A stretch of DNA of 64,000 nucleotides, taken from the NCBI GenBank assembly GCA_031292035.1, contig JARLHX010000092.1, positions 124,001 to 188,000 of the forward strand. The letters run 5' to 3'. Positions 1 through 64,000 of the stretch are shown here, in pieces. Source of the stretch: Negativicutes bacterium. GTDB lineage: Bacteria > Bacillota_C > Negativicutes > Sporomusales_B > JARLHX01. Numbering within the stretch: position 1 is the first letter of the stretch; each line of letters begins with the position of its first letter. The translations under genes were made by a program, and so were the position numbers. Under the pieces are notes generated by a model. It was not told where the DNA came from and did no database searches. It saw only the letters and a program-made list of their open reading frames with translations.

Positions 1-1
1 T

Positions 2-589
2 TTTGTTTACGGACCGTGGCGCGATCCCAAGGGGTTCAACTTTCCGCTGACGGCGGAGTTCCCCCCGGCGGCCCTGCTGCCGACCTTCGGGGCGTCGCGG
101 ATTCATATCGGCCTTTTATTTGCTCTTGTTATTGTGGTGCTGTTTATCGTCGTCTTTCGCAATTCCCGCTGGGGCTACGAGATCAAGGTGATCGGCGCCA
201 GCGAGTCAGCGGCGCGCTATGCCGGCATGGATATCAAGCGCAATATGTATCTGGTGATGATGCTGTCCGGTGCGGTGTGCGGCCTGGCCGGGATGGCCGA
301 GGTGAGCGGCATTGCCGGGCGGCTGCAGCCCAGTCTCAGCCCCGGCTACGGCTATACGGCCATCATCGTCGCCTGGCTGGCCAAGCTCAACCCGGTGGCC
401 ATCGTCTTTGTGGCGGGGCTGTTCGGGGTGCTGCAGGTGGGCGGCTATCTGGTTCAGACCTATGGCGTGCCGGCCTCGGTGGCGTCCATGATCCAGGGGG
501 CCATCCTGTTCTTTGTACTCGGCGGCGAGATACTGACCCAGTACCGGATTGTCTTTTCCGGTTCGGAAGGGAAGGGTGAAGGGCGATGA
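2..589 (+). CDS. Nucleoside-type ABC transporter permease, 5' truncated
   Basis: The gene enters from the left edge; only the C-terminal ~195 residues are visible, in the reading frame that starts at base 2. They contain several hydrophobic segments and the conserved stretch around YAGMDIKRN followed by SGAVCGLAGMAE, typical of BPD_transp_2 permeases that work with BmpA-like nucleoside-binding lipoproteins (NupP/YufP type). It would form half of the inner-membrane channel, with the next gene as partner. Its TGA overlaps the next ATG (ATGA), indicating translational coupling. Nucleoside specificity is inferred from family and from the downstream xpt. Confidence 0.85.
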   Translation, partial: FVYGPWRDPKGFNFPLTAEFPPAALLPTFGASRIHIGLLFALVIVVLFIVVFRNSRWGYEIKVIGASESAARYAGMDIKRNMYLVMMLSGAVCGLAGMAEVSGIAGRLQPSLSPGYGYTAIIVAWLAKLNPVAIVFVAGLFGVLQVGGYLVQTYGVPASVASMIQGAILFFVLGGEILTQYRIVFSGSEGKGEGR

Positions 590-1518
590 ACGAGCAGTCC
601 ATCCTGATTTCGATTTTGGCGGCCGCAGTCACGTCAGGCACGCCCATTCTTTTTGCGGCCCTGGGTGAACTGGTTACCGAGCGGGCCGGCATCCTCAACC
701 TGGGGGTTGAGGGGGTTATGCTGGTTGGGGCGGTGGCCGGGTTTATCGCCGCAGTATCCACCGACAGCAGTTGGTGGGGGCTGGCGGCAGCGATGGCCGC
801 CGGCGGGGCGGTGGCACTGATTCACGCCGTGCTGTGCATCAGCCTGCGGGCCAATCAGGTGGTCAGCGGTCTGGCACTGACCCTGTTCGGCACCGGGCTG
901 TCCGGCTATCTCGGCAAATCCTATATCGGTATGCCGGTCCCCCATCCCTTCCGCGTTGAGTCGCTGGGGCCGCTGTCCAATATCCCCTTCATCGGGCCGA
1001 TTTTCTTTCAACACGATATTCTGGTCTATTTCAGCTATCTTTTGGTGCCGGCTATGGCCTTTTTCATCTATCGCACCCGTCCGGGGCTGATCCTGAGGGC
1101 GCTGGGCGAGAACCCGGCGGCGGTGGACGCCCTGGGCTTCAAGGTCTTTAACCTGCGCTACATTTATGTGACGGTGGGCGGGATGCTGGGCGGTCTGGGC
1201 GGGGCTTACTTGTCGCTGGCCTATGCGCCCAGCTGGCTGGAGAATATGACAGCCGGCCGCGGCTGGATCGCGGTGGCGCTGGTCATCTTCGCCCTGTGGA
1301 ACCCGTGGCGGGCCCTCATCGGCTCCTATCTCTTCGGCGGCGTGGATGCTCTGGGCTTCAACCTTCAGGTGCTGGGGGTCACGGTACCGGTCTTTTTCCT
1401 CAGTATGATGCCCTATCTATTTACCATTGGGGTGCTGACCATGGTCATGGCCCGCCAGGGCGGGAGGCTGACGGCGCCGGGGGCTCTCGGTCTGCCGTAC
1501 AACCGCGAGGATAGATAG
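586..1518 (+). CDS. Nucleoside-type ABC transporter permease (second subunit)
   Basis: A 310-residue integral membrane protein with about eight to nine hydrophobic helices. The N-terminal region LGELVTERAGILNLGVEG is the hallmark of the NupQ/YufQ-like permease of BmpA-type nucleoside importers (BPD_transp_2). It starts at an ATG overlapping the stop of the upstream permease, with a purine-rich Shine-Dalgarno just before it. The ATP-binding protein and binding protein presumably lie upstream, outside the window. The following palindrome separates it from xpt. Substrate (purine nucleosides) is inferred, not shown. Confidence 0.85.
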   Translation: MNEQSILISILAAAVTSGTPILFAALGELVTERAGILNLGVEGVMLVGAVAGFIAAVSTDSSWWGLAAAMAAGGAVALIHAVLCISLRANQVVSGLALTLFGTGLSGYLGKSYIGMPVPHPFRVESLGPLSNIPFIGPIFFQHDILVYFSYLLVPAMAFFIYRTRPGLILRALGENPAAVDALGFKVFNLRYIYVTVGGMLGGLGGAYLSLAYAPSWLENMTAGRGWIAVALVIFALWNPWRALIGSYLFGGVDALGFNLQVLGVTVPVFFLSMMPYLFTIGVLTMVMARQGGRLTAPGALGLPYNREDR

Positions 1519-1645
1519 TAGGGTCGTTGATTAGCCTCCATCTGCGTCGTTGGTTCTTCAGAAGCTCGCTTGCCGTACCTGCCGGTACTGTCTGCGCTCG
1601 CTTCTTCGAAGCCGCCTAGCATCTGGAGGCTACTGAACGACCTAG
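1519..1645. repeat. Long imperfect intergenic palindrome
   Basis: The left arm starting GTCGTTGATTAGCCTCC (near 1523) is matched by an inverted right arm ending near 1641, whose complement reads GTCGTTCAGTAGCCTCC. The arms extend inwards through TTCTTC/GAAGC blocks to a centre at TACCTGCCGGTA. The unit covers almost the whole gap between the permease and xpt and could fold into one very long hairpin. A minus-strand ORF across it looks like a by-product of the palindrome. Similar palindromic intergenic units occur in Firmicutes, but copy number here cannot be judged. Confidence 0.7.
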
Positions 1646-1702
1646 GAGTCATGAGAATTACGCTATATTTATACGATAAAATTTTTTCGATGGGAGAATA
1701 CT

Positions 1703-2272
1703 ATGCAGGAACTGCGTGACAGAATAGTGGCTGATGGTGTGGTCATCGGCAAAGATGTGCTGAGGGTCGATTCGTTTCTCAATCATCAGATCGATCCGGC
1801 CTTTACTATGAGGATGGGACAGGAGCTGGCCAGCAGGTTTGCCGGTGAGGGGATCACCAAGGTGCTGACTGTCGAGGCCTCAGGCATCGCCGTAGCCATG
1901 GCGGTGGGGCTGGCCCTTGGGGTGCCGGTGGTATTCGCCAAGAAGAAAAAGGCCCTCACGCAGGAGGGACCGTCCTATAGCGCCAAAATATTTTCCTACA
2001 CCCGGCGGGAGCTGACCCATATCAGCGTCACAACCCGCTACATCTGCCCCGAGGATACGGTGCTCATTGTCGACGATTTTCTCGCCCACGGCGAGGCGCT
2101 GAGCGGCCTGATCGAGATTGTCCGCCAGGCGGGAGCCAAACTGGCCGGCGCGGGCATCGTCATCGAGAAGCGCTTCCAGCACGGCGGCGAGGAGCTCAGG
2201 GCCGGAGGGGTACGCATCGAAGCACTGGCAGCCATCACCAGCATGGAACCGGGGGTAATCCATTTTGCCTGA
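1703..2272 (+). CDS. xpt: Xanthine phosphoribosyltransferase
   Basis: A 189-residue cytoplasmic enzyme of normal family length, expected to make XMP from xanthine and PRPP in purine salvage. The phosphoribosyltransferase motif VLIVDDFLAHGEA lies at about residues 120-132, and the N-terminal MQELRDRI and the internal FAKKKKALTQ segment are typical of Xpt. The start is an ATG eight bases after GGGAGAA. The stop overlaps the TTG start of the following MFS carrier by eight bases, so both are probably one salvage/uptake operon. No guanine riboswitch could be recognised in the leader. Confidence 0.93.
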   Translation: MQELRDRIVADGVVIGKDVLRVDSFLNHQIDPAFTMRMGQELASRFAGEGITKVLTVEASGIAVAMAVGLALGVPVVFAKKKKALTQEGPSYSAKIFSYTRRELTHISVTTRYICPEDTVLIVDDFLAHGEALSGLIEIVRQAGAKLAGAGIVIEKRFQHGGEELRAGGVRIEALAAITSMEPGVIHFA

Positions 2273-3413
2273 TGCCAAAACAGGGCGACTCATCGCCCTG
2301 GCTTATTTTATCCTGCTGAGCATCGGTGTCACCTTCAGTCTGGCCGGGGTAGTGACCAAGGACATCGCCGGAGACTTCGGGGTGGACACCTATGTCATCG
2401 GCTACCGCTTCACCCTGTTTTCGATCGGCTACAGCCTGGCGGTGCTGGGCAACGGCTTTGTGGTCGACAGGGTGAATGTGCGCAAGGAAGCATTGGCTGC
2501 CGCCTGTCTGGCGATCTTCGCCATTCTCGGTGCCGCCTATTTTGATACTCTGATGGCTTTTTCCCTGTTTATCTTCATTTATGGGGTGGGCATGGGGGTG
2601 CTGCTGTCGGTGGCCTACTACCTGGTGATGAATCTTTCCGACGAAGAGACCCGGGCCACCCGGGTGAGTCTGCTCAATTTCTTCTTCTCCCTGGGAGCCA
2701 TCGTTGCCCCGCTGCTGGCCGGACTGGCTCTGGGGCAAGGGCTGGGCTGGCGGATCGTCTATCTGGCGACATTGGTGCTGCTGGTGACAGTGGTGGCTGT
2801 CGTCTGGGTGCTGCCGCTCAATGTTAAGACGCGCAAGGCGGCCAAAACCAAAGATGCGGAAAACGGCTGGAACGCCAAGGTCTATATCATGGGGGCGGCG
2901 CTGTTCGCCTATGTCTTGTCGGAGATGATCTTCACCTACTGGATTGTGCTGTATATGCTGGAGAAGCTCGGTCTGCCGGTGGAGGCGGCCAGCGCCAGCC
3001 TTTCGGTTTTCTGGGTTTTCATGGCGGTGGGGCGGTTTTTATCCGGGGTGTTTATCAGCCGCTTCAACCTGGCCGGCTTTATCACGACCTGCGCGGCTTT
3101 GGCTTTTGCCGCCTTTGTGGCTCTCTTGTCAGTCCAGAATCCCTATCTGGCCATGGCGCTGATCGGGGTGATGGGTCTTGGCTACTCGGGTCTCTATGCC
3201 ACCATCCTCTCTTATGGCACCCTGCAGGTGCCCCGGCCCTCAACCCGGCTGACCACCTTTTTTCTGACCCTCAGCACCAGCAGCGGGATATTGTCTTTTG
3301 TGCTGTCCAGCTACCTCCGGGCCAGCTTTGACGTGACTGTTGTGCTGATGATGTCGGCCGCCCTGATGGCGGTTGTGACACTGCTGTCGGCCTTTTCCGG
3401 CGTGCGGCGGTAG
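2265..3413 (+). CDS. MFS transporter, probably purine-related
   Basis: A 382-residue protein with about twelve predicted membrane helices in two halves separated by a basic loop (around KTRKAAKTKDAENG, residue ~190), the layout of the major facilitator superfamily. It resembles TsgA-like carriers. The only reasonable start is TTG at 2265, inside the end of xpt, so translation is likely coupled. Co-transcription with xpt suggests uptake of xanthine or a related base, but nothing in the sequence proves the substrate. Confidence 0.8.
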   Translation: MPDAKTGRLIALAYFILLSIGVTFSLAGVVTKDIAGDFGVDTYVIGYRFTLFSIGYSLAVLGNGFVVDRVNVRKEALAAACLAIFAILGAAYFDTLMAFSLFIFIYGVGMGVLLSVAYYLVMNLSDEETRATRVSLLNFFFSLGAIVAPLLAGLALGQGLGWRIVYLATLVLLVTVVAVVWVLPLNVKTRKAAKTKDAENGWNAKVYIMGAALFAYVLSEMIFTYWIVLYMLEKLGLPVEAASASLSVFWVFMAVGRFLSGVFISRFNLAGFITTCAALAFAAFVALLSVQNPYLAMALIGVMGLGYSGLYATILSYGTLQVPRPSTRLTTFFLTLSTSSGILSFVLSSYLRASFDVTVVLMMSAALMAVVTLLSAFSGVRR

Positions 3414-3442
3414 CGGAGAGAACACGATTTGTATGAGAAATG

Positions 3443-3484
3443 ACCTCGTTGGTACAGGCAACTGCCTTTTCGACGAGGTTTTTG
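3443..3484 (+). terminator. Rho-independent terminator after the MFS gene
   Basis: ACCTCGT (3443-3449) pairs with ACGAGGT (3473-3479), with an inner AGGCA/TGCCT-like stem, and is followed by a run of five T. It closes the xpt-MFS unit. Confidence 0.75.
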
Positions 3485-3579
3485 TATTGCCGCAGAAGAG
3501 GCTGGACAAGGCGGGCGGCCGCTGTTACAATTTTCATAGAAGATAATGGAAATAGGCTGAATGGTTGGGAGAGATGACG

Positions 3580-4143
3580 ATGAAGGCAATCGGTTTGGTG
3601 GGAAGTCCCCGTAAAGGCGGCAATGTTGATATTCTGCTGCAAAAAGCGTTGGAGGGGGCCCGGGACAAGGGGGCCGAGACCACTTTATTTTACCTGAATG
3701 ACATGCACATCCGCGGCTGTCAGGCCTGCTTCGCCTGTAAGAAGACAGGAAAATGCGTGGTGAAGGACGACATGCAGGCTATTTACCAGGCCATCGACGA
3801 AGCCGACGGTGTGATCATGGGCTCGCCGGTGTATTTCGGCCGGATATCGGCCCAGCTCGCTCCGGTCCTGGACCGCTTATATGCGTATCTAATGCCTGAT
3901 TTTTCCAGTACCCTGGCGCAGGGGAAGAAGTGCGGCCTGGTGTTTACCCAGGGCCAGCCCAATTCGGCCCTTTATTTGCCGTCGTTCGAATCCTTGGCAC
4001 AGGTGATGGGGCGTCTCGGGTTCGAGCCGGGTTCCTCCAGCGCGTTGATCGGCGCCGGTCTCAGGGAACTGGGGGCGGCGGCGCAAAACGAGCAATATCT
4101 GCAGCAGGCCTACGCCATGGGCGGCCAACTGGTGGCCAGATAA
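3580..4143 (+). CDS. Flavodoxin-like FMN reductase / iron-sulfur flavoprotein-type
   Basis: A 187-residue flavodoxin-fold protein of the NADPH-dependent FMN reductase family. The phosphate-binding loop GSPRKGGNVD lies near the N-terminus, and a cysteine group, CQACFACKKTGKC, follows at about residue 48, as in the iron-sulfur flavoprotein-related subfamily; GSPVYF contacts flavin. The ATG at 3580 is preferred because GGGAGAG (3567-3573) then lies six bases upstream; the ATG at 3574 would be too close. Role: probably NAD(P)H-dependent electron transfer or quinone reduction; the partner is unknown. Confidence 0.8.
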   Translation: MKAIGLVGSPRKGGNVDILLQKALEGARDKGAETTLFYLNDMHIRGCQACFACKKTGKCVVKDDMQAIYQAIDEADGVIMGSPVYFGRISAQLAPVLDRLYAYLMPDFSSTLAQGKKCGLVFTQGQPNSALYLPSFESLAQVMGRLGFEPGSSSALIGAGLRELGAAAQNEQYLQQAYAMGGQLVAR

Positions 4144-4165
4144 TCGGTTGACGGAACACAAAAAC

Positions 4166-4206
4166 GGCCCCAGGCATAGGATAATCTAAGCCGGGGCCTG
4201 TTTTTT
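4166..4206 (+). terminator. Rho-independent terminator
   Basis: GGCCCC (4166-4171) pairs with GGGGCC (4193-4198), followed by TGTTTTTT. It ends the flavin reductase transcript. Confidence 0.75.
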
Positions 4207-4228
4207 CGCTGCCTACCGAGGCAGAACG

Positions 4229-4606
4229 TCAGAGCCCTAAGCGAAAGATGGCCACAGCTAAGCCGCCGATACCGACAAGGAAGCCGGCCAGACCAATGAC
4301 AATCGTGACCTTCCAAAAGGAATGGGTATCGAGCTGACTTTTCTGGCTGTCGAGCTGGCTTTTCAATGAATCGTAATCTTTCGCTTCCTCCTGCGAACGA
4401 ATATATTGGGCGTCAAGGGTGACTTGCATCTTGTGGAGGGAAGAGTTGATTTCGCTGATTTTTTCGATGACTTCGATTTTTAAATCATTGACCCTGTCGG
4501 CGACACCGTCCACTTTCCGTTCCAGGTTGGTGAGGCGATAGCTGCTCGAAGAGTCGGCGGTCGGGGGGCAGTTATACTGTTGCGCAGCGGGCAAGAATAT
4601 CACCAC
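4229..4606 (-). CDS. Small coiled-coil protein with C-terminal membrane anchor
   Basis: About 125 residues. A heptad-rich region from LTNLERKVDGVADRVNDL to about residue 95 is followed by one C-terminal membrane helix (VTIVIGLAGFLVGIGGLAVAIF). This resembles the layout of haemolysin XhlA-like proteins, but I do not assign it. The start is a GTG (4606 or 4603) with no good Shine-Dalgarno. Upstream on the minus strand lies a plausible promoter (4624-4650), which supports expression. Function unknown; the anchor suggests the cytoplasmic membrane. Confidence 0.6.
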   Translation of the reverse strand: MVIFLPAAQQYNCPPTADSSSSYRLTNLERKVDGVADRVNDLKIEVIEKISEINSSLHKMQVTLDAQYIRSQEEAKDYDSLKSQLDSQKSQLDTHSFWKVTIVIGLAGFLVGIGGLAVAIFRLGL

Positions 4607-4623
4607 CGAAAATAGTATTTACT

Positions 4624-4650
4624 AGTATAATGTATGTTTTGTTATGTAAA
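4624..4650 (-). promoter_or_regulatory. Possible promoter for the coiled-coil protein
   Basis: On the minus strand TTTACA (4650-4645) and TATACT (4629-4624) are separated by 15 bases, short of the ideal 17. The segment is AT-rich compared with its surroundings. Confidence 0.4.
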
Positions 4651-4682
4651 GATGTGTCTATACCATAATGTAATGGCATGCA

Positions 4683-4721
4683 AAAAGCGGCCCTGCCTTG
4701 AAAAAGGCCGGAGCCGCTTTT
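4683..4721 (-). terminator. Rho-independent terminator of the hydrolase gene
   Basis: AAAAGCGGC (4683-4691) pairs with GCCGCTTTT (4713-4721), giving a GC stem flanked by A/T runs. On the minus strand the T run follows the stem, just after the hydrolase stop. Confidence 0.75.
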
Positions 4722-4737
4722 CAGCTTGTATTGTCGG

Positions 4738-5544
4738 TTATTGAGCCAGGGCGCGTAGCCAAGGGATCATTTCACCCACCGCCGCCGCCGGAGTGCCTAG
4801 ATGATCGGCTTCGACCACCACGTATTTGGTCAGCGGGTTGGGAGGCAGTTTGCTAAAGATGAAGCTCTGGCCCATGAGCCGCGTGAGGGGGTCGGCCGAC
4901 CCTGCCACATACAGCACCGGAATGGCGGGACTGAGGTTGGTGGCGTTTTTCGCTGCCGCGCCGACGCCGTCAGGATCGAAGAAGCTGAAATAAATGGCGG
5001 CCTTCATGGTGCGGACATAGTCTTTGCCCATATTGGTGTCCGGGAAGGAGGCAAAATCATTGCCATGGCCGGCGTCCACCATAGCTTTGGCTCTGGCCAC
5101 TCCGTCGGCGAAGTCCCGTTTCATCCCCGGCCAGTCGGGGATATGGCCGGGCGCCAGGAGGATGACGGCGGCGATGTTGCCGTGATAGGCTCCGTAGGCC
5201 AGTGCCGCGTCGCCACCCATGCTATGGCCGGCGATGACGATTTTGGTGGCTCCCCGGGCTGCGAGCCGGGCTGCAGCCGCGTCGATTTCATTGAGGGCTT
5301 CGTCGTAGGTCTTGTCGATATAGCGGCCGCGGGACCAGGACATTTCCGGCGTTTCGACGAGAAAACCGGCCTGTTTGAGGGGCTCGACCACTCCGCCGCT
5401 GAATATCCCCGGTGAACCGGTTTTGCCGTGCAGCAGGACAACGCCGACGCGTTCCTCGGCTGCCAGGGCGGACGGGGCAGCGACAAGGGCGAAGAGGAAG
5501 AGGGTGATCAGGGCGACGGTCAGGCGAAAGGCGGGAAATTTCAT
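4738..5544 (-). CDS. Secreted alpha/beta hydrolase
   Basis: A 268-residue protein with a Sec signal peptide (hydrophobic core to about residue 25, cleavage near ALAAEE). The fold is an alpha/beta hydrolase: oxyanion strand VVLLHGKTGSP, nucleophile elbow GHSMGG (about residue 107), acid in AGSADPLT, and histidine in EADHLGTP near the C-terminus, so the triad is complete. It should act outside the cytoplasmic membrane on an ester or similar substrate. A strong AGGAGGT precedes the ATG. It appears monocistronic. Substrate unknown. Confidence 0.8.
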   Translation of the reverse strand: MKFPAFRLTVALITLFLFALVAAPSALAAEERVGVVLLHGKTGSPGIFSGGVVEPLKQAGFLVETPEMSWSRGRYIDKTYDEALNEIDAAAARLAARGATKIVIAGHSMGGDAALAYGAYHGNIAAVILLAPGHIPDWPGMKRDFADGVARAKAMVDAGHGNDFASFPDTNMGKDYVRTMKAAIYFSFFDPDGVGAAAKNATNLSPAIPVLYVAGSADPLTRLMGQSFIFSKLPPNPLTKYVVVEADHLGTPAAAVGEMIPWLRALAQ

Positions 5545-5681
5545 GGCGGTCTACCTCCTGCAAAAATTTGATTGAGGGACGCGGCATGTTTCGACATCCT
5601 GTTAATCCTATTTTATCCCATCGCCGCCAGTCGGGCAATACGCCGGCAAGGTGCGGAACATACTAAAAAATACTTGGCATT

Positions 5682-5709
5682 TTGACGGCTGTTTGGCGGA
5701 AACTATAAA
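5682..5709 (+). promoter_or_regulatory. Promoter of the 3D-domain gene
   Basis: TTGACG (5682-5687), a 16-base spacer, and TATAAA (5704-5709), about 30 bases before the start codon; a vegetative-type promoter. Confidence 0.6.
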
Positions 5710-5738
5710 CAAACCTTCTTAAAAGGAGGAAAAGCGAT

Positions 5739-6317
5739 ATGCCCAACAACCGTCACCGTACTGTCAATAAACTGAAAAACAGGATGAAGCGCTTTGCAGC
5801 TGTGGCCGCAGGGGCAGCCATCTTGTCAGGGGGGATGCTCCAGGGACTCCCGGCTGTGGTGCACGCTGCTGCCGATCCGGGCGTCGGCAACGCGCCGGTT
5901 ACCGTCTCGCAGCAGATCAATAACAAAGACCAGACCGGCGCTCCGGTGCTGCATGACCATGCAAACGCCGCCGCCACCGCCCAGACCACGGCGAAAACCA
6001 AGGCCCCGACCAATTTTAAAAAGGTACTGGATGTCAAGGCTACGGCCTATGCCCCTGGCCCCCACGACAACGATCAATGGGGCAGCAAGACCTTTTTGGG
6101 CACCGAGGTCCGGTCAGGCGTCATCGCTGTGGACCCCAGCGTCATTCCTCTGGGCTCGAGGGTATTTATCCAGTACCCCGACGGTCACGGCGAATACGCG
6201 GTGGCCGAGGACACCGGCGGGGCCATCAAGGGCAATCATATCGATATCGTCCGGCCCACGGTGGCCAAGGCCCAGGATTTCGGCGTCCAGCATGTGCAGG
6301 TGTATGTATTGACCTAG
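5739..6317 (+). CDS. Secreted 3D-domain cell-wall protein
   Basis: A 192-residue exported protein. A basic N-terminus and hydrophobic segment (about residues 18-40) form a signal peptide. The last ~95 residues are a 3D domain: TAYAPGPHDND, GVIAVDPSVIPLGSRV and AEDTGGAIKGNHIDI carry the conserved aspartates of the double-psi barrel found in lytic transglycosylase-like (MltA/Rpf-related) wall enzymes. The start follows AAAAGGAGG at good spacing. It probably cleaves or remodels peptidoglycan. The middle, residues ~45-95, is low-complexity and Ala/Thr-rich. Confidence 0.85.
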   Translation: MPNNRHRTVNKLKNRMKRFAAVAAGAAILSGGMLQGLPAVVHAAADPGVGNAPVTVSQQINNKDQTGAPVLHDHANAAATAQTTAKTKAPTNFKKVLDVKATAYAPGPHDNDQWGSKTFLGTEVRSGVIAVDPSVIPLGSRVFIQYPDGHGEYAVAEDTGGAIKGNHIDIVRPTVAKAQDFGVQHVQVYVLT

Positions 6318-6328
6318 CCGCGCAGGCT

Positions 6329-6371
6329 AAAGCCCCGTACTGGCTGGACAGCAGCCAGGGCGGGACTTTTT
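6329..6371 (+). terminator. Terminator between 3D and DUF2971 genes
   Basis: The arms AAAGCCCCG...CTGG and CCAGGGCGGGACTTT pair imperfectly around GACAG, followed by five T. Confidence 0.55.
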
Positions 6372-6403
6372 GCTGGCGGTTTATTTTTCATTGGGAGGAA
6401 ACA

Positions 6404-7195
6404 ATGGATCTTTTCAAATACTGTGCCTGGAGCGGCAGCGCCGGTAGCCACACCCGCGACAATCTCAGGGACTCGGCCATCTATCTCTCCCCTCCCGATT
6501 CGTTCAACGATCCGTTTGAATTTAATCCGGTTGTCGACATTGCAGCAGAGGATGAAACATTCGTCAAGGCGCTGGTGAAGGAGTTCCAACAATTGCATCA
6601 CTGTTCGCAGGTGGAGGCAAAGAGAGCGATCCTGGAACAGCTAAAGGCCAATCCGCGGCTCAATACGCCGGCGGCTCGCCGGGAAACGGCGCTGGCAACC
6701 AAGGAATATCTCAGGCGGACCCACGGGGTGTGCTGCTTTACAACCAAGTCGGACAACCCTGCCATGTGGGCCCATTATGCCGACTATCATCAGGGCGTAT
6801 GTATCCACTACGATTTTGCCAAAAACAGTCCGGTCAGGCTGCCGGCAGAGAAGGAAAGCCGGATTTCGGTCACCCTGCGCAGTGTAACCTACTCTGAAGA
6901 ACGGCCGATCGCCCGGTTTTTCAGTCCGGACCTGGCGGCTACGATGTTTGACAGTCTGCTGACCAAGTCTCCCGATTGGTCTTATGAAAATGAATACCGC
7001 ATGATTGCCCAGGGCTATACCGGCAAGGGCCACTATGCCCCCGATTCACTGGTCAGCATCATTATCGGCTACCGGATGCCGCCGGAGGAGCGGGAGGAAG
7101 TGCGCGCCTTTTCCCGGCAGTTGCCTGTACCGCCCCGTCTTTTTGTTGCCGAAATCAACAGCAGGAAATTCAGCTATGATATTCGGCCGCTGTAA
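6404..7195 (+). CDS. DUF2971 family protein
   Basis: A soluble protein of 263 residues. PPDSFNDPFE near the N-terminus and the central CFTTKSDNPAMWAHYADYHQGVCI are the signature of DUF2971, and SPDWSYENEYRMI is the third conserved block. These proteins have no established reaction; some occur near defence or mobile genes. ATG 6404 was chosen because GGGAGGAAAC lies just upstream; the open frame continues further 5' without a better start. It stands alone between a terminator and a small membrane gene. Confidence 0.75.
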   Translation: MDLFKYCAWSGSAGSHTRDNLRDSAIYLSPPDSFNDPFEFNPVVDIAAEDETFVKALVKEFQQLHHCSQVEAKRAILEQLKANPRLNTPAARRETALATKEYLRRTHGVCCFTTKSDNPAMWAHYADYHQGVCIHYDFAKNSPVRLPAEKESRISVTLRSVTYSEERPIARFFSPDLAATMFDSLLTKSPDWSYENEYRMIAQGYTGKGHYAPDSLVSIIIGYRMPPEEREEVRAFSRQLPVPPRLFVAEINSRKFSYDIRPL

Positions 7196-7353
7196 ACGGC
7201 CTGTCCTGTATTTCTTCATTTGCCGGGACAAAAATAGGACTTGCGTCCTGTAAAGGTGAGACGCTAGTCCAATATCCATCTTGGGGTTGCGGCGCTATAA
7301 TAAGACTACACTCCAAAAAGGGTGCAAGGTTACAAAGCTGGGAGGGACCTTTC

Positions 7354-7599
7354 ATGATGGCGACAGTATTGGGTTTGTGGTTTGCCGCCGCGGCGGTGAT
7401 CGGGTTTGTAGTGGGTTCCTATGACGGCGTATCGGCCAAGGCCTTGATTGCCTGCATCGGCGGCGGAATGTGGCTCTTTTTTGTACTTCTGAAGTATCAG
7501 CAGTGGGATGTGGAAGTGGAAATCGGCAGGCGAGATTTGGTCGACTGGCCGAACGAGAATGATGAGTATGAGCGACGAGTTGGAAAATATCAGGCCTGA
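7354..7599 (+). CDS. Small two-helix membrane protein
   Basis: 81 residues with two hydrophobic segments (about 3-22 and 29-46) and a charged C-terminus. A GGGAGGG ribosome site precedes the ATG. The stop codon lies inside the stem of the following terminator, so gene and terminator are tightly fitted. No family recognised; function unknown. Confidence 0.6.
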   Translation: MMATVLGLWFAAAAVIGFVVGSYDGVSAKALIACIGGGMWLFFVLLKYQQWDVEVEIGRRDLVDWPNENDEYERRVGKYQA

Positions 7600-7622
7600 A
7601 CCGGACGGTTCAGGCCTTTTTG
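7592..7622. terminator. Bidirectional terminator
   Basis: Perfect 11-bp stem AGGCCTGAACC / GGTTCAGGCCT with a 4-base loop and T runs on both sides. It serves the small membrane gene on the plus strand and the CBO0543-like gene on the minus strand. Confidence 0.85.
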
Positions 7623-7623
7623 C

Positions 7624-8196
7624 TTATGATGCGCTGGTGATGGCTTTCATTTTGTCCAGCAGGGCCTTAAAGACGACGGCCATGACGGTATAAATCGGAA
7701 AACCGTAATAGTAGCGCCACTTGATGAGGACATAGTAGCCCATTTTTACCATCAGCGGTTCGAGGAAAAAGCAGAAGACGGTGGACATGAGCAGGGTGGC
7801 GGCCAAGAAGGGTTTCCAGTGGCGGCAATACTGGAAAATCAGCGAATAGATGACCGGTAGGGCGATGAAGTCCACGGCGGTGGCCGGCGGGAAGAGGGGG
7901 ATGAGGTCGACGGGGTAATACCAGAAGCCGAGCTCGTAGCCGATCTGGTCGAGAGTCAGACTGGTGGCCATGACCAAAAAGCCATAGAGGGTGATATCGA
8001 TCAGCCGTTTTTTATCCACCAGTTTCCACCAGAGAAACAGGGTCAATATCGTGATGGCGATTTCCCCCCACCAGGCGGCGGTGGCAAAGTCGGTATCCAG
8101 CCAGTTGTCAATGCGGGTGTAGGAGACACCTTTTATAGCATTGGCGAGCTGCTCGTCGCTGGGGGAGGTAGGAAAGGTGCGAAATTGCTGGAGCAT
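7624..8196 (-). CDS. CBO0543-like integral membrane protein
   Basis: About 190 residues with five to six membrane helices. The pattern of helices with conserved Trp/Asp/Pro positions (LDQIGYELGFWYYPVDLIP, then FLEPLMVKMGYY) resembles the CBO0543 family of spore-former membrane proteins, whose role is unknown. The ATG at 8196 is chosen over the upstream ORF start because ACAGGAGGC lies directly before it. It is expressed towards a shared terminator and has no operon partner. Confidence 0.65.
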   Translation of the reverse strand: MLQQFRTFPTSPSDEQLANAIKGVSYTRIDNWLDTDFATAAWWGEIAITILTLFLWWKLVDKKRLIDITLYGFLVMATSLTLDQIGYELGFWYYPVDLIPLFPPATAVDFIALPVIYSLIFQYCRHWKPFLAATLLMSTVFCFFLEPLMVKMGYYVLIKWRYYYGFPIYTVMAVVFKALLDKMKAITSAS

Positions 8197-8345
8197 ACTG
8201 GAGCCTCCTGTGGCGGTATTGGGCGGCAATGGCTGCCTGGAATCAATAGAGGCCACAGGGTTAGGATGGATGTAGCAATCATAAAATATACGGGGCAGTT
8301 GGGTGAGCAGGAAGGACTGGGAAAAGGGGCGCCGGAGATGGTATA

Positions 8346-8777
8346 ATGGAGAAAAAGACGGGTGAGGAAGTTACCGCGATGAATATGGAAGAGGAAATCA
8401 TTCGCAAAGTCGGCCGGATTTTGCTGGTCACCGCGGTTTTATTGATCCTGACGCTGACGGTGACGGTGGTTGGCGCCAAGCTGTGGTTCTGGCACCAGGT
8501 CGATGCCGAGGTGGCGTATCAGAAAGACCGGATGGGTCAGACCGCTTTTGGCGACATCGTATCAAGGACCGAGGCCCGCTTTATCCAGGGCTGGCTGATG
8601 AGCGCCCGCGTCGATATCTATGTCTTTCACCCGACTGAGAAGGTGAAGCAGGTGTCGGTCAATGTCACGGTAGCGGGGGAGCTTGTGCCGGAGCGCTCCT
8701 ATCACGCCCAGGTGACCGGCGAGGGTCATAATACGGTCTGGAGCGCCTGGATAAAAAATAGCGAAGCCGCGCAGTAA
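8346..8777 (+). CDS. Single-pass membrane protein, unknown
   Basis: 143 residues. One membrane helix (about 22-45) is followed by an extracytoplasmic domain rich in beta-type sequence (ARVDIYVFHPTEKVKQVSVNVTVAG). Two starts are possible: ATG 8346, with GGAG eight bases upstream, or ATG 8379. The first overlaps a TATAAT-like hexamer (8342-8347), so if that hexamer is a real -10 element, 8379 must be the start. No family recognised. Confidence 0.6.
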   Translation: MEKKTGEEVTAMNMEEEIIRKVGRILLVTAVLLILTLTVTVVGAKLWFWHQVDAEVAYQKDRMGQTAFGDIVSRTEARFIQGWLMSARVDIYVFHPTEKVKQVSVNVTVAGELVPERSYHAQVTGEGHNTVWSAWIKNSEAAQ

Positions 8778-8796
8778 AGGCGCGCTGATGCAAACG

Positions 8797-8830
8797 AAAA
8801 AGGACGATAGCTGTTGGCTGTCGTCCTTTT
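8797..8830. terminator. Bidirectional terminator between convergent genes
   Basis: AAAAGGACGA (8798-8807) pairs perfectly with TCGTCCTTTT (8821-8830). It separates the plus-strand membrane protein from the convergent adhesin gene. Confidence 0.8.
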
Positions 8831-8852
8831 GTCCTTTGTGAAGAGGCTGCGA

Positions 8853-10355
8853 CTACTTGTCGGTCCGATCTTTGTTGTCGGTGGTGTCTTTTCCTTGCGG
8901 TCCGGAGTTGGTTGGGCCGCCTTTGCCGTCACCGGACTGGACGGAGGATGGTGGGTTTTTCAGATCGGCTGGTTTAAAATCGCCGGGGCCAGTCCCGGGG
9001 CTGGTGCCTGTTCCCGGGGCGCCGCCCGATGGTTTCATTGTGGAGCTCAGAAAGCTCTGGGCTTCCTGTTTGATTGAAGGCGGCAATATCGGCGGAAGGT
9101 TTAGGGTGCCGTCATTGAGGAGAACCATTTTATCGCCGTTGGGACGAATGGCCAGCCGGGCGTATTCCACCTGGGCCGATAGGTCGCCGCCGCCGTTGGC
9201 GGTTTTGGTCACGGTGCCGGCAGTACGGGCGGGGGCTGACACGTTGATGTCGGCGGTTTGGCTGACTGCCAGACGGTTGCCGTCGATGATGACTGCGCCG
9301 CCGTCGTTGCCGTTGCCTTTGGCATAGATCTTGGCGCCGCTCTCGACGGTTGCCGTGCCGCCGGCGATAATGCCGACATAGCCGGCCCGGTTGTTGCCGG
9401 CGGCGCTGGCGTCGGTAGTCGAACTGCTGGTGACATTGACATCACCTGAGGCCACTAAAAGGATACGGGAGACTTTCTGGGTGTTTGGATCACTGGGATC
9501 GCCCCGGGTCGGGGCCAGGATGGTGCCGCTATGGGTGACACTGTCGCCCACCAGGATCACCGAACCGCCGCCCTGGCTGCTGGTGTCGCGGATGTCGAGG
9601 GTGCCGCTATTGGTGATGGTGTTGCCGGTTTGGGTGTTGTAGGCGATGTTGAACATGCCGTAGTTGCCTGAGCCTGATTGGCTCATGGTGACCTGTTTGG
9701 CGGCCATGAGCATGACGGTGCCGTTCGGAGCGCTGATGGTCACACCGGCGGCGACATTGATGCTTTTGGCCATCAGGGCGATGACGCCGCCTTCATTGCC
9801 GCCGACAGACGGAGTGGTGACCAGCTTGGCGGTGTCGCGAAGATCAATGGTACCGGCTGTTCCCGGTTCGGCGGCAAAGGCCATTGTCCATGCGTCGGCG
9901 CTGCTGTTGGTCGGGGTAAAGGCTTTGAACTGGGCATCGGAGATGTTCAGCGTCGTGGCGAAAAAGGCCGGGGCGGTGACCACTGAGCCGCCGCCAAAGA
10001 CGATGCCGTTCCGGTTGACCAGGAACATCGCGCCGCCGGTAACTGTGATATTTCCTTCAATGGTGGACTTGTCATTTCCAGTGACCCGGAACAAGGCCGC
10101 GTTGCCAAAGCGGCTGGTGCTCGGGGCGGTAAAGTTGACAGTGAGCGATTGGGCGCCTGTCAGCGACAGGGCGCTGCCCTGCAGGATGGCCTTGTTGCTG
10201 GCGATGCTGACCGCAGCGGCGTCGGCGGCGGTGATGGAGCCGGTGCCATATGTCACATTCCAGCCTTGCATCGGGGTGGCTGCCAGCGCCGCGCCGGCTG
10301 AGAGCATCATCGCCAGGGTGAGGGCCAGGACCGCCATGGTTTTGCGGGATGTCAT
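8853..10355 (-). CDS. TpsA-type filamentous haemagglutinin-like exoprotein
   Basis: 500 residues. A signal peptide (to about residue 26, ALAATPM) is followed by a two-partner-secretion domain: GWNVTYGTGSI, then GGAMFLVNRNGIVFGGGSVV, the counterpart of the NPNG motif. Beta-helix-like repeats continue to about residue 400. The last ~75 residues are Gly/Pro/Ser/Asp-rich and look disordered. It should cross the outer membrane through the upstream TpsB. It is short for an FHA-type adhesin, lacking long repeat arrays. TAAGGAGGA precedes the ATG; tpsB ends 19 bases upstream, so they form one operon under the cyclic-di-GMP riboswitch. Confidence 0.85.
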   Translation of the reverse strand: MTSRKTMAVLALTLAMMLSAGAALAATPMQGWNVTYGTGSITAADAAAVSIASNKAILQGSALSLTGAQSLTVNFTAPSTSRFGNAALFRVTGNDKSTIEGNITVTGGAMFLVNRNGIVFGGGSVVTAPAFFATTLNISDAQFKAFTPTNSSADAWTMAFAAEPGTAGTIDLRDTAKLVTTPSVGGNEGGVIALMAKSINVAAGVTISAPNGTVMLMAAKQVTMSQSGSGNYGMFNIAYNTQTGNTITNSGTLDIRDTSSQGGGSVILVGDSVTHSGTILAPTRGDPSDPNTQKVSRILLVASGDVNVTSSSTTDASAAGNNRAGYVGIIAGGTATVESGAKIYAKGNGNDGGAVIIDGNRLAVSQTADINVSAPARTAGTVTKTANGGGDLSAQVEYARLAIRPNGDKMVLLNDGTLNLPPILPPSIKQEAQSFLSSTMKPSGGAPGTGTSPGTGPGDFKPADLKNPPSSVQSGDGKGGPTNSGPQGKDTTDNKDRTDK

Positions 10356-10374
10356 AGCAATTCCTCCTTACGGT

Positions 10375-11736
10375 TTAGAATGTCTGGGAAGCGAATAGAT
10401 GTACCTTGGTGGAGCCTTTCGGCGTGGCATCTGTCCCACGAAGGACCTTCGCCCAATCGAGGGCGATGGCAGTCCCGCCAGGGGTGCTGAGCCGCCAGCC
10501 CAGGCCGCAGCTCGAAATGCTCTGGGAGGCGATGTCGCCTGCCTGGGGGTTGTTGAGCCAGTATTTGCCCTGATCGAAAAAGACCAGCAGCTTTTGTCCT
10601 TTGAAGATTTCCGGGGTATAAATTTCGGTGGTCAGGCGTCCGCCTTTGTCGCCGACAAGGGCCCGCTCGCCGAAGCCCCGCACCGAATGCGCGCCGCCCA
10701 GGCCGAATTGTTCGCCGGAGATGAGGGGTGTGTCGGCGTATTGGCTTTCCAGTTGGGTGCTGAGCAGCCAGCCGGCTTTATTCAGCTGCTGCTGGTAGGT
10801 GGCGTTCTGGTGCCATACGGTGTAGTTGTTGACCGCTCCTGCCCGGGTGTTGTCAAAAACCGTTTGACTGCTGGACGCCGTCGCCAGGTTGCCGGTGAAG
10901 CCGAGACTGCCGGAAAAGCGGGAGTCGGCTCCGGTAGATGTGTACTGAAAGGCGACGCTGACAGGCAAAGTATTGACGTTGGTGCCAAGATTGGTGCCGA
11001 AAAAGTCGATTCCGTTGTTATATTCTTTGTAGTCCACCCCGAAATCGAGGCTGGCCTGGTGGTTGGCCGAGGTTTTCAGATTGTGGGTGTAGTGGGCTCC
11101 CAGGGCTTTGCCGTTGCCGGCGATATTGAAATAATCGGCAACAAGACCGGCGTTGACGTTGGAATAGCTGCCGCTGATGGTCAGGGTGTCGCCGGCCTTC
11201 GGCAAGGGGATGGCGTTCATAAAGCCGAACTGGTCAACCTTGTTGTTGTCAGGTGAGCGGGTATAGGAAAAGACCGCCGTCTGGGCCTGACCCAGCCAGT
11301 TGTAGTCGACCGCCAGATAGCCCATCCGGTTTTTGCCGGTCTGGTCGTCGCCGGTATTGTCATAGGTAATCATATTGCGAAAGGTTTTTGCTTCTGCCAC
11401 CCGGACCTCGACATTGGCGGTCGTCGGGCTTTGCGGCTGGATGTCCACCGCGATTTTCAGGGCCGGATTGTTGTTGGCAAAGGCGACTTCGTTCGATATG
11501 GTCTGGATGTCGAGCAACTGGCCCTTGTGCAGGGACGGTAAAAACTGCAAAATGGCGGCGGCGCTGAATTCTTTGTTGCCGGTTACAGTGATGGTGCCGG
11601 CAGTCAGCTTGTCGACGGTGATCACTTTGTTGGTTTCTACCGGCGTGTCGGCCGCCACGGCGGCGGAGGGTCCAACGGTGATAAGCAGGGCGGCAATGGC
11701 GAGAATGGTGGGGAGAAGACGGCGGCGATTGATAAT
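10375..11736 (-). CDS. TpsB outer-membrane transporter (ShlB/FhaC family), non-AUG start
   Basis: About 453 residues. It holds a POTRA-type segment (ITVTGNKEFSAAAILQFLPS to EVRVAEAKTF), then a long beta-barrel region ending in a terminal Phe (VHLFASQTF), as in Omp85/TpsB proteins. It would export the TpsA encoded next. The first standard start, GTG 11658, would remove the signal peptide. The frame extends upstream through NRRRLLPTILAIAALL and ...SAAVAAD, a clear signal sequence, to a stop at 11748. AAGGAG (11747-11742) sits five bases before ATT 11736 (or eight before ATC 11733), so initiation at a rare ATT/ATC codon is inferred. Only one clear POTRA is seen, where two are usual. Confidence 0.8.
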   Translation of the reverse strand: MINRRRLLPTILAIAALLITVGPSAAVAADTPVETNKVITVDKLTAGTITVTGNKEFSAAAILQFLPSLHKGQLLDIQTISNEVAFANNNPALKIAVDIQPQSPTTANVEVRVAEAKTFRNMITYDNTGDDQTGKNRMGYLAVDYNWLGQAQTAVFSYTRSPDNNKVDQFGFMNAIPLPKAGDTLTISGSYSNVNAGLVADYFNIAGNGKALGAHYTHNLKTSANHQASLDFGVDYKEYNNGIDFFGTNLGTNVNTLPVSVAFQYTSTGADSRFSGSLGFTGNLATASSSQTVFDNTRAGAVNNYTVWHQNATYQQQLNKAGWLLSTQLESQYADTPLISGEQFGLGGAHSVRGFGERALVGDKGGRLTTEIYTPEIFKGQKLLVFFDQGKYWLNNPQAGDIASQSISSCGLGWRLSTPGGTAIALDWAKVLRGTDATPKGSTKVHLFASQTF

Positions 11737-11765
11737 AACAACTCCTTATTCGTCCGTTTGTAGCA

Positions 11766-11788
11766 ATAAAAAAGACCCCGTGGGGTCA
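11766..11788 (-). terminator. Riboswitch expression-platform terminator
   Basis: On the minus strand GACCCC/GGGGTC forms a tight hairpin followed by TTTTTTATT. It lies between the cyclic-di-GMP aptamer and the tpsB ribosome site, where ligand-controlled termination would act. Confidence 0.8.
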
Positions 11789-11821
11789 GGCCAATGCGGA
11801 CAGGCAGCAGCTTTTCGGCTG

Positions 11822-11910
11822 AAAAGCGCAACCTGGCAGTCATAGGCTTCCCGCCCTTAGACCCATGGTTTTGCGTCCCTATCTTTCGATAAGTTTGCCA
11901 ACTATTAACA
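11822..11910 (-). ncRNA. Cyclic-di-GMP-I (GEMM-I) riboswitch
   Basis: Read on the minus strand the leader contains, in order, TTGGCAAACTTATCGAAAGA, then TAGGGACGCAAAACC, then GGTCTAAGG, and finally ATGACTGCCAGGTTGCG. These are the conserved GGCAAAC, GAAA tetraloop, GGGACGCAAA-CC, CUAA and closing GCC-GGUUGC elements of the GEMM-I aptamer, with the spacing of the two parallel stems. A terminator hairpin and then the tpsB ribosome site follow. The element should make adhesin secretion respond to cyclic-di-GMP; whether the ligand turns expression on or off needs folding analysis. Confidence 0.92.
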
Positions 11911-11918
11911 CTAGTTTA

Positions 11919-11948
11919 ATGGTATTCGTTTACAGAGGGGGGCGTCAA
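11919..11948 (-). promoter_or_regulatory. Promoter of the riboswitch-tpsB-tpsA transcript
   Basis: On the minus strand TTGACG (11948-11943), an 18-base spacer and TACCAT (11924-11919). Transcription would start about ten bases before the aptamer. Confidence 0.55.
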
Positions 11949-12020
11949 GGGACAAAAGTCCCATATTCCGACAAAATGCGTAATAATGGCCATTGTTTTG
12001 ACGGCAACTGACGAAAAATG

Positions 12021-12062
12021 AAACAGACCCAGGTCCCTTTACAGGGACGCAGGTCTGTTTTT
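12021..12062. terminator. Strong terminator after the histidine kinase
   Basis: AAACAGACC (12021-12029) pairs with GGTCTGTTT (12052-12060), with a second inner stem GGTCCCT/AGGGACG-like. A and T runs on both sides allow use from either strand. It separates the kinase gene from the tps leader. Confidence 0.8.
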
Positions 12063-12082
12063 CGCCGCTACCGTTTGAGCTG

Positions 12083-13273
12083 TCAATATTTGAACTTCAC
12101 AAAGAAGGTTGTGCCTTTGGCAGAACTTTTAACATTGATCTTGGCACCATGACGCTGAGCGATGCGGTAGCTGACCGCCAATCCGAGTCCTGTCCCCTTT
12201 TCTTTGGTTGTCAAAAAGGGGGTTCCCAGCTTGTCCATGACTTCTTTCGGCACTCCCGTTCCGGTATCGCATACAGCGAGAATAACTTCGCTGTTGCCTT
12301 GATAGGTTTTGATGGTTACTGTTCCGCCGGGCTGCATGGCCTCCAGACCGTTGCGGAACAAGTTCAAGACGAGTTGCCTGATTTCCTTTGCGTCGAGCTC
12401 TATGTCGGGAAGGTTGCCGGTCTCCAGTATAACGGTATGGCCGATACTGAAGGCGTCGGCCTGCAGCAGCGGAAACAAGGCATTGACGATATGATTCAGG
12501 TTGCCTGGCTTGAGTTCCACCACCTTGTTTTTTGCCAGTGACAGATATTCACTGATGATCGCGTTGGCCCGGTCGAGTTCTTCAATCATTGTGCCGAACT
12601 GTTCCCAGTGTTCGGCGTATTTTTCTTTCCGCCGGATGATTTGCAGATAGCCCCGGACAGTGGTCAAGGGGTTGCGGATTTCGTGGCCGATGCCTGCGGC
12701 CATTTCGCCGACGATATTCAGCCGGTCTAAATGAGCCATTTCATCTTCAAACCGTTTTCGCTCGCTCAAGTCGGTCATCACCATACAGGCAAAGCTGCCA
12801 TCTTCCATTTTAATATGGTTGGCCGAGACTAAGACCGGGACGCCCTGGCCATCGCCAGATCGCAGGTAGAGTTCGGTTTTGAGACAGCCCTCAGCTGTTG
12901 TTAAAAATCTGCTGAGGGTTCGTTGGTCAGGCGTCTTTGAGAGCGAAGAATAGAAAGAGGTGCCGATGATGTTGTCGAGAGGGGTTTTGATCATCGTGGC
13001 AAAGTTTTGGTTGCAAAAAAGGATGGTGCCGTCGGCGTCCAGCGTCACATAGCCTTCCTGCATCTGTTCGACAATGGTGCGATAGATATGGTCCGCCCCG
13101 TCGAGGACATAGGCCCGGTCGCCGTCCTCCCCGGAAAGAAGCAGGGCATCGACTTCGCCGCTTCGAAGGGCGTCTAAGATGCTATTGGCTTCGCCAAGCT
13201 CGCGGCGAAGCCTCAGATTTTCGCTTGCTAAATCCTGCTCGCTAGGAGCTATGGCAGGAAGACTTGCTATCAT
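12083..13273 (-). CDS. PAS-domain sensor histidine kinase, downstream of KaiB
   Basis: 396 residues, no membrane helix. A short coiled-coil N-terminus (residues 10-40) leads into a PAS domain (about 60-175), HisKA with GHEIRNPLTTVRGYLQ (phospho-His near residue 196), and HATPase_c with LVLNLFRNGLEAM (N box), DTGTGVP (G1) and GTGLGLAV (G2). It is closest in style to cytoplasmic sporulation-type kinases. It follows a KaiB-like gene by 12 bases, and KaiB-kinase pairs occur in non-cyanobacterial kai loci. The kinase core closely parallels that of the large kinase at 23.6 kb. Confidence 0.85.
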   Translation of the reverse strand: MIASLPAIAPSEQDLASENLRLRRELGEANSILDALRSGEVDALLLSGEDGDRAYVLDGADHIYRTIVEQMQEGYVTLDADGTILFCNQNFATMIKTPLDNIIGTSFYSSLSKTPDQRTLSRFLTTAEGCLKTELYLRSGDGQGVPVLVSANHIKMEDGSFACMVMTDLSERKRFEDEMAHLDRLNIVGEMAAGIGHEIRNPLTTVRGYLQIIRRKEKYAEHWEQFGTMIEELDRANAIISEYLSLAKNKVVELKPGNLNHIVNALFPLLQADAFSIGHTVILETGNLPDIELDAKEIRQLVLNLFRNGLEAMQPGGTVTIKTYQGNSEVILAVCDTGTGVPKEVMDKLGTPFLTTKEKGTGLGLAVSYRIAQRHGAKINVKSSAKGTTFFVKFKY

Positions 13274-13285
13274 TTTTTCACCCCA

Positions 13286-13609
13286 CTAGGACGTAAGACA
13301 GGCCAAAATTGTATCAGAGTCGGACAGATCGCCGACAAACAGTCGAACTGGGCAGGGCAGTTTTTTAACCAGTGTGGGAACAGCGATAATCTGGTCGGCT
13401 TTGGCCAGTAACGGCTGCTGGAAGATATCGATGATCTTTAGCTCACAGCGGTCTTGCAGCGACCCGCAAAGCCCCTTGACTTTGGCGACTGCTCGCAGCG
13501 AACGGGGACTCGACCCGGCGATATAGAGATGCAGGACATATTTGCTGTTGGCCTGGGCCGCTTCGGCCTGGCGGAGTTCGTTGTGTAGTTTATCGCGGGT
13601 GCCGTCCAT
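13286..13609 (-). CDS. KaiB-like protein
   Basis: 107 residues of normal KaiB length. The thioredoxin-like KaiB core is evident: YVLHLYIAGSSPRSLRAV, then LKIIDIFQQPLLAKADQIIAVPTLVKKLPCPVRLFVGDLSD, ending ILACLTS. In cyanobacteria KaiB switches fold to bind KaiC. Non-cyanobacterial homologues often sit with a KaiC-like ATPase and a kinase, as here, but the ATPase is missing (see the adjoining remnant). An AGGAGG site precedes the ATG. Likely a regulatory partner of the adjacent kinase; inference. Confidence 0.85.
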   Translation of the reverse strand: MDGTRDKLHNELRQAEAAQANSKYVLHLYIAGSSPRSLRAVAKVKGLCGSLQDRCELKIIDIFQQPLLAKADQIIAVPTLVKKLPCPVRLFVGDLSDSDTILACLTS

Positions 13610-13621
13610 GGATTTGGCCTC

Positions 13622-14023
13622 CTAATTCGGGGTGATGCTCAGTCCTACCAGAACTCGCTCGGTATTGGACAAATCGCCGATGATTTTTACCAGGGGCGGG
13701 GGGAGTCGCCTGACCACGGTGGGAATGGCGAGAATTTGATCGCTGCGCCCGGCCACTGGGTTTTCCACGATGTCGACGATTTCGATATGATTGTTTCCTT
13801 TACGATGCTCTTCGGCTTTTTCGGCTTTAAACGCCGCCTGGAGCTCGGCGATCGTCGCCTCCATCTTTAGGCGCTTGTGTTCGATTTCCCTCCGCCGCAG
13901 CAAAAGCTGCTCTTTTTCCTTGGCTTCCTGGGGAAAACGGGCCGACCCGGTCTGCACACCCTCGGGGCCGGTGTATACATCGACCAGCTCGATGCCGCTG
14001 TTGCGTTCGCCGTTGAGCTCTGT
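13622..14023 (-). pseudogene. kaiC'-'kaiB deletion fusion remnant
   Basis: Reading from the stop at 14024-14026, the open frame begins ELNGERNSGIELVDVYTG, continues PEGVQTGSARFPQEAKEKEQ and a Glu/Arg-rich helix. This matches from memory the coiled C-terminus of KaiC-like (RAD55-type) ATPases. From about EEHRKGNNHIEIVDIVENP it becomes the C-terminal half of a KaiB protein (DQILAIPTVVRRLPPPLVKI, then GDLSNTERVLVGL). Both the KaiC ATPase domains and the N-terminal half of this KaiB are absent. The GTG at 13957 has no ribosome site. Best read as a deletion fusing kaiC 3' to kaiB 3'; expression is doubtful. Confidence 0.75.
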
Positions 14024-14204
14024 TCATCTGGCACCTCGTTTGTTATAATGGCAGAACAATTTCCATATTCTCTCTTTAATGGAATATTCCTTTTGTTTTA
14101 TAAATTAATTAGCAATAAAAATATGCAATTTATTTACAATAAGCTGAGGCGCAGAAGGCGCAAACCCAAAAGGCAGAAGGGCAAAAAGGTCAAGAAACGA
14201 AAAG

Positions 14205-14232
14205 AGCACCTCTTTAGGAGGTGCTGCATTTT
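14205..14232. terminator. Terminator hairpin
   Basis: AGCACCTC (14205-14212) pairs with GAGGTGCT (14218-14225). It lies downstream of the minus-strand C_GCAxxG_C_C gene, with T-rich sequence on both sides. The stretch 14049-14200 beside it is AT- then purine-rich with no gene seen. Confidence 0.7.
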
Positions 14233-14269
14233 TATACAAGGCAAGGGCTGCCCTTGGGCGGTTTGGCTG

Positions 14270-14710
14270 CTACTTCTCCAGCTCGAGCATTTCTTCGAGA
14301 AGGACGGCGGCGTCTTCGACGTATTTGTTGCATTGTTTGACCAGGCCGTTTTGCCGGAAGTGGTTTTGGCCTTCCGGGGTGGCGAGGTCACAGCCCAGCA
14401 GTTCGCTGCAATTGAGTGAACCGTTGGCGGACTGAAATTTTTCGCTGAAGGCCCGGATGAGGCCATAGGTGCCTTCTTTAGCCTGTTTGCCGGTTCCCGG
14501 GTATTTGAGGCCGATGACCATGACCGCGCCGCTGACGGCCCCGCAGGTCGCGGACAGGCGGGCCATACCGCTGCCGAAGCCCCGGGCGATGCGGACGGCG
14601 TCTTCTTCGCTGAGGTCAAAAAGAGGCCCATAGGTGGCCAAAATGGCCTGGGAACACAGCATCCCACCCTGGAAGCGGGACAGGGCTTCGGCTGGACGTT
14701 CGCTTATCAT
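14270..14710 (-). CDS. C_GCAxxG_C_C family redox protein
   Basis: 146 residues. The family signature is complete: a first Cys in GGMLCSQAI, then ATCGAVSGAVMVIGL (the GCAxxG-like block with its Cys), then C in SLNCSELLGCDL and a last C in VKQCNKYV. These proteins are predicted to be redox-active and often occur in anaerobes; the reaction is not established. GGGAGGT precedes the ATG. A Dabb-family gene lies just upstream on the same strand, possibly co-transcribed. Confidence 0.85.
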   Translation of the reverse strand: MISERPAEALSRFQGGMLCSQAILATYGPLFDLSEEDAVRIARGFGSGMARLSATCGAVSGAVMVIGLKYPGTGKQAKEGTYGLIRAFSEKFQSANGSLNCSELLGCDLATPEGQNHFRQNGLVKQCNKYVEDAAVLLEEMLELEK

Positions 14711-14733
14711 GATCGGGTTACCTCCCTATGCTC

Positions 14734-15021
14734 TTAGTCTTCATAACATACAGCCGCTGCCGACGCCAGCAGACTTTTGAGCTGGGTGGCCACCTCGACA
14801 TGAACCGGATGGGGCAGATAGGCCTGAAAGTCGGCGAAGGAGTCGAATTTAGCGATGAGGACGAGGTCATAGGAGGTCTCGGCCCGGCGAATGTCTGGGG
14901 CCACTTTTAAGTCACGGATGGTGTCGATTTTCCCCTGCATGCCAAGCAGCAATTCTTTTGTCCTGGCGATATTTTCGCTGCTGTTGTCGTTGAGTTTTAA
15001 AAGCAGGTTGTGGATGATCAT
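14734..15021 (-). CDS. Dabb-family (stress-responsive A/B barrel) protein
   Basis: 95 residues. The N-terminus MIIHNLLLKL, the middle DLVLIAKFDSFADFQAYLPHPVHVEV and the C-terminal region fit the dimeric alpha-beta barrel (Dabb) family, small ferredoxin-like proteins of varied function. A GAGAGGG site precedes the ATG. It lies 23 bases upstream of the C_GCAxxG_C_C gene on the same strand, so a two-gene unit is likely. Confidence 0.85.
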   Translation of the reverse strand: MIIHNLLLKLNDNSSENIARTKELLLGMQGKIDTIRDLKVAPDIRRAETSYDLVLIAKFDSFADFQAYLPHPVHVEVATQLKSLLASAAAVCYED

Positions 15022-15116
15022 GTCATACCCTCTCTTTGTCGGTTGATTTTGGCATCTTTGCCTATTATTTTCAGCATAGCATACCGTCAGCCATTCGGCA
15101 ATCCGCCAGGGATGAC

Positions 15117-15142
15117 AAAAGCCGGGCGTGCGCCCGGCTTAT
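15117..15142 (-). terminator. Terminator of the DUF2935 gene
   Basis: AAGCCGGGCG and CGCCCGGCTT form a 10-bp stem with a two-base centre, followed on the minus strand by TTTTG. The stem includes bases next to the stop codon. Confidence 0.75.
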
Positions 15143-15969
15143 TCTTGGCAGTGGAGGTTGGAAGGCACTTTGTATTTGGCGAGATCTTCGCTGATGGCGG
15201 CCAGGGTGGCCAAGAAATGTTCGGCCTGGCGGCGCATATGACCGGCCAGCAGCGGCGGAATGAGGGTCAATAGGGCGCACTGCCTGATGTCTTCCTCGAT
15301 TGTGGCTGTGAATTCTCTGATTTCAGCGGCGGCGGCGGTGACCGATTTTTCGAAGCGGATAAAGTCGTTGTTTGGGCGGCCGTGCCAGAGGATGCTCGCA
15401 AAATCACGGGCGTGGAGGCTGAGCTGATCGAATTTATCGCTAAGCCGCTGGGTGGTGGCCAGGGTATCGCGCTCGCTGGGGTCGAGCAGGCCGCAGATGA
15501 ATTTCAGGTGGTCGGCCATGAGCCGGAGCCAGAAGAGATTTTCGCTGATGATGGCGTCGATGGGGTAGCGCATTTCGCCGCCGCGGGTTTTCTCCAGCAG
15601 CTTGAGAAAGTAGAGGGCTTCGCGGGAGCTATGGTCGAGGAAGAGGGGATAGTTGGCGCCGCCGCTGATGCGGCAGTCGATCGATAGGTCGAGGAGGTGG
15701 CGTATGTAAGCGAAACTGTTTTTTGCCGCGGTGTGGGCGGTGGTGACAAAGGGCTGAAAGTCTTCGTCGCAGCCGATTTCCCGGGAGCGGTGCTCGAGGT
15801 CGGTAAAGGCATCGTTAAAACACCGGGCTTCTTCGATCAGACCGGTTTCTTCCGGGGGCAGGCCGAGGCGGATGAATAGGGCGTGTTCTTTCATGATCCG
15901 GAGCCAGAACTGGATCTGGGGCAGGGTTGGCGCCGGGTAGGGTCTGACCTCTTTGCTGAGGATTTCCAT
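15139..15969 (-). CDS. DUF2935 helical protein
   Basis: 276 residues with two similar helical halves. Each carries a lead motif: FWLRIMKEHALFIRLGL near residue 21 and FWLRLMADHLKFICGLL near residue 148. Further DHSSRE and E/H positions fit the ferritin-like DUF2935 repeat found in Firmicutes. Metal binding is likely from the Glu/His pattern but unproven. AGGAGGT precedes the ATG. Monocistronic. Confidence 0.85.
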   Translation of the reverse strand: MEILSKEVRPYPAPTLPQIQFWLRIMKEHALFIRLGLPPEETGLIEEARCFNDAFTDLEHRSREIGCDEDFQPFVTTAHTAAKNSFAYIRHLLDLSIDCRISGGANYPLFLDHSSREALYFLKLLEKTRGGEMRYPIDAIISENLFWLRLMADHLKFICGLLDPSERDTLATTQRLSDKFDQLSLHARDFASILWHGRPNNDFIRFEKSVTAAAAEIREFTATIEEDIRQCALLTLIPPLLAGHMRRQAEHFLATLAAISEDLAKYKVPSNLHCQE

Positions 15970-16081
15970 TATGTACCTCCTGGCAGGGTGTTTACTTCCT
16001 ACAGTTTATGAAATCCAGACCGAAATTGTGCCAGATAATTAAAATTTCCAGCCGAGCTTGGGGTTGCCTGGCGGGAGTATG

Positions 16082-16116
16082 GAAAAAGGTCCAGGCTCAT
16101 GGCCCGGACCTTTTGG
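16082..16116 (-). terminator. Terminator of the secreted-protein gene
   Basis: AAAAGGTCC (16084-16092) pairs with GGACCTTTT (16106-16114); the T run follows on the minus strand. Confidence 0.75.
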
Positions 16117-16128
16117 CAGAATAGGGGT

Positions 16129-16689
16129 TTATTGGGTTAGCCGGAAGGTGTGGCGCTGGGGATGCCAGCTGCTGTCGCCGAGGTAGATTTCCCGGGGATG
16201 GATGGGGCGGCCGTCCATGAAGAGATCGAAATCGATGTAACTGGCGTTTTCAACCCGGAAGTTGAGTCCGTCCGAACCGCCGGCGGTGTCGAATTTGAAA
16301 CGCAGTTTGTCATTGGCGTAGTCGACTTCACGCCCGCCCACGGCGAAATGGTTCCCCCCGCCTGACTGGCGGGCGTCAAACCAGAACCGCTCCTGGATGT
16401 CGGAGTATACTTTAAAGCTGTCATCAGCCTCCAGCCGATGACCCCGCACGCGAACGAATTGTCCGTCGGTGCGGATGACGCCGCTGAAGACATGTCCTTC
16501 GCCGTGGGTTGCCGTCCAGATGTGGAAGCCGTGCTCATCCTGCCAGATGTAGAACCCTTTCGCGCCGCCAGGGCGGAATTGGTCGGGTTTGCCGTCGATG
16601 TCGGCCTTGCCTGACCAGGCGAAGGCGCTGCCGGCCAGGGCGAGGATAAATAGTCCAGTGAGAAGGGCAATCAGCCATTTACTGCGCAT
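16129..16689 (-). CDS. Secreted protein, unknown function
   Basis: 186 residues with a clear signal peptide (hydrophobic core residues 5-22, cleavage after AFA). The mature part is beta-strand-like, with DEHGFHIWTATHGEGHVFSG and repeated aromatic and charged residues, and few cysteines. No family recognised. A GGAGCG site precedes the ATG. The next gene upstream, also on the minus strand, encodes another small secreted protein, suggesting a co-expressed envelope pair. Confidence 0.65.
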   Translation of the reverse strand: MRSKWLIALLTGLFILALAGSAFAWSGKADIDGKPDQFRPGGAKGFYIWQDEHGFHIWTATHGEGHVFSGVIRTDGQFVRVRGHRLEADDSFKVYSDIQERFWFDARQSGGGNHFAVGGREVDYANDKLRFKFDTAGGSDGLNFRVENASYIDFDLFMDGRPIHPREIYLGDSSWHPQRHTFRLTQ

Positions 16690-16752
16690 TGTTTATTCAC
16701 GCTCCTTTATTATGGTCGGGGGAGTGCTCTTCGTCGCCAGGCAGTGCCGGTT

Positions 16753-17205
16753 TTACCAGCGTTTCCACCAGGAGATGAAGAAGGAATCGTGGTTTTCGTA
16801 GGACTCATGGTCTTCGCGGAAGAAGACGAATACGCCGTCGTGCATGTAGCCGACGCTGACCAGTTCGTTGTCGCGGTCATAGAAAAGGATGGCGTCGGAA
16901 ACATAATGGCCGTGGTGATAGAAGCCTTCACCTCTCCAGTGGTAAGCGCGGAGACCCGGGAAGCGGTGGTCCCATTCGCGGCCTTCAACCCGCTCCAGGC
17001 GGTGGTGGTCGCGCATGGTGTCGAAGCGGTCATGCCAGCCGAAGGGCATCCCCCGCTCGGAATCGTTATCGCCATGGTGGGTGTGATGCCAGTTGTTGTC
17101 GTTATCATAGTGCTGGTCGTTGTGCCAGTCATGCTGGGCACTGGCGGTGACCGACATCAGGAGCAGTACTGATAAGGTTAATACAATCATCAATGTCTTT
17201 TTCAT
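16753..17205 (-). CDS. His/Asp-rich secreted protein
   Basis: 150 residues with a signal peptide (residues 1-23, cleavage near ASAQ). The start of the mature chain is extremely rich in His, Asp, Asn and Trp (HDWHNDQHYDNDNNWHHTHH), followed by a compact C-terminal domain rich in Tyr/Phe (GYMHDGVFVFFREDHE). The composition suggests metal binding outside the membrane, but that is inference and no family was recognised. AGAGGAGGT precedes the ATG. Confidence 0.65.
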   Translation of the reverse strand: MKKTLMIVLTLSVLLLMSVTASAQHDWHNDQHYDNDNNWHHTHHGDNDSERGMPFGWHDRFDTMRDHHRLERVEGREWDHRFPGLRAYHWRGEGFYHHGHYVSDAILFYDRDNELVSVGYMHDGVFVFFREDHESYENHDSFFISWWKRW

Positions 17206-17550
17206 GCTAGCTACCTCCTCTGGATTTTAAGGGATGGAACGAGCGCCCGCTTTTTCACCTCCTTTTCGGAATGACCAGTCAGTCAATCGTTGTTAGTCTA
17301 TTGGGTAATGATTCACGGCTGCGGTATTTTGTCAGATACCTGCCGGGAATGGCTGCGGCAATTTTTATGTTGAGTCTCTTGCTTTGCCTTTGACTCTAGT
17401 ATAAGGGAAATGTGTGACAAATGTATGATAAGTACCAAGTTTTTTCCACGGCAATTTCTGACATGGTTTTCGAAAGGCGGGGCGAAATGTGGAATGATTT
17501 TGCTGCGCAGGCAATATGGTAGCAGTGACAGGAAAGGGGGAAAGGGTAAG
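17206..17550. other. Intergenic region with possible TetR-like operator
   Basis: No gene is seen in these 345 bases between divergent units. TGACCAGTCAGTCA at about 17270-17284 has TGAC/GTCA ends typical of TetR-family operators and lies upstream of the His-rich secreted gene; low confidence. A plus-strand ORF start at 17410 is only the 5' extension of the phospholipase frame. Confidence 0.35.
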
Positions 17551-18588
17551 ATGCCGCAGGCGATCACCCATTATCTGGTTGCCTGGGAGGCGATGGAGAA
17601 AATCAGTCGGCCTCTCTGGGAAAAATACGGCAATTATGCCGGATTCGGCTCGTTCGGACCGGATTTATTTTATGTCAAGGATGTTTTTAACCGCTGGTTT
17701 GAGCCGGAGCTGAGCTGGGATGCTGTGGCCGATCTGCAGCATTGGGGCGGGTCGCTGGATTTATTTTGTGCCATGCTGGACGTTGTTCGAGAAGAATATG
17801 ATGTCGCCAGCGCCGCCGGTGAAAAGCTGTTGGCGTTTGCTATGGGATACTACAGTCATGTGATTACTGACGTCGTTTTTCATCCTTATGTGTACCGGTG
17901 TTCCCTCGATCACTGGCACAGCCACCAGCCGCCGGAGCATCGCCGACTCCACAAGCGGGTGGAGGAGCTCATTGATCTGGAGCTTCTGGCTTTCAAGGGC
18001 AAGGGGCTGCCGTCGCCCGATATTTTCCGGGTGCGGTGCGATGCCGACGGCCGGGGTCTGCTGGATGGCGATCTGGTCATGCTGCTCAGCGAGTGTCTGC
18101 CGCGGATTTATGGCGACAGAGCCCCAGTTCTGAGCGGTTGGCCCAAGCGGTATGGGATTGACGCCCCGGATCATCCTGTCAACGCAGCCTACAGCGATTT
18201 TGCGGCGATTGTCGGCGTGCTGTATGGCACGCAAAATAGCCTGTTCAGTCCGGAGGAAGCAGAAGCTTGCCGTCTGCCGGGACCGTGGCGGACAGAGGGG
18301 CTGAGCGCTGGTTTGACCTATTCAGTTCGCGATTTATATGGTCTGGCGGTGAATGCGGTGCAGCGGATGATGGCTGTGACCTGCGATTTTTGGCAGACCG
18401 ACGAGCAGGATGCCAAGGACTTTTTCGCTGACAGCGGCACGCTATATTTGGAGCAGGACTGGAATGCCGACACCGGGCTGCCGGCAGCATGGAACGAGGA
18501 GCCGGCCAACCTGGCGGCCGATGTTTCGCGCTTCGACTTTGGGGTGGAGCTCCTGGCAACCAATTACCGCCGCTGCCAGAGGGGTTAA
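17551..18588 (+). CDS. Zinc-dependent phospholipase C-like protein
   Basis: 345 residues. It starts MPQAITHYLVAWEAME; the pattern of H and D in ITHY, GSFGPDLFY, MGYYSHVITDVVFHPY and EHRRLHKRVE fits the zinc-dependent phospholipase C / S1-P1-like fold (PF00882), in which three metal ions are held by His and Asp. No signal peptide is seen, unlike secreted clostridial enzymes. ATG 17551 is chosen because GGGGGAAAGGG lies just upstream and the family begins at this point. Substrate unknown. Confidence 0.75.
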   Translation: MPQAITHYLVAWEAMEKISRPLWEKYGNYAGFGSFGPDLFYVKDVFNRWFEPELSWDAVADLQHWGGSLDLFCAMLDVVREEYDVASAAGEKLLAFAMGYYSHVITDVVFHPYVYRCSLDHWHSHQPPEHRRLHKRVEELIDLELLAFKGKGLPSPDIFRVRCDADGRGLLDGDLVMLLSECLPRIYGDRAPVLSGWPKRYGIDAPDHPVNAAYSDFAAIVGVLYGTQNSLFSPEEAEACRLPGPWRTEGLSAGLTYSVRDLYGLAVNAVQRMMAVTCDFWQTDEQDAKDFFADSGTLYLEQDWNADTGLPAAWNEEPANLAADVSRFDFGVELLATNYRRCQRG

Positions 18589-18664
18589 GGTTCATTTTCA
18601 GGATGTACTATTTTGGGCTGTATGGTATAATTAGGGCATGTTTGGATAAGGAGGAGAAGAAAAA

Positions 18665-18796
18665 ATGGCTGGCTGCAACGAAGCGAACTGCACCTGCCCG
18701 AAGGTTGAGTGCGAAAGGCACGGCAAGTGCTGTGAATGTATCAATCATCATCGTAAACTGGGCAATCAGGTTTCTTGCATGAGAGATAAAAAATAG
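18665..18796 (+). CDS. Cys-rich 43-residue microprotein
   Basis: A short gene starting at ATG 18665 behind a textbook AAGGAGGAG (18649-18657). The product MAGCNEANCTCPKVECERHG continues KCCECINHHRK and ends VSCMRDKK. Eight cysteines and a HGKCCEC block suggest a metal- or cluster-binding knuckle; similar short Clostridia proteins exist (DUF6485-like), though I assign that only tentatively. It is followed at once by a strong terminator, so it is a free-standing transcript end. Confidence 0.75.
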   Translation: MAGCNEANCTCPKVECERHGKCCECINHHRKLGNQVSCMRDKK

Positions 18797-18806
18797 GTGC
18801 TCGTTA

Positions 18807-18846
18807 AAAACGACCCTGTCTTCGATTTTGAAGACAGGGTCGTTTT
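18807..18846. terminator. Strong terminator
   Basis: A perfect 17-bp stem from AAAACGACCCTGTCTTC to its complement, with a six-base loop, A before and T after. It ends the microprotein transcript. Confidence 0.8.
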
Positions 18847-18951
18847 CGGCTGTTTATGGCAGGGATGTATTTATGTAACCAGGACATAATAGTGGAAAGG
18901 GGTGTGGCTGGAGGCGAACGGACCGGCCGCGCCGGCGTGAGGGGGATTTCG

Positions 18952-19146
18952 GTGGCAGTGGAAAGGACCAAGACCGGCAACCTGGAATTTGAATTCCACG
19001 ACCATATCGGCAGCGCCCACCTAATCATCACTGATACCGATACCGGACAGTCGGTGACTTTGAAGTCGGAAACCATCAGCGCTGTCCTTGGCCTGGAAAG
19101 CATGAATACCAAATCGATACTGAAGGAATTCACCCGCAAGATCTGA
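18952..19146 (+). CDS. Small conserved-looking protein, unknown
   Basis: 64 residues from GTG 18952, preceded by GAGGGGG at six bases; the frame is open further upstream (from 18856) but without a better start. The product is strand-rich, with FEFHDHIGSAHLIITDTDTG, and resembles no family I know. It lies between two terminator/promoter signals as a single gene. Confidence 0.5.
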   Translation: MAVERTKTGNLEFEFHDHIGSAHLIITDTDTGQSVTLKSETISAVLGLESMNTKSILKEFTRKI

Positions 19147-19264
19147 GGGACATCCGGTCTCAGGCAAAATTCTAAGGTTACGGGGCAGGGCTTGTCTGAC
19201 CTGGCTTTGCCGCGATACAGTACTGGTTTTTTCGCTCGGTCGCTCATTTGGCGCCCGGCTTTGC

Positions 19265-19293
19265 TTTGCCGGCCGGACAAGTTATGGTATAAT
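19265..19293 (+). promoter_or_regulatory. Promoter of the secreted 167-residue protein
   Basis: TTTGCC (19265-19270), 17 bases, and a perfect TATAAT (19288-19293), about 32 bases before the start codon. Confidence 0.5.
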
Positions 19294-19325
19294 GAAACAA
19301 AGCTTACATACAGGAGGTATCCTTA

Positions 19326-19829
19326 ATGGGTCGTTTTGCAAAAGTAGCTATCATGCTTTGTCTGTGCGTCTTAGTTGCCGCCTTTTCCTCATCCTGGGCC
19401 CAGGCCGCGCCGGAGCAGGCAATGGCCAAACCCACCAAACTGGTGTTGAAAGTTGCGGTTGATGATCCGAAACTGTGGGAGTTCACTTTTCTGACCCGCG
19501 ACGGCGACTTCGCTAAACCGGTCAGTATCGTGGTAATCTGGGACACCGGCAGCGTCACCGGGGATGGCAAAACCGAGATGGCCATCGCCCAGGGCAAGCT
19601 GAACGGTGACGTGACCATCACTACCGAGCGCAATACCTATGTCAACTACCGGGTTGCGGTGCGCGGACCGAAGAATGTCCAACTGGGCTCGCTCAGCATG
19701 CAGGTCAAGAATATCGGCCAGACCGAGTTTATCAATGTCTCTACCCCGGAATTTACCGAACCCAAGCTCACCTATGGCAGCCAGACAGACCCTGACCATG
19801 TCAATCAGCCTAACCCCTATAATCGATAG
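19326..19829 (+). CDS. Secreted protein, unknown function
   Basis: 167 residues with a signal peptide (core residues 6-22, cleavage near WAQAA). The mature chain looks like an all-beta domain (KLVLKVAVDDPKLWEFTFLT, then VSIVVIWDTGSVTGDGKTEM) ending in a polar tail. No recognised family. CAGGAGGT lies eight bases before the ATG; own promoter and terminator. Confidence 0.65.
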   Translation: MGRFAKVAIMLCLCVLVAAFSSSWAQAAPEQAMAKPTKLVLKVAVDDPKLWEFTFLTRDGDFAKPVSIVVIWDTGSVTGDGKTEMAIAQGKLNGDVTITTERNTYVNYRVAVRGPKNVQLGSLSMQVKNIGQTEFINVSTPEFTEPKLTYGSQTDPDHVNQPNPYNR

Positions 19830-19856
19830 GGTGTATGCCCGGTATCCAGCTGCAAT

Positions 19857-19888
19857 AAAAGGGCCGCCATTTGCTGGCGGCCCTTTTT
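19857..19888. terminator. Bidirectional terminator
   Basis: AAAAGGGCCGCC pairs with GGCGGCCCTTTT; it lies between convergent genes and suits both. Confidence 0.85.
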
Positions 19889-19899
19889 GTTGTTTGTCG

Positions 19900-20358
19900 C
19901 TATTTTCCCAGAGCGGTCAGCACTTCGCCGATATCAGGCAGTTCGGGGATGTCGTAAACTTTTACCCAGACGACTTTGCCATTTTCATCGATGATGACGT
20001 TGGCCCGCTCGGAAAAGCCCTCGACCTCGCGGAAGAGACCATAGGCGGCAGCCACGCCGCCATGGGGCCAAAAATCAGCCAGCAGCTTGACGGTGGCAAC
20101 TCCCAGCTCTTTGGCCCAGGCGTTTTTGGAGGGATAGGCATCAATGCTCAGCCCCAGGGGAACGGTGTTGAGCTTTTCGAACTCGGCTAGGTTGGCTTCC
20201 AGGGATTTCATCTGCTCGGCGCACACCCGGGTCCAGGCCAGCGGGTGCCAGGATAAGAGAACTTTTTGGCCCCGATAGGAGCTAAGGTCGACCAATTCCC
20301 CCCGGTTGTCCTTCAGAATAAATCCGGGGGCGGTGTCGCCAACGGTGATTCGGCTCAT
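19900..20358 (-). CDS. Peroxiredoxin (AhpC/TSA family)
   Basis: 152 residues. The thioredoxin-fold peroxidase begins VGDTAPGFILKDNRGELVDL; the peroxidatic cysteine is in HPLAWTRVCAEQ at about residue 46, with the preceding Thr of the usual T-x-x-C motif. No second conserved cysteine is obvious, so a 1-Cys or external-thiol mechanism is possible. It would remove hydroperoxides in the cytoplasm. AGGAGAT precedes the ATG. It is divergent from the DUF1003 gene. Confidence 0.88.
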   Translation of the reverse strand: MSRITVGDTAPGFILKDNRGELVDLSSYRGQKVLLSWHPLAWTRVCAEQMKSLEANLAEFEKLNTVPLGLSIDAYPSKNAWAKELGVATVKLLADFWPHGGVAAAYGLFREVEGFSERANVIIDENGKVVWVKVYDIPELPDIGEVLTALGK

Positions 20359-20596
20359 GCAATCTCCTCCTGTTTATCATAGTGCCGCGGCCGGCAGCCG
20401 CGAAAAGACATGGTATTATAATCTAGATTTCTGCGCGGCGGCGGTGGTTCCTTCTTTTGGGCTGGCAAGATTTGGTCCGGCGGGGAGGAGTTTGACCGGC
20501 GCTGTGGAAGGTATTTCCATACTATACTCGGTTTCGGTAACACCATATTATTCTCTCCGGCCGCTGGGCGAAGAATGCAAAAGAAAGAGAGGCGAC

Positions 20597-21136
20597 ATGA
20601 TGACCGAAGGGAAACATCCCCGGGGACCGGTGGCCCACTTTACTCATAAGGGACATGTGATTGCCAATGTCAACGAGGAATTTCAGAAAAAATCAAGCCT
20701 TGGGCAGCGGGTGGCGGACAGGGTGGCTCAGGTGGTGGGCAGCTGGCCGTTCATCATCATTCAGAGCGCCGTCATCGCCGCCTGGATGGCTGTTAATTCC
20801 TATCTATTATATAAAGGGGCGACCCAGCCTGGCTTTTTTGACGCCTGGGACCCTTATCCCTTTATCTTGCTAAACTTGGTGCTGAGTTTTCAGGCGGCCT
20901 ATACCGGCCCGGTGGTGATGATGAGTCAGAACCGCCAGTCGGAGAAAGACCGGCTGATGGCTGAGCACGATTATCATATCAATGTGAAGGCTGAAGAGGA
21001 AATCGCGGTGATCATGGAGCATCTGGCCTATCAGGATGAGCTGCTGCACGAAATGAAGGGGCAGATGGATGCACTGGTGTTGGCCATGGCCAAAAACGAG
21101 CCTGGCTTTGGGGCATGGACCAAGGACCGGGTGTGA
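20597..21136 (+). CDS. DUF1003 membrane protein
   Basis: 179 residues. Two membrane helices (about residues 48-68 and 88-108) flank the conserved FDAWDPYPFILLNLVLSFQAAYTGPVVMMSQNRQ block that defines DUF1003; a cytosolic coiled C-terminus follows. The long open frame starts at 20306, inside the peroxiredoxin gene's upstream region, but AGAGAGG before ATG 20597 marks the likely start. Function of the family is unknown. It is followed 19 bases later by a CoA-binding protein. Confidence 0.85.
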   Translation: MMTEGKHPRGPVAHFTHKGHVIANVNEEFQKKSSLGQRVADRVAQVVGSWPFIIIQSAVIAAWMAVNSYLLYKGATQPGFFDAWDPYPFILLNLVLSFQAAYTGPVVMMSQNRQSEKDRLMAEHDYHINVKAEEEIAVIMEHLAYQDELLHEMKGQMDALVLAMAKNEPGFGAWTKDRV

Positions 21137-21155
21137 CGGTAGGGGAGGAAAGGCT

Positions 21156-21923
21156 ATGAATGATCAGATTTGCTCATTCTTGCGGCAAAAGGTCTGGGCG
21201 GTTGTCGGCGCTTCGGCCAATCCGGAAAAAGTCGGCTATAAAATAGTGGCTGTGCTGCGGCGGTATGGGTATACTGTCTATGCGGTCAATCCCAAGGAGA
21301 CGTCCATTGATGGGGAGCCCTGTTATCCGTCGCTTGCCGATCTGCCGGCCGTGCCGGACGCTGTTGATGTGGTGGTGCCACCGGCGGTGGCGCTGGACAT
21401 CGTCGGCCAGTGCCGGCAGCTGGGAATCAAGAAGGTATGGTTTCAGCTTGGTGTGGCCAACAGTGCGGTGATTGCCGCTGCCGGCGCGCAGGGCCTGGAC
21501 TTTGTCCATGGCAGGTGTGTGATGGTGGAAAGCAGCAAAATCTTTCTGCTGGGCCACAAGATCTGGGCGGTCGTCGGCAAGGGTCCGGAGGCGGCGCGGT
21601 TGACCCAGTTCCTGGCCTCCAGGGGCTATGAAGCCTATCCAGTGTATCGCGGCGCTAAGGCAGGCAGCGGTTTTGCCGCTCTGGGCAGGCTGCCTCTGCT
21701 GCCAGAGGCGGTGGTAATTGCTGCCTCGGGCCCGGTGGCGGAGGCGGCGGTGCGCGATAGCGCCAGCCTTGGCCTGAGCGCCATTTGGATCGAGGCCGGA
21801 TTTTCCGGCGATGGCCTGCTGGAGCTAGCGGTGTCCCTGGGTCTGGCTGTTGTCCACGACGCCGGACTAGAGAAGGAGTTTTCCCAGGTTATCGCCTGCC
21901 GGTCAGGCAGCCCGGTGACCTGA
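21156..21923 (+). CDS. Tandem CoA-binding domain protein
   Basis: 255 residues. The first half is a canonical CoA-binding (YccU-like) Rossmann domain: KVWAVVGASANPEKVGYKIV, then VYAVNPKETSIDGEPCYPSL and the HGRCVMVE end. The second half begins again at KIWAVVGKGPEAARLTQFLA and repeats the fold in a degenerate form, so the gene is an internal duplication. GGGGAGGAAAGG precedes ATG 21156. The ligand is likely CoA or a nucleotide; the role is unknown. Confidence 0.8.
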   Translation: MNDQICSFLRQKVWAVVGASANPEKVGYKIVAVLRRYGYTVYAVNPKETSIDGEPCYPSLADLPAVPDAVDVVVPPAVALDIVGQCRQLGIKKVWFQLGVANSAVIAAAGAQGLDFVHGRCVMVESSKIFLLGHKIWAVVGKGPEAARLTQFLASRGYEAYPVYRGAKAGSGFAALGRLPLLPEAVVIAASGPVAEAAVRDSASLGLSAIWIEAGFSGDGLLELAVSLGLAVVHDAGLEKEFSQVIACRSGSPVT

Positions 21924-21957
21924 GCGATATTTCGAAAAAAATCCGGGAGGAAAGCGG

Positions 21958-22695
21958 ATGAAAAGCGAAATTGCAGCACGGTTGAAACTGAAGTACTCGC
22001 CGGTGGCCATTCAATTCGGGGAGGCTAAACCGGACGGAGCTCTGGAATTTATTGAGGGACGCCGGGGGTGCGTGGCAGCTATGCTGACGGCGGCGGCCAA
22101 AGGCCGGACGGCGGTTTTCAGCCGTGCCAATTGCGGTTGCCCGGGCGGCGTGGTGGGGTTGGGGTTTGGCAACAGTCATCTTCATTTCCCCGGTGGGTTT
22201 GATTATTTTCTGTCCACTGGCCGGGGTGAGGGCTATCCGGAGGGCGAGGGCTACAAGAAGACTCCCGGACTGGTGAAGACTTTCACCGATGTGTTGCCAT
22301 ATACCGATATTCCTTATCAATACGTTGTCTTCCGGCCGCTCGCCGAAGCTGAGGCATCGCCGGCAATGGTAGTGTTTTACGCCAACCCCGATCAGCTGTC
22401 GGCCCTGGTGGTACTGGCCAACTATGATCGCCCGGGCAACGAGAATGTCATCATCCCCTTTGGGGCAGGCTGCCATTCGACCTGCCTGATCCCCTGGCAC
22501 GAGGCCTCAAAGGAGGCGCCACGGGCGGTGGTAGGCATGACTGACATCACGGCCCGGCCGTATATCGACGCCGATCTGTTGTCCTTCAGTATGCCGTATG
22601 GCCTTTTTCGGGAGATGGAGGACAATGTGGCCGGCAGTTTCCTGGATAAGAAGGACTGGCAGAAGGTGGCTGCACGGATTCCCGATTCCAAGTAG
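21958..22695 (+). CDS. DUF169 family protein
   Basis: 245 residues. YSPVAIQFGEAKPDG at the N-terminus, the Cys group FSRANCGCPGG (about residue 60) and PFGAGCHSTCLIPWHEA (about 170) match DUF169, a family common in anaerobes that may bind a metal or cluster through these cysteines; the activity is unknown. GGGAGGAAAG precedes the ATG. It is part of a same-strand run of four genes (20597-23417). Confidence 0.85.
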   Translation: MKSEIAARLKLKYSPVAIQFGEAKPDGALEFIEGRRGCVAAMLTAAAKGRTAVFSRANCGCPGGVVGLGFGNSHLHFPGGFDYFLSTGRGEGYPEGEGYKKTPGLVKTFTDVLPYTDIPYQYVVFRPLAEAEASPAMVVFYANPDQLSALVVLANYDRPGNENVIIPFGAGCHSTCLIPWHEASKEAPRAVVGMTDITARPYIDADLLSFSMPYGLFREMEDNVAGSFLDKKDWQKVAARIPDSK

Positions 22696-22748
22696 AGCGA
22701 GAGACCGTTTGGCGTATACCGGCAGGCGGCTAAAGGCAGGGAGGAACG

Positions 22749-23417
22749 ATGATCATTATAGAGGAAGCCTTTCGCAGCGCTTTTCCTGGAGCCAACCTGG
22801 GGGTGCTGGCGATGGGCGGCGTAGTCAATCCTGCGACCCATCCCGGGCTGGAGGGCCGTAAGACTGAACTGGAGAACGGGCTCAGGGCCAGATTCGCCGG
22901 TGCTGACAGAGCCTCGCTGAAGCAATTGGCGGCGGTCAAAGCCTATGATGCTTACTACCGGAATTTTGACAAGAGCTATCATGTGTTGCTGCAGCTGGAA
23001 TCGGTGGCGCTGAAGGGGAAGGTCATCCCCAGCGTGGCGGCGTTGGTAGAGGCGATGTTCATGGCTGAGCTCAAGAATATGCTGCTCACCGCCGGTCATG
23101 ATCTGGATAAAGTGGCCGGACCGCTCACTCTCGGTGTTTCCGCGGGGGGCGAGACCTATCAGGGTATCCGCGGCCGGCAGGAGACGATGAAGGCCGGGGA
23201 CATGATGATTAGTGACACGGGCGGAATTATTTCCAGTGTGCTCTATGGGCCGGATGCCCGTACCTCGATCGCCTCTGACACCAGCAGGGTGATGTTTACC
23301 GTCTACGCTCCGGCAGGGGTCGGTGCGGCGGCGGTGGCGGCTCACCTTGGCGATATCGAAGGGTATGTGCGCCTGGTGGCGCCGGCCGCGCTGACGCTGA
23401 CTTCAGCCGTCCTCTAA
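22749..23417 (+). CDS. B3/B4 domain protein
   Basis: 222 residues matching the stand-alone B3/B4 domain of phenylalanyl-tRNA synthetase beta: early FPGANLGVLAMGGV, then VKAYDAYYRNFDKSYHVLLQLESVALKGKV with the family's PSV and GGETYQGIRG. Free-standing copies are thought to edit tRNA or amino acids, or to bind sugars; here unknown. GGGAGGAACG precedes the ATG. It ends the DUF1003-CoA-DUF169 gene string. Confidence 0.75.
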   Translation: MIIIEEAFRSAFPGANLGVLAMGGVVNPATHPGLEGRKTELENGLRARFAGADRASLKQLAAVKAYDAYYRNFDKSYHVLLQLESVALKGKVIPSVAALVEAMFMAELKNMLLTAGHDLDKVAGPLTLGVSAGGETYQGIRGRQETMKAGDMMISDTGGIISSVLYGPDARTSIASDTSRVMFTVYAPAGVGAAAVAAHLGDIEGYVRLVAPAALTLTSAVL

Positions 23418-23444
23418 GCAGATAGATCCCAAAACAGGCACAAC

Positions 23445-23494
23445 AAGAGGCCGACCTGGCTGATCCGCACGTGACAGCCGGTCGGCCTCTTTTG
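23445..23494 (+). terminator. Terminator after the B3/B4 gene
   Basis: AAGAGGCCGACC pairs with GGTCGGCCTCTT across a 23-base loop that has its own small stem; T run follows. Confidence 0.75.
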
Positions 23495-23648
23495 CATTAC
23501 ATTGCTTAAAATTGCCAATTTTCAACAAAAAAGGGATTGTTGGGAGGAATAGGGGCTATGGCGTCAAATATAATTATTGTATTTTCGCTTATTTATAGCA
23601 AATTTTGGATCTAACTCGAGATTATCGTTGCGGTTGGGATGGGTGGGA

Positions 23649-26360
23649 ATGAAGCGGTTCGAGGAGATGACCAGAGACCAGCTTATTGACGAATTGGCCC
23701 AAATGCAAAGACTGAACGGCGAACTGAGCGAAAGACTTGACAAGATTGTATTGGCAAAGCAAGAACAGAATTATTTATTTGAGCAGCTGCAGTCTGACAA
23801 CCGACCATGGACAGCCCTTTTAGAGATGGTTCCCTGCGGCGTTTCCATCGCCACCGGCTCGGACTGCCGGGAAATCCGCCACAATCCGGTAGCGGCTGAA
23901 TTTCTGCGGATCAAACCCTGGGAAAGTCTATCCCTTGCGGCAGACAAAGTGCCGCTGAAGATTTTGCAGGATGGGGCGGAGATTGCGCTGGCGGAACTGC
24001 CCATTCGGAGGGCTGTGTGGCACGGCGAGATGGTCAACGATGTGGAACTGGAATTCGTCTGGGAGGACGGAGTCCGCAAGGTGGCGGTGTGTTCGGCGCG
24101 GCCTCTTTACGATGCGGCAGGCAATATTACCGGCGGGATACTGAGTCACGAAGAAATCACCGCGCGCAAGGCGATGGAGGAGGAGCTTCGTCACAGCGAG
24201 TCTCTCCTCAGGGCGGTGATCGACAACAGTTCAGATCCGATCTTTGTCAAGGACCGCAGCGGCCGGTTCCTGATGGCCAATCCGGCCACCGAAAAGGCAA
24301 AAGGAGTGTCTTTTGCCGAAATGGCAGGCAGGACAATGGCTGAGCTTGGTTGTGACCAGCAGATTGGCAAATCCCTAATGGAGACTGATGAACGGATCAT
24401 GGCGTCAGGCCAGGCTGAGGTAGTGGAGGAACTGATCGATACCCCGGAGGGTCGCCGTATTTTCCTGTCGACCAAATCGCCGTGGCGCGACGCGGCGGGT
24501 GGCGTTATCGGCCTTATCGGTGTATCGCATGACATCCATGAGCGGAAGCTGATGGAGGCGGAGTTGCTCCGGCACCGCGATCACCTGCAGACCTCGGTCG
24601 AAGAACGGACCGAACAACTGGCCAGAAAGAACAGTGAACTGACAGCAATTATCGATGGCATCAGCGATTATTTCTATGCTCTGGATAAAGAGTGGCGGTT
24701 TACCTTTGCCAACAGCAAATACCGGAAGATGGCGCAGGAGATGGGGCACGACGACTTGATCGGCAGATCGGTCTGGGAAGTATTTCCCCGGACGGTGGGC
24801 ACCGACTATTATCGCAAATTCCAGGCAGCAGTTGTCGCCAAGACCCCGGTCAATCTGTTGCGCAGTCGGGAGTATGCGCCAGGCTGGTTTGACACCAACA
24901 TTTATCCCTACGAACACGGCGTACTGGTATATTTCCGCGATGTCACCATCGAGAAACAGGCGACCGAGAAAATAAAGCAACAGACGCAACTGCTTGAGCT
25001 GGCCCACGACTATATCATGATTCGGGATATGGACAACCGGATCAGCTATTGGAACCACGGCGCCGAGGCCGGTTATGGCTGGAGCCGGGGCGAGGCGGTG
25101 GGACAGGAGATCCAGGAGCTGCTTCACACCATTTATCCCGAACCGCCGGAAAATATCAGGGACAGTCTCCTGCTCAAAGGGTACTGGGAAGGCGAACTGA
25201 TCGACCGGCGAAAAGACGGGCGGCAAATCGTCGTCAGGAGCTGTCAGACATTGACCCGGGACCCCAAGGGCGAGCCGGAGGCTATTTTGGAGATCGCTCA
25301 TGATATCACCGCTCAGAAACAGGCGGAAGAGCTTTTCGCCAAGGCTTTTCATATCAATCCCAACATGATGTTGATCGCGACCCTCACCGAGTGGCGGTTC
25401 CTGGATGTCAATGAAACCTTTGCCCGGTCGGTGGGGAGATCCCGCGATGAGATCGTCGGTAATACCTCTGAGGGGATCGGGCTGTGGGCTGACGAGGTGG
25501 AGCGGGAGCAAGCGCGAGCCTTGTTTTTAGCCGAGGGGCGACTGCGCAATTTCCTCATGCACTATGCCGCCAAATCAGGCGAACAACGCCTTGCGCTGCT
25601 GTCGGCCGACATCATCACCGTGGGCGATCAGCCCTGTTCGCTGTCTGTTTTCACCGACATTACCGAACAGAAAAAATTTGAAGCCGAACTGGCCCATCTG
25701 GACAGGCTGAATGCCGTGGGCGAAATGGCGGCAGCCATCGGGCACGAGGTCCGCAATCCCATGACCACCGTCCGGGGCTATCTGCAGATGTTCGCCAGTA
25801 ACCCTGTCTTTGAAAAACAGTGGGAATCGATCGATCTGATGATCGAGGAACTCGACCGGGCCAATATCATCATCAGCGAGTTTTTGTCACTGGCCAAAAA
25901 TAAGGCCATCAGCCGCAAAGAAACCGACCTGAACAAGGTGATCCGGAGCATCTTCCCGCTGCTGCAGGCCGACGCCTTCCGGGTCAACAGCCAAATCCAG
26001 CTAAACTTTGGGCTCATTCCCACCGTGATGGCTGATGAGAAAGAACTGCGGCAATGTATTCTCAATCTGGTCCGCAATGGACTGGAAGCCATGCCTGACG
26101 GCGGCTCGGTCAGCATCAGCACCTTGGCGGCAGGCGGTGAGGTGACCCTGACTGTCCAGGATGAAGGGGCCGGTATTCCGCCTGAAGTCCAGGCCAAACT
26201 GGGGACGCCGTTTTTAACTACCAAGGAGCATGGTACCGGGCTGGGTCTTGCGGTATGCTATTCGATCGCCGAGCGGCACCGCGCCAGGATCGAGGTCGAA
26301 ACCGGTCCGGGCGGGACGGCTTTTCACTTCATCTTTAATTCGGATGTTGTAAAGAAATAA
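23649..26360 (+). CDS. Multi-PAS soluble sensor histidine kinase
   Basis: 903 residues, no membrane helices. After a coiled-coil start there are about five PAS modules (approximately residues 60-180, 185-310, 330-445, 450-570 and 575-675). HisKA with GHEVRNPMTTVRGYLQ follows (His near 699), then HATPase_c with CILNLVRNGLEAM, DEGAGIP and GTGLGLAV. No receiver domain. The kinase core closely resembles that of the kinase at 12.1-13.3 kb, pointing to duplication. ATG 23649 with GGGTGGGA is preferred over the upstream TTG. Likely feeds a phosphorelay such as Spo0F/Spo0A; inference. Confidence 0.85.
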   Translation: MKRFEEMTRDQLIDELAQMQRLNGELSERLDKIVLAKQEQNYLFEQLQSDNRPWTALLEMVPCGVSIATGSDCREIRHNPVAAEFLRIKPWESLSLAADKVPLKILQDGAEIALAELPIRRAVWHGEMVNDVELEFVWEDGVRKVAVCSARPLYDAAGNITGGILSHEEITARKAMEEELRHSESLLRAVIDNSSDPIFVKDRSGRFLMANPATEKAKGVSFAEMAGRTMAELGCDQQIGKSLMETDERIMASGQAEVVEELIDTPEGRRIFLSTKSPWRDAAGGVIGLIGVSHDIHERKLMEAELLRHRDHLQTSVEERTEQLARKNSELTAIIDGISDYFYALDKEWRFTFANSKYRKMAQEMGHDDLIGRSVWEVFPRTVGTDYYRKFQAAVVAKTPVNLLRSREYAPGWFDTNIYPYEHGVLVYFRDVTIEKQATEKIKQQTQLLELAHDYIMIRDMDNRISYWNHGAEAGYGWSRGEAVGQEIQELLHTIYPEPPENIRDSLLLKGYWEGELIDRRKDGRQIVVRSCQTLTRDPKGEPEAILEIAHDITAQKQAEELFAKAFHINPNMMLIATLTEWRFLDVNETFARSVGRSRDEIVGNTSEGIGLWADEVEREQARALFLAEGRLRNFLMHYAAKSGEQRLALLSADIITVGDQPCSLSVFTDITEQKKFEAELAHLDRLNAVGEMAAAIGHEVRNPMTTVRGYLQMFASNPVFEKQWESIDLMIEELDRANIIISEFLSLAKNKAISRKETDLNKVIRSIFPLLQADAFRVNSQIQLNFGLIPTVMADEKELRQCILNLVRNGLEAMPDGGSVSISTLAAGGEVTLTVQDEGAGIPPEVQAKLGTPFLTTKEHGTGLGLAVCYSIAERHRARIEVETGPGGTAFHFIFNSDVVKK

Positions 26361-26370
26361 AACAAGACCG

Positions 26371-26426
26371 GTGCATAAGGAAGTGGAGCAGTCTCGGTTT
26401 TGAGACTGCTCCACTTCCTTATGCAC
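26371..26426. terminator. 25-bp perfect hairpin between convergent genes
   Basis: GTGCATAAGGAAGTGGAGCA continuing to 26395 is perfectly complementary to 26402-26426, with a six-base loop GGTTTT. It lies between the kinase and the convergent GGDEF/HD-GYP gene. There is no U tract on the plus side, so it may act as a transcript-end barrier rather than a standard terminator. Confidence 0.7.
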
Positions 26427-26481
26427 GTCAAAGTGCAGAATTCACTCAAATTAGGCAGCAAGCTGTATGGGGGCAAAAGGG

Positions 26482-29400
26482 TTAATTGGGGGCTGCTTGA
26501 ACCAGGTCGACGAATAGAGCGGCAAGCGTCGGGTCGAATTGGCTGCCGGAGCAGCGGATGATCTCGGCGATGGCGTCCTCTTTGCTCATTGCTTTACGGT
26601 AAGGCCTATCCCGCGTCATGGCATCATAGGCATCGACGATGCCCAGTATCCGGCATTGGATCGGAATTTCTTCCCCACTGATCCCAAGCGGATAACCGTT
26701 TCCGCTCCAGTGCTCCTGGTGTTTTAAAATCCAGTCGGCAATCGGCGCAAGGTCCGGCGAAGACTTGGCGATCCGGAAACCAATCTCACAATGGCGGCGC
26801 ATGACCGTCATTTCCTCCTCTGTCAGTTTGCCTGGTTTCTTTAAGATGTCGTCCGGAATGCCGACTTTGCCGATATCATGGAATTTGGCGAAGAGTCTAA
26901 GGTCGGCTACCTCACCTTGTGGCAATCCCAGCTTCTGACCCATGATTTCCATCAGATTACCCAGTCTTTCGGCGTGGCCTTCGGTGATATCGTCTTTTTC
27001 TTCCAGCGCTTTCATCATGGTCTGGACAATCGAGCCGCGGACGCTTTGACTCTGATGCATTTTTTGGCGGTACATGTTGTTGTCGGCCTCTTTAAAGACC
27101 TTGTCAATGTCGCAGCCGTCCTCGCCAAGCGCCCAACCGATCGACAGACTGAGCGGAAGCTGCGGATTGTCGATGTTGTACTGGATGACGCTGTTTCGAT
27201 AATGTTGGTCCAATTGCTCCATCTGCGCTTTTGTCGGACGATGCAAGATGATCGCGAATTCGTCGCCGCCGATCCGGGCACCGAAATCAGGTTCCTGTAT
27301 TTTTTGTTGCAGGAGCAGTACCACTTTTTTCAGCAGTTCGTCACCTTGACGGTGGCCGAGGGTATCGTTAATCAGCTTCAGACCGTCGACATCACAGACG
27401 AAGATGCCGATTCCTTGTACGTTCTTCGTCTGGAGCCCCAGCACTTTTTCCTCGAAATAGGTACGGTTATAAGCGCTGGTCATCGGATCACGCAGACTGA
27501 GGAATTCGATTCGTTCCTCCATCAGCTTGCGGGTCGTGACATCCCGCATCAGAGCCAGGCAGCACGGTTTTCCGTTGATGACCGCCGGCGATGATTTTAT
27601 CTCGAGGACCATGCGGTGGCCGAGGCGGTCGGTTGTATGCCGCTCGTAGAGCTGGATTCCCGCATTGACGGTGTTATGAATCCGGGACAGCGCTTCTTCC
27701 AGGTGGGTGGGAGAAGCGATGAGAACAATCCCCTGCTGCTTGAATTCGTCCTCCGAATAGCCGAACATCTCGGTCATCCTGCGATTGACGGCCAGGATAT
27801 CGCCAGTCTCCCTGTCGTTTACGACAAAGCCGTCGCTGGCGGCGTTGAAGATTTCCTCGGTGGTTTGCTGGCTGGCCTGCAGCTCGCGCATTTTTCGGGC
27901 ATTGTCGAGGGCGATGGCGGCCACCAGGGCGAACTGTTCGATCAGTGCCACGTCGTTCTCGCTAAAACAGCACTCTCTACTGGTAAAGGCCATCCCCAAT
28001 GTGCCGATGACTTCGCCGGCCGCGATCAGCGGCACTTGGACATCAGCGTGGATATTGTCATGGATGCGAGCCTGGTTGCGTTTGTCCCAGGTGCTGTAAT
28101 CCTCTACCATCACTGTTTTTTTCTGATGGACAACTTCGCCAAGGAGACCTTGGGTAATGCTCCGAATGCGCCCAATATCCTGGGCGTAAATTCCCTTGCC
28201 GATCCTGCGCACGGCGCATTGTTTTTCTTTGTCGATGATATATACATAAACATGCTCTGTCCCGGCCAGTTCGGCCAGTTTGGCGGCGATCGCCTCAAGC
28301 TCTTCGCCGGCATCCAGGTGGCTCATCAAGCCCAGCGCGGTTTCGTGCAGGGTGGACAGGACGGCCTTTTGGCGGGAGACTTTCTCGTTCACCCGCAGCA
28401 CTTCGTCGTATTGATTTCGCAGCTCCTCTTCTGTTGCGGTCAGCTCTTCGTGGGAGGCGGTCAGTTCTTCGAAGCTCTCCAGGAGAAGCCGCTCTTTCTG
28501 CCGCAGCTTCTCATCGGCCTTTTTCTGCTCGGTAACATCAATGCCAATGCCAACAATATACGGCTTGTTATCGACAACCATCTTGACTGCTGTAAAGTAG
28601 AACGGGATCTTCCCGCCGTCTTTGGTCTGAAGATTGGCTTCCGTTTGGGCTACGCCGTCTTGGAAGGCTTTTTCCACCTCCCGGGTGACTCGGGCCATAG
28701 TTTCCTCGTCGCCCCAATACCAATCAGTCAAAGACATAGCGGACAGCTCGGCAGCAGAATATCCGGTCACAGTCTCATGATTTTTATTCCAGCGCAGCAG
28801 ATGCCCTTCGGCATCATAAAGATAGAGAAGTCCGGGAACGCTTTCCAGCACTGCGTTGGTAAAACTTCGTTCGTTATTCAGTTCCGCAAAGCTTTCCTGA
28901 AGCTTTTGTTCAGCCAGGCGACGTCTGCGGGCCCCGCCGATCAGGCTGGCGGTAAAGGCGAGGATCAGGAGACTGGACCCCGCGGCGGCAGCGATATAAG
29001 TGTTGCGACGGTGCAGCATCGGCAGCAGCGTATCTTCCGCCACGCCGACCTGGACGATGAGGGGATAGTCCGGCATCAGACGGTAGCTCATCAGCACCCG
29101 CTTGCCGAGAAACTGGCCGAGGGATGGGTAAAACCCGGCCGGGGACTTGGGCATTTCTTCGAAAACCGAGGCCTTGGACATGTCAAGGCCAATATCTTCA
29201 CCGGTATTGCTGGCCCGGGCGTAGCCGTCCAGACCCAGCACCCGTACCACATAGTGTTCGTCAAAAGCCATATCGCGGTAAAATTTGTTGAAATACTCGG
29301 GATTCAGCGAGGCGTAGACGATGCCGTCGAAGCTGCCGTCTGGTTTGTTTAGGCGGCGCGACAGGGGGATGGAGGCTATCCCGGTCACCCGCCCGCTGAA

Positions 29401-29853
29401 GGGCCGGCCGATAAAGAGCAGGCCGGAATCGGCAGCAGCATGGACCTTGAAGTGCGGCAGGTCGGCAAAATTGATTCCGGCCGGGGCGGGACGGAGACTG
29501 GCCCGCATGTAGCTTGTTTTATCCTCCACCGCCAGTTGAATGGCCAGCGGGTCCTGCCCGATCTGCTCCATCAGGCGCGTGAGGGCCGGCGTCACCGCCT
29601 GCGCCCCTTCGTACTCCTTCTTCATCAGCAGGAGATATTGGTCATGAGTCTTTAATACCCGGCGCACATGTTCCTCGAAGGCCCGGCTAAACTTGTCGCC
29701 GTCTTGCATTACCGTTTCGATGGTCGCTTTCCGGTCTTGGTCGATCTGCCACAAGGTAGCGCTCCACACCATGATCAGCAGAAGGGTGCAGAATAAAAGG
29801 ATGGATTTGTTGGGGCGGAGCCAGTTTCGATACAGCTGGCCGGCATTATCCAT
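26482..29853 (-). CDS. Cache-PAS-GAF-PAS-GGDEF-HD-GYP cyclic-di-GMP enzyme
   Basis: 1123 residues. TM helices near 20-38 and 290-312 bracket a periplasmic Cache-like sensor. A PAS domain, a coiled coil (about 455-520), GAF (about 530-675) and PAS (about 685-800) follow. GGDEF is intact (ARIGGDEF, ~861), and the HD-GYP domain has HDIGK (~991) and HQEHWSGNGYP (~1050). Both making and hydrolysing cyclic-di-GMP are possible. The inhibitory I-site position carries QEPD instead of RxxD. ATG 29853 is chosen because GCGAGGG lies before it; an ATG eight codons upstream lacks a site. Confidence 0.88.
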   Translation of the reverse strand: MDNAGQLYRNWLRPNKSILLFCTLLLIMVWSATLWQIDQDRKATIETVMQDGDKFSRAFEEHVRRVLKTHDQYLLLMKKEYEGAQAVTPALTRLMEQIGQDPLAIQLAVEDKTSYMRASLRPAPAGINFADLPHFKVHAAADSGLLFIGRPFSGRVTGIASIPLSRRLNKPDGSFDGIVYASLNPEYFNKFYRDMAFDEHYVVRVLGLDGYARASNTGEDIGLDMSKASVFEEMPKSPAGFYPSLGQFLGKRVLMSYRLMPDYPLIVQVGVAEDTLLPMLHRRNTYIAAAAGSSLLILAFTASLIGGARRRRLAEQKLQESFAELNNERSFTNAVLESVPGLLYLYDAEGHLLRWNKNHETVTGYSAAELSAMSLTDWYWGDEETMARVTREVEKAFQDGVAQTEANLQTKDGGKIPFYFTAVKMVVDNKPYIVGIGIDVTEQKKADEKLRQKERLLLESFEELTASHEELTATEEELRNQYDEVLRVNEKVSRQKAVLSTLHETALGLMSHLDAGEELEAIAAKLAELAGTEHVYVYIIDKEKQCAVRRIGKGIYAQDIGRIRSITQGLLGEVVHQKKTVMVEDYSTWDKRNQARIHDNIHADVQVPLIAAGEVIGTLGMAFTSRECCFSENDVALIEQFALVAAIALDNARKMRELQASQQTTEEIFNAASDGFVVNDRETGDILAVNRRMTEMFGYSEDEFKQQGIVLIASPTHLEEALSRIHNTVNAGIQLYERHTTDRLGHRMVLEIKSSPAVINGKPCCLALMRDVTTRKLMEERIEFLSLRDPMTSAYNRTYFEEKVLGLQTKNVQGIGIFVCDVDGLKLINDTLGHRQGDELLKKVVLLLQQKIQEPDFGARIGGDEFAIILHRPTKAQMEQLDQHYRNSVIQYNIDNPQLPLSLSIGWALGEDGCDIDKVFKEADNNMYRQKMHQSQSVRGSIVQTMMKALEEKDDITEGHAERLGNLMEIMGQKLGLPQGEVADLRLFAKFHDIGKVGIPDDILKKPGKLTEEEMTVMRRHCEIGFRIAKSSPDLAPIADWILKHQEHWSGNGYPLGISGEEIPIQCRILGIVDAYDAMTRDRPYRKAMSKEDAIAEIIRCSGSQFDPTLAALFVDLVQAAPN

Positions 29854-29955
29854 GATGATCCCTCGCAGTATAGACATATATCTTGCATCGACGATTAATG
29901 ACCATTGTTTCTCTATTTCGACAAAGATGTCCTGCCTTAAAATGAACAGACAAGA

Positions 29956-29996
29956 AAAGAGACCCTTTTACCGTTAAAAGAGGTCTCTGATTTTTG
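29956..29996. terminator. Terminator of the TauE-type gene
   Basis: AGAGACC (29958-29964) pairs with GGTCTCT (29982-29988), with an inner TTTTA/TAAAA stem and T runs on either side. It lies between the TauE-type gene and the upstream end of the GGDEF/HD-GYP gene, which are both on the minus strand. Confidence 0.7.
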
Positions 29997-30013
29997 CAAT
30001 ATAGCGGTTATTA

Positions 30014-30934
30014 CTAAAACACCAGCCGGCGCGCTAGGTCGAAGAGGATCAGGCCGATGGCCAGGGCCATCAGGGCGGCGAAGTATTTGCGAGTGTTGCA
30101 GGGATTGACTAGTTTGGCGAGCCGGACGCCGGTGTTGACTCCGCCAACCGAACCGACCAGCATAAAAAGAACGAGGATGATGTCGACGTTGCCGGCCTGC
30201 ATGAGCCGGAGGGTGCCGTAGCCGCTGGCCAGCAGGACCTGGGCGGTGCTGGTGCCGACGGCGATCCGGGTGGGCAGACCGAGAAAGTAGATGAGGAGAG
30301 GCAGGTTGATGAAACCGCCGCCGATGCCGAGCAGGCCGGTCAGACAGCCCACCGCGAAGCTGAGAGCGATGGGGACCCAGATGCTGAGACGGTCGATGTT
30401 GGACTGCTCAAAACAGACGAAGGGCGGCAGCGGACAGCTTTTTACCATGTCGGCCAGGGCGGTTTCCGGTTCATCGATGCCGCACTGCTGGCTCTGGCAG
30501 GCTTCTCGGTACATGGAGATCCCGACGGCGGTCAAGAGGATAAGAAAAGAGCTGTTGATCATCAGGTCGATAAAGGCGATGGAACGGCCACCAATCAGGA
30601 CCATCCCTTGATCACCGACGAGGCGGAGCAGGCGGATGCCGCATTCGGCCCCGAGGAGGCTGCCGCCTGCGGCGATGGCGCCCATTTTGACGTCCAGGTT
30701 TTTTTGCCGCCAGTGTTTGTAAGCCGAAAGAAGCGAGGTGACTACGATTTGCAGCAGGCTGCTACCGATGGCCACCGGATAGGAAATATTGAAAAATATG
30801 CGTAACGACGGGGTGAGCAAAAAGCCGCCGCCCAACCCAAATAGGCCTGTCACTATGCCGATGAGGAACCCCAGCAGCACCAGGCCGGGCCACCAGACAT
30901 CCACCTGGGCTACCGGCAGAAAAAATGAGAGCAT
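30014..30934 (-). CDS. TauE/SafE sulfite-exporter family protein
   Basis: 306 residues with about eight helices in two halves. Each half starts with the family's Gly-rich motif: GIVTGLFGLGGGFLLTPSL near residue 24 and CLTGLLGIGGGFINLPLLI near residue 185. The loop between halves carries cysteines (SQQCGIDE, KSCPLPPFVC). These proteins export sulfite, organosulfonates or other small anions. ATG 30934 is preferred over an upstream start because ACAGG lies nearby and the hydrophobic domain begins there. The divergent neighbour is a SulP anion transporter, consistent with sulfur handling. Confidence 0.85.
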   Translation of the reverse strand: MLSFFLPVAQVDVWWPGLVLLGFLIGIVTGLFGLGGGFLLTPSLRIFFNISYPVAIGSSLLQIVVTSLLSAYKHWRQKNLDVKMGAIAAGGSLLGAECGIRLLRLVGDQGMVLIGGRSIAFIDLMINSSFLILLTAVGISMYREACQSQQCGIDEPETALADMVKSCPLPPFVCFEQSNIDRLSIWVPIALSFAVGCLTGLLGIGGGFINLPLLIYFLGLPTRIAVGTSTAQVLLASGYGTLRLMQAGNVDIILVLFMLVGSVGGVNTGVRLAKLVNPCNTRKYFAALMALAIGLILFDLARRLVF

Positions 30935-31166
30935 CGTATCACCTGTCCTGTAGTAAGTATGAAAGTAGGCGTGCGGGTCGGCCCCAGCCACCGGAAGCTT
31001 GCCGCCGGGTCATTGTTTGATTGTTTTCTCCGCCGCTTGCCGATTCCCTGCATTGCCCTGATTTTCTAGCCTGAGCGGTGGAGGAAATGCACCGACCAAA
31101 GAGGGAAGGGGGCCGGGGGTGGTGAATTAGTAGCGATAGACAAATTTTACTAATCGAGGCGAGGCT

Positions 31167-32981
31167 ATGTTTGGCGAAAAATTGGCGCGGCTTTCTTTTT
31201 TAGAGCCGCTGGTTCATTACAAAAAGGAATATTTTAAATATGATGTTACAGCGGCGCTGACGGTGACCCTGTTGGCCGTTCCCCAGGGGATGGCCTATGC
31301 GCTGATCGCCGGGCTCGATCCGGTTATCGGCCTCTATTCCTCGATCATCTGCCGGATACTGGGTTCGCTGTTCGGCAGTTCCAACCATGTGGTGACCGGT
31401 CCGACCAATGCCATCGCCCTGTTGGTGGCAGCCTATATGAATCCCTTCTTCGGCCATCCCGACTTTTATCAGATGCTGTTTCTGCTGACCTTTCTCATCG
31501 GCCTTATCCAGTTTTGCATGGGGGCGCTGAAACTGGGCAACCTGGTCAATTATGTGGCCCATTCGGTGATTGTCGGCTTTACCGCCGGCGCCGGGGTGAT
31601 CATCGCCCTGGGGCAGGTAAACGAGCTGCTCGGCATTCACCTGCCTGCCGGCCACTTTTCGACCCTGTCCAAGGTGATCATCACCGCCTATTCCTTGGAT
31701 CAAATCAACTATTACGCCTTGGGGCTGGGCCTTTTGACCATCGCCACGGTGGTGGCGGCCCGCCTGATCAATAAAAAGCTGCCTGGCGCACTATTGGGTC
31801 TGGTGACCAGCGCTCTGGCTGTCGCCCTGTTCGGGCTGGATCAGCATGGGATAAAACTGATGGGCCAGATCCCCTCAGCCATCCCGCCGCTGACCATGCT
31901 GCACCCGACTGCGTCGGCGGTGGAAAACCTCATGAGCGGCGCGCTGGTCATCGCCATTATCGGTTTGGTGGAGGCCATGTCGATTGCCAAGGCCATTTCC
32001 TCGCAGACTCTGCAGAAAATCGACGCCAACCAGGAGTTTATCGGCCAGGGAATGGCCAATATGGGCGGGGCGCTGTTTAGCTGCATGCCGGCGTCCGGTT
32101 CCTTTACCCGATCCTCGGTAAATTTCCAGAGCGGCGCCAAAACCAAGCTGTCCGGCATCCTGTCCGGGTTTATCATGTTGCTGGCCCTGATTTTCTGCGC
32201 CCGCTATATTGTATTCATCCCCGGGGCCAGCCTGGCGGGACTCATCATGGTGGTGGCCTATTCGATGATCAATTTCCGGGCCCTCCTCCGGGTCATCAAA
32301 TGCAATCGCAATGACGCCATCATCCTGTGGGTGACCTTTTTGACCACCATTTTCGCCGAGCATCTGGAGTATGCCATCTATGCCGGGCTGGTGGTATCGA
32401 TCATCCTCTTTCTCAAGGAGACCAGCGCAGTGCATATCAAGCTGTTCGTCCCGGATGGAAACGGCGACGAGCCCTTTAATGAATACGAGATCGACTGGGC
32501 TTATCTGGATGGCAAAACGCCGCGCACGGTGATTGTCGCCTTTGTCGGCAGCCTGTATTTCGGCTCGGCGGCCGACCTTGAGGCTAAGCTGGGTGACATC
32601 TACGAACATGCCGCCAGTTTTGTCCTGCGCTTCAACAGTATGTCGGCCATCGACATCACGTCGCTGGAGGTGCTGGAAAACTTCATTACCCGGGCGGTCC
32701 GCGAGGACAAGAAGGTGGCCCTGTACGGCGTCCGTCCCGAGCTGATGATCATGCTGATCCGCAGCAATATTCTCGGCCATGTAGGCGAGGAGAATGTTTT
32801 CACCCCGGAAGATGAAATGCTGGCCACCAGCTGTCAGATCGATGTCTGTTATCAGATGCAGGAACGCGCTTCCCAGCGCAAAGAGGCCAACCTGCAGACC
32901 ATCGAGAAGGCCACCCGTCGTCTGTCGCCGTCGACCCTGCTGGATTTTGTGAAGGATGCCGGACGGAGCAATACAAAATAA
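31167..32981 (+). CDS. SulP family anion permease with STAS domain
   Basis: 604 residues. Ten to twelve membrane helices with the SulP start TAALTVTLLAVPQGMAYALIAGLDPVIGLYSS-type sequence, then a C-terminal STAS domain (about residues 435-550; VIVAFVGSLYFGSAADL, DITSLEVLENF). The last ~50 residues are polar. It would import sulfate, bicarbonate or a related anion. A GGCGAGG site precedes the ATG. The divergent TauE-type exporter supports a sulfur role, though the substrate is not determined by sequence. Confidence 0.9.
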   Translation: MFGEKLARLSFLEPLVHYKKEYFKYDVTAALTVTLLAVPQGMAYALIAGLDPVIGLYSSIICRILGSLFGSSNHVVTGPTNAIALLVAAYMNPFFGHPDFYQMLFLLTFLIGLIQFCMGALKLGNLVNYVAHSVIVGFTAGAGVIIALGQVNELLGIHLPAGHFSTLSKVIITAYSLDQINYYALGLGLLTIATVVAARLINKKLPGALLGLVTSALAVALFGLDQHGIKLMGQIPSAIPPLTMLHPTASAVENLMSGALVIAIIGLVEAMSIAKAISSQTLQKIDANQEFIGQGMANMGGALFSCMPASGSFTRSSVNFQSGAKTKLSGILSGFIMLLALIFCARYIVFIPGASLAGLIMVVAYSMINFRALLRVIKCNRNDAIILWVTFLTTIFAEHLEYAIYAGLVVSIILFLKETSAVHIKLFVPDGNGDEPFNEYEIDWAYLDGKTPRTVIVAFVGSLYFGSAADLEAKLGDIYEHAASFVLRFNSMSAIDITSLEVLENFITRAVREDKKVALYGVRPELMIMLIRSNILGHVGEENVFTPEDEMLATSCQIDVCYQMQERASQRKEANLQTIEKATRRLSPSTLLDFVKDAGRSNTK

Positions 32982-32994
32982 CCCCCGAAAGGGT

Positions 32995-33031
32995 GGAGAC
33001 CGCTGCCTGATGACAGCCGGTCTCTTTTTTG
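32995..33031 (+). terminator. Terminator of the SulP gene
   Basis: GAGACCG (32996-33002) pairs with CGGTCTC (33018-33024) and is followed by TTTTTT. Confidence 0.8.
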
Positions 33032-33076
33032 TATATCGGCACATTTGGCCGCCAGGGGAAGTAAAGGCAGGCAAAT

Positions 33077-33106
33077 AAAAAAAGCGGGGCTTTATGCATC
33101 CCGCTT
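33077..33106 (-). terminator. Terminator of the chemotaxis transducer gene
   Basis: AAGCGGG (33082-33088) pairs with CCCGCTT (33100-33106); on the minus strand a long T run follows. Confidence 0.8.
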
Positions 33107-33119
33107 AGTTGTTTTTTTG

Positions 33120-33974
33120 CTAGCGGCCAGACAACTGCAGTAGTTCGGCCGATATTTTATTCAGTCCGGCAGCCATCCGGGTGATGTCCTGGGTGGCCTG
33201 GGCCTGGCGATGGACGACTTCGCTGTTTTGCTGCATGTACTGAACCACTTGCTCTACTGAGGACTGAAATTCCTTCAATACTTCTTTGATGGCCACCACC
33301 GAATGGCCGCTTTCCTCGGCCAGCTTGCGGACCTCGCCGGCCACGACGGCAAAGCCGCGACCCAGGTCGCCGGCACGGGCGGCCTCGATGGAGGCGTTGA
33401 GACCCAGCAGGTTGGACTGACTGCTGACTTTGGTGATGACATTGAGGATCTGGGTGGTCTTGTAGAGATCTTTTCCGGTTTGTTCGGCCAGTGCCATGGC
33501 CTGGGCGGTGGCTGCAGCCAACTGCTGGGAGGATGCGCTGAGATCCTCGAGCGATTGGGTCGCCTGGCGGACCGAGTCGTTCATCCGCTGGGCCATACTC
33601 TGGATATTGCCCTTGATTTCCTCGTCTTCCAGCCGGGTCAGCACCAACCCGGCGGCGATCTTTGCGATGGGCTCGACAATGGCGATCGGGCCGGCAATGC
33701 CGAAAGAACCGATTTTTTGTCCCTGGAGAACGACAGCCAGGTTGAAGCCTTCTTTGAGGGTGGCGCTGTTAGCAGCCGCATCTTCGGCGCTGACGGCGAT
33801 GGAGGTGAGATTGCCTGACAAAATTTTTCGCGAGCCGGCATGGACAACTCCCAGGCGTTTCCCGGCCGAATCGGCGATGATGGTGCCGGTATCGTCGCAG
33901 ACGATGGTATGATAGCCGGAGCGGTTGTAAATAAAATCAACAATTTCAGAAGCGATCACCGGGTTGATCTTCAT
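33120..33974 (-). CDS. Soluble methyl-accepting chemotaxis protein
   Basis: 284 residues with no membrane helix. The N-terminal ~110 residues ([40 protein letters not shown]) look like a CdaR-type sugar-diacid recognition domain. The C-terminal half is a short signalling hairpin with [20 protein letters not shown] and [17 protein letters not shown]. It is too short for a full coiled adaptation region and has no CheR-binding pentapeptide. It probably senses a cytoplasmic acid or sugar acid and signals through CheA; partners are not here. Confidence 0.85.
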
Positions 33975-34212
33975 GTTGACATGACCTCCAGCTTAGATAT
34001 TTCGGTATGATGGTCTGACCAAGAAAGAGATTTCGCCGAAATAGGGCAAAGTCCTTCAAAATAATAGGAAATTATTTGGAATATTTCATAATTTTGCAAC
34101 AAAATAATCCAGATAGGGCGACAAGCGTAACGTTTCATGATGTGGTGAAAGGAATTCCCGCCAGCGGCAAGGAAGGTAATAGCAGGAAAATAATAGCTGA
34201 CAGGAGGAGCCT

Positions 34213-34824
34213 TTGAAAATGAAGATTCGGTCTATGAGTCTGGCAATCCTGCTGATACTGGTCTTTTTTCTCCTTGGTTGCGGTGCCGGCCGCGCTGCCT
34301 CGCCTGCATCGGAAGCGGCGAAAGAGCCGGCGGTTTCCCGGACGCCGGTCGCATGGCAGTCGGACGGCGTGATCGGCGACAATGAGTATACCTCTTACCA
34401 GAAAGTCGGCGGGGGCATTGAAGTGTATTCCCGGGTGAACGGCGACACGGTGATGTTTGGCATCAGGGCGGCAGCCAAGGGCTATGTATCGATTGGCATC
34501 GGCGCCGAGGAGAAGATGAAGGGCGCCGATATTTTGATGTGCTCTTTCAAAGACGGTGCGGCGGTGGTTACCGAGATGGTGAGCAGCGGGCCTTACGGAC
34601 CGCATCCTCCCATGCAGTCAGCCAGCACGGTCAGTCAGGTCAGCGGCAAGCAGCAGGACGGGGTGATCACCATCGAGTTCAGCCGCAAGCTAGCCCCGGA
34701 CGGTGCGGGGGCCAAGCCGCTGAAAATCGGGGAAAATCCGGTGATCTGGGCGGTTGGTGACAGCATGGATATTTCGCAGAAGCACACCGGCCGCGGCAAC
34801 GGTACGTTGGTTTTGGTGCAGTAG
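34213..34824 (+). CDS. DOMON-domain lipoprotein
   Basis: About 203 residues from TTG 34213 (AGGAGG five bases upstream; ATG 34219 is the alternative). A lipobox (FFLLGCG) gives a lipid-anchored exported protein. The rest is a DOMON domain: WQSDGVIGDNEYTSY, GYVSIGIGAEEKMKGADILM, and a C-terminal D...KHTGRGNGTL with the His typical of haem-binding DOMON (cellobiose dehydrogenase/b561 type). With the next gene it should form an extracytoplasmic electron-transfer pair. Haem binding is inferred from the Met and His positions. Confidence 0.75.
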   Translation: MKMKIRSMSLAILLILVFFLLGCGAGRAASPASEAAKEPAVSRTPVAWQSDGVIGDNEYTSYQKVGGGIEVYSRVNGDTVMFGIRAAAKGYVSIGIGAEEKMKGADILMCSFKDGAAVVTEMVSSGPYGPHPPMQSASTVSQVSGKQQDGVITIEFSRKLAPDGAGAKPLKIGENPVIWAVGDSMDISQKHTGRGNGTLVLVQ

Positions 34825-34836
34825 GGGGAAGCGGGA

Positions 34837-35250
34837 ATGGATTACTATCACCTTGCCAAAGGAATGGGCAAAGTTGCTTTCTCCGGCGTTTGGTTGGCTG
34901 CCGCTTACTATCTGGCGCGGACGGCGTTTATCTTTGCGATGAAGCGGCCGAGCCTGGCCGGTTTCAAGGGCGTTTTGGAGCAAGTTGTCCCAATTGCCCG
35001 CAATGCCCACCCCTATATCGGTGTGGCAGTGCTGCTCGTTTTTCCGTTTCACGCCTTTATGATGTATAGTCCCTATGGCATCGGTGTGCGCATGGTGACG
35101 GGAATGGTCAGCGCGGCGGGGGCGGTTGCCACCATTTCGCTTGGTTTTGCCTTGTGGCGCAATAGGGGCAATCTAAAGGTGCGGCAATGGCACCGGCTGT
35201 CGATGTTCATGCTGCTCGCGGCAGCTACCGCCCATAATTTGTTCAAGTAA
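34837..35250 (+). CDS. Four-helix putative di-haem cytochrome b
   Basis: 137 residues with four membrane helices (about 14-33, 56-75, 82-104, 117-135). Two helices carry paired histidines at the same spacing: His58 and His72, and His119 and His133 (H-x13-H twice). That is the arrangement used by ferric-reductase and NOX-like di-haem membrane cytochromes b. No flavin domain is fused. It lies 12 bases after the DOMON lipoprotein, so a trans-membrane electron path to the outside is likely. The start codon ATG follows GGGGGAAGCGGG. Confidence 0.7.
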   Translation: MDYYHLAKGMGKVAFSGVWLAAAYYLARTAFIFAMKRPSLAGFKGVLEQVVPIARNAHPYIGVAVLLVFPFHAFMMYSPYGIGVRMVTGMVSAAGAVATISLGFALWRNRGNLKVRQWHRLSMFMLLAAATAHNLFK

Positions 35251-35268
35251 CGAGGTTTCGCTAAAAGT

Positions 35269-35302
35269 AAAACTACCCTCCGGCATGCCGGAGGGTAGTT
35301 TT
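35269..35302. terminator. Bidirectional terminator
   Basis: A perfect 16-bp stem AAAACTACCCTCCGGC with a two-base centre, between convergent cytochrome and superoxide dismutase genes. Confidence 0.85.
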
Positions 35303-35317
35303 GGGTTGGGGGGAAGG

Positions 35318-35887
35318 TTAGCCGCCGCATTCGCAGGGGGGCTCCAGCGGCTCGATGACGCCGCAGGCCAGACGTTTTCCGGAGGCACCGGCCGGCTGGC
35401 TGCGATAGTCGTCCGGGTTTTGGTGGATAATGACCGATTTGCCGATAACATCCTGGACGCAGAATTTATCGGTGAAAAAGGTCATATACGCTTTGCCGTG
35501 GTTGGAGAATAGGACGGGAAAATCACCGGGGTGGTTCCCGTGGGGCTGTTTGGTGGGATTCCAGTGTCCGCCGCTGGCCTTGAAGGGGTCACACGGGTCG
35601 CCGACCTGACAGTCGCCATGGTCATGGATGTGGAAACCATGGGGACCGATGGGGGGCTGGCCGTCTTTTCCCGGACAATAGGGGGGCAGACCGCGGATTT
35701 CGGCGCAGACCTCGGTGCCGCCAGGCACCTCTTTGAAGATCACCCGGCCTTTGATATTCGGGGCCAGCGGCCCGCCCTTCACCATGGCGACGGCCATTGC
35801 TGTCGCCTGCTCATACTCGGGATAACATTCGGTGAAAAGCTGGCAACGGGTACAGAAACATTCTTGGGGGAAATCCCAGGGATTCAT
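35318..35887 (-). CDS. Cu/Zn superoxide dismutase, cytoplasmic form with extra cysteines
   Basis: 189 residues. The SodC core is complete: GFHIHDHGDC (Cu ligands), HWNPTKQPHGNHPGDFP (Zn ligands), SVIIHQNPDD and the active-site Arg in GKRLACG. Unusual features are the lack of a signal peptide, a Cys-rich N-terminus (ECFCTRCQLFTEC) and a CECGG end, suggesting an extra metal or disulfide module. It would dismutate superoxide; a cytosolic location is inferred. AAGGAGATG precedes the ATG. Confidence 0.85.
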   Translation of the reverse strand: MNPWDFPQECFCTRCQLFTECYPEYEQATAMAVAMVKGGPLAPNIKGRVIFKEVPGGTEVCAEIRGLPPYCPGKDGQPPIGPHGFHIHDHGDCQVGDPCDPFKASGGHWNPTKQPHGNHPGDFPVLFSNHGKAYMTFFTDKFCVQDVIGKSVIIHQNPDDYRSQPAGASGKRLACGVIEPLEPPCECGG

Positions 35888-36002
35888 GCTATCATCTCCT
35901 TACGGAAGTACGGCTTATTTTATTTTATGTCGTCCCGGCAGCGGAGGTGACAGCCGATCTGGCGGATGTGGGAGGCAAGCAGGGAAAAGGACGGCGCGGT
36001 CA

Positions 36003-36035
36003 CAAAAAAACGGCGCAGGCCAATAGCCTGCACCG
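36003..36035 (-). terminator. Terminator of the membrane protein gene
   Basis: CGGCGCAGGC (36011-36020) pairs with GCCTGCACCG (36026-36035); on the minus strand seven T follow. Confidence 0.75.
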
Positions 36036-36050
36036 GGTGGAGGGAGTCTG

Positions 36051-36884
36051 TCAGGTCTGCCGGTTATTCAGCAAACGGTTGTTGAGCGCAAGGAGAAGGA
36101 GAAAGATGCCGCAGTCCAACAGCGTTTTGCCGAGCGGTGACCAGTCGGGAGCAAAGTGGAGGACGCCCATTTTTCCAAGGGTAATATTGGCGGCATAAAT
36201 CAAGGCGGCGCCGATAGTCCACCAGTAGCGGTTTTTGAGGCGATAGATGAGGAGCACAACGAGCAGCGACAGGATAAAAATATAAACGGTGGCAAAGGCG
36301 GTAGAATCCCTGCCGGGGTTGAGAAACCAGCCTGCCTGGTAGCGAAAGGCGCCGGTGAGCCACACCAGGAAGGTGGCGCTTGCATCGCTGAAAATGGTGA
36401 AAAAGTATAGGGTGACTGCTCTGACGAGGCGGCTTGGCCTTTGACTCAGAAGGGCATACCATTTTTGGGCGATCACAAGTCCTACTATGAGTAGGAGTCC
36501 GGTATAGGCGGTTTTCCACCAGAAGTGCTGATAAAAGCCGAGGGTCAGTGACAGCCATTCGACCCCCATGACGGCGCAGGAAATGAGGAGCATCCAGACC
36601 GCGGTCAAGTGGTGTGTCGCCACAAAGGCGGCAATCATCGGCACGACAAATCCGTCTGAGACAATAGCGCCTAAAGTACTGTCGGAATAGGGGTCTATTA
36701 GTACTTCTGGGTAATAGGCATAGGCTTCAAATACAACCATGACGAAAAATTCTACCATATAAGTGAGTCCGCCCATAAAGAGATAAAGGGCCACTACCGG
36801 ACGTTTAGCGCGCTTGTGGAGGGCGAAGGTGAATAGGGTTAGACTGACTGCGGCCAGCATTAGATACCAGGCGTGGTTGGGCAT
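36051..36884 (-). CDS. Multi-helix membrane protein, unknown
   Basis: 277 residues with eight or so membrane helices and short loops; Trp and Tyr are frequent at the ends (HFWWKTAYTG, NRYWWTIG). No motif known to me. AAGGAGGGC precedes the ATG. It has its own terminator and no operon partner. The overall style resembles the spore-former CBO0543-like membrane protein at 7.6 kb, but no clear homology. Confidence 0.6.
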   Translation of the reverse strand: MPNHAWYLMLAAVSLTLFTFALHKRAKRPVVALYLFMGGLTYMVEFFVMVVFEAYAYYPEVLIDPYSDSTLGAIVSDGFVVPMIAAFVATHHLTAVWMLLISCAVMGVEWLSLTLGFYQHFWWKTAYTGLLLIVGLVIAQKWYALLSQRPSRLVRAVTLYFFTIFSDASATFLVWLTGAFRYQAGWFLNPGRDSTAFATVYIFILSLLVVLLIYRLKNRYWWTIGAALIYAANITLGKMGVLHFAPDWSPLGKTLLDCGIFLLLLALNNRLLNNRQT

Positions 36885-36948
36885 GGTGATGGAATGCCCT
36901 CCTTGATGGTCGGCGGTTTATTGCACGCGGCATGTTATAGTTTTTCAT

Positions 36949-37068
36949 GTGGAGCTAAATCGATACACCGGGTTGTTCCAGCTGACGGATAATATTTCGG
37001 TCTGGTTGCTTTTGGCGGGGGCCGGTGAAGAGGCCGGAGGGATTGGCGGATTGGGTGGCGAAGAATAG
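36949..37068 (+). CDS. Possible 39-residue microprotein upstream of mutY
   Basis: GTG 36949 to TAG 37068 encodes MELNRYTGLFQLTDNISVWL and a Gly/Glu-rich end. There is no clear ribosome site, so this is only a candidate; the otherwise empty gap (36885-37099) also holds the leader of the minus-strand membrane gene. Confidence 0.25.
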   Translation: MELNRYTGLFQLTDNISVWLLLAGAGEEAGGIGGLGGEE

Positions 37069-37099
37069 ATGACGATAGTTTAAACAAGGCGGAGTTGAT

Positions 37100-38158
37100 G
37101 TGGTGAGTCTGGCTGAATTGCTGCTTGCATGGTACGACGGGGCCAAGCGTGACCTGCCCTGGCGCAGGGACAGCGACCCCTACAAGATATGGGTATCGGA
37201 GATTATGCTGCAGCAGACTAGGGTGGAGGCGGTCAAGCCTTATTTTGAGCGCTGGCTGGAGCGGTTTCCCACCCTGGGTGAGCTGGCAGCGGCTGACGAC
37301 GACGAGGTGCTGCGCCACTGGCAGGGGCTGGGCTATTATTCGCGGGCCCGCCACCTGCTGGCCGGGGTGCGGGAGGTGGCGGCGAGCTACGGCGGCCGCA
37401 TCCCGGATACCAGGGAAGAAATCAGGACGGTGCCTGGCATCGGCGAATATACGGCCGGCGCTATTCTCAGTATGGCCTATGGTCAGGCTGAGCCGGCGGT
37501 GGACGGCAATGTCCTCAGGGTGTTTAGCCGGCTTTTTTGTCTGGAGGCGGATGTGGCCACCGCCCCGGCCAAACGCCGGGTGGTTGAGCTGGTGACCGAG
37601 GCGATGCCGGGAGGGCGGTGCGGCGATTTCAACCAGGCGCTGATGGACCTGGGGGCCACTATTTGTCTGCCCAAGTCGCCCCGTTGTTCGGTTTGTCCGC
37701 TTACCACCTTGTGCTGCGCCTTCGACCGGGGCGACCAGAGCCTGTTTCCGGTCAAGCGCAAGAAGGCGCCGCCCCTGCCGGTCCGAGTGGCGGCGGCGGT
37801 GGTGGAGCGCGGCGGGAGTTATCTGGTGCGGCGGCGGCCGGACAAGGGGCTGCTGGCCGGGATGTGGGAGTTTCCGGCGGTGGAGGCAGGGGAGGCGGGT
37901 GATCTCCGGATTGTGCTCCAGACTGCTGTTGGGGCCGAGACGGGGCAATCGATCCTGACCGGCGAGATTCTGCTGGAACTGACACATACTTTCAGCCACC
38001 GCCAGTGGCTGATCACCTTTTACCGCTGCCATTTGGAGGGGGAGAGCTCACTTTCGGGCGGGGGGCTTCGCTGGGTAGGGATTGAGGAATGGCAGGGGCT
38101 CACCTGGGCCGGACCGCACGGCAAAATGGCCGCATTTCTGGCTGGCGGAGGGGCATGA
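37100..38158 (+). CDS. mutY: A/G-specific adenine glycosylase
   Basis: 352 residues. Start LAELLLAWYDGAKRDLPWRR; catalytic Glu in WVSEIMLQQT; helix-hairpin-helix VPGIGEYTAGAI; catalytic Asp in VDGNVLRV; and the [4Fe-4S] motif C-x6-C-x2-C-x5-C (CLPKSPRCSVCPLTTLC). A C-terminal NUDIX-like domain (VERGGSYLVRRRPDKGLLAG) reads 8-oxoguanine. It removes adenine opposite oxidised guanine. GTG start at 37100 (or the next GTG, 37103) behind GGCGGAG. Confidence 0.93.
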   Translation: MVSLAELLLAWYDGAKRDLPWRRDSDPYKIWVSEIMLQQTRVEAVKPYFERWLERFPTLGELAAADDDEVLRHWQGLGYYSRARHLLAGVREVAASYGGRIPDTREEIRTVPGIGEYTAGAILSMAYGQAEPAVDGNVLRVFSRLFCLEADVATAPAKRRVVELVTEAMPGGRCGDFNQALMDLGATICLPKSPRCSVCPLTTLCCAFDRGDQSLFPVKRKKAPPLPVRVAAAVVERGGSYLVRRRPDKGLLAGMWEFPAVEAGEAGDLRIVLQTAVGAETGQSILTGEILLELTHTFSHRQWLITFYRCHLEGESSLSGGGLRWVGIEEWQGLTWAGPHGKMAAFLAGGGA

Positions 38159-38304
38159 AAAACTTACCCGGTCGATTTAGCAAGGAATTAGAGAGAAAAC
38201 GGCGAATATAAAGTATGTTAAAATTGTGATCCTGGAAATTTGACGCAGGGACTTTGGAAGTTTGCGTAGAATCTTGTCAGGACACAATTTATAGGGAGAC
38301 GCTG

Positions 38305-39123
38305 ATGAAGAGGAAGTATTTGCCGGCGGCACTGGTTGCCGCCGTTATTGCCCTAATCTGGCTGGGAGCTACGGGTTGTGCGCCTGCCGCCAAGGATCGG
38401 ACCCCGGCCCCTGCGGTTCAGCCGGCCGGACAGACTGCGGCGAAGACACCGCCGCCGGCGGGAATTCCGGTGCTGATGTATCACAGCATCGGCGAAGAAA
38501 AGAATAACGAAGCGGTGATCGCCAAGGAGCGTTTTGCCGAACAGATGGCATTTCTCGCCAAACAAAATTTCCAGCCTATTTCACTGGATGAATTATACGC
38601 CTACCTGAGCGGAACCGGCCAACTGCCGGCCAAGCCGGTGGTGCTGACTTTTGATGACGGCTACCGCGATACCTACGAAGTCGCCCTGCCCATCCTCAAA
38701 CAGTACGGCTTCAAGAGTGTGCTGTTTATCCCGGGGACGTTCGCCGGTGAGCGGCTGAGCTGGCAGGAGCTAAAAGAGATGAAGGCCGCCGGGATGGAAG
38801 TGCAGTCCCACAGCCTTACCCATCGCGACCTGGGCCCGATGTCGCCGGCCGAGCAGGCGGCAGAAATCACCAAGTCGAAAGAAATGCTGGACAAGTTCCT
38901 GGACCAGGATACCCGCTATTTTTGTTATCCCAACGGGAGCTACAACGCCGATACCCTCAGGCTGCTGAAGGAGAAGGGTTTCCGGCTGGCAGTCACCATC
39001 GAACCGGGTTGGGTTAAACTGCATGACGAACCGCTGACTCTAAAGCGGGTTTGGATGGGTAACGGTGTCGATCTGGCTCATTTTGAGGAAAGGCTGACTC
39101 GCAGCGATTATTCTATTTTATGA
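38305..39123 (+). CDS. Polysaccharide deacetylase lipoprotein
   Basis: 272 residues. A lipobox (LGATGC at about residue 22) anchors it outside the membrane, a Pro/Ala linker follows, and the NodB-type deacetylase has PVLMYHSIG, TFDDGYRDTYE (metal Asp pair) and SHSLTHRDL (metal His). It would de-N-acetylate an exported polysaccharide, for example PgaB-like. ATG 38305 follows TAGGGAGAC; the earlier in-frame start has no site. First gene of a probable three-gene exopolysaccharide unit. Confidence 0.85.
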   Translation: MKRKYLPAALVAAVIALIWLGATGCAPAAKDRTPAPAVQPAGQTAAKTPPPAGIPVLMYHSIGEEKNNEAVIAKERFAEQMAFLAKQNFQPISLDELYAYLSGTGQLPAKPVVLTFDDGYRDTYEVALPILKQYGFKSVLFIPGTFAGERLSWQELKEMKAAGMEVQSHSLTHRDLGPMSPAEQAAEITKSKEMLDKFLDQDTRYFCYPNGSYNADTLRLLKEKGFRLAVTIEPGWVKLHDEPLTLKRVWMGNGVDLAHFEERLTRSDYSIL

Positions 39124-39157
39124 CGCTTTGTCGAAATAACTGTCAAAGAGGGTATGT

Positions 39158-40384
39158 ATGACCAAACCGCCGGAAAACTCTCAAATGAAGATGATGTTAA
39201 CAAAAATAAAAACGCTGGCTGACGAAGCGAAAACGCGCAGTTGTACAGCCTGGACAGAATTTGTCAATCGCCCGGCAGTCGCCAAGGCGCTGGCTTTGGC
39301 TGTCGTTCTCTGGGCCGTGGTCTGGGGCGCGGTGGTGCGGGGCTGGGAAGCCTTTGTCAGTCTGCCGGTTGTCGTGAAGCTGTCGGAAAGGGCCGCACGC
39401 TTGCCGTATGCGGACAAGCTGAAGGCTTGTTTTGCTACGGGTGCGGGGCGGCGCAGCCTTTTCCTGCGGTTTCTCGCCATCAATCTGGTGATTCTGATCC
39501 TGACCTCTCCGGTCATCGTGCTTTACGGTCCCTTTATCAACGTTAAACGCGCGGTGGTGGGAGCCATCTACACCTCTCGCCATCCGCAGTATATCACCTG
39601 GCTGATGTCAGATGCCCAGGTCAAAAAAATCATCGGCGACGAGGTGGACGCCGCTCAGCTTCGCCAGCAGATGTTGCAGTTCACCAAACGCGACGATGAT
39701 ACCCTGAAGCTGGTCAATATTACCAGTTCCCGTTTCCAGGGCTATATGCTTGAGGTGCCTGATCCTACCCGGATCAAGGCCGCCACTGCCAAGGACATCC
39801 GCGAAAAAGGCGATACGGTCAGCACCATCGCCCTTTACAATAACGCCATCGCCGCCATCAACGCCGGCGGTTTTCACGATCCGTCAGGCACCGGCACCGG
39901 ACGCCTGCCCTATGGCGTCATTATCCATGAAGGCAAATTCCTGGTGGGTGACGATATCACCGATCCGGTACAGGTCATCGGCCTGACCCGGAGCGGTGTG
40001 CTGATGGCCGGCACCTATACCCCGAAAGAGATGCGGGCGATGAATATGGTGGAAGGGGTGACCTTCGGGCCGCCGCTGATCATCAACGGCAAGAAACTGA
40101 TTACCGAGGGGGACGGCGGCTGGGGTATCGCGCCGCGCACCGCCATTGGCCAGCGTAAGGACGGGACCATTTTGCTGCTGGTCATCGATGGCCGCCAGCC
40201 TGGCTACTCCATCGGCGCCACCCTGCTGGACGTCCAGAACATCCTCTATGAGCAGGGGGCCTACAATGCCGCCAATCTTGACGGCGGGTCCAGCACCACC
40301 CTTTTCTACAACGGTAAAGTCGTGAACCGGCCGGCTGATATGCTGGGGGAACGGATGATTCCCACCGCGTTCATTGTGAAATAA
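39158..40384 (+). CDS. Membrane-anchored phosphodiester glycosidase (NAGPA-domain)
   Basis: 408 residues. A cytosolic N-terminus with possible amphipathic helices, one or two membrane segments (near 45-60 and 105-125), and a large outer NAGPA domain: AAINAGGFHDPSG, RTAIGQRKDGTILLLVIDGR and the characteristic NLDGGSSTTLFYNGK near the end. The family cleaves N-acetylglucosamine phosphodiester or acts on exopolysaccharides. It follows the deacetylase by 34 bases and probably trims the same polymer. Confidence 0.85.
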   Translation: MTKPPENSQMKMMLTKIKTLADEAKTRSCTAWTEFVNRPAVAKALALAVVLWAVVWGAVVRGWEAFVSLPVVVKLSERAARLPYADKLKACFATGAGRRSLFLRFLAINLVILILTSPVIVLYGPFINVKRAVVGAIYTSRHPQYITWLMSDAQVKKIIGDEVDAAQLRQQMLQFTKRDDDTLKLVNITSSRFQGYMLEVPDPTRIKAATAKDIREKGDTVSTIALYNNAIAAINAGGFHDPSGTGTGRLPYGVIIHEGKFLVGDDITDPVQVIGLTRSGVLMAGTYTPKEMRAMNMVEGVTFGPPLIINGKKLITEGDGGWGIAPRTAIGQRKDGTILLLVIDGRQPGYSIGATLLDVQNILYEQGAYNAANLDGGSSTTLFYNGKVVNRPADMLGERMIPTAFIVK

Positions 40385-40400
40385 CAAGGAGGAGCAGCAT

Positions 40401-41264
40401 TTGAACAAACGTAAAATCGTTATCTGGCTTGCCGCCATACTGCTTTTCCAGGGAGCCATTTATTTGTATCTCGATCAGGTGCTGTTTGCGCCTGCTTCGG
40501 CTTTTCAGGTGACTGCCGCCGAGACTGTGACCAGCGGCAAAGCCTACTACTCGATGAAACGCCAGTATATGGCGGTGGTTAAAGCCGGAGTGGTGGAGAT
40601 ATTCTCCCCGGACAACAAGCTGCTGCGGTCCCTGCCGCTGGGCGATCAGAAGGTGACCTACTTCAAGTGGCTGGATGACCGCAACTTGGCCCTGATGGCC
40701 CTGCAGCAGGATGTGCCAGGCGGCAGCAAAGCCACCCTCACCCGGATCAATCCCATGGCGGAGGGGCAGGAGCTCTCGGCTGACATCGAGAAACTGCCGC
40801 TGGGCAGCGCCATCATCGATGTGGCCTTTTCCACCGCCACCAACGCCATCTATATGCAGGTGCATGTGGGCAAGGGGCCGGATACCTACCAGATTTACCG
40901 CACCGACGCCAACCACAATCTGCAGCGGGCCTTTCTTACCACCACCCGGCTGGCGCGAATCGCCACCCTGTTTGATATTGACTATCTGATTTACGACAAT
41001 CTGCCGGACAACACGGTTATCGCCCGTTATACCGACGGGAGCTGGCTGGTCATTTCGCCGATCGGCAAGTATCGTCTGGTGGGCACGGTGGGCAATGACG
41101 TCTATATCGCCCGGGTCAATAACGACGGACTGGCAATCGCCATCCTCAAGGGCACCTTTATCAAAGCCGGTGTAAAACCTAATTTTGCCGAATACCGGAC
41201 CCTGTCCGGCCCGACCGACGTCCATCAGCTTGTGGCCGCCGAGCTTGCTAAGCCACTGCCGTAG
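40401..41264 (+). CDS. Single-pass protein with propeller-like outer domain
   Basis: 287 residues from TTG 40401, preceded by AAGGAGGAG. One N-terminal membrane helix (7-26) exports a domain with repeated strand motifs (VTYFKWLDDRNLALMALQQD, SAIIDVAFSTATNAIYMQV), like WD/NHL-type propellers. No family name. It is tightly linked (17 bases) to the NAGPA-domain gene and may be a partner in polymer handling. Confidence 0.65.
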   Translation: MNKRKIVIWLAAILLFQGAIYLYLDQVLFAPASAFQVTAAETVTSGKAYYSMKRQYMAVVKAGVVEIFSPDNKLLRSLPLGDQKVTYFKWLDDRNLALMALQQDVPGGSKATLTRINPMAEGQELSADIEKLPLGSAIIDVAFSTATNAIYMQVHVGKGPDTYQIYRTDANHNLQRAFLTTTRLARIATLFDIDYLIYDNLPDNTVIARYTDGSWLVISPIGKYRLVGTVGNDVYIARVNNDGLAIAILKGTFIKAGVKPNFAEYRTLSGPTDVHQLVAAELAKPLP

Positions 41265-41278
41265 CATCTTCTGACCCA

Positions 41279-41310
41279 TGAAGCCTGGCCTGTGCGGTCA
41301 GGCTTTTTTG
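41279..41310 (+). terminator. Terminator of the exopolysaccharide-type operon
   Basis: AAGCCTG (41281-41287) pairs with CAGGCTT (41299-41305), followed by TTTTTT. Confidence 0.8.
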
Positions 41311-41457
41311 CGGACGTCAGGCGCAAGAAAAGAAGATGTTGTGATGGGGGCCGGCAAAATTTGTCAGGCGGTAGCCGGGCGACTTTTTTGGGGTCACCTC
41401 TTGCACCATTTCCGTTTATGGGAGATAATAAAGGTTGGACAAGAGGGACGGGATAAA

Positions 41458-42141
41458 ATGGAGAAAATAATTGAGCAAATCAGCGGCTGGGAGTATCTCA
41501 GCCAGCTTCCGGCCGAATACGCCGGCTTTGCGCTGGATGCCGGTCAGAGCCAGAGCGGTAGCCAGTATCTGATCTTCGCCTACAAAAAACCAAAAGACTA
41601 TCGCAGCTTTGAGGTTCTCTACGATAAAGCCACTAAGGACTATCTGGCCCGGATCACGGTGGGACTGACCGAATATTATGACGTCAACTATATCTGTGGT
41701 GACCTGGCTTCCTTGGAGCGGACGCTCGCCCTGCGGATGGCACCGACACTCGCCCAGCTTGCCGACCCGGCAGGACAGGGATATGAGAGCATTTTCCATG
41801 ATAAACAGATTGCCCAGTGGCCGTATGCGGCTGAGTTGCCGCCGACTAGCCACGGCTTTACCCGGTTCATCGATCCTCGTACCGCGGTGAAGACCATCAA
41901 TGGTTCGTATATTGTTATCGACTATAGTGATTTTGCTGCAGCCAGCAATCTGATTGTCTACTACAATGTGTATCGCGACGAATTTTTCGGCGAGGTGCGG
42001 CTAAGGTATACCCCCCGGATGATCAATCTGTTTGACGCCAGGGAACTGGTGGATCTGGCCGGGAAACTGAAGGACAATCTTGGGACGGCGCTGGAAGGAT
42101 TGCGCGGGGAGATCAGCCAAGGAGGAGAAAGTTTGAAATGA
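41458..42141 (+). CDS. Uncharacterised protein in the thiD operon
   Basis: 227 residues, soluble, no membrane helix or signal. It contains a region of alternating strands ([39 protein letters not shown]) that suggests a compact alpha-beta fold; no known family. ATG 41458 follows GAGGGACGGG; the frame is open from 41278, but that start is inside the terminator. Its stop overlaps thiD (ATGA), so the two are translationally coupled. Confidence 0.7.
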
Positions 42142-42953
42142 GAACAGCGTTAACCATTGCCGGTTCGGATTCAGGCGGCGGCGCCGGTATCCAGGCCGAC
42201 CTAAAGACCTTTGCCGCCCAGGGGGTTTTCGGCATGAGCGCCATCACGGCGATCACGGCTCAAAATACCTGCGGCGTCACCAATATCCGGGAGCTGGACG
42301 ATGAGATCATCGCCGACCAGATCGCGGCGGTTTTTGATGATATCCGGGTGGATGCGGTGAAGGTCGGGATGTTGTCCAGCGTCCGGATCACAAAAGTGGT
42401 GACCGAGGCCCTCAAGCGGCACGGCGCCAAAAATATCGTGATCGATCCGGTGATGGTGGCAAAAAGCGGCAGTCTGCTGCTCTTGCCGGACGCCGTGGAT
42501 GCCCTGAGACAGCTGCTATTGCCTCTGGCCGATGTGGTGACCCCCAACCTGCACGAAGCCACCGCCCTGGTGGGCTTTGACGTCACCGACCGCGCCGGGA
42601 TGGAGCGGGCCGCGGTGGCCATCAAGGCCATGGGGCCGCGGTATGTGGTGGTCAAGGGCGGTCATCTGCCTGGTGAAGCCTGCGACCTTCTTTATGACGG
42701 CAGCCGCTTTACGGCTTTTACCAACAAGCGGATCGACAGCAAACATACCCACGGCACCGGCTGCACCTTTTCTTCGGCTATCGCCGCCGGCCTGGCCAAA
42801 GGGCTGGCGATGGAAGAGGCGGTGCAGGAGGCGAAGGTCTATATCACTACTGCCATCCAGCACGGATTTTCTCTGGGCAAGGGCGTCGGCCCCACCCATC
42901 ATTTTTATGAACTCTACCGCAGGGCGGGGATGCTAAAGGGCGGAGGCGAATAG
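42138..42953 (+). CDS. thiD: Hydroxymethylpyrimidine/phosphomethylpyrimidine kinase
   Basis: 271 residues of usual length. [20 protein letters not shown] (substrate), DPVMVAKSG and the ribokinase-like [15 protein letters not shown] near the C-terminus are complete. It makes HMP-PP for thiamine synthesis. AAGGAGGAGAAAG lies before the ATG. It overlaps the preceding gene and is followed two bases later by a CheY-like regulator; no TPP riboswitch was seen upstream. Confidence 0.93.
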
Positions 42954-42955
42954 AC

Positions 42956-43318
42956 GTGGCGCGGATTTTGATTTGTGATGATTCTTCCTTTATGCGGATG
43001 ATGCTAAAAAGAATATTGACTGGCAAGGGCCATGAAGTGGTGGGCGAGGCCGGCAACGGCAACCAGGCGCTTGCTCTATATAAAGAGCTCAAACCGGATG
43101 TCACCACCATGGATATCACTATGCCGGAGCTGGATGGTCTGGGGGCGCTGAAGCTGATTCGCGCCGAGGACAAGACGGCAAAGGTGGTCATGGTCAGTGC
43201 CATCGGCCAGAAGGAGATCATGACCGAAGCCATCCGCTCAGGGGCCAGCGACTTTTTGGTCAAGCCCTTTGAGGAGGAACAGGTGATCATGGTTGTCAAT
43301 AAAATCCTGCGGCTTTGA
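42956..43318 (+). CDS. CheY-like response regulator
   Basis: 120 residues, receiver domain only. ILICDDSSFMR (acidic pair), phospho-Asp in VTTMDITMPELDG, Ser/Thr in VMVSA and Lys in LVKPFEEEQ are all present. With no output domain it resembles CheY of the flagellar system. It starts with GTG two bases after thiD, an unlikely functional partner, so it may have been inserted into the operon. Confidence 0.88.
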   Translation: MARILICDDSSFMRMMLKRILTGKGHEVVGEAGNGNQALALYKELKPDVTTMDITMPELDGLGALKLIRAEDKTAKVVMVSAIGQKEIMTEAIRSGASDFLVKPFEEEQVIMVVNKILRL

Positions 43319-43331
43319 TGGAAAAGGGCTC

Positions 43332-43359
43332 TTGACATTGTCGCTTAACATGGTATAAT
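43332..43359 (+). promoter_or_regulatory. Promoter P1 of the tRNA cluster
   Basis: Perfect TTGACA (43332-43337), 16-base spacer and perfect TATAAT (43354-43359). Confidence 0.75.
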
Positions 43360-43395
43360 GCAATTTGTGACTGGTTGCTTCGCGCCTTGCGATGA

Positions 43396-43424
43396 TTGAC
43401 ATTGAGGCTGAAATCGGTTATAAT
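43396..43424 (+). promoter_or_regulatory. Promoter P2 of the tRNA cluster
   Basis: Perfect TTGACA (43396-43401), 17-base spacer and perfect TATAAT (43419-43424), 21 bases before tRNA-Asp; a second consensus promoter for strong expression. Confidence 0.85.
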
Positions 43425-43445
43425 TGATTTTACGATTTGCTATAC

Positions 43446-43522
43446 GGCCCCGTGGTGTAGTGGTCTAACATGCCGCCCTGTCACGGCGGAGATCGACGGT
43501 TCAAATCCGTTCGGGGTCGCCA
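43446..43522 (+). tRNA. tRNA-Asp(GTC)
   Basis: 77 bases with 3' CCA encoded. Anticodon stem CCGCC/GGCGG encloses the loop with GTC; acceptor GGCCCCG pairs with CGGGGTC, and the TTCAAATC arm is standard. Confidence 0.95.
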
Positions 43523-43533
43523 TTCATCTATTT

Positions 43534-43609
<76 letters not shown>

Positions 43610-43615
43610 TGATAT

Positions 43616-43690
43616 GCGGAAGTAGCTCAGTGGTAGAGCATCGCCTTGCCAAGGCGAGGGTCGCGAGTTCGAATCTCGTTTTCCGCTCCA
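43616..43690 (+). tRNA. tRNA-Gly(GCC)
   Basis: 75 bases with CCA. Anticodon GCC within CGCCT/AGGCG; acceptor GCGGAAG pairs with TTTCCGC. Confidence 0.95.
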
Positions 43691-43696
43691 TTTCCC

Positions 43697-43771
<75 letters not shown>

Positions 43772-43785
43772 ACAATTAAATGAAA

Positions 43786-43813
43786 AACCACCTCGAATGA
43801 GGTGGCTTTTTTG
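43786..43813 (+). terminator. Terminator of the tRNA cluster
   Basis: CCACCTC (43788-43794) pairs with GAGGTGG (43799-43805) and is followed by CTTTTTT. Confidence 0.85.
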
Positions 43814-43990
43814 TTCTTCATGGGTAAAAATCGCGGTTTTTCTTCTATATCTTGTGGTTATTACAACTTTTCTTGCGAAAAGTTGGCAAGTTTTGTATAA
43901 TGATGGCAGAGTGGATTGTGGCGGCGTTTGCGGCCGCCTGTTTCTACCAGGCTCTTCGGAGCAGACTGCGAGACAGAGTGGAGGTTTTTC

Positions 43991-45091
43991 ATGAAAAGGA
44001 TTCGTTCGTATGATCTCCAACCAGGGATGATGGTGGCTGAGGCCGTTTTTTCCCTCGACCGCAAGCAGATTCTGGTGGACGCAGGCGCGACGCTGACCGA
44101 GCGGATAATCAGTCAGATCAACAATTGGGATATTCCTTATGTCCTGGTTGTGGAAGAAGGCGAGGAACTGGCCCCGCCGGTGGCAGTGGATGAGCCAGAG
44201 CCGGTTGAACCCGATCTGTCCGCCTTGCCGGATGTAATGGCCCAGAAAACCGTTAATTTTGTTCAGAATTTTGAGGCGGCGATTATCCAGGTCAATGGCC
44301 TGATGGAAGATATCCGGGAGACGAAGACCGTCGATATGGATCCCATTCGCGAAGTGGCGGCTCAGGTGGTCAAGTATTTGATCCAACCTTCGGAAGCCAT
44401 CAATAGAATGCTGTTTCGTATGCCGCCCCGTACAGCTCCCCACTATCTGGCCTATCACTCGATCGCGGTTGCCGCCTTGTCCGGTATGCTGACCAAGTGG
44501 ATGGAGCTGACCCCCGGGTCGCTGAATGATCTGGTGATGGCCGGAATGCTGCATGATATCGGCAAGACCCAGCTGCCCCGGAGCCTGATGGCTGAGGACC
44601 AGCTTTTGCCGGAACATGCCCAAATGGCCAAACAGCATGTTTTGCTGGCGGTCAAGCTGCTCCGGGAGATCCGCGGTATTTCGCCCAATGTGCAGGCGGC
44701 GGTGCTGCAACATCATGAATGCCTTGACGGCAGCGGCTTCCCCAGGGGCCTGACAGGGGATCAGATTCACCCCTACGCCCGCATCGTCGCGGTTGCCAAC
44801 CGGTTGTGCGATATTGTCAGTGAATCGTCGCGGCTGAATCCGTTTTCAATGGCGGAAATCATCAAGCGCGAGATGTTTACCAAGCTCGATCCGACGGTGG
44901 GTGACACCTTCATCCGCCGGTTTAACGATTATCTGATGAATAACCCGGTGAGACTCAGTGACGGGCGCAAGGCCAAGGTGGTCTTTTTGCCCAGTGTCAA
45001 CCCGACTTCGCCGGTGCTGAAGACAGACGACGATCAATTCATCGATCTGACGAAAGAAAAGGTCATCAAAATCGAAGGAATCGCCTTTTAG
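43991..45091 (+). CDS. HD-GYP domain phosphodiesterase
   Basis: 366 residues, soluble. A variable N-terminal domain (about residues 1-140, Glu/Pro-rich linker at 57-72) precedes an HD-GYP domain: HSIAVAALSG, MLHDIGKTQLP, and HHECLDGSGFPRGL, where GYP is replaced by GFP. It should hydrolyse cyclic-di-GMP; the Y-to-F change is tolerated in some active members. ATG 43991 with GTGGAGG is chosen; the open frame from 43916 has no site. It is likely the counterpart of the cyclic-di-GMP-responsive adhesin system. Confidence 0.85.
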   Translation: MKRIRSYDLQPGMMVAEAVFSLDRKQILVDAGATLTERIISQINNWDIPYVLVVEEGEELAPPVAVDEPEPVEPDLSALPDVMAQKTVNFVQNFEAAIIQVNGLMEDIRETKTVDMDPIREVAAQVVKYLIQPSEAINRMLFRMPPRTAPHYLAYHSIAVAALSGMLTKWMELTPGSLNDLVMAGMLHDIGKTQLPRSLMAEDQLLPEHAQMAKQHVLLAVKLLREIRGISPNVQAAVLQHHECLDGSGFPRGLTGDQIHPYARIVAVANRLCDIVSESSRLNPFSMAEIIKREMFTKLDPTVGDTFIRRFNDYLMNNPVRLSDGRKAKVVFLPSVNPTSPVLKTDDDQFIDLTKEKVIKIEGIAF

Positions 45092-45115
45092 GCTGTTTCC
45101 GGATTAGTGTGTGGA

Positions 45116-45145
45116 AAGGCCGCCCTGTTGTGGGGCGGCTTTTAG
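45116..45145 (+). terminator. Terminator after the HD-GYP gene
   Basis: GCCGCCC (45119-45125) pairs with GGGCGGC (45133-45139), followed by TTTT. Confidence 0.75.
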
Positions 45146-45290
45146 GTTGTCAGGGGAAATGGCTTTGGGGTGAGGACATTGTTTTATCGAGGACTGTAAA
45201 GGTTTTTCCGTAAATCGCAAAAGGAATCACGCTGGCGGCGGCGAATTTACAGTTTAATCATTTATTTTTTAGCGTAAAGGAGAGAATGAT

Positions 45291-46943
45291 ATGCATAGTG
45301 ACATCGCGAAAAAAGGCTCGACCCGCGCGGCCCACAGGTCGCTGTTCTACGCTATGGGCTACACTCCGGAGGATCTGACCAAGCCGCTGATCGGGGTGGT
45401 CAACTCCTTTAACGAAATCATTCCCGGCCATTTTCATCTGAGGGAGATCGCCGAGGGGGCCAAGCTCGGGGTAACAGCCGCCGGCGGCACACCGGTGGAG
45501 TTTCCGGCTATCGGTATCTGCGACGGCATCGCCATGGGCCATGACGGCATGAAATATCCCCTGCCCAGCCGGGAACTGATCGCCGACTCCATTGAGGCGA
45601 TGGCCCGCGGTCACGCTTTTGACGGTCTGGTGCTCATCCCCAACTGCGACAAGATCGTCCCCGGCATGCTGATGGCCGCAGCGCGGCTCAATATCCCGGC
45701 GGTGGTGGTCAGCGGCGGACCGATGCTGGCCGGCCGTTACCAGGGGCGCGACATCAGCGTCAGCACCATGTTTGAGGCTGCCGGACTTTTTGAGGCTGGC
45801 AAGATCAGCGCCGAAGAACTGGACGCTATGGAACAATCGGCCTGTCCCGGCTGTGGTTCCTGCGCCGGCCTCTTTACCGCCAATACGATGAATTGCCTCA
45901 CCGAGGCGCTGGGCATGGGCCTGCCAGGCAACGGCACCATTCCCGCCGCCTACAGCGGTGCGCGGCGCGCCCTGGCCAAGAAGGCCGGAGCGACGGCGGT
46001 GGATCTGGTGAAACGCAATATCCGGCCGCGGGATATCATGACCCGCGAAACCTTTGAAAATGCCATTGTAGTTGACATGGGCATCGGCGGCTCCAGCAAC
46101 ACGGTGCTCCATCTGCCGGCCATCGCTTATGAGGCTGGTATCGAGCTGCCGCTGGAATTGTTTGACGCCATCAGCGCCAAGACACCCTATATTACAAAGA
46201 TGAGCCCGGGGGGCAGCCACCATCTGCAGGATCTGAACGAAGCCGGCGGCATTCCCGCTGTGATGAAGGAGCTGGCTAAAACCGGCCTGATCCATACCGA
46301 CGCCGCCACCGTAACCGGCACTGTGGCTGATCGTATCGCCAAAGCCGACATCCGGCGGCCGGACGTCATCCACACCATCGAAAATCCCTACCGCAAGACC
46401 GGCGGCATCGCCATCCTCCGCGGCAACCTGGCGCCGGACGGCGCGGTGGTCAAGGAGAGCGCCGTAGCCGAGGCCATGCTCCGTTTTGAGGGCCGGGCCC
46501 GGGTGTTTGACTCGGAAGACGCAGCCATCGAAGCCATCCTGGCCAGGAAGGTTGTCGACGGTGACGTGGTCGTCATCCGCTATGAGGGCCCCAAGGGCGG
46601 GCCGGGCATGCGCGAAATGCTCAATCCCACGGCGGTTATCACTGGTATGGGACTCAGAGTGGCTCTTCTTACCGACGGCCGGTTCAGCGGCGCGACCCAG
46701 GGGGCGTGCATCGGCCATATCTCGCCTGAGGCCATGGACTGCGGCCCTATCGGGCTGCTCCAGGAAGGGGACATCATCAACCTCGATATCCCTGGCCGTA
46801 AACTCGATGTCAAACTCAGCGACGCCGAACTCGCCGCCCGCAAGGCAGCCTGGGTCAAACCGGCTCCCAAGGTAACCGGCGGCTACCTGGCCCGCTATGC
46901 CAAACTGGTCACTTCGGCCAGCACCGGCGCTGTATTGAAATAA
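45291..46943 (+). CDS. ilvD: Dihydroxy-acid dehydratase
   Basis: 550 residues, normal length. Fe-S and Mg ligands lie in [23 protein letters not shown] and [19 protein letters not shown]; the last part has [14 protein letters not shown]. It dehydrates dihydroxy-acids in valine, isoleucine and leucine synthesis. TAAAGGAGAG precedes the ATG. It stands apart from other ilv genes; no T-box is seen in the leader (45146-45290), which is AT-rich at its end. Confidence 0.95.
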
Positions 46944-46981
46944 ACAGTCGGTTGATTCCGCTATAAAGGGGTATACGCTAG

Positions 46982-47776
46982 ATGGGGAAGGGCTTTTTGC
47001 CGCAGTATTATAACAATATCGACGCCATTCTTGCCGCCGCCGCCCAGGTGGAAGGCATGATGCGCGCCCGGGAACTGAAATTTTTGGTCATGGCCGCCCT
47101 CTGCCGGTCAGCGGAAGGATGCATCCTGGAAATCGGCAGCTTCAAGGGCCAGTCTACTGTCACTCTGGCCAAAGCCGCCACCCTGTTAGGTGAAGACAAA
47201 ATTTACGCCACCGATCCCTTCGATCCGGCCTATGAGACAACACCGGAGCCATTTCACGCCAACCTGCAGCGGCAGGGGGTGGATGGGGTGGTGGAGTTTA
47301 CCCAGCTGTATTCGCACGACCTGGCCAAAACCTGGGACAGGAAGATCCGTTTTCTCTGGATCGACGGTGACCACAGCTATGAGGGTGTACGCAGCGATGT
47401 GACCCTGTTTGAGCCGTTTTTGACGCCCGGGGCCATCCTGGCCTCCCACGACATTCTCAGCGACCAGGTGGGGGCTGCCAGGGCTTTTGGTGAATATGTG
47501 CTTTTATCTGACAAGTACGGCGCCGCCGGAGTATGCGGCAGTATCGGCTGGGCCCAGTACGTCGGGCAGTGCTCTGATGCCGAGAGGGCGAAAAAACGGG
47601 ACCTGGCGGTGCGCCTCGGCCGTCTGGCACCCTATGCCGACTATCGCCGCAAGGGTATCAGCCCTCTGGTCAAGGCCTATGAAAAGCATATGTACAAGAT
47701 CATGCGCTGGAATGTGCCCCATGGTTTTCCCTCGCCTGAAGGGTGGCTAAAGAAAATCGGGATAACACAGGACTAG
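46982..47776 (+). CDS. Class I SAM-dependent methyltransferase
   Basis: 264 residues. The Rossmann core has CILEIGSFKGQSTVTLA (SAM loop, about residue 45) and IRFLWIDGDHSYEGVRSDV (about 120), which matches the Methyltransf_24 family of sugar- or cofactor-modifying enzymes. The polypeptide after residue 190 is basic. The acceptor substrate is unknown. It is 38 bases after ilvD and may be co-transcribed, with its own terminator afterwards. Confidence 0.75.
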   Translation: MGKGFLPQYYNNIDAILAAAAQVEGMMRARELKFLVMAALCRSAEGCILEIGSFKGQSTVTLAKAATLLGEDKIYATDPFDPAYETTPEPFHANLQRQGVDGVVEFTQLYSHDLAKTWDRKIRFLWIDGDHSYEGVRSDVTLFEPFLTPGAILASHDILSDQVGAARAFGEYVLLSDKYGAAGVCGSIGWAQYVGQCSDAERAKKRDLAVRLGRLAPYADYRRKGISPLVKAYEKHMYKIMRWNVPHGFPSPEGWLKKIGITQD

Positions 47777-47807
47777 CAGCCGAAAAAATTTCAGAGTGAA
47801 CCAACCA

Positions 47808-47836
47808 GGGCGACCGGGAAACCGGTCGCTTTTTTG
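47808..47836 (+). terminator. Terminator of the ilvD-methyltransferase unit
   Basis: GCGACCGG (47810-47817) pairs with CCGGTCGC (47822-47829) and is followed by six T. Confidence 0.85.
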
Positions 47837-48021
47837 CGTGCTGAAGGTGGAGCCTTTATACAAAATTAACAATCAATCGCCAAACATGACAATTATTGAC
47901 AAAGACAAAGAGGTATAATTAAAGGCATTAAGTCGATTGTTGCCGTTGTTCGGACGATTTTGCCGGTTGACGGCGGAGGGCCCGATCCGGGGCGTAGCAG
48001 TCAAGCCGCAGGAGGCAGGAA

Positions 48022-48336
48022 ATGAATGGTTCGATCATGGCGGTGCTGGCAGGGCTGCTGGCCCTTCTGCTGGCCTGTCTTACCTTTTTGACCTGGAAAA
48101 ATCCTGATTCTCTCACCCCGGCCCTGTATCTTACGGTCGGCAAGACAGGGTGTTATTTTTTGCTGCTGGTGGTGCTGCTCACAGGCGAGTGGGGCGACGG
48201 CCCGGCGGCGCTGCTCAGGATGGCGCTCATCCCGGTATGCGGTCTGGAACTGATCGCGAATTTTTTGCGGTTCACCGCTGATCGCCGGAAACTGGCTGGG
48301 GCGGGTAGTACGCAGGGAAAGCAGGTGGACCTATGA
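48022..48336 (+). CDS. Small membrane protein opening the pseudopilin cluster
   Basis: 104 residues with about three hydrophobic segments and a basic C-terminus. No family. GGAGGCAGG precedes the ATG. It overlaps the next pseudopilin start by 4 bases (ATGA-type), so they are translated together. Confidence 0.65.
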   Translation: MNGSIMAVLAGLLALLLACLTFLTWKNPDSLTPALYLTVGKTGCYFLLLVVLLTGEWGDGPAALLRMALIPVCGLELIANFLRFTADRRKLAGAGSTQGKQVDL

Positions 48337-48743
48337 AACTCGGCAGTCAACGAGGCTGGGTGTTGATGGACAGCCTGATCGCCCTGGTGATCTTGTCGGT
48401 GGCCCTGACAGCCCTTGCAGTAGCCTATCGCCAGGTGAGTGTGACGTCCTATGCGGCCACCAACATGGCGCAGGCCAATTTTATCGCCCAGTCGCAGTTG
48501 GAGCAGTTGAAGCAGACATACGACGGGATAACTTACCCGAGTGGTGGGATAGCAACAACAACGAAACAACAAATTAGCAATGGTGTTACCTATTCCGTTA
48601 CCTATACCCAAATGGCCGCTCCATCTTTTCTGACCTCAACTGGCGGCGTGAACAGCTCGTCGAACCATGTGGTGCCAGTGAAAGTCACCGTTACCTGGAG
48701 TGGAGGAGCGGTTAATCTTGCGGAAAATATTTATTTTAAATAA
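48333..48743 (+). CDS. Type IV pilin-like protein (PilV/GspI-type)
   Basis: 136 residues. The prepilin leader ends with a Gly, then WVLMDSLIALVILSVALTALAV: a hydrophobic helix with acidic residue five (Asp) instead of Glu, preceded by Gly at the cleavage site and W at the first mature position. The rest is polar, with Ser/Thr-rich strands. It belongs to a minor-pseudopilin group for a pilus or type II-like machine. No ATPase or secretin is in the window. Confidence 0.75.
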   Translation: MKLGSQRGWVLMDSLIALVILSVALTALAVAYRQVSVTSYAATNMAQANFIAQSQLEQLKQTYDGITYPSGGIATTTKQQISNGVTYSVTYTQMAAPSFLTSTGGVNSSSNHVVPVKVTVTWSGGAVNLAENIYFK

Positions 48744-48756
48744 GATCGGGAGATTT

Positions 48757-49236
48757 ATGCGCGGACTATTACTCAGACAATCCGGCTTTACACTGGTTGA
48801 GCTGATTCTAGGAATGGCTATCATGGGCGTCCTGATGGCCGGCACTTTCAGCGTTCTGTCGTCGTCGCTTCTGACCCAGGGCAGCGGCTTCGCCCAGGAA
48901 AGGGTCTACGACGAAGGCCGCAATGCCGTCAACGCCATCACCAAAGAACTGCGCTACGCCACGGTGGGGACTATTTCTGGATCGACGATTACCTATACCC
49001 GGCAGTCGTCCGGCGGATTGGTTAGTGGGACGATTAGCCTGTCGAGCCAAACGCTGAATGTGAATGGGACGACATACGCGCCGAACATGGTCCAGTCGCT
49101 TGCATTTGCCCAGAACGGCAGCCGGATCACCTGTACATTACAATTGCAGTCCAGCAACGCTGGCGTGACGCGGACCATGCCCTGGACGGCCGATATCATG
49201 ACAGGTACACTGGTGTCTTGCGATAAGATGTGGTGA
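48757..49236 (+). CDS. Pseudopilin (PulG/PilE-like)
   Basis: About 159 residues from ATG 48757 (GGGAG just before; the earlier ORF start lies in the previous gene). Standard prepilin signal QSGFTLVELILGMAIMGVL, with Glu five after Phe. The mature protein has the long helix and a variable C-terminal domain with one Cys pair (CTLQ...CDKM). Likely minor pseudopilin. Confidence 0.8.
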   Translation: MRGLLLRQSGFTLVELILGMAIMGVLMAGTFSVLSSSLLTQGSGFAQERVYDEGRNAVNAITKELRYATVGTISGSTITYTRQSSGGLVSGTISLSSQTLNVNGTTYAPNMVQSLAFAQNGSRITCTLQLQSSNAGVTRTMPWTADIMTGTLVSCDKMW

Positions 49237-49240
49237 GGAT

Positions 49241-50236
49241 ATGGCGATGAAACTTTGGCAAAAACAGGATGGGTCGGCGGCGGTGCTGGCGATAGCGGGC
49301 ATGGTCATGCTCGGTATTATCATCGCTGGGCTGTTGCCGCTAATGAATCAGGAACTCAAGGCGGCCACCTCGGACCGCAATGTCCTGCAGGCCCGCTATG
49401 CGGCGGAGGCGGGAGCCAAATACGCCTATTCGGTCTTTTCCCAGGGACTGAACTGGCAGGATGCAACCGGTGTCGATGTCATCACTGGGGATTCGGATGT
49501 CAAGGCGACATATAAAGTGACGTTGAGTCCGACAGTTACCAGCGGAACCAAACCGGTGGCGTCGACCCAATACACCATTACTGCTATCGGCACCGATACA
49601 GCCAGCGGGGTGACGCAAACAGTGACGATGTTGTACACAACGGCTTCGTCTAGCAGCGGCCAGCCCGTCAATCCCAGCAACGCAGGCATTGTTGACGCCA
49701 TTCCCACCACCTACCTCACCCCAACTACCTATTCGAGTGACCAGTCGCTGGCGACTACACCGAATAGCGGCGGGGCACTGACCGGAAATTACTATGTCAA
49801 CGGCAGCTTCAATACCAACAGTGGCGTCAATTTCAGCGCGACCGGCGGCCAGGTGGTCCAGATCTTTGTTAACGGCAATACCAATCTCAACGGCAACCTT
49901 ACCACTGACAAGACATCCAATCTTATCTTGATTTCCACCGGCACAGATAATATCAACAGCAGCGCGGTAATCAACGGCAATGTTCAGATCTATGCCGCCG
50001 GGTCAATCCAAATCAATGCATCGATGACCGGCTATGCCTTGATCGAGAGCAACGGTGATATTTATGTGAATAGCAATGTCAGCATCATCAAAGGCGTCCT
50101 GTCGTCCCAAGGGAAAGTGTATCTCAACAGCGGCGTCGTGATCACCGGCCAAGTTTTTGCCAAAGGCGGCATCGTCAATAATGGCGCCACGATAAACCAG
50201 GATACTACTGTAATTTCCAACTGGGGCCAGTACTAA
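49241..50236 (+). CDS. PilX-like exported protein with beta-helix repeats
   Basis: 331 residues; ATG 49241 or 49247, with GAGGA before. A hydrophobic N-terminus without a clear Phe-Glu motif (SAAVLAIAGMVMLGIIIAGLL) and an AEAG block resemble PilX-type assembly proteins. From about residue 190 there are repeated Asn/Gly/Val strands (NGNTNLNGNLTTDKTSNLIL, GNVQIYAAGSIQINASM) that look like a bactofilin-like beta-helix. It is the last of four coupled genes, probably a surface or polymerising part of the same system. Confidence 0.7.
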   Translation: MAMKLWQKQDGSAAVLAIAGMVMLGIIIAGLLPLMNQELKAATSDRNVLQARYAAEAGAKYAYSVFSQGLNWQDATGVDVITGDSDVKATYKVTLSPTVTSGTKPVASTQYTITAIGTDTASGVTQTVTMLYTTASSSSGQPVNPSNAGIVDAIPTTYLTPTTYSSDQSLATTPNSGGALTGNYYVNGSFNTNSGVNFSATGGQVVQIFVNGNTNLNGNLTTDKTSNLILISTGTDNINSSAVINGNVQIYAAGSIQINASMTGYALIESNGDIYVNSNVSIIKGVLSSQGKVYLNSGVVITGQVFAKGGIVNNGATINQDTTVISNWGQY

Positions 50237-50286
50237 GCCACCTCGCACGCGGCACAGTTTACCAGGAGCGATCTGCGGGGTATGTC

Positions 50287-50315
50287 TTGACAATTGGCCT
50301 GCTATTCAGTATTAT
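50287..50315 (+). promoter_or_regulatory. Promoter of tRNA-Leu
   Basis: TTGACA (50287-50292), 17 bases, TATTAT (50310-50315); the tRNA starts about 52 bases after. Confidence 0.6.
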
Positions 50316-50367
50316 ATTATGTGTTACCCGTGGCGGCATTCAGGCCTCTGGGGGACGCACCAAATAC

Positions 50368-50454
50368 GCGAGGGTGGCGGAACAGGCAGACGCAGCAGAC
50401 TTAAAATCTGCCGGCCGTAAGGTCGTACCGGTTCGATTCCGGTCCTTCGCACCA
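50368..50454 (+). tRNA. tRNA-Leu(TAA), prophage attachment target
   Basis: 87 bases with CCA and a long variable arm (typical of Leu). Anticodon TAA in CAGACTTAAAATCTG; acceptor GCGAGGG pairs with CCTTCGC. The integrase gene of the following prophage begins just downstream, so the 3' part of this gene is a likely attachment site; the second copy lies outside the window. Confidence 0.92.
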
Positions 50455-50463
50455 GCAAAATCA

Positions 50464-50499
50464 ACGGCTCCGAGACTTTGATCTCAGAGCCGTTTTTGT
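50464..50499. terminator. Terminator between tRNA-Leu and integrase
   Basis: ACGGCTC pairs with GAGCCGT, plus an inner CGAGA/TCTCA stem; strong T run on the plus strand. It may close both the tRNA and, on the minus strand, the integrase transcript. Confidence 0.8.
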
Positions 50500-50515
50500 T
50501 TTGCCTAACATTCGC

Positions 50516-51664
50516 CTAACGAGCTTTAATATTTTCTTTTTTCGGCGCTTTCTTGCGAGTGATCCGATCAACGGTTGCGGAAACTTTATTTCGCATGGGA
50601 TCCGTAACATGTCCATAAACATCTGATGTGAAATACTGAGTGGCATGTCCCAATTGCTCACTGATGGTTTTAAGATCGATTCCCTCCTGCAGCATCAGTG
50701 TGGCAAAGGTATGCCTAAGATCATGAAACCGGATAACCGGAAGTTCGGCTTCAGCCATTCCTTCTTGGAATTTATGGGTAAGATGATCCGGACTGCGTGA
50801 TCGGCCATCTTCCCAGCACCACACATACCCCAGGTCATTGAAGGTTTCGCCGTTCCGGAGTTTGTTTTCAGCATATCGAACCTTTTCGCGTTTTAGTAGA
50901 GCCAGTAGGTCGGAAGGAATTCGGACTTTTCGCTGGCTCTTTTTTGTCTTTACTGGGCCGAGAGATGGTTTTTTATCTCTGGTTTCAAGGGTGTTTTTTA
51001 TTGTCAGCATTTTCTTTTCGATGTCAACGTCTTCCCATCGAAGACCGCATACTTCGCCGCGGCGCATTCCGGTGCTGATGGCCATGAGAATAGGCAGGTA
51101 ATAAACCGTTAAGCGGAAGTGATCAAGCATTTTTAGTACCTGTTCGGCATCGAGGATCGGTGCTTCGAATTCAGCTTTCTTGGGAGGATCGACCGCTTCA
51201 CAGGGGTTGTGCTGGATCAACTGCCATTTTACTGCTTGGCGATAGGCCATGAAAAGAACCCTGTGATGGTACCGTACGGACGTCGGGGAAAGGCCTTGAG
51301 ATAGCTTTTTCTGATAGTATTTTTGTATGTCCATGGGCCGTAATTTCTTCAACTCTATAAGGCCGATCACCTTGCAAATTGAATTAACCGACCATACATA
51401 TGTATCATACGTTCCGGGCCTGACCTTTCCTTTGGCCACCTCCAGCCATTCATCAAGGTATTCTTTTACGGTTTGATCTGTGGGTTCGATATACTGGCCA
51501 GTGACGATCTGCTGCATCAGGCTGGGCATAAGATCTTCGGCTGCCTTCTTATTATTGGTACCAGTGTTGATCCATTTTTGTTTGCGTTTTTTTGTTTCGG
51601 GATCAATACCTACATCAACAACAAGAAAATATTTGCCGTGATTTTTTATCAGGCTTCCGCGCAT
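50516..51664 (-). CDS. Tyrosine site-specific integrase
   Basis: 382 residues. N-terminal arm-binding domain (KYFLVVDVGIDPETKKRKQK), a SAM-like core-binding domain (residues ~60-145), and a catalytic domain with Arg in STGMRRGEVCGLRW, HDLRHTFATLML (His-Leu-Arg), LGHAT and the nucleophile Tyr in SDVYGHV. It catalyses integration and excision at tRNA-Leu. It reads towards the attachment site, as in many phages, and the start is directly before the repressor's end. Confidence 0.93.
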   Translation of the reverse strand: MRGSLIKNHGKYFLVVDVGIDPETKKRKQKWINTGTNNKKAAEDLMPSLMQQIVTGQYIEPTDQTVKEYLDEWLEVAKGKVRPGTYDTYVWSVNSICKVIGLIELKKLRPMDIQKYYQKKLSQGLSPTSVRYHHRVLFMAYRQAVKWQLIQHNPCEAVDPPKKAEFEAPILDAEQVLKMLDHFRLTVYYLPILMAISTGMRRGEVCGLRWEDVDIEKKMLTIKNTLETRDKKPSLGPVKTKKSQRKVRIPSDLLALLKREKVRYAENKLRNGETFNDLGYVWCWEDGRSRSPDHLTHKFQEGMAEAELPVIRFHDLRHTFATLMLQEGIDLKTISEQLGHATQYFTSDVYGHVTDPMRNKVSATVDRITRKKAPKKENIKAR

Positions 51665-51675
51665 TTCATCACCGC

Positions 51676-52332
51676 CTAATTGATAGACATTTCGAATTTT
51701 ACTACTCGACCTAACACCTTGATGTCTCTATTGTCATAAACCTGAGGTTCATAATTAGAGTTTGCAGCATAGAGAATCACTTTATTATCAAGCCATTTTA
51801 TGCGTTTCACGGTTGCTTCTTCATTTCCTACTAAAACTACGGCTACTTGGCTGTTTTCTACCCAATCCTGTTTTCTGACCAAGACTCTGCCGCCCGGAAA
51901 GATATTTGCTCCAGTCATACTATCCCCCGTAACGTCTAAATAGAAATACTCGCCATTCTTAACATTTACACTGGCCACTGGCTCATACTTGATAATGTTC
52001 TCAGCTGCAAACAGCGGCTTTCCAGCCCGAACCGTACCAAGAACAGGCACCATTACCATCTCCTCTACATCGTTAATTCTGGGATCGCTTGCGGCATCTC
52101 TTCCCATCAAATAATCTACCGTAATTTTGCGTCCTAGTTCACGAGTAAAAAAATCGGATAGTGTCTCAGCGACTTTTTTAGAGAGTGGTCGCGCGTTTTT
52201 CCCAGTGTATTTCGACAGCGTAAAATAATTTATGTTGGCGACCTTGGATAACTCAGTGCGCCATATTTTTTCTTCGATACCAAGTTCTCCTGAAAGCTTC
52301 TCGATAATTTCGCCGCTATTCACTTCACTCAT
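51676..52332 (-). CDS. LexA/CI-type phage repressor (S24 peptidase)
   Basis: 218 residues. N-terminal DNA-binding helix-turn-helix (LSKVANINYFTLSKYTGKNA) and C-terminal S24 domain: cleavage pair Ala-Gly in TVRAGKPLF, Ser in GDSMTGANIFPGG and Lys in EEATVKRIKW. The set permits RecA-stimulated self-cleavage. It is divergent from the excisionase gene and lies beside the CTTTTGTCCAATT operators. GGGGGTGAAAC precedes the ATG. Confidence 0.9.
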   Translation of the reverse strand: MSEVNSGEIIEKLSGELGIEEKIWRTELSKVANINYFTLSKYTGKNARPLSKKVAETLSDFFTRELGRKITVDYLMGRDAASDPRINDVEEMVMVPVLGTVRAGKPLFAAENIIKYEPVASVNVKNGEYFYLDVTGDSMTGANIFPGGRVLVRKQDWVENSQVAVVLVGNEEATVKRIKWLDNKVILYAANSNYEPQVYDNRDIKVLGRVVKFEMSIN

Positions 52333-52352
52333 GCTAGTAGTTTCACCCCCTT

Positions 52353-52381
52353 ATTATATTTTGTCACGCTATCATCATAAA
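52353..52381 (-). promoter_or_regulatory. Repressor-maintenance-type promoter
   Basis: On the minus strand TTTATG (52381-52376), 17 bases and a perfect TATAAT (52358-52353). The first operator copy touches its upstream side. Confidence 0.55.
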
Positions 52382-52384
52382 CCA

Positions 52385-52574
52385 CTTTTGTCCAATTTGC
52401 AATAACTTTTGTCCAATTGATTATTAATTATTCCGTTATTAGCGAATATTGTCCAAAGTAGAAAATAATTGTTGCAATATTGTGGACGTAGTTGTACAAT
52501 AAGGGTAAGAAACGGACAAAAACCGCTATATATATAGGGTTGCTAATTTTTTTTACTCAAAAATTGGACAAAAG
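52385..52574. promoter_or_regulatory. Phage repressor operator array
   Basis: The 13-mer CTTTTGTCCAATT occurs exactly at 52385-52397 and 52406-52418 (21 bases apart, two helical turns) and inverted as AATTGGACAAAAG at 52562-52574. Weaker copies lie at 52449-52456 (TTGTCCAA), 52482-52486 (GTGGAC) and 52513-52521 (CGGACAAAA). Together they flank and overlap both divergent promoters. Confidence 0.8.
52472..52500 (+). promoter_or_regulatory. Rightward early promoter
   Basis: TTGCAA (52472-52477), 17 bases and TACAAT (52495-52500). A weak operator-like GTGGAC lies in the spacer. It drives the excisionase and downstream early genes. Confidence 0.65.
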
Positions 52575-52596
52575 AGAAAATAGGAGGTAAAGGATT

Positions 52597-52797
52597 ATGA
52601 GTGGACAGTCAAAAGAACCGGTAAAAGTAGTTTACATGACCGGAAGACAACTAGCGGAGTATTTACAAGTCGGCAAATCAAAGGTTTATGAGATGGCTAA
52701 ACGTCAGGAAATCCCTTACGTGATGATTGGAAGCGTAATGAGATTTCGAAGCGATGAAATTGATGCCCATTTCAGCCATAACCCGAACGTTGTCTAG
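52597..52797 (+). CDS. Excisionase-family / MerR-like DNA-binding protein
   Basis: 66 residues. VYMTGRQLAEYLQVGKSKVYEMAKRQEIPYVMIGSVMRFRSDEI is a winged helix-turn-helix typical of the excisionase (helix_turn_helix_17) family. First gene of the rightward early unit; AGGAGGT lies before its ATG. It may act as Xis or as an early transcription factor. Confidence 0.85.
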   Translation: MSGQSKEPVKVVYMTGRQLAEYLQVGKSKVYEMAKRQEIPYVMIGSVMRFRSDEIDAHFSHNPNVV

Positions 52798-52842
52798 GGA
52801 AGAATTTCCGACAAAAAATGACGAAAGGAGGTGACAACTATT

Positions 52843-53010
52843 ATGACGGTTTTAAAATTAGCCCTGCAACGGGCGCACAGATGGGAGGTAGTTTGGTTTT
52901 ACTGGCTACGGGATAACATCAAGGCGCTCGTTGTCAGGGCTGCATTAGTTTTCGGCTGCAGCCTGCTGCTGGCCAACGTCCTGGAGCTTGCCCGCAGCGG
53001 CCGCCTGTGA
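52843..53010 (+). CDS. Phage membrane microprotein (55 aa)
   Basis: From ATG 52843 after AAAGGAGGTGACAAC. The sequence begins MTVLKLALQRAHRWEVVWFY; one hydrophobic segment (residues ~30-45) suggests a membrane location. Unknown function; tightly placed between early genes. Confidence 0.6.
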   Translation: MTVLKLALQRAHRWEVVWFYWLRDNIKALVVRAALVFGCSLLLANVLELARSGRL

Positions 53011-53026
53011 AAGGAGAGTGCCAATA

Positions 53027-53128
53027 ATGTGGTGTACCCGGTGCCCTAGTCGAGCCTACTGTATTCCTGATGATTGTCCGTACTTAGACCCACAAAAAAA
53101 AGACGCCCCTGAGGCGCCTAATCAATGA
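53027..53128 (+). CDS. Possible Cys-rich phage microprotein (33 aa)
   Basis: From ATG 53027 after AAAGGAGAG. The product starts MWCTRCPSRAYCIPDDCPYL with four cysteines, ending in a Lys/Pro-rich tail. The end of the gene coincides with a hairpin that would be a terminator on the minus strand (53095-53120), so coding status is uncertain. Confidence 0.45.
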   Translation: MWCTRCPSRAYCIPDDCPYLDPQKKDAPEAPNQ

Positions 53129-53326
53129 ATATTACTGATAGTTTAGCATGAAAAACTGGAAGAGTCAAAAGGGGGAAATATTGTGTTCGTAAATACGAAG
53201 TGGCTCAAGGAACAACGTGCCTGCGTTGATGGCACTACATGGTTTAAACAGAATTTTTCCGGTGACGCCGATTCGATGGAGGTTCGCGAGAAGCTTATTT
53301 CTGAAAATCGCAGAGATTGGGCCGAA

Positions 53327-53380
53327 TGGCTGACATCTCACGCATGGCGGGAAGTCCCCGCACTGCGTGAGATGTCAGCC
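53327..53380. repeat. 54-bp near-perfect palindrome
   Basis: GGCTGACATCTCACGCA (53327-53343) is the exact reverse complement of 53364-53380; the centre has a second GCGGG/CCCGC stem around AAGT. It lies inside a coding frame that is intact on either side of it. Confidence 0.8.
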
Positions 53381-53541
53381 ATGAAAAGGTTATTGCGCAA
53401 ATCGAGCGCGTCAGTCAGATTAAATGGCTGAAGCCTGAAAAAGAAAACCGCGTTAAGGTCGCGGCGCTGATCCAGGAGCACTGCCGGCAGCTGTCGAAGT
53501 TCGGCTGCCCTCAGGACGTACCGGTTAAATTTACAAATGAC

Positions 53542-53637
53542 GTGGACGCTGCTAGGGACGCTGCTAGGGACGCTGCTAGGGACGCTGCTTGGGACGCTGC
53601 TAGGGACGCTGCTTGGGACGCTGCTTGGGACGCTGCT
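53542..53637 (+). repeat. Eight 12-bp tandem repeats coding Asp-Ala-Ala units
   Basis: The unit (A/T)GGGACGCTGCT is repeated eight times without interruption, coding (R/W)DAA. It lies in the second half of the split phage gene and gives an amphipathic Ala-rich helix; copy number could change by slippage. Confidence 0.85.
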
Positions 53638-53783
53638 TTTATCATTATCGAGGACAAACTGGACTTCGGCAACCCGTGGGCCCCTCTGGTTGAAGTTTGC
53701 GAACTGGGATACCTGCCGATCTGCATGACCAAAGACGGCGTATTCCTTGTTTACGAACCCAAAGTCGGTGAGGTGACCGAATA

Positions 53784-53996
53784 ATGATCCTAGTAACCTG
53801 TAAACACCCTGATGATGACGGACCAGTTTTTTCGACGGTGGCCATCATCGGCGGTGAAGGCAAGAACATGTTGAAGCTGTGCGCACGGGCAAAACGGGAT
53901 GTAGCTTTTGCCAGCGATGTCCCGGCTGCATCCGTTCAGATCGTAAGTATCCATCATATCGGAAAGGAAGTGACTACTAATGGCCCCACGCAATAA
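53784..53996 (+). CDS. Small phage protein, unknown
   Basis: 70 residues. Its ATG overlaps the previous TAA. MILVTCKHPDDDGPVFSTVA and a basic end give no family match. It overlaps the next start by 17 bases, so it is translationally linked. Confidence 0.55.
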   Translation: MILVTCKHPDDDGPVFSTVAIIGGEGKNMLKLCARAKRDVAFASDVPAASVQIVSIHHIGKEVTTNGPTQ

Positions 53997-55146
53997 ACCG
54001 CAGGTAATGCCTGATGTCGATCCTGGCCAGCAGCCGGCCATGGAGCTGGTGGTGTTGGAAAACTCGTTATCATTCAGGTGGAATTTCATTGAGGTCAAGG
54101 CGGCCCTGGCCGAAGCGATCAAAAAGTACCACGGGCTGGTCGTGACTGACGATAACCTGCCTGATATGGAAAAAACCCAGAAGGAGATCGCTGGCCTCCG
54201 GATAAAGCTCGATAAGTTTTGCAAGGAAACAAAAAATTTATTGAACGAGCCCGGTACCAAATTCGACGGCGAGGTCAAAGAACTCCTGGAAGTCATCGGG
54301 GAGGCCGAGAAGCCGATCGTCGAACAGCTTCAAAAATACGAGGATGCCCGGGTAGCGCAGCGCGCTGATCAGCTGGCAGCGTTCGCCCAGGTTACAGCCG
54401 GCGCTCTGGGTATCCGGGAAGAGTATTTCAAATACGAGGTACCGGCCAGGCTGACCAATCGCAGTGTTTCGCCCGTACAAGCCCAGAAGGAGATCAAAGA
54501 CGCGCTGAACGGAATCCTGGCCAAACAGGGCGAGGATGACGCTGCCAAAGAGGAGACGCAGCGCCAGCAGGAGATCCGCAAAGAGCTTGCCCGGCAGCGT
54601 GACGGCCTGGTCGATGTTTTATGCCAGACTCATTCAATGGCCATGAACCTGAAAACGCCTGTGGTGCTGGCTGATATCCAGGCAATCCTGACGGATACGG
54701 TGGAGCTCGCTGCGATTCCTGACATCGTGAAAAGTGAATGCAAGAAGCGTTTGGACGTGGAGCTGGCCGTCGTAGCCGATAATGTTGTGCAGCGGTTGCA
54801 GCCTGAAGCAGTACCGGATCGGGCGACGTCATACACGCATCCTGAAAATTGCGGATGCCATAATTGCCTTCCTGGTAGCACCACGGTAACGTTACCGCCG
54901 GCTGTGACTTCGGTACCGCAGACTGGTGGGAATCACATGCCACCACCACCGGTGGCGCCGCCCTGGGCAGGGCCGCCGGCCGCCGTCGCACCACCGCCGC
55001 CTCCCCCACCGCAGACTGAATTGTTTGAAGTTGTTCTGAGATTTCCGGCAATATCGGCAGTTAATTGTGGCGCCCTCAAAATGTGGCTGGATGAAGGCGG
55101 CATTCTGGTCGAAGTAATCAGCCAGGTACCAGTGAAGGGAGCGTAA
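53980..55146 (+). CDS. DUF1351 phage recombination-associated protein
   Basis: 388 residues. The DUF1351 core is from residue ~25 to 290: coiled helices with LRIKLDKFCKETKNLLNEPG and PIVEQLQKYEDARVAQR, usual for proteins found beside phage ssDNA-annealing genes. Two short cysteine motifs (CGCHNC) and a Pro-rich linker precede the C-terminal 50 residues. Together with the next ATPase and SSB it forms a recombination module. GGAAAGGAAG precedes the ATG. Confidence 0.8.
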   Translation: MAPRNKPQVMPDVDPGQQPAMELVVLENSLSFRWNFIEVKAALAEAIKKYHGLVVTDDNLPDMEKTQKEIAGLRIKLDKFCKETKNLLNEPGTKFDGEVKELLEVIGEAEKPIVEQLQKYEDARVAQRADQLAAFAQVTAGALGIREEYFKYEVPARLTNRSVSPVQAQKEIKDALNGILAKQGEDDAAKEETQRQQEIRKELARQRDGLVDVLCQTHSMAMNLKTPVVLADIQAILTDTVELAAIPDIVKSECKKRLDVELAVVADNVVQRLQPEAVPDRATSYTHPENCGCHNCLPGSTTVTLPPAVTSVPQTGGNHMPPPPVAPPWAGPPAAVAPPPPPPPQTELFEVVLRFPAISAVNCGALKMWLDEGGILVEVISQVPVKGA

Positions 55147-55149
55147 GTG

Positions 55150-55410
55150 ATGAACCAGGAGAAAACGGGTTCATTCTCACTGTTACCACCAAAGCCTGAT
55201 GTATGCCAGGAGTGCGCAACTGATCATCCACCCGAATATCCTCACAACGCGCAAAGCCTTTACTATCAGACGAAATTCTATATGCAACATAATCGTGCAG
55301 CAACGTGGGCTGATGCGATGGAGCACTGTTCGAAAGAAATGAAAATGGTTTGGACTGAAGAACTGAAAAAACTCGGATTTGAGGTGACACCCTATGGCCA
55401 CAATGCGTAA
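55150..55410 (+). CDS. Small phage protein, unknown
   Basis: 86 residues from ATG 55150 (alternative GTG 55147), with AAGGGAG before it. A CxxC pair (VCQEC) and a helical C-terminus are visible. It overlaps the downstream ATPase start by 17 bases. Function unknown. Confidence 0.6.
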   Translation: MNQEKTGSFSLLPPKPDVCQECATDHPPEYPHNAQSLYYQTKFYMQHNRAATWADAMEHCSKEMKMVWTEELKKLGFEVTPYGHNA

Positions 55411-56449
55411 AGCAACGCGGACAAAAGCGAAACTTAGGCTAGGGATTTCGGGCCCAGCTGGAGGCGGGAAAACGTTTGGATCCTTACTGGTCGCCTTCGG
55501 CATCACCGGTGACTGGAATAAAATCTGTGTTATCGACACGGAGAACCACAGCGGCGAGCTGTATGCCAACTACACGCTGAACGGAATTGAAATCGGTGAA
55601 TTCAATTACATCGAGATATCGTCACCGTTCACGCCAGAAAAATACATAGCTGCCATCCATGAAGCCGAAGCAGCTGGTATCGAAGTCGCGATCATTGACA
55701 GTCTGACCCATGCCTGGAGCGGCGAGGGCGGCCTGCTAGACAAGAAGGGCCAGATCGAAAAGAGCGGTAAGGCTGGAGTCAACAGCTGGACGGCCTGGCG
55801 CGATATTACCCCGATGCATAACAGGCTTGTGGAGTCGATCCTGCAAAGCAAAATCCATATCATCGCAACACTTCGGGCCAAAATGGAGACCATCCAGGAA
55901 AAAGACGATTCAGGCAAGACCGTAGTCCGCAAATTGGGTCTAAATCCGATCCAGCGCGATGGCATGGAGTATGAGTTCACCACTTTCATCGATATCGACC
56001 AGAATCATCAGGCGACCACCAGTAAGGATCGGACGTCCTTGCTGGACGGCAAGGTTTTTTGTCTCGGTGTTGAGACGGGCAGGCTGCTGCTGTCCTGGCT
56101 TGAAACGGGAGTCGACATCCCAGCGAACTATTATCAGCAGCCGCAGCCGGCGCAACCGTTTCAGCCTTCATTTAATCCGTTGGTGCCGCAGCCTCAATTC
56201 GTTCAACCGGCAATGCCATTCGAGCAACCTGCTGCACCGATAGTACCCGCAGCTCCCGTCTACGGATTCCCGGCCCATGAGCAGGATATCGTTTCAGTCT
56301 GGAATAACGCAGGCTGGCCGGAGGGTGGAATCATTGGCTGGGTACAGGAAAGATACAAGAGGGCGCCGGCGGAACTGACCGCTGCTGAATGTTACGAGAT
56401 TTACATTCTATTCACGTCTTACGTACAAGAAAAAATGGGAGGGCAATAA
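55394..56449 (+). CDS. Sak4-like RecA-fold ATPase
   Basis: 351 residues. RecA-like ATPase with Walker A GPAGGGKT (residues 20-27), Walker B VAIIDSLTHAW, and VDIPA-type linker followed by a Pro/Gln-rich stretch. It fits the Sak4 family of phage single-strand annealing ATPases that work with SSB, encoded next. Probable role: recombination or replication-fork repair of phage DNA. Confidence 0.8.
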   Translation: MATMRKATRTKAKLRLGISGPAGGGKTFGSLLVAFGITGDWNKICVIDTENHSGELYANYTLNGIEIGEFNYIEISSPFTPEKYIAAIHEAEAAGIEVAIIDSLTHAWSGEGGLLDKKGQIEKSGKAGVNSWTAWRDITPMHNRLVESILQSKIHIIATLRAKMETIQEKDDSGKTVVRKLGLNPIQRDGMEYEFTTFIDIDQNHQATTSKDRTSLLDGKVFCLGVETGRLLLSWLETGVDIPANYYQQPQPAQPFQPSFNPLVPQPQFVQPAMPFEQPAAPIVPAAPVYGFPAHEQDIVSVWNNAGWPEGGIIGWVQERYKRAPAELTAAECYEIYILFTSYVQEKMGGQ

Positions 56450-56452
56450 ATT

Positions 56453-56986
56453 ATGAGCGTTGTTAACATCATGGCCGGGAGACTAACCGACGATCCGGAA
56501 AGCAAGGTCACCCAAAACGGTACTCATATGGCAAACTTCTCGATGGCTGATAATCACGGTAAAGACGACCAAGGGCAAGACAAAGTCACGTTTTATCGCT
56601 GCACGGCATTCGGGAAGCAAGCCGAAATGATTCTGGCGTCTTGTAAGAAAGGCCATAGGCTGAACGTGGTTGGACGGCTGGAATCTCGCCAGTATACCAA
56701 TAATGCCGGCGTGGCAGCTACCTCGCTTGATGTCACGGTTTCGGAATTTGGTTTCATTGAACCCCGCGCAGAACAACCCGCAGGACCATCTCCCGCGCAA
56801 CAACCCGGACCTGGTCCTGCCCCTCAGCCTCAGCCTCAGCTCCAGTATGATCAAGTGGGGAACGGTTATCAGCTGATCAATAATCAGTGGGTCATGGTTA
56901 AGCCAGCTGCCCCACCTGCGCCACCTCAGGGTACGCTCCCGTTTGCGCCTCCCGGCGGGGCACCTCCGCAGCGTCCCTGGGGATAA
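56453..56986 (+). CDS. ssb: Single-stranded DNA-binding protein
   Basis: 177 residues. OB-fold at 1-105 (VNIMAGRLTDDPESKVTQNG, TFYRCTAFGKQAEMI, GRLESRQYTNNAG) and a Pro/Gln-rich tail. The tail ends PPQRPWG and lacks the acidic DDDIPF-type tip. It coats phage ssDNA and should partner the upstream ATPase. Start ATG 56453 is three bases past the previous stop, with GGAGGGC nearby. Confidence 0.92.
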   Translation: MSVVNIMAGRLTDDPESKVTQNGTHMANFSMADNHGKDDQGQDKVTFYRCTAFGKQAEMILASCKKGHRLNVVGRLESRQYTNNAGVAATSLDVTVSEFGFIEPRAEQPAGPSPAQQPGPGPAPQPQPQLQYDQVGNGYQLINNQWVMVKPAAPPAPPQGTLPFAPPGGAPPQRPWG

Positions 56987-57001
56987 CCTGTAATTGCATA
57001 T

Positions 57002-57037
57002 AGCCCGACTGGTTTTTACTTGTCGGGCTTTCTTTTA
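57002..57037 (+). terminator. Terminator or attenuator after ssb
   Basis: AGCCCGAC (57002-57009) pairs with GTCGGGCT (57022-57029), followed by TTCTTTT. It lies inside the early region, so it may need antitermination. Confidence 0.7.
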
Positions 57038-57058
57038 CCCTAAATCGGAGGAAATGCC

Positions 57059-58441
57059 ATGTTTCAACTACGGCCATACCAAGAAATGATAGTCGAGGGT
57101 AACCTTCTGGAGTTTGATAAAGGCCTTCGAAGGATACTTGACCAGGCCCCGTGTGGCGCTGGCAAAACAGTCTTATGGGCGTATATGGCCAGCCAGGCAC
57201 GTCTTCGCGGTAACAGGACGCTGTTCGTAGTCCATCGGCAGGAATTGATCGACCAGTCCGCCGCTACTCTCAGGGAAGCTGGAGTGCCGTTTGGCGTCAT
57301 CGCTGCTGGATACCCGGCCAATTATAACGAGCTGATTCAGATTGGCAGTATTCAGACGCTGACCCGCCGACTGGACAAAATGCCAGCACCCATCATTATT
57401 TTCCCTGACGAATGCCATCACGCAGCGGCGGCCACCTGGCGCAAGCTGCTGGCAGCCTACCCAGACGCCTTTGTCATCGGGTTTACGGCGACACCGGCCA
57501 GGATGGGCGGTCAGGGCCTGGGCGACATCTTTCAGTCACTGATACTGGGGCCCACGGTCAAGGAGCTGATCAGCTGGGGCAATCTGGCACCATTCAAGTA
57601 CTTCGCGCCACCGGTGGCCGCCGATTTCTCGGGATTGCGCGTCAAGATGGGCGATTACGTTCAGTCCGATGTTACCCTGGCAATGGACAAGTCAGAGATC
57701 ATCGGGGATCTCATCGAGCACTACAAAAAACTTGCACCAGGGGCCCGGGCGGTATGCTACTGCGCCAGCGTGGCTCACAGCCAGCACACTGCCGAGATGT
57801 TCCGCCAGGCTGGGATTAACGCTCTCCACATCGATGGCGAGACACACGACCTGGTACGGAAGGCCGCGATCAACGATTTTAAGACCGGCGCCATCAAGAT
57901 ACTCTGCAATGTCGATTTGATCAGCGAGGGCTTTGATGTTCCCGCCATGGAGGCGGTCATCCTGGCCAGGCCCACTCAGTCACTGACGCTGCATATTCAG
58001 CAAAGCATGCGGCCTATGCGGCCGGATTCGGATAACCCGGGCAAGGTAGCTGTGATTATTGACCACGTTGGGAACGTGTACCGTCATGGCCTGCCGGATG
58101 AAGATCGGGAATGGTCATTGGAAGGCGTCAAGAAGAAAAGCACCGGCCCGAAACAGGAATTCCCGCTGCGCCAGTGCGATAAATGTTACGCTGCTCACAG
58201 GCCGGCTCCGGTCTGTCCGATCTGCGGGTATGTCTACCCGGTCGAGGATCGAGCCGAGCCAGAGCAAAAAGCCGGTCAGCTGTCCGAGGTGCTGGATGTC
58301 GAACGCCGGCAAAAGAAGATCGAGGTCGGCAAGGCAAAGGATGTCGTTACGCTCGAGCAGATTGCAATGCAAAGGGGTTATTCCCCGCACTGGTGTCGTC
58401 GAATGTGCGAAGTAAAAGGAATTAAGTTTGGGTTCAATTAA
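57059..58441 (+). CDS. DEAD/DEAH (SF2) helicase with zinc ribbon
   Basis: 460 residues. Walker A PCGAGKT (31-37), DECHH (motif II, about 117), FTATPAR (motif III), a C-terminal helicase domain (LISEGFDVPAMEAVILARPT, LHIQQSMRPMRPD) and a late C-x2-C...C-x2-C ribbon (CDKCYAAHRPAPVCPICG). It should unwind phage nucleic acid during replication. GGAGGAAAT precedes the ATG. Confidence 0.92.
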   Translation: MFQLRPYQEMIVEGNLLEFDKGLRRILDQAPCGAGKTVLWAYMASQARLRGNRTLFVVHRQELIDQSAATLREAGVPFGVIAAGYPANYNELIQIGSIQTLTRRLDKMPAPIIIFPDECHHAAAATWRKLLAAYPDAFVIGFTATPARMGGQGLGDIFQSLILGPTVKELISWGNLAPFKYFAPPVAADFSGLRVKMGDYVQSDVTLAMDKSEIIGDLIEHYKKLAPGARAVCYCASVAHSQHTAEMFRQAGINALHIDGETHDLVRKAAINDFKTGAIKILCNVDLISEGFDVPAMEAVILARPTQSLTLHIQQSMRPMRPDSDNPGKVAVIIDHVGNVYRHGLPDEDREWSLEGVKKKSTGPKQEFPLRQCDKCYAAHRPAPVCPICGYVYPVEDRAEPEQKAGQLSEVLDVERRQKKIEVGKAKDVVTLEQIAMQRGYSPHWCRRMCEVKGIKFGFN

Positions 58442-58455
58442 GCGAGGTGATTTTG

Positions 58456-58995
58456 ATGGAGGTTTGGAGAGAAATATCCGGCGTTGATAGATGCGAGATA
58501 AGTAATTTGGGGAAAGTTCGTAGCCAAAGAAATGCGATTCCTCGTATTTTAAAGACTAAAATTCTCCCAAACGGCTATGAACGCGTCAATATCAGCAATG
58601 GAAAAACCAGATATTACGAATACATCCACCGATTAGTGGCAAAGGCTTTTATTCCTTGTAGTGATTATAAGCTTTGGGTTAACCACGTCGATGGAAACAA
58701 GCTTAATAATCATGTTGATAATCTGGAATGGGTCACACCTAGTGAAAATGACAAGCATGCGTTTAGGCAGGGCCTCAACAAAATCCATAAGCATCAAAAG
58801 GATGCCTTTATTGCCCGTACCAGAGCGATTCTAGCAAAGAAAATTTTGCAAATTGCGCTAGATGGTACAATTGTCCGCGTGTGGCACAATGCCTGCGATG
58901 CACAAAAAGAACTGGGATTTGACCGTGCAAATATCGCCACGGCAGCGAGAAAAGGGCTTGTCCGATATGGATTTAGATGGAGGTATGCAAATTGA
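58456..58995 (+). CDS. Free-standing HNH homing-type endonuclease (NUMOD4)
   Basis: 179 residues from ATG 58456 (GCGAGGTG before). NUMOD4 (VWREISGVDRCEISNLGKVR), an HNH nuclease core (WVNHVDGNKLNNHVDNLEWV) and a NUMOD1-like C-terminus (LDGTIVRVWHNACDAQKELG). This layout is usual for homing endonucleases. It is AT-richer than its neighbours and inserted between helicase and VRR-NUC genes, consistent with transfer. Confidence 0.85.
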   Translation: MEVWREISGVDRCEISNLGKVRSQRNAIPRILKTKILPNGYERVNISNGKTRYYEYIHRLVAKAFIPCSDYKLWVNHVDGNKLNNHVDNLEWVTPSENDKHAFRQGLNKIHKHQKDAFIARTRAILAKKILQIALDGTIVRVWHNACDAQKELGFDRANIATAARKGLVRYGFRWRYAN

Positions 58996-59438
58996 AACAA
59001 AACGATACACCGCTGATTAAAAGCGAATCAGGTATTCAGTCATTTGCCCGGGCGGAGCTTAGCCGTTTACGGCTGGGGACGTATTTCCGGGTAAACGTCG
59101 GAACGGGCTGGCAGGGTAAATCGGAATATATCTCCCGGACAAAACAGGTCACAGTCAACGCCGGTGACGTTGTTGTTCGAGGTGCCCGGCCACTCAGTAC
59201 CGGGGTACCACCCGGATTCCCTGACGTTATCGGATTCACCAACGTTATTATCACAGCTGATATGGTTGGTAAAACTGTCCCATGGTTCACCGGCCTTGAG
59301 TTTAAATCGAAAAACGGCAAACCCGAGCCGGAACAAATAGTAATGCAGGAGCACCTGCAGGAACATAACTGCATCGCTGGTATGCCCCGCAGCGTCAGCG
59401 ATGCCATAACGATTGTAAGAAGGGAAGATCGTAAATGA
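58992..59438 (+). CDS. VRR-NUC domain nuclease
   Basis: 148 residues from TTG 58992 with GGAGGT at 58979-58984; it overlaps the HNH gene by four bases. The VRR-NUC fold is shown by GFPDVIGFTNV, GLEFKSKNGKPEPEQIVMQEHL and a late SVSDAITIV. Such proteins are nucleases related to Holliday junction resolvases. Its Shine-Dalgarno falls inside the end of the HNH gene, suggesting the HNH insertion was tidy. Confidence 0.85.
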   Translation: MKQNDTPLIKSESGIQSFARAELSRLRLGTYFRVNVGTGWQGKSEYISRTKQVTVNAGDVVVRGARPLSTGVPPGFPDVIGFTNVIITADMVGKTVPWFTGLEFKSKNGKPEPEQIVMQEHLQEHNCIAGMPRSVSDAITIVRREDRK

Positions 59439-60004
59439 AACCGGTTGAGTGTTTAAAGGCTGGCCTGTCGATCGACCAGGCCGAGAAGCTATACCCGATA
59501 GATCTGAATGAAGCTGACTTCGTTACTCTGCTTGAGCACGGTCTAACTTCATCTGCAATCCAGGATTTATATCAGTTCAAGAGTGCTACTGGCTTTTCCG
59601 GAAAACTCAAAGCCTTGGGGCTTTATCCGCTGCCTGCCGAACTGAAGTCTCTTGCCAACAAGAATCGAAGCGCTGCCATTTCGGCGTCCCAACAAAAAAG
59701 GCACGCGTCGCAGGATGCGGAAAAACCGGAACCGTCGCAGCCTGTCGTATTGACAGAGGCACCACCGGCCCCAGCATATCAGTGTCTTGGACGTAATGCG
59801 ACCGATGATCCTGGTAGATCTGAACGATCCCGGGAAGCGCAGATTGCCGACCAGATAATTATTCGTCTCGTGAAGGATGGTAAGGGTCACCTGATGACCG
59901 TCGATGGCTACACCACGGCCCGGGATCTGCTGAAGCTGGCGGCGGACGGATATGACGGCGTTTCGATTCCGGCAGCCCAGGGCGCAGTCGGTGCCCGGAA
60001 ATGA
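59435..60004 (+). CDS. Phage protein, unknown
   Basis: 189 residues, soluble. An N-terminal helical region (LDQ-like repeats, ILNEADF) precedes a Ser/Ala/Pro-rich linker (~85-115) and a Lys-rich C-terminus. No family. It starts with ATG overlapping the previous stop (ATGA) and its stop overlaps the next start. Confidence 0.6.
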   Translation: MKPVECLKAGLSIDQAEKLYPIDLNEADFVTLLEHGLTSSAIQDLYQFKSATGFSGKLKALGLYPLPAELKSLANKNRSAAISASQQKRHASQDAEKPEPSQPVVLTEAPPAPAYQCLGRNATDDPGRSERSREAQIADQIIIRLVKDGKGHLMTVDGYTTARDLLKLAADGYDGVSIPAAQGAVGARK

Positions 60005-60129
60005 TCAAGTATGTGTGTCTTAACTGCGAGGCCGAGCGCTACACCGCCAGCGAGACACCGCCGATCTGCCCGAGCTGCGGGCACCGAATGACGAAGGAGG
60101 TATTCGAAAATGCTCACGAGAGCGATTGA
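60001..60129 (+). CDS. Zinc-ribbon microprotein (42 aa)
   Basis: From ATG 60001, overlapping the preceding stop. MIKYVCLNCEAERYTASETP then ICPSCGHRM: two C-x2-C knuckles, a compact zinc ribbon. It overlaps the AcrIIA9-like gene start at 60110. Probably a small phage DNA- or protein-binding factor. Confidence 0.7.
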   Translation: MIKYVCLNCEAERYTASETPPICPSCGHRMTKEVFENAHESD

Positions 60130-60475
60130 AAAAATAAAAGCTGAAATGGCCCAAAACAAAACCCAGTTTACCCAGGTAGTTGGTGACTTCCTGTTGACGC
60201 ATCTGATGGCGCACCCAGCCGATGTCGATAAGATCATGGCCGAAGGGAAAACCATCGCGAAGAGCCTGGAAGCAATGCGCACAGAGGCCTCCAAGAAAAA
60301 AACAGGTAACTACGCGGTTCTGGCTCCATCCGAAGGCTTTGCGATCGTGCTGAAATATTTCGGCATCGATGCCGCCGTCACGGCCCGGCCGCCGGTACCT
60401 CCCCCAGCTGCTCCGCCGGTACCGAAGAAATCAGCCGTCGACTTCGACGTCAGTCTTGACGATCTGCTGAAGTAG
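60110..60475 (+). CDS. PcfK-like / AcrIIA9-family protein
   Basis: 121 residues. Helical N-terminus MLTRAIEKIKAEMAQNKTQF then VVGDFLLTHLMAHPADVDKI and EGKTIAKSLEAMRTEASKKK match the PcfK-like family, which includes the type II-A anti-CRISPR AcrIIA9; a Pro-rich linker and an acidic tail follow. It is directly upstream of PcfJ, the standard neighbour. GAAGGAGGT precedes the ATG. Anti-Cas9 activity is a family inference. Confidence 0.65.
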   Translation: MLTRAIEKIKAEMAQNKTQFTQVVGDFLLTHLMAHPADVDKIMAEGKTIAKSLEAMRTEASKKKTGNYAVLAPSEGFAIVLKYFGIDAAVTARPPVPPPAAPPVPKKSAVDFDVSLDDLLK

Positions 60476-60478
60476 GGG

Positions 60479-62059
60479 GTGGCGGAGATGACGATCGAGG
60501 AAATCCTTGAACACTTCCCGACGAATATCAGCGACGAGATCAAGGCCTATGTCACCGATCGACTCTTGGTTCGGAGTCGCTACATCTTCACATGGCGCGA
60601 AAAGCGCCAGCAATGGGGTTACTGCACCCACTGCCGTACAACCTTTAAGACAAGCAACCTGAAGCATTTAACTGATACGAACTGTCCCAACTGCGAGAGC
60701 CACTGCCAATCGAGGCAATCCGGCGTCAGTAGATCCAAGCTAATGGACGAAGGCTATTTCGTCTATTATGAAAAATCGACCTATGATCCTGACACCATCA
60801 TTGCCCGTGGTATATATGTCATGCGGGACTACCGAAAAGCTTTTCGTAATGTCGATACCAAGTACATGATCAGAGCATCTTATCTTTTCGCACCAGGCCG
60901 CAGCGCAATGTTGAAGCGATATGCCTACTTTTCCGACTGGGATGAAAATGACCATATTGGCGAATGGCAAAGGTGTAAAACGATTTATTCCCTGTTCACG
61001 CCAGTTTCGGCCAACGGCTGGGGCGGATTCAAGGACATGTATCTATCGTATTCGAGGGAAAGCATCGCCGCGGCGGTGGCAGGCACTCCGTTCCGGTATT
61101 CCACCTGGGAAAAATACGACGTTGAGGACATGACCAAGTTTTTCGGATTCTATGCTAATTACCCCTGTATCGAGTATCTGACCAAGCTGGGCTTTACAGA
61201 CATCGTCAGGGCCAAGCTGACCGGAGGAAATACCTTCGGAGCCATCAATTGGCGGGGAAAAACTATCATGAAGGTTCTGAAGTTGACAAAGGATGATCTC
61301 AAGGAGATTAAGTCCAAGGAGATCAATGTCGACACATATTTTCTCCATATCTTACATCTCTCCCGAAAAGATGGCTCCAATTTTACCTTTGAGGAAATAT
61401 TTCGCTTTGACAAAGAGCTAAGCGGATATCTCAGTGACTTTAAGCAGTTTATGGGGTATACCACAATGCGGCGAGCTTTTAGTTATATTGAAAAGCAGAC
61501 AACTGTCAAGGACTCGGTCAAGGGTAAGCCCCACTACGGATCGTCCGGCTCGGTAATCTATGCCTGGCGGGATTATATCCGCGACTGCACCACCCTGGGC
61601 TTTGACCTCACAAGCGAGCGAATCCTATTTCCGTCAAATCTCTACAAGGCCCACCAGGCCACGATCAAGCAGGTCAAGGTCAAAGAGGATGAGTTGATCA
61701 ATAAAAAGCTTGCCGATCGCGTCAAAAAGCTGCAGCATTACTGCTTTGAGGATTCCGGTCTATTGATTCGTCCGGCAGCCAGCACCAAGGAACTGATCGA
61801 CGAAGGGAAGGCTTTGGAGCACTGTGTCGGTACTTATGCTCAGAGCTATGCAGAAGGAAGAAGCATTATTTTATTTATTCGCAAGGTGGACGATCCTCAA
61901 AAACCCTACTTCACAATGGAGATCCGGAATGACCAGGTGTCGCAGTGCCGCGGCAAAAAGAACTGTGATATGGATAAGACGGTCAAGGCTTTTGTCGAAA
62001 CATTCAAGGCCCAGCGTCTAACAAAACCGGAGAAAATCCGCGTTCCAGTTGCGGTATAG
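60479..62059 (+). CDS. PcfJ-domain protein
   Basis: 526 residues. N-terminal C-x2-C zinc finger (YCTHCRTTF...TNCPNCESH), a long middle and the PcfJ motif near the end: LEHCVGTYAQSYAEGRSI, PYFTMEIRNDQVSQCRGKKN. PcfJ occurs on conjugative plasmids and phages; its reaction is unknown. It overlaps by three bases-spacing the PcfK-like gene and starts after GGGGGTGG. Confidence 0.85.
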   Translation: MAEMTIEEILEHFPTNISDEIKAYVTDRLLVRSRYIFTWREKRQQWGYCTHCRTTFKTSNLKHLTDTNCPNCESHCQSRQSGVSRSKLMDEGYFVYYEKSTYDPDTIIARGIYVMRDYRKAFRNVDTKYMIRASYLFAPGRSAMLKRYAYFSDWDENDHIGEWQRCKTIYSLFTPVSANGWGGFKDMYLSYSRESIAAAVAGTPFRYSTWEKYDVEDMTKFFGFYANYPCIEYLTKLGFTDIVRAKLTGGNTFGAINWRGKTIMKVLKLTKDDLKEIKSKEINVDTYFLHILHLSRKDGSNFTFEEIFRFDKELSGYLSDFKQFMGYTTMRRAFSYIEKQTTVKDSVKGKPHYGSSGSVIYAWRDYIRDCTTLGFDLTSERILFPSNLYKAHQATIKQVKVKEDELINKKLADRVKKLQHYCFEDSGLLIRPAASTKELIDEGKALEHCVGTYAQSYAEGRSIILFIRKVDDPQKPYFTMEIRNDQVSQCRGKKNCDMDKTVKAFVETFKAQRLTKPEKIRVPVAV

Positions 62060-62073
62060 AAGGAGGAAATCCC

Positions 62074-62955
62074 ATGAACGAAATTACCACAGTCAGGACA
62101 GCTGATGTTATAGCCGCCGAAATTAACGGCATCAAGGCCCAGACCAGAACCGTGCTGCTGTGCGGCAGTATCGAGATTGGCCGCCGCCTGGTCGAGGCCA
62201 AGGGCATGGTCGATCATGGCCAGTGGGGTGACTGGCTGGAGAAGTCGGTTGATTACTCTAAGAGCACGGCCAATAACCTCATGCGGATATTCGAAGAGTA
62301 TGGCGCCGATCAAATTACGCTCTTTGGTGATAATTCAAAAAGCCAAACGTTTGGAAATTTGAATTACTCACAGGCTGTGGCGCTACTTGGAGTACCTGAA
62401 GGCGAGCGGGAAGCCTTCGCCCAGGAAAACGATGTCGCCAATATGTCCGCTCGTGAGTTGCAAGAAGCCGTTAAGGCCAGAAAAGAAGCCGAGGACCGTG
62501 CGGCTGCAGCTGAAAAAAATGCCGATGAAGCAGACAAGTCCAGGGAGACAATTAAGTACGCATATGAAAAATTAAGTTCTCAAACAGCGGATCTCCAAAA
62601 TCGATTAATCTTAAGGGAAAATAAAATCAAAAATTTGACCGATCAGCTGGAAGAGGCCCGAAATAATGGATCATCATCCGCCAGGGTGGCCGCACTCGAA
62701 CAGCAGCTGACAGCCGCACAGGAGCAGGTTGTCACTCTCACTGAGGAACTAAATAAGCCGGTTACCGTCGAGGCCACCGTCATTGAGACCAGCGCAGCGG
62801 TTCAGAAGTACGGAATCTATTTCGAGCAGCTGGTATCTGGATTTAAAAGCCTACTCGGGGCCCTGGCAGAAATCCAAGAAACCGACCCAGCTGCACACGA
62901 AAAGTACAAAGGTGCTGTTAGCGGCCTACTCGGTAAAATGTCGGAACGGTTATAA
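62074..62955 (+). CDS. DUF3102 coiled-coil phage protein
   Basis: 293 residues. DUF3102 N-terminus (RTVLLCGSIEIGRRLVEAKG, WGDWLEKSVDYSKSTANNLM), followed by a long coiled coil (about 125-245). The family occurs widely in mobile elements and resembles ParB/phage chromosome-partition helpers, but has no proven role. GAAGGAGGA precedes the ATG. Confidence 0.85.
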   Translation: MNEITTVRTADVIAAEINGIKAQTRTVLLCGSIEIGRRLVEAKGMVDHGQWGDWLEKSVDYSKSTANNLMRIFEEYGADQITLFGDNSKSQTFGNLNYSQAVALLGVPEGEREAFAQENDVANMSARELQEAVKARKEAEDRAAAAEKNADEADKSRETIKYAYEKLSSQTADLQNRLILRENKIKNLTDQLEEARNNGSSSARVAALEQQLTAAQEQVVTLTEELNKPVTVEATVIETSAAVQKYGIYFEQLVSGFKSLLGALAEIQETDPAAHEKYKGAVSGLLGKMSERL

Positions 62956-62971
62956 GGAGGGGCGTGTACGC

Positions 62972-63349
62972 ATGAAAAAAGCAAATGCCCCCCCCCAGTG
63001 GAAGTGCAAAGACTGCGTGAACTTCAAGACCGGAATATACGATGTACCCGTATGCTACGAGATCGCAATAATGGACGGTAAAAATGGGCGCATAAGCGCA
63101 CCTACAAAAGCAACGCATGTACTAAGTTCAGGGGGAAATTACCCTGACCGACTTCCCGGTAGAGGAGAAACTGCATGGATATCCTTCAATTCCTCAATCA
63201 ACTATATGGTGCTTGCGAGACCGGACACCTGTACCTATGGACGACGCCGAATAAACTGTCCGAGTGGTATTCCGTTGACGATCTCGCCGGAGCCGCCCGG
63301 TCCGCTGAGCGCCTCTCTGCCGAGCGCAAAAACGTTTACTATGGGTTAG
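62972..63349 (+). CDS. Cys-containing phage protein with suspicious 3' overlap
   Basis: 125 residues from ATG 62972, after AAGGAGGGG. A run of nine C is close to the start, then WKCKDCVNF, a zinc-knuckle-like start, and PVCYEIAIMDG. From about residue 69 the frame runs 175 bases into the primase gene, out of frame, and the sequence becomes unlikely (Pro/Ser-rich). The original stop was probably near 63170 and has been lost, or the C run has changed length. Confidence 0.5.
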   Translation: MKKANAPPQWKCKDCVNFKTGIYDVPVCYEIAIMDGKNGRISAPTKATHVLSSGGNYPDRLPGRGETAWISFNSSINYMVLARPDTCTYGRRRINCPSGIPLTISPEPPGPLSASLPSAKTFTMG

Positions 63350-64000
63350 GTCTTACGGCTGCCCCCAAGTGGACAGATGAACGCGCTGTGGTGGATGACG
63401 TGACGATGATCCCGGGGCTCTGGGTGGAACTTGATCTCAGGGACGATACCCACCCGAACAATCCGACAGACGTTGCCGAGCTGATCAGCCTGGTGCATAC
63501 CTGGCCGCTGCCACCTTCTATCATTATTCATAGCGGCCATGGTATCCATGCTTACTGGCTGTTCAGGGAGCCCTGGGACATCACCGAGGAGCGCGACCGA
63601 GTCATTGATATGCTGCAGCGGTTTCAGGCCTCTCACAAGCAAGCTGCAGCCGCTCATAACTGGAAGGTTGACTCAACGCACGACCTGGCCAGGGTGCTCA
63701 GGCTGCCGGGAACGATGAACTTCAAAGCGGAGCCGGTACCGGTGACGGTCATCCACTCAGAATCGATTGCCCGGTATAACCCAGACGACTTTGATCAGTT
63801 TCTGCCGGATGCCCCAGCAGCTACCCCCGGAGAGCGCAGGCCAACCAGGTTCGAACGCCGGGCGACCGATGGCCCGACTGCTCATATGTTATCGAACTGC
63901 ATATTTTTGCAGCACGTGCAGCTGAATGCAAAAACGATTTCATACCAGGAATGGCTGGCTGCACTGACTAATATTGTCCGGGCTACTGATGGCATCGATG
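63175..64000 (+). CDS. RepB-type phage DNA primase, 3' truncated by window end
   Basis: About 275 codons visible, from ATG 63175 (AGAGGAGAAAC before). The start MDILQFLNQLYGACETGHLY, then IPGLWVELDLRDDTHPNNP (metal Asp pair), PPSIIIHSGHGIHAYWLF (His) and HDLARVLRLPGTMNFK, the usual motifs of the RepB-like primase/polymerase (archaeo-eukaryotic primase fold). It should begin phage replication. The rest, possibly a helicase, lies beyond the window. Confidence 0.85.
   Translation, partial: MDILQFLNQLYGACETGHLYLWTTPNKLSEWYSVDDLAGAARSAERLSAERKNVYYGLGLTAAPKWTDERAVVDDVTMIPGLWVELDLRDDTHPNNPTDVAELISLVHTWPLPPSIIIHSGHGIHAYWLFREPWDITEERDRVIDMLQRFQASHKQAAAAHNWKVDSTHDLARVLRLPGTMNFKAEPVPVTVIHSESIARYNPDDFDQFLPDAPAATPGERRPTRFERRATDGPTAHMLSNCIFLQHVQLNAKTISYQEWLAALTNIVRATDGID

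Follow-up and report, generated by a model that had tools for sequence, protein, structure and literature searches.

A c-di-GMP-I (GEMM-I) riboswitch aptamer lies directly ahead of a two-partner secretion (TPS) operon, tpsBA, in the window, the whole 64,000-nucleotide stretch of DNA that was analysed. We consider it probable that this riboswitch ties tpsBA output to c-di-GMP through conditional termination. Four observations read directly from sequence underlie this view: the match to the aptamer model, a terminator-like site, the presence of both tps genes, and the recurrence of the arrangement in relatives. In the proposed mechanism, the tpsBA transcript would start just upstream of the aptamer, and the nascent leader would fold the aptamer and bind c-di-GMP. 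The ligand-held fold would then decide between a stop at the terminator (11787-11768) and read-through into tpsBA, and the TpsB transporter and its secreted partner TpsA would be made together under c-di-GMP. The elements of the leader and operon are as follows:

11919-11948, minus strand: sigma-70-like promoter, TTGACG-N18-TACCAT (9/12 consensus matches)
11824-11909, minus strand: c-di-GMP-I (GEMM-I) riboswitch aptamer, RF01051 (covariance match, full length)
11810-11827, minus strand: spacer hairpin GCTTTTC-AGCC-GAAAAGC (folding)
11768-11787, minus strand: intrinsic-terminator-like hairpin GACCC-CACG-GGGTC with a six-T tail (scan; no overlap with the aptamer)
11742-11747, minus strand: Shine-Dalgarno AAGGAG of tpsB (read in the sequence)
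10375-11736, minus strand: tpsB, ShlB/FhaC-type outer-membrane transporter, 453 residues from a likely AUU start at 11736 (PF03865)
8853-10355, minus strand: tpsA, 500 aa exoprotein with a TPS secretion domain and a low-complexity Gly/Pro/Asp-rich C-terminal tail

A sequence-only reading of this DNA had placed a GEMM-I aptamer upstream of tpsB, naming a search with the Rfam GEMM-I covariance model as its check and the lack of a match as its refutation. The search returned a significant match to RF01051, scoring 72.2 bits (gathering score 35; E 3.3e-12; cmscan, Rfam 15), spanning model positions 1-87 of 87 without truncation. The coordinates given in that reading were right to within two bases, and every landmark that it quoted (GGCAAAC, the GAAA loop, GGGACGCAAAACC, CUAA and GCC-GGUUGC) is present in the aptamer. 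At Rfam 15 gathering thresholds, this is the sole riboswitch of the window, which also holds five tRNAs. Our own c-di-GMP-I model, built from 27 matches from the order of the closest relative (see below) plus the window sequence, gives 90.1 bits, a score that is not independent since that sequence helped to train the model. The aptamer has A for G at one near-invariant consensus base (GACGCAAAgCC), which keeps a standard A-U pair, and its variable hairpin contains one non-standard pair (G-A). By these matches the segment at 11909-11824 is a c-di-GMP-I aptamer, for which ligand binding is predicted.

Sensing of c-GAMP by this aptamer was considered and rejected. An A at the discriminating position is, we believe, the mark of c-GAMP-sensing GEMM relatives, and c-di-GMP is preferred as the ligand because the window has G there. 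Among the c-di-GMP-I relatives, one aptamer (L143 1501-1585; G314 contig 2 378111-378195) carries AGCAAAC in place of GGCAAAC, and this A for the first G is presumably the change that marks c-GAMP-sensing GEMM riboswitches. In the window aptamer, the alignment columns that we take to correspond to ligand contacts G20, A47 and C92 of Vc2 read G, A and C. These three nucleotides are given as the c-di-GMP contacts of Vc2 in the available portion of PMC4744006. Set beside RF01051, the window shares the conserved core over a full-length match; the aptamer itself is nothing striking, and it is the expression platform that is particular.

The genes behind the leader form a two-partner secretion pair, in which a TpsB protein with PF03865 (E 6.1e-28) and sequence matches to the solved structures CdiB and FhaC adjoins a protein with the TPS domain PF05860 (E 1.4e-13). 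The latter protein, TpsA, also matches TIGR01901 (adhes_NPXG), in keeping with a TPS/beta-helix domain, and the PDB entry 2odl 'Adhesin' (E 4.4e-06), which we take to be the HMW1 secretion domain. The 2odl match covers residues 31-382 of the 500 aa protein, and a large stalk for adhesion would have little room. TpsA may be an adhesin, as the family names TIGR01901 and 2odl suggest. Thus, where the sequence-only reading had proposed a two-partner secretion adhesin, the secretion pair (PF03865, PF05860) stands, and the adhesin function comes down to family and structure names for a protein of 500 aa.

The aptamer is on the same strand as tpsB and 87 bases ahead of its start-codon region. A terminator and a tpsB ribosome site had also been claimed to follow it, and both were recovered, as the terminator-like site at 11787-11768 and AAGGAG at 11747-11742. 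The terminator-like site (GACCCCACGGGGTC-TTTTTT) comprises a hairpin at 11787-11774 of the minus strand with a 5-bp GC-rich stem (-7.5 kcal/mol). On the other side of the aptamer, the promoter-like site ends at 11919, and therefore a transcript would start beside the aptamer, at a predicted position of ~11912. By count, neither site is above chance in the 601-base region scanned, with one promoter-like site found versus a shuffle mean of 0.5 and one terminator-like site versus a shuffle mean of 1.0; they are credible because of their placement around the aptamer. Position and strand fit a riboswitch leader. Between aptamer and terminator, the flanks of the spacer hairpin, CAGG (11835-11832) and CCTG (11804-11801), could pair according to folding, displacing the aptamer 3' strand. 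The tpsBA genes look like a separate transcription unit, because the upstream histidine-kinase gene, which ends at 12083, is closed by a hairpin of its own (~12060-12021, seen by eye and absent from the terminator scan).

The direction of the switch was approached by equilibrium and truncated-transcript folding of the antiterminator, with the terminator suppressed by soft penalties. The available portion of PMC9262584 distinguishes the ON switch pilM, in which terminator and aptamer are mutually exclusive, from the OFF switch Cd1, in which the two are able to coexist and compete with an antiterminator that is only transiently stable. In the window, the pairing probability between the terminator 3' arm and the aptamer strand is 0.0 both in the free and in the aptamer-held ensemble, and therefore the platform is not of the pilM type. 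Nor is the terminator 5' arm formed by the aptamer 3' strand, as in pilM-like ON switches. The terminator is instead separate from the aptamer and compatible with its fold. This layout is shared with Cd1 (Clostridioides difficile, OFF, flagellar genes), where, in the available portion of PMC9262584, a separate terminator likewise coexists with the aptamer and the antiterminator must use aptamer sequence. The window differs from Cd1 in its target gene and in having a weaker antiterminator that is statistically unsupported.

That antiterminator would pair the terminator 5' arm with the aptamer. Its pairing probability is 0.61-0.72 in the free ensemble versus 0.14-0.17 when the aptamer is held (transcript lengths 131-135, at which this arm has only just been transcribed), and four other assumed start sites yield a 5' arm sequestration of 0.62-0.72 free versus 0.01-0.39 held. 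Greater sequestration in the free state of the folding model is what a Cd1-like switch should show. The signal is not specific, being equalled by 145/300 random GC-rich arms and by 122/300 shuffled spacers. Invasion of the aptamer strand by the spacer is equalled by 53/400 dinucleotide-shuffled spacers, which is not significant, and such spacers equal the window in free-state stability (88/400) and in the cost of the aptamer fold (179/400). A demonstrated OFF antiterminator was accordingly rejected for the window: the free/held contrast is strong, yet shuffled and random controls match it. For escape from the antiterminator, findpath gives a barrier of 8.1 kcal/mol in the window, with 4 of 5 arm bases paired, compared with 13.1 kcal/mol in the clearest OFF-type leaders of the order (L132, L134 and L136) and 5.1-11.8 kcal/mol in four other leaders with separate terminators. 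In a Cd1-like manner, all 12-13 bases of the terminator 5' arm in L132, L134 and L136 pair with the variable hairpin of the aptamer further upstream. The variable hairpin of these three leaders repeats the terminator 3' arm, yielding a clear OFF-type antiterminator.

We lean slightly and tentatively, at somewhat short of even confidence, towards a window switch that would be OFF with c-di-GMP. This lean is not a result; it is adopted because the terminator is compatible with the aptamer, as in Cd1. Folding of terminator and antiterminator, which the sequence-only reading had put forward as a check, thus gave coexistence and a free/held contrast, and failed for the antiterminator against randomised controls.

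The terminator forms alike in the free and aptamer-held states (0.83 and 0.83; terminator pair 0.9985 and 0.9979). With its equilibrium probability at ~0.998 in both states, any control would need to act kinetically. The equilibrium numbers fit equally well a silent switch, in which the aptamer binds c-di-GMP and the downstream terminator masks the response. Masking of this kind is described for Bc1 of Bacillus thuringiensis, where a second terminator, T2, masks the unfolding of T1 (available portion of PMC11218506). However, the full conservation of the aptamer suggests selection for use, and equilibrium folding ignores co-transcriptional kinetics. We judge a silent switch to be quite improbable.

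The recurrence of the arrangement argues for the main reading, conditional termination by a riboswitch belonging to tpsBA. The nearest relatives of the dihydroxy-acid dehydratase encoded in the window are from the Bacillota MAG CTSoil_080 (84%), CTSoil_079 (81%), Pelosinus (79%) and CTSoil_073 (79%), with Megasphaera (75%) and Phascolarctobacterium (75%) further away. We take the named genera to belong to the class Negativicutes, and these matches point to a host in this group of diderm Firmicutes, in agreement with the probable diderm Firmicute host proposed earlier. RF01051 was found in 26/28 genomes of the order of CTSoil_080, with 1 to 14 copies each, and in 77/380 genomes of its class, the latter under stricter filters by which weak matches are lost. 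A TPS domain above cut-off is present in 196/380 genomes of the class. Among the matches listed, the aptamer is directly upstream of tpsB or tpsA at 8/110 TPS regions of relatives (3 of the 56 in L215-L270, 5 of the 54 in L275-L328).

A rough Poisson expectation for this pairing is 0.084 in 110 regions, and for the order alone the comparison is 3/54 versus 0.041 expected, assuming aptamers scattered at the mean density of the order and 1 kb upstream per region. The estimate is rough in that the regions include short ones and contig fragments and the 54 out-of-order regions come from genomes carrying RF01051. The sites emerged from a scan of 92 sources including the window (the window itself, L216, L215, L082 and L266) and from a scan of 54 sources in RF01051-carrying genomes outside the order (L308, L324, L304, L285 and L284). 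Since L284 and L082 are one site, 8 distinct relative sites result. Pfam identifies TpsB in L215, L308, L324, L304 and L284 and the TPS domain in L216 and L285, and the TPS domain of L266 comes from the genome family search.

All 8 relative aptamers are on the gene strand, ~60-150 bases before the first plausible start codon as judged by eye. Five sites have tpsB first (G300, G004 contig 31, G097, G320 and G090) and three have tpsA first (G298, G313 and G004 contig 1). The TPS-domain frames of these riboswitch-linked relatives span 1576 (G298), 2313 (G300), 5131 (G313), 1136 and 1686 (G004), 718 (G097), 1720 (G320) and 4336 (G090) codons; counted stop-to-stop, with some near contig ends, they are longer than the 500 aa of the window protein.

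The remaining 102 of the 110 TPS regions of relatives have no aptamer at their TPS genes. In addition, no Rfam riboswitch was found at the 20 closest TpsB loci (L095-L114), and the three nearest TpsB genes (G103 39%, G097 37% and G305 33%) have no aptamer beside them. The lack of an aptamer at the closest homologues, together with the commonness of c-di-GMP-I copies in the order, is what would be seen if the window aptamer were a relic or a coincidence, functionally unrelated to tpsBA. Set against this are a match of 72.2 bits over the whole model, the same-strand position 87 bases before the start-codon region, and 8 further pairings where 0.084 are expected. We regard a relic or coincidence as very improbable indeed. 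Multiple aptamers also occur close together in relatives: two tandem c-di-GMP-I aptamers with 84 bases between them are present at G090 contig 65 50844-51101, and second copies lie <1.5 kb away in L129, L140 and L126, on the opposite strand in L129 and L126.

The leaders of the relatives are built differently from that of the window. In 7 of the 8, the terminator is formed from the 3' strand of the aptamer itself and has a probability of 0.96-1.0 free versus 0.00-0.16 held. The eighth, L266, is weaker (0.41 free versus 0.0 held) and has an imperfect U tract. In these comparisons the terminator stems were chosen by eye at three leaders, L324, L266 and that of the window; a simple scan served to locate the window terminator. 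The seven are predicted by this folding to be ON switches with c-di-GMP, and they share their architecture with pilM (Geobacter metallireducens, ON, c-GAMP) as described in the available portion of PMC9262584. The window departs from pilM in lacking an overlap of aptamer and terminator, and pilM senses c-GAMP (PMC9262584, same portion).

The architecture of these seven leaders favours an ON sub-case of the main explanation, in which c-di-GMP would raise tpsBA expression via an aptamer-invading spacer hairpin and the terminator would act in the ligand-free state only. The window retains a degenerate hairpin of the aptamer strand (CAGG/CCTG, ~11835-11801), and the available portions of PMC4744006 and PMC4933901 describe c-di-GMP-I switches that turn adhesion proteins ON. 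This sub-case is somewhat unlikely, as no U tract follows the window spacer hairpin and the aptamer-held fold contains no element that would sequester either arm of the terminator. A broader reading would make the TPS riboswitch a recurrent re-wired module of diderm Firmicutes, mostly ON with c-di-GMP; the window copy, through loss of an overlapping terminator and gain of a separate one, would be sign-reversed to OFF for a small TPS exoprotein, with a weak AUU start acting as a second brake. We find this reading doubtful. If the sign of the window switch is truly opposite to that of its relatives, these leaders would offer a natural series for a change of riboswitch polarity by moving the terminator.

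In the cases known to us, the effect of c-di-GMP on two-partner secretion adhesins is relayed by proteins. For CdrAB of Pseudomonas aeruginosa, c-di-GMP acts through the protein FleQ and through proteolysis of the LapD/LapG type, the second of which is touched on in the available portion of PMC6584795. CdrAB resembles the window pair as a TPS adhesin with c-di-GMP involved in its expression, and differs from it in that no RNA aptamer is described for CdrAB in the available portion of PMC4768041. Here, the sensor is an RNA placed on the TPS operon itself, and this pairing is found repeatedly among Negativicutes. No c-di-GMP riboswitch before a TPS operon was found in the literature searched, which was largely without subscription journals and included the available portions of PMC4768041, PMC6584795, PMC3971182 and PMC4744006.

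Control of attachment proteins by c-di-GMP-I riboswitches is already known, and it is the combination with a TPS operon that is found here. As in the window, Vc1-gbpA (Vibrio cholerae) and Bc2-cap (Bacillus thuringiensis) place a c-di-GMP-I riboswitch before the gene of an attachment protein (available portions of PMC4744006 and PMC4933901). The first target binds N-acetylglucosamine surfaces and the second is a collagen adhesion protein; neither is a TPS pair as far as those portions describe them. In C. difficile, whose class I switches are OFF, Cdi-1-2 precedes a putative adhesin (available portion of PMC6200980). In Selenomonas, of the class Negativicutes, c-di-GMP signalling was called still unstudied in 2026 in the available portion of PMC13339959.

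The start of tpsB is unusual. Its frame reads TAA, then GGA GTT GTT ATT ATC AAT CGC, before the signal peptide INRRRLLPTILAIAALLITVGPSAAVAA, and no ATG, GTG or TTG occurs in this frame between the upstream in-frame stop and the signal peptide. The likely start is the AUU at 11736, with the AUC at 11733 as a candidate alternative; AUU is preferred because AAGGAG is located five bases upstream. An ATG misread as ATT through a sequencing or assembly error may also account for this codon. A frameshift in place of a non-standard start was rejected, as neither of the remaining frames yields a signal peptide. The database prediction for tpsB (P0001) has 427 aa, a length that corresponds to an internal GTG at 11658 and loses the signal peptide. 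On inspection, the three nearest TpsB homologues appear to start with GTG, GTG and TTG.

TpsB also lacks sequence at its N-terminus. Its alignment to most homologues begins at the second POTRA, with the first-POTRA region missing, and the absent stretch is present in 14/15 aligned homologues. The exception, P0013, is a Negativicutes MAG protein that has PF02493 repeats, which we take to be MORN repeats, and no PF08479. The window TpsB gave no match to PF08479 (POTRA_2) and a weak match to PF07244 (E 0.12) over residues 48-115, and it apparently has a single POTRA domain. It thus shares the PF03865 barrel with FhaC/CdiB-type transporters and differs from their usual two-POTRA build, which is typical of but not required for TPS. 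All five riboswitch-linked TpsB proteins of relatives that were tested have PF08479. TpsB homologues at L217 and L219 have no PF08479 match and are similarly short, and that of L218 is also short. A single-POTRA Omp85 protein, PlpD, is on record in the available portion of PMC4104836, which describes no single-POTRA TpsB. A pattern search for TpsB homologues picked out 5 stretches of viral contigs, none of which was confirmed.

Two genes for possible c-di-GMP enzymes are also present:

26482-29877, minus strand: PAS/GAF-GGDEF-HD-GYP protein, with GGDEF intact and no RxxD inhibition-site motif
43916-45091, plus strand: HD-GYP-like protein, with HDIGK and with HHECLDGSGFP replacing GYP

The first of these could make or break c-di-GMP, as judged from its domains. 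Both had been proposed as enzymes that might set the signal; they are indeed there, and a specific link to the switch does not follow, because they are ~15 and ~32 kb from the riboswitch and the aptamer is found in 26/28 genomes of the order. We treat them as context only.

Elsewhere in the window, at 12083-13957 (minus strand), two genes for KaiB-domain proteins lie directly upstream of a PAS histidine kinase, an arrangement that we find reminiscent of clock output modules and presumably SasA-like. An integrase gene (50516-51664, minus strand) adjoins a tRNA gene (50368-50451) and is accompanied by DUF1351, helicase and PcfJ-like genes, and the region 50368-64000 is probably an integrated mobile element.
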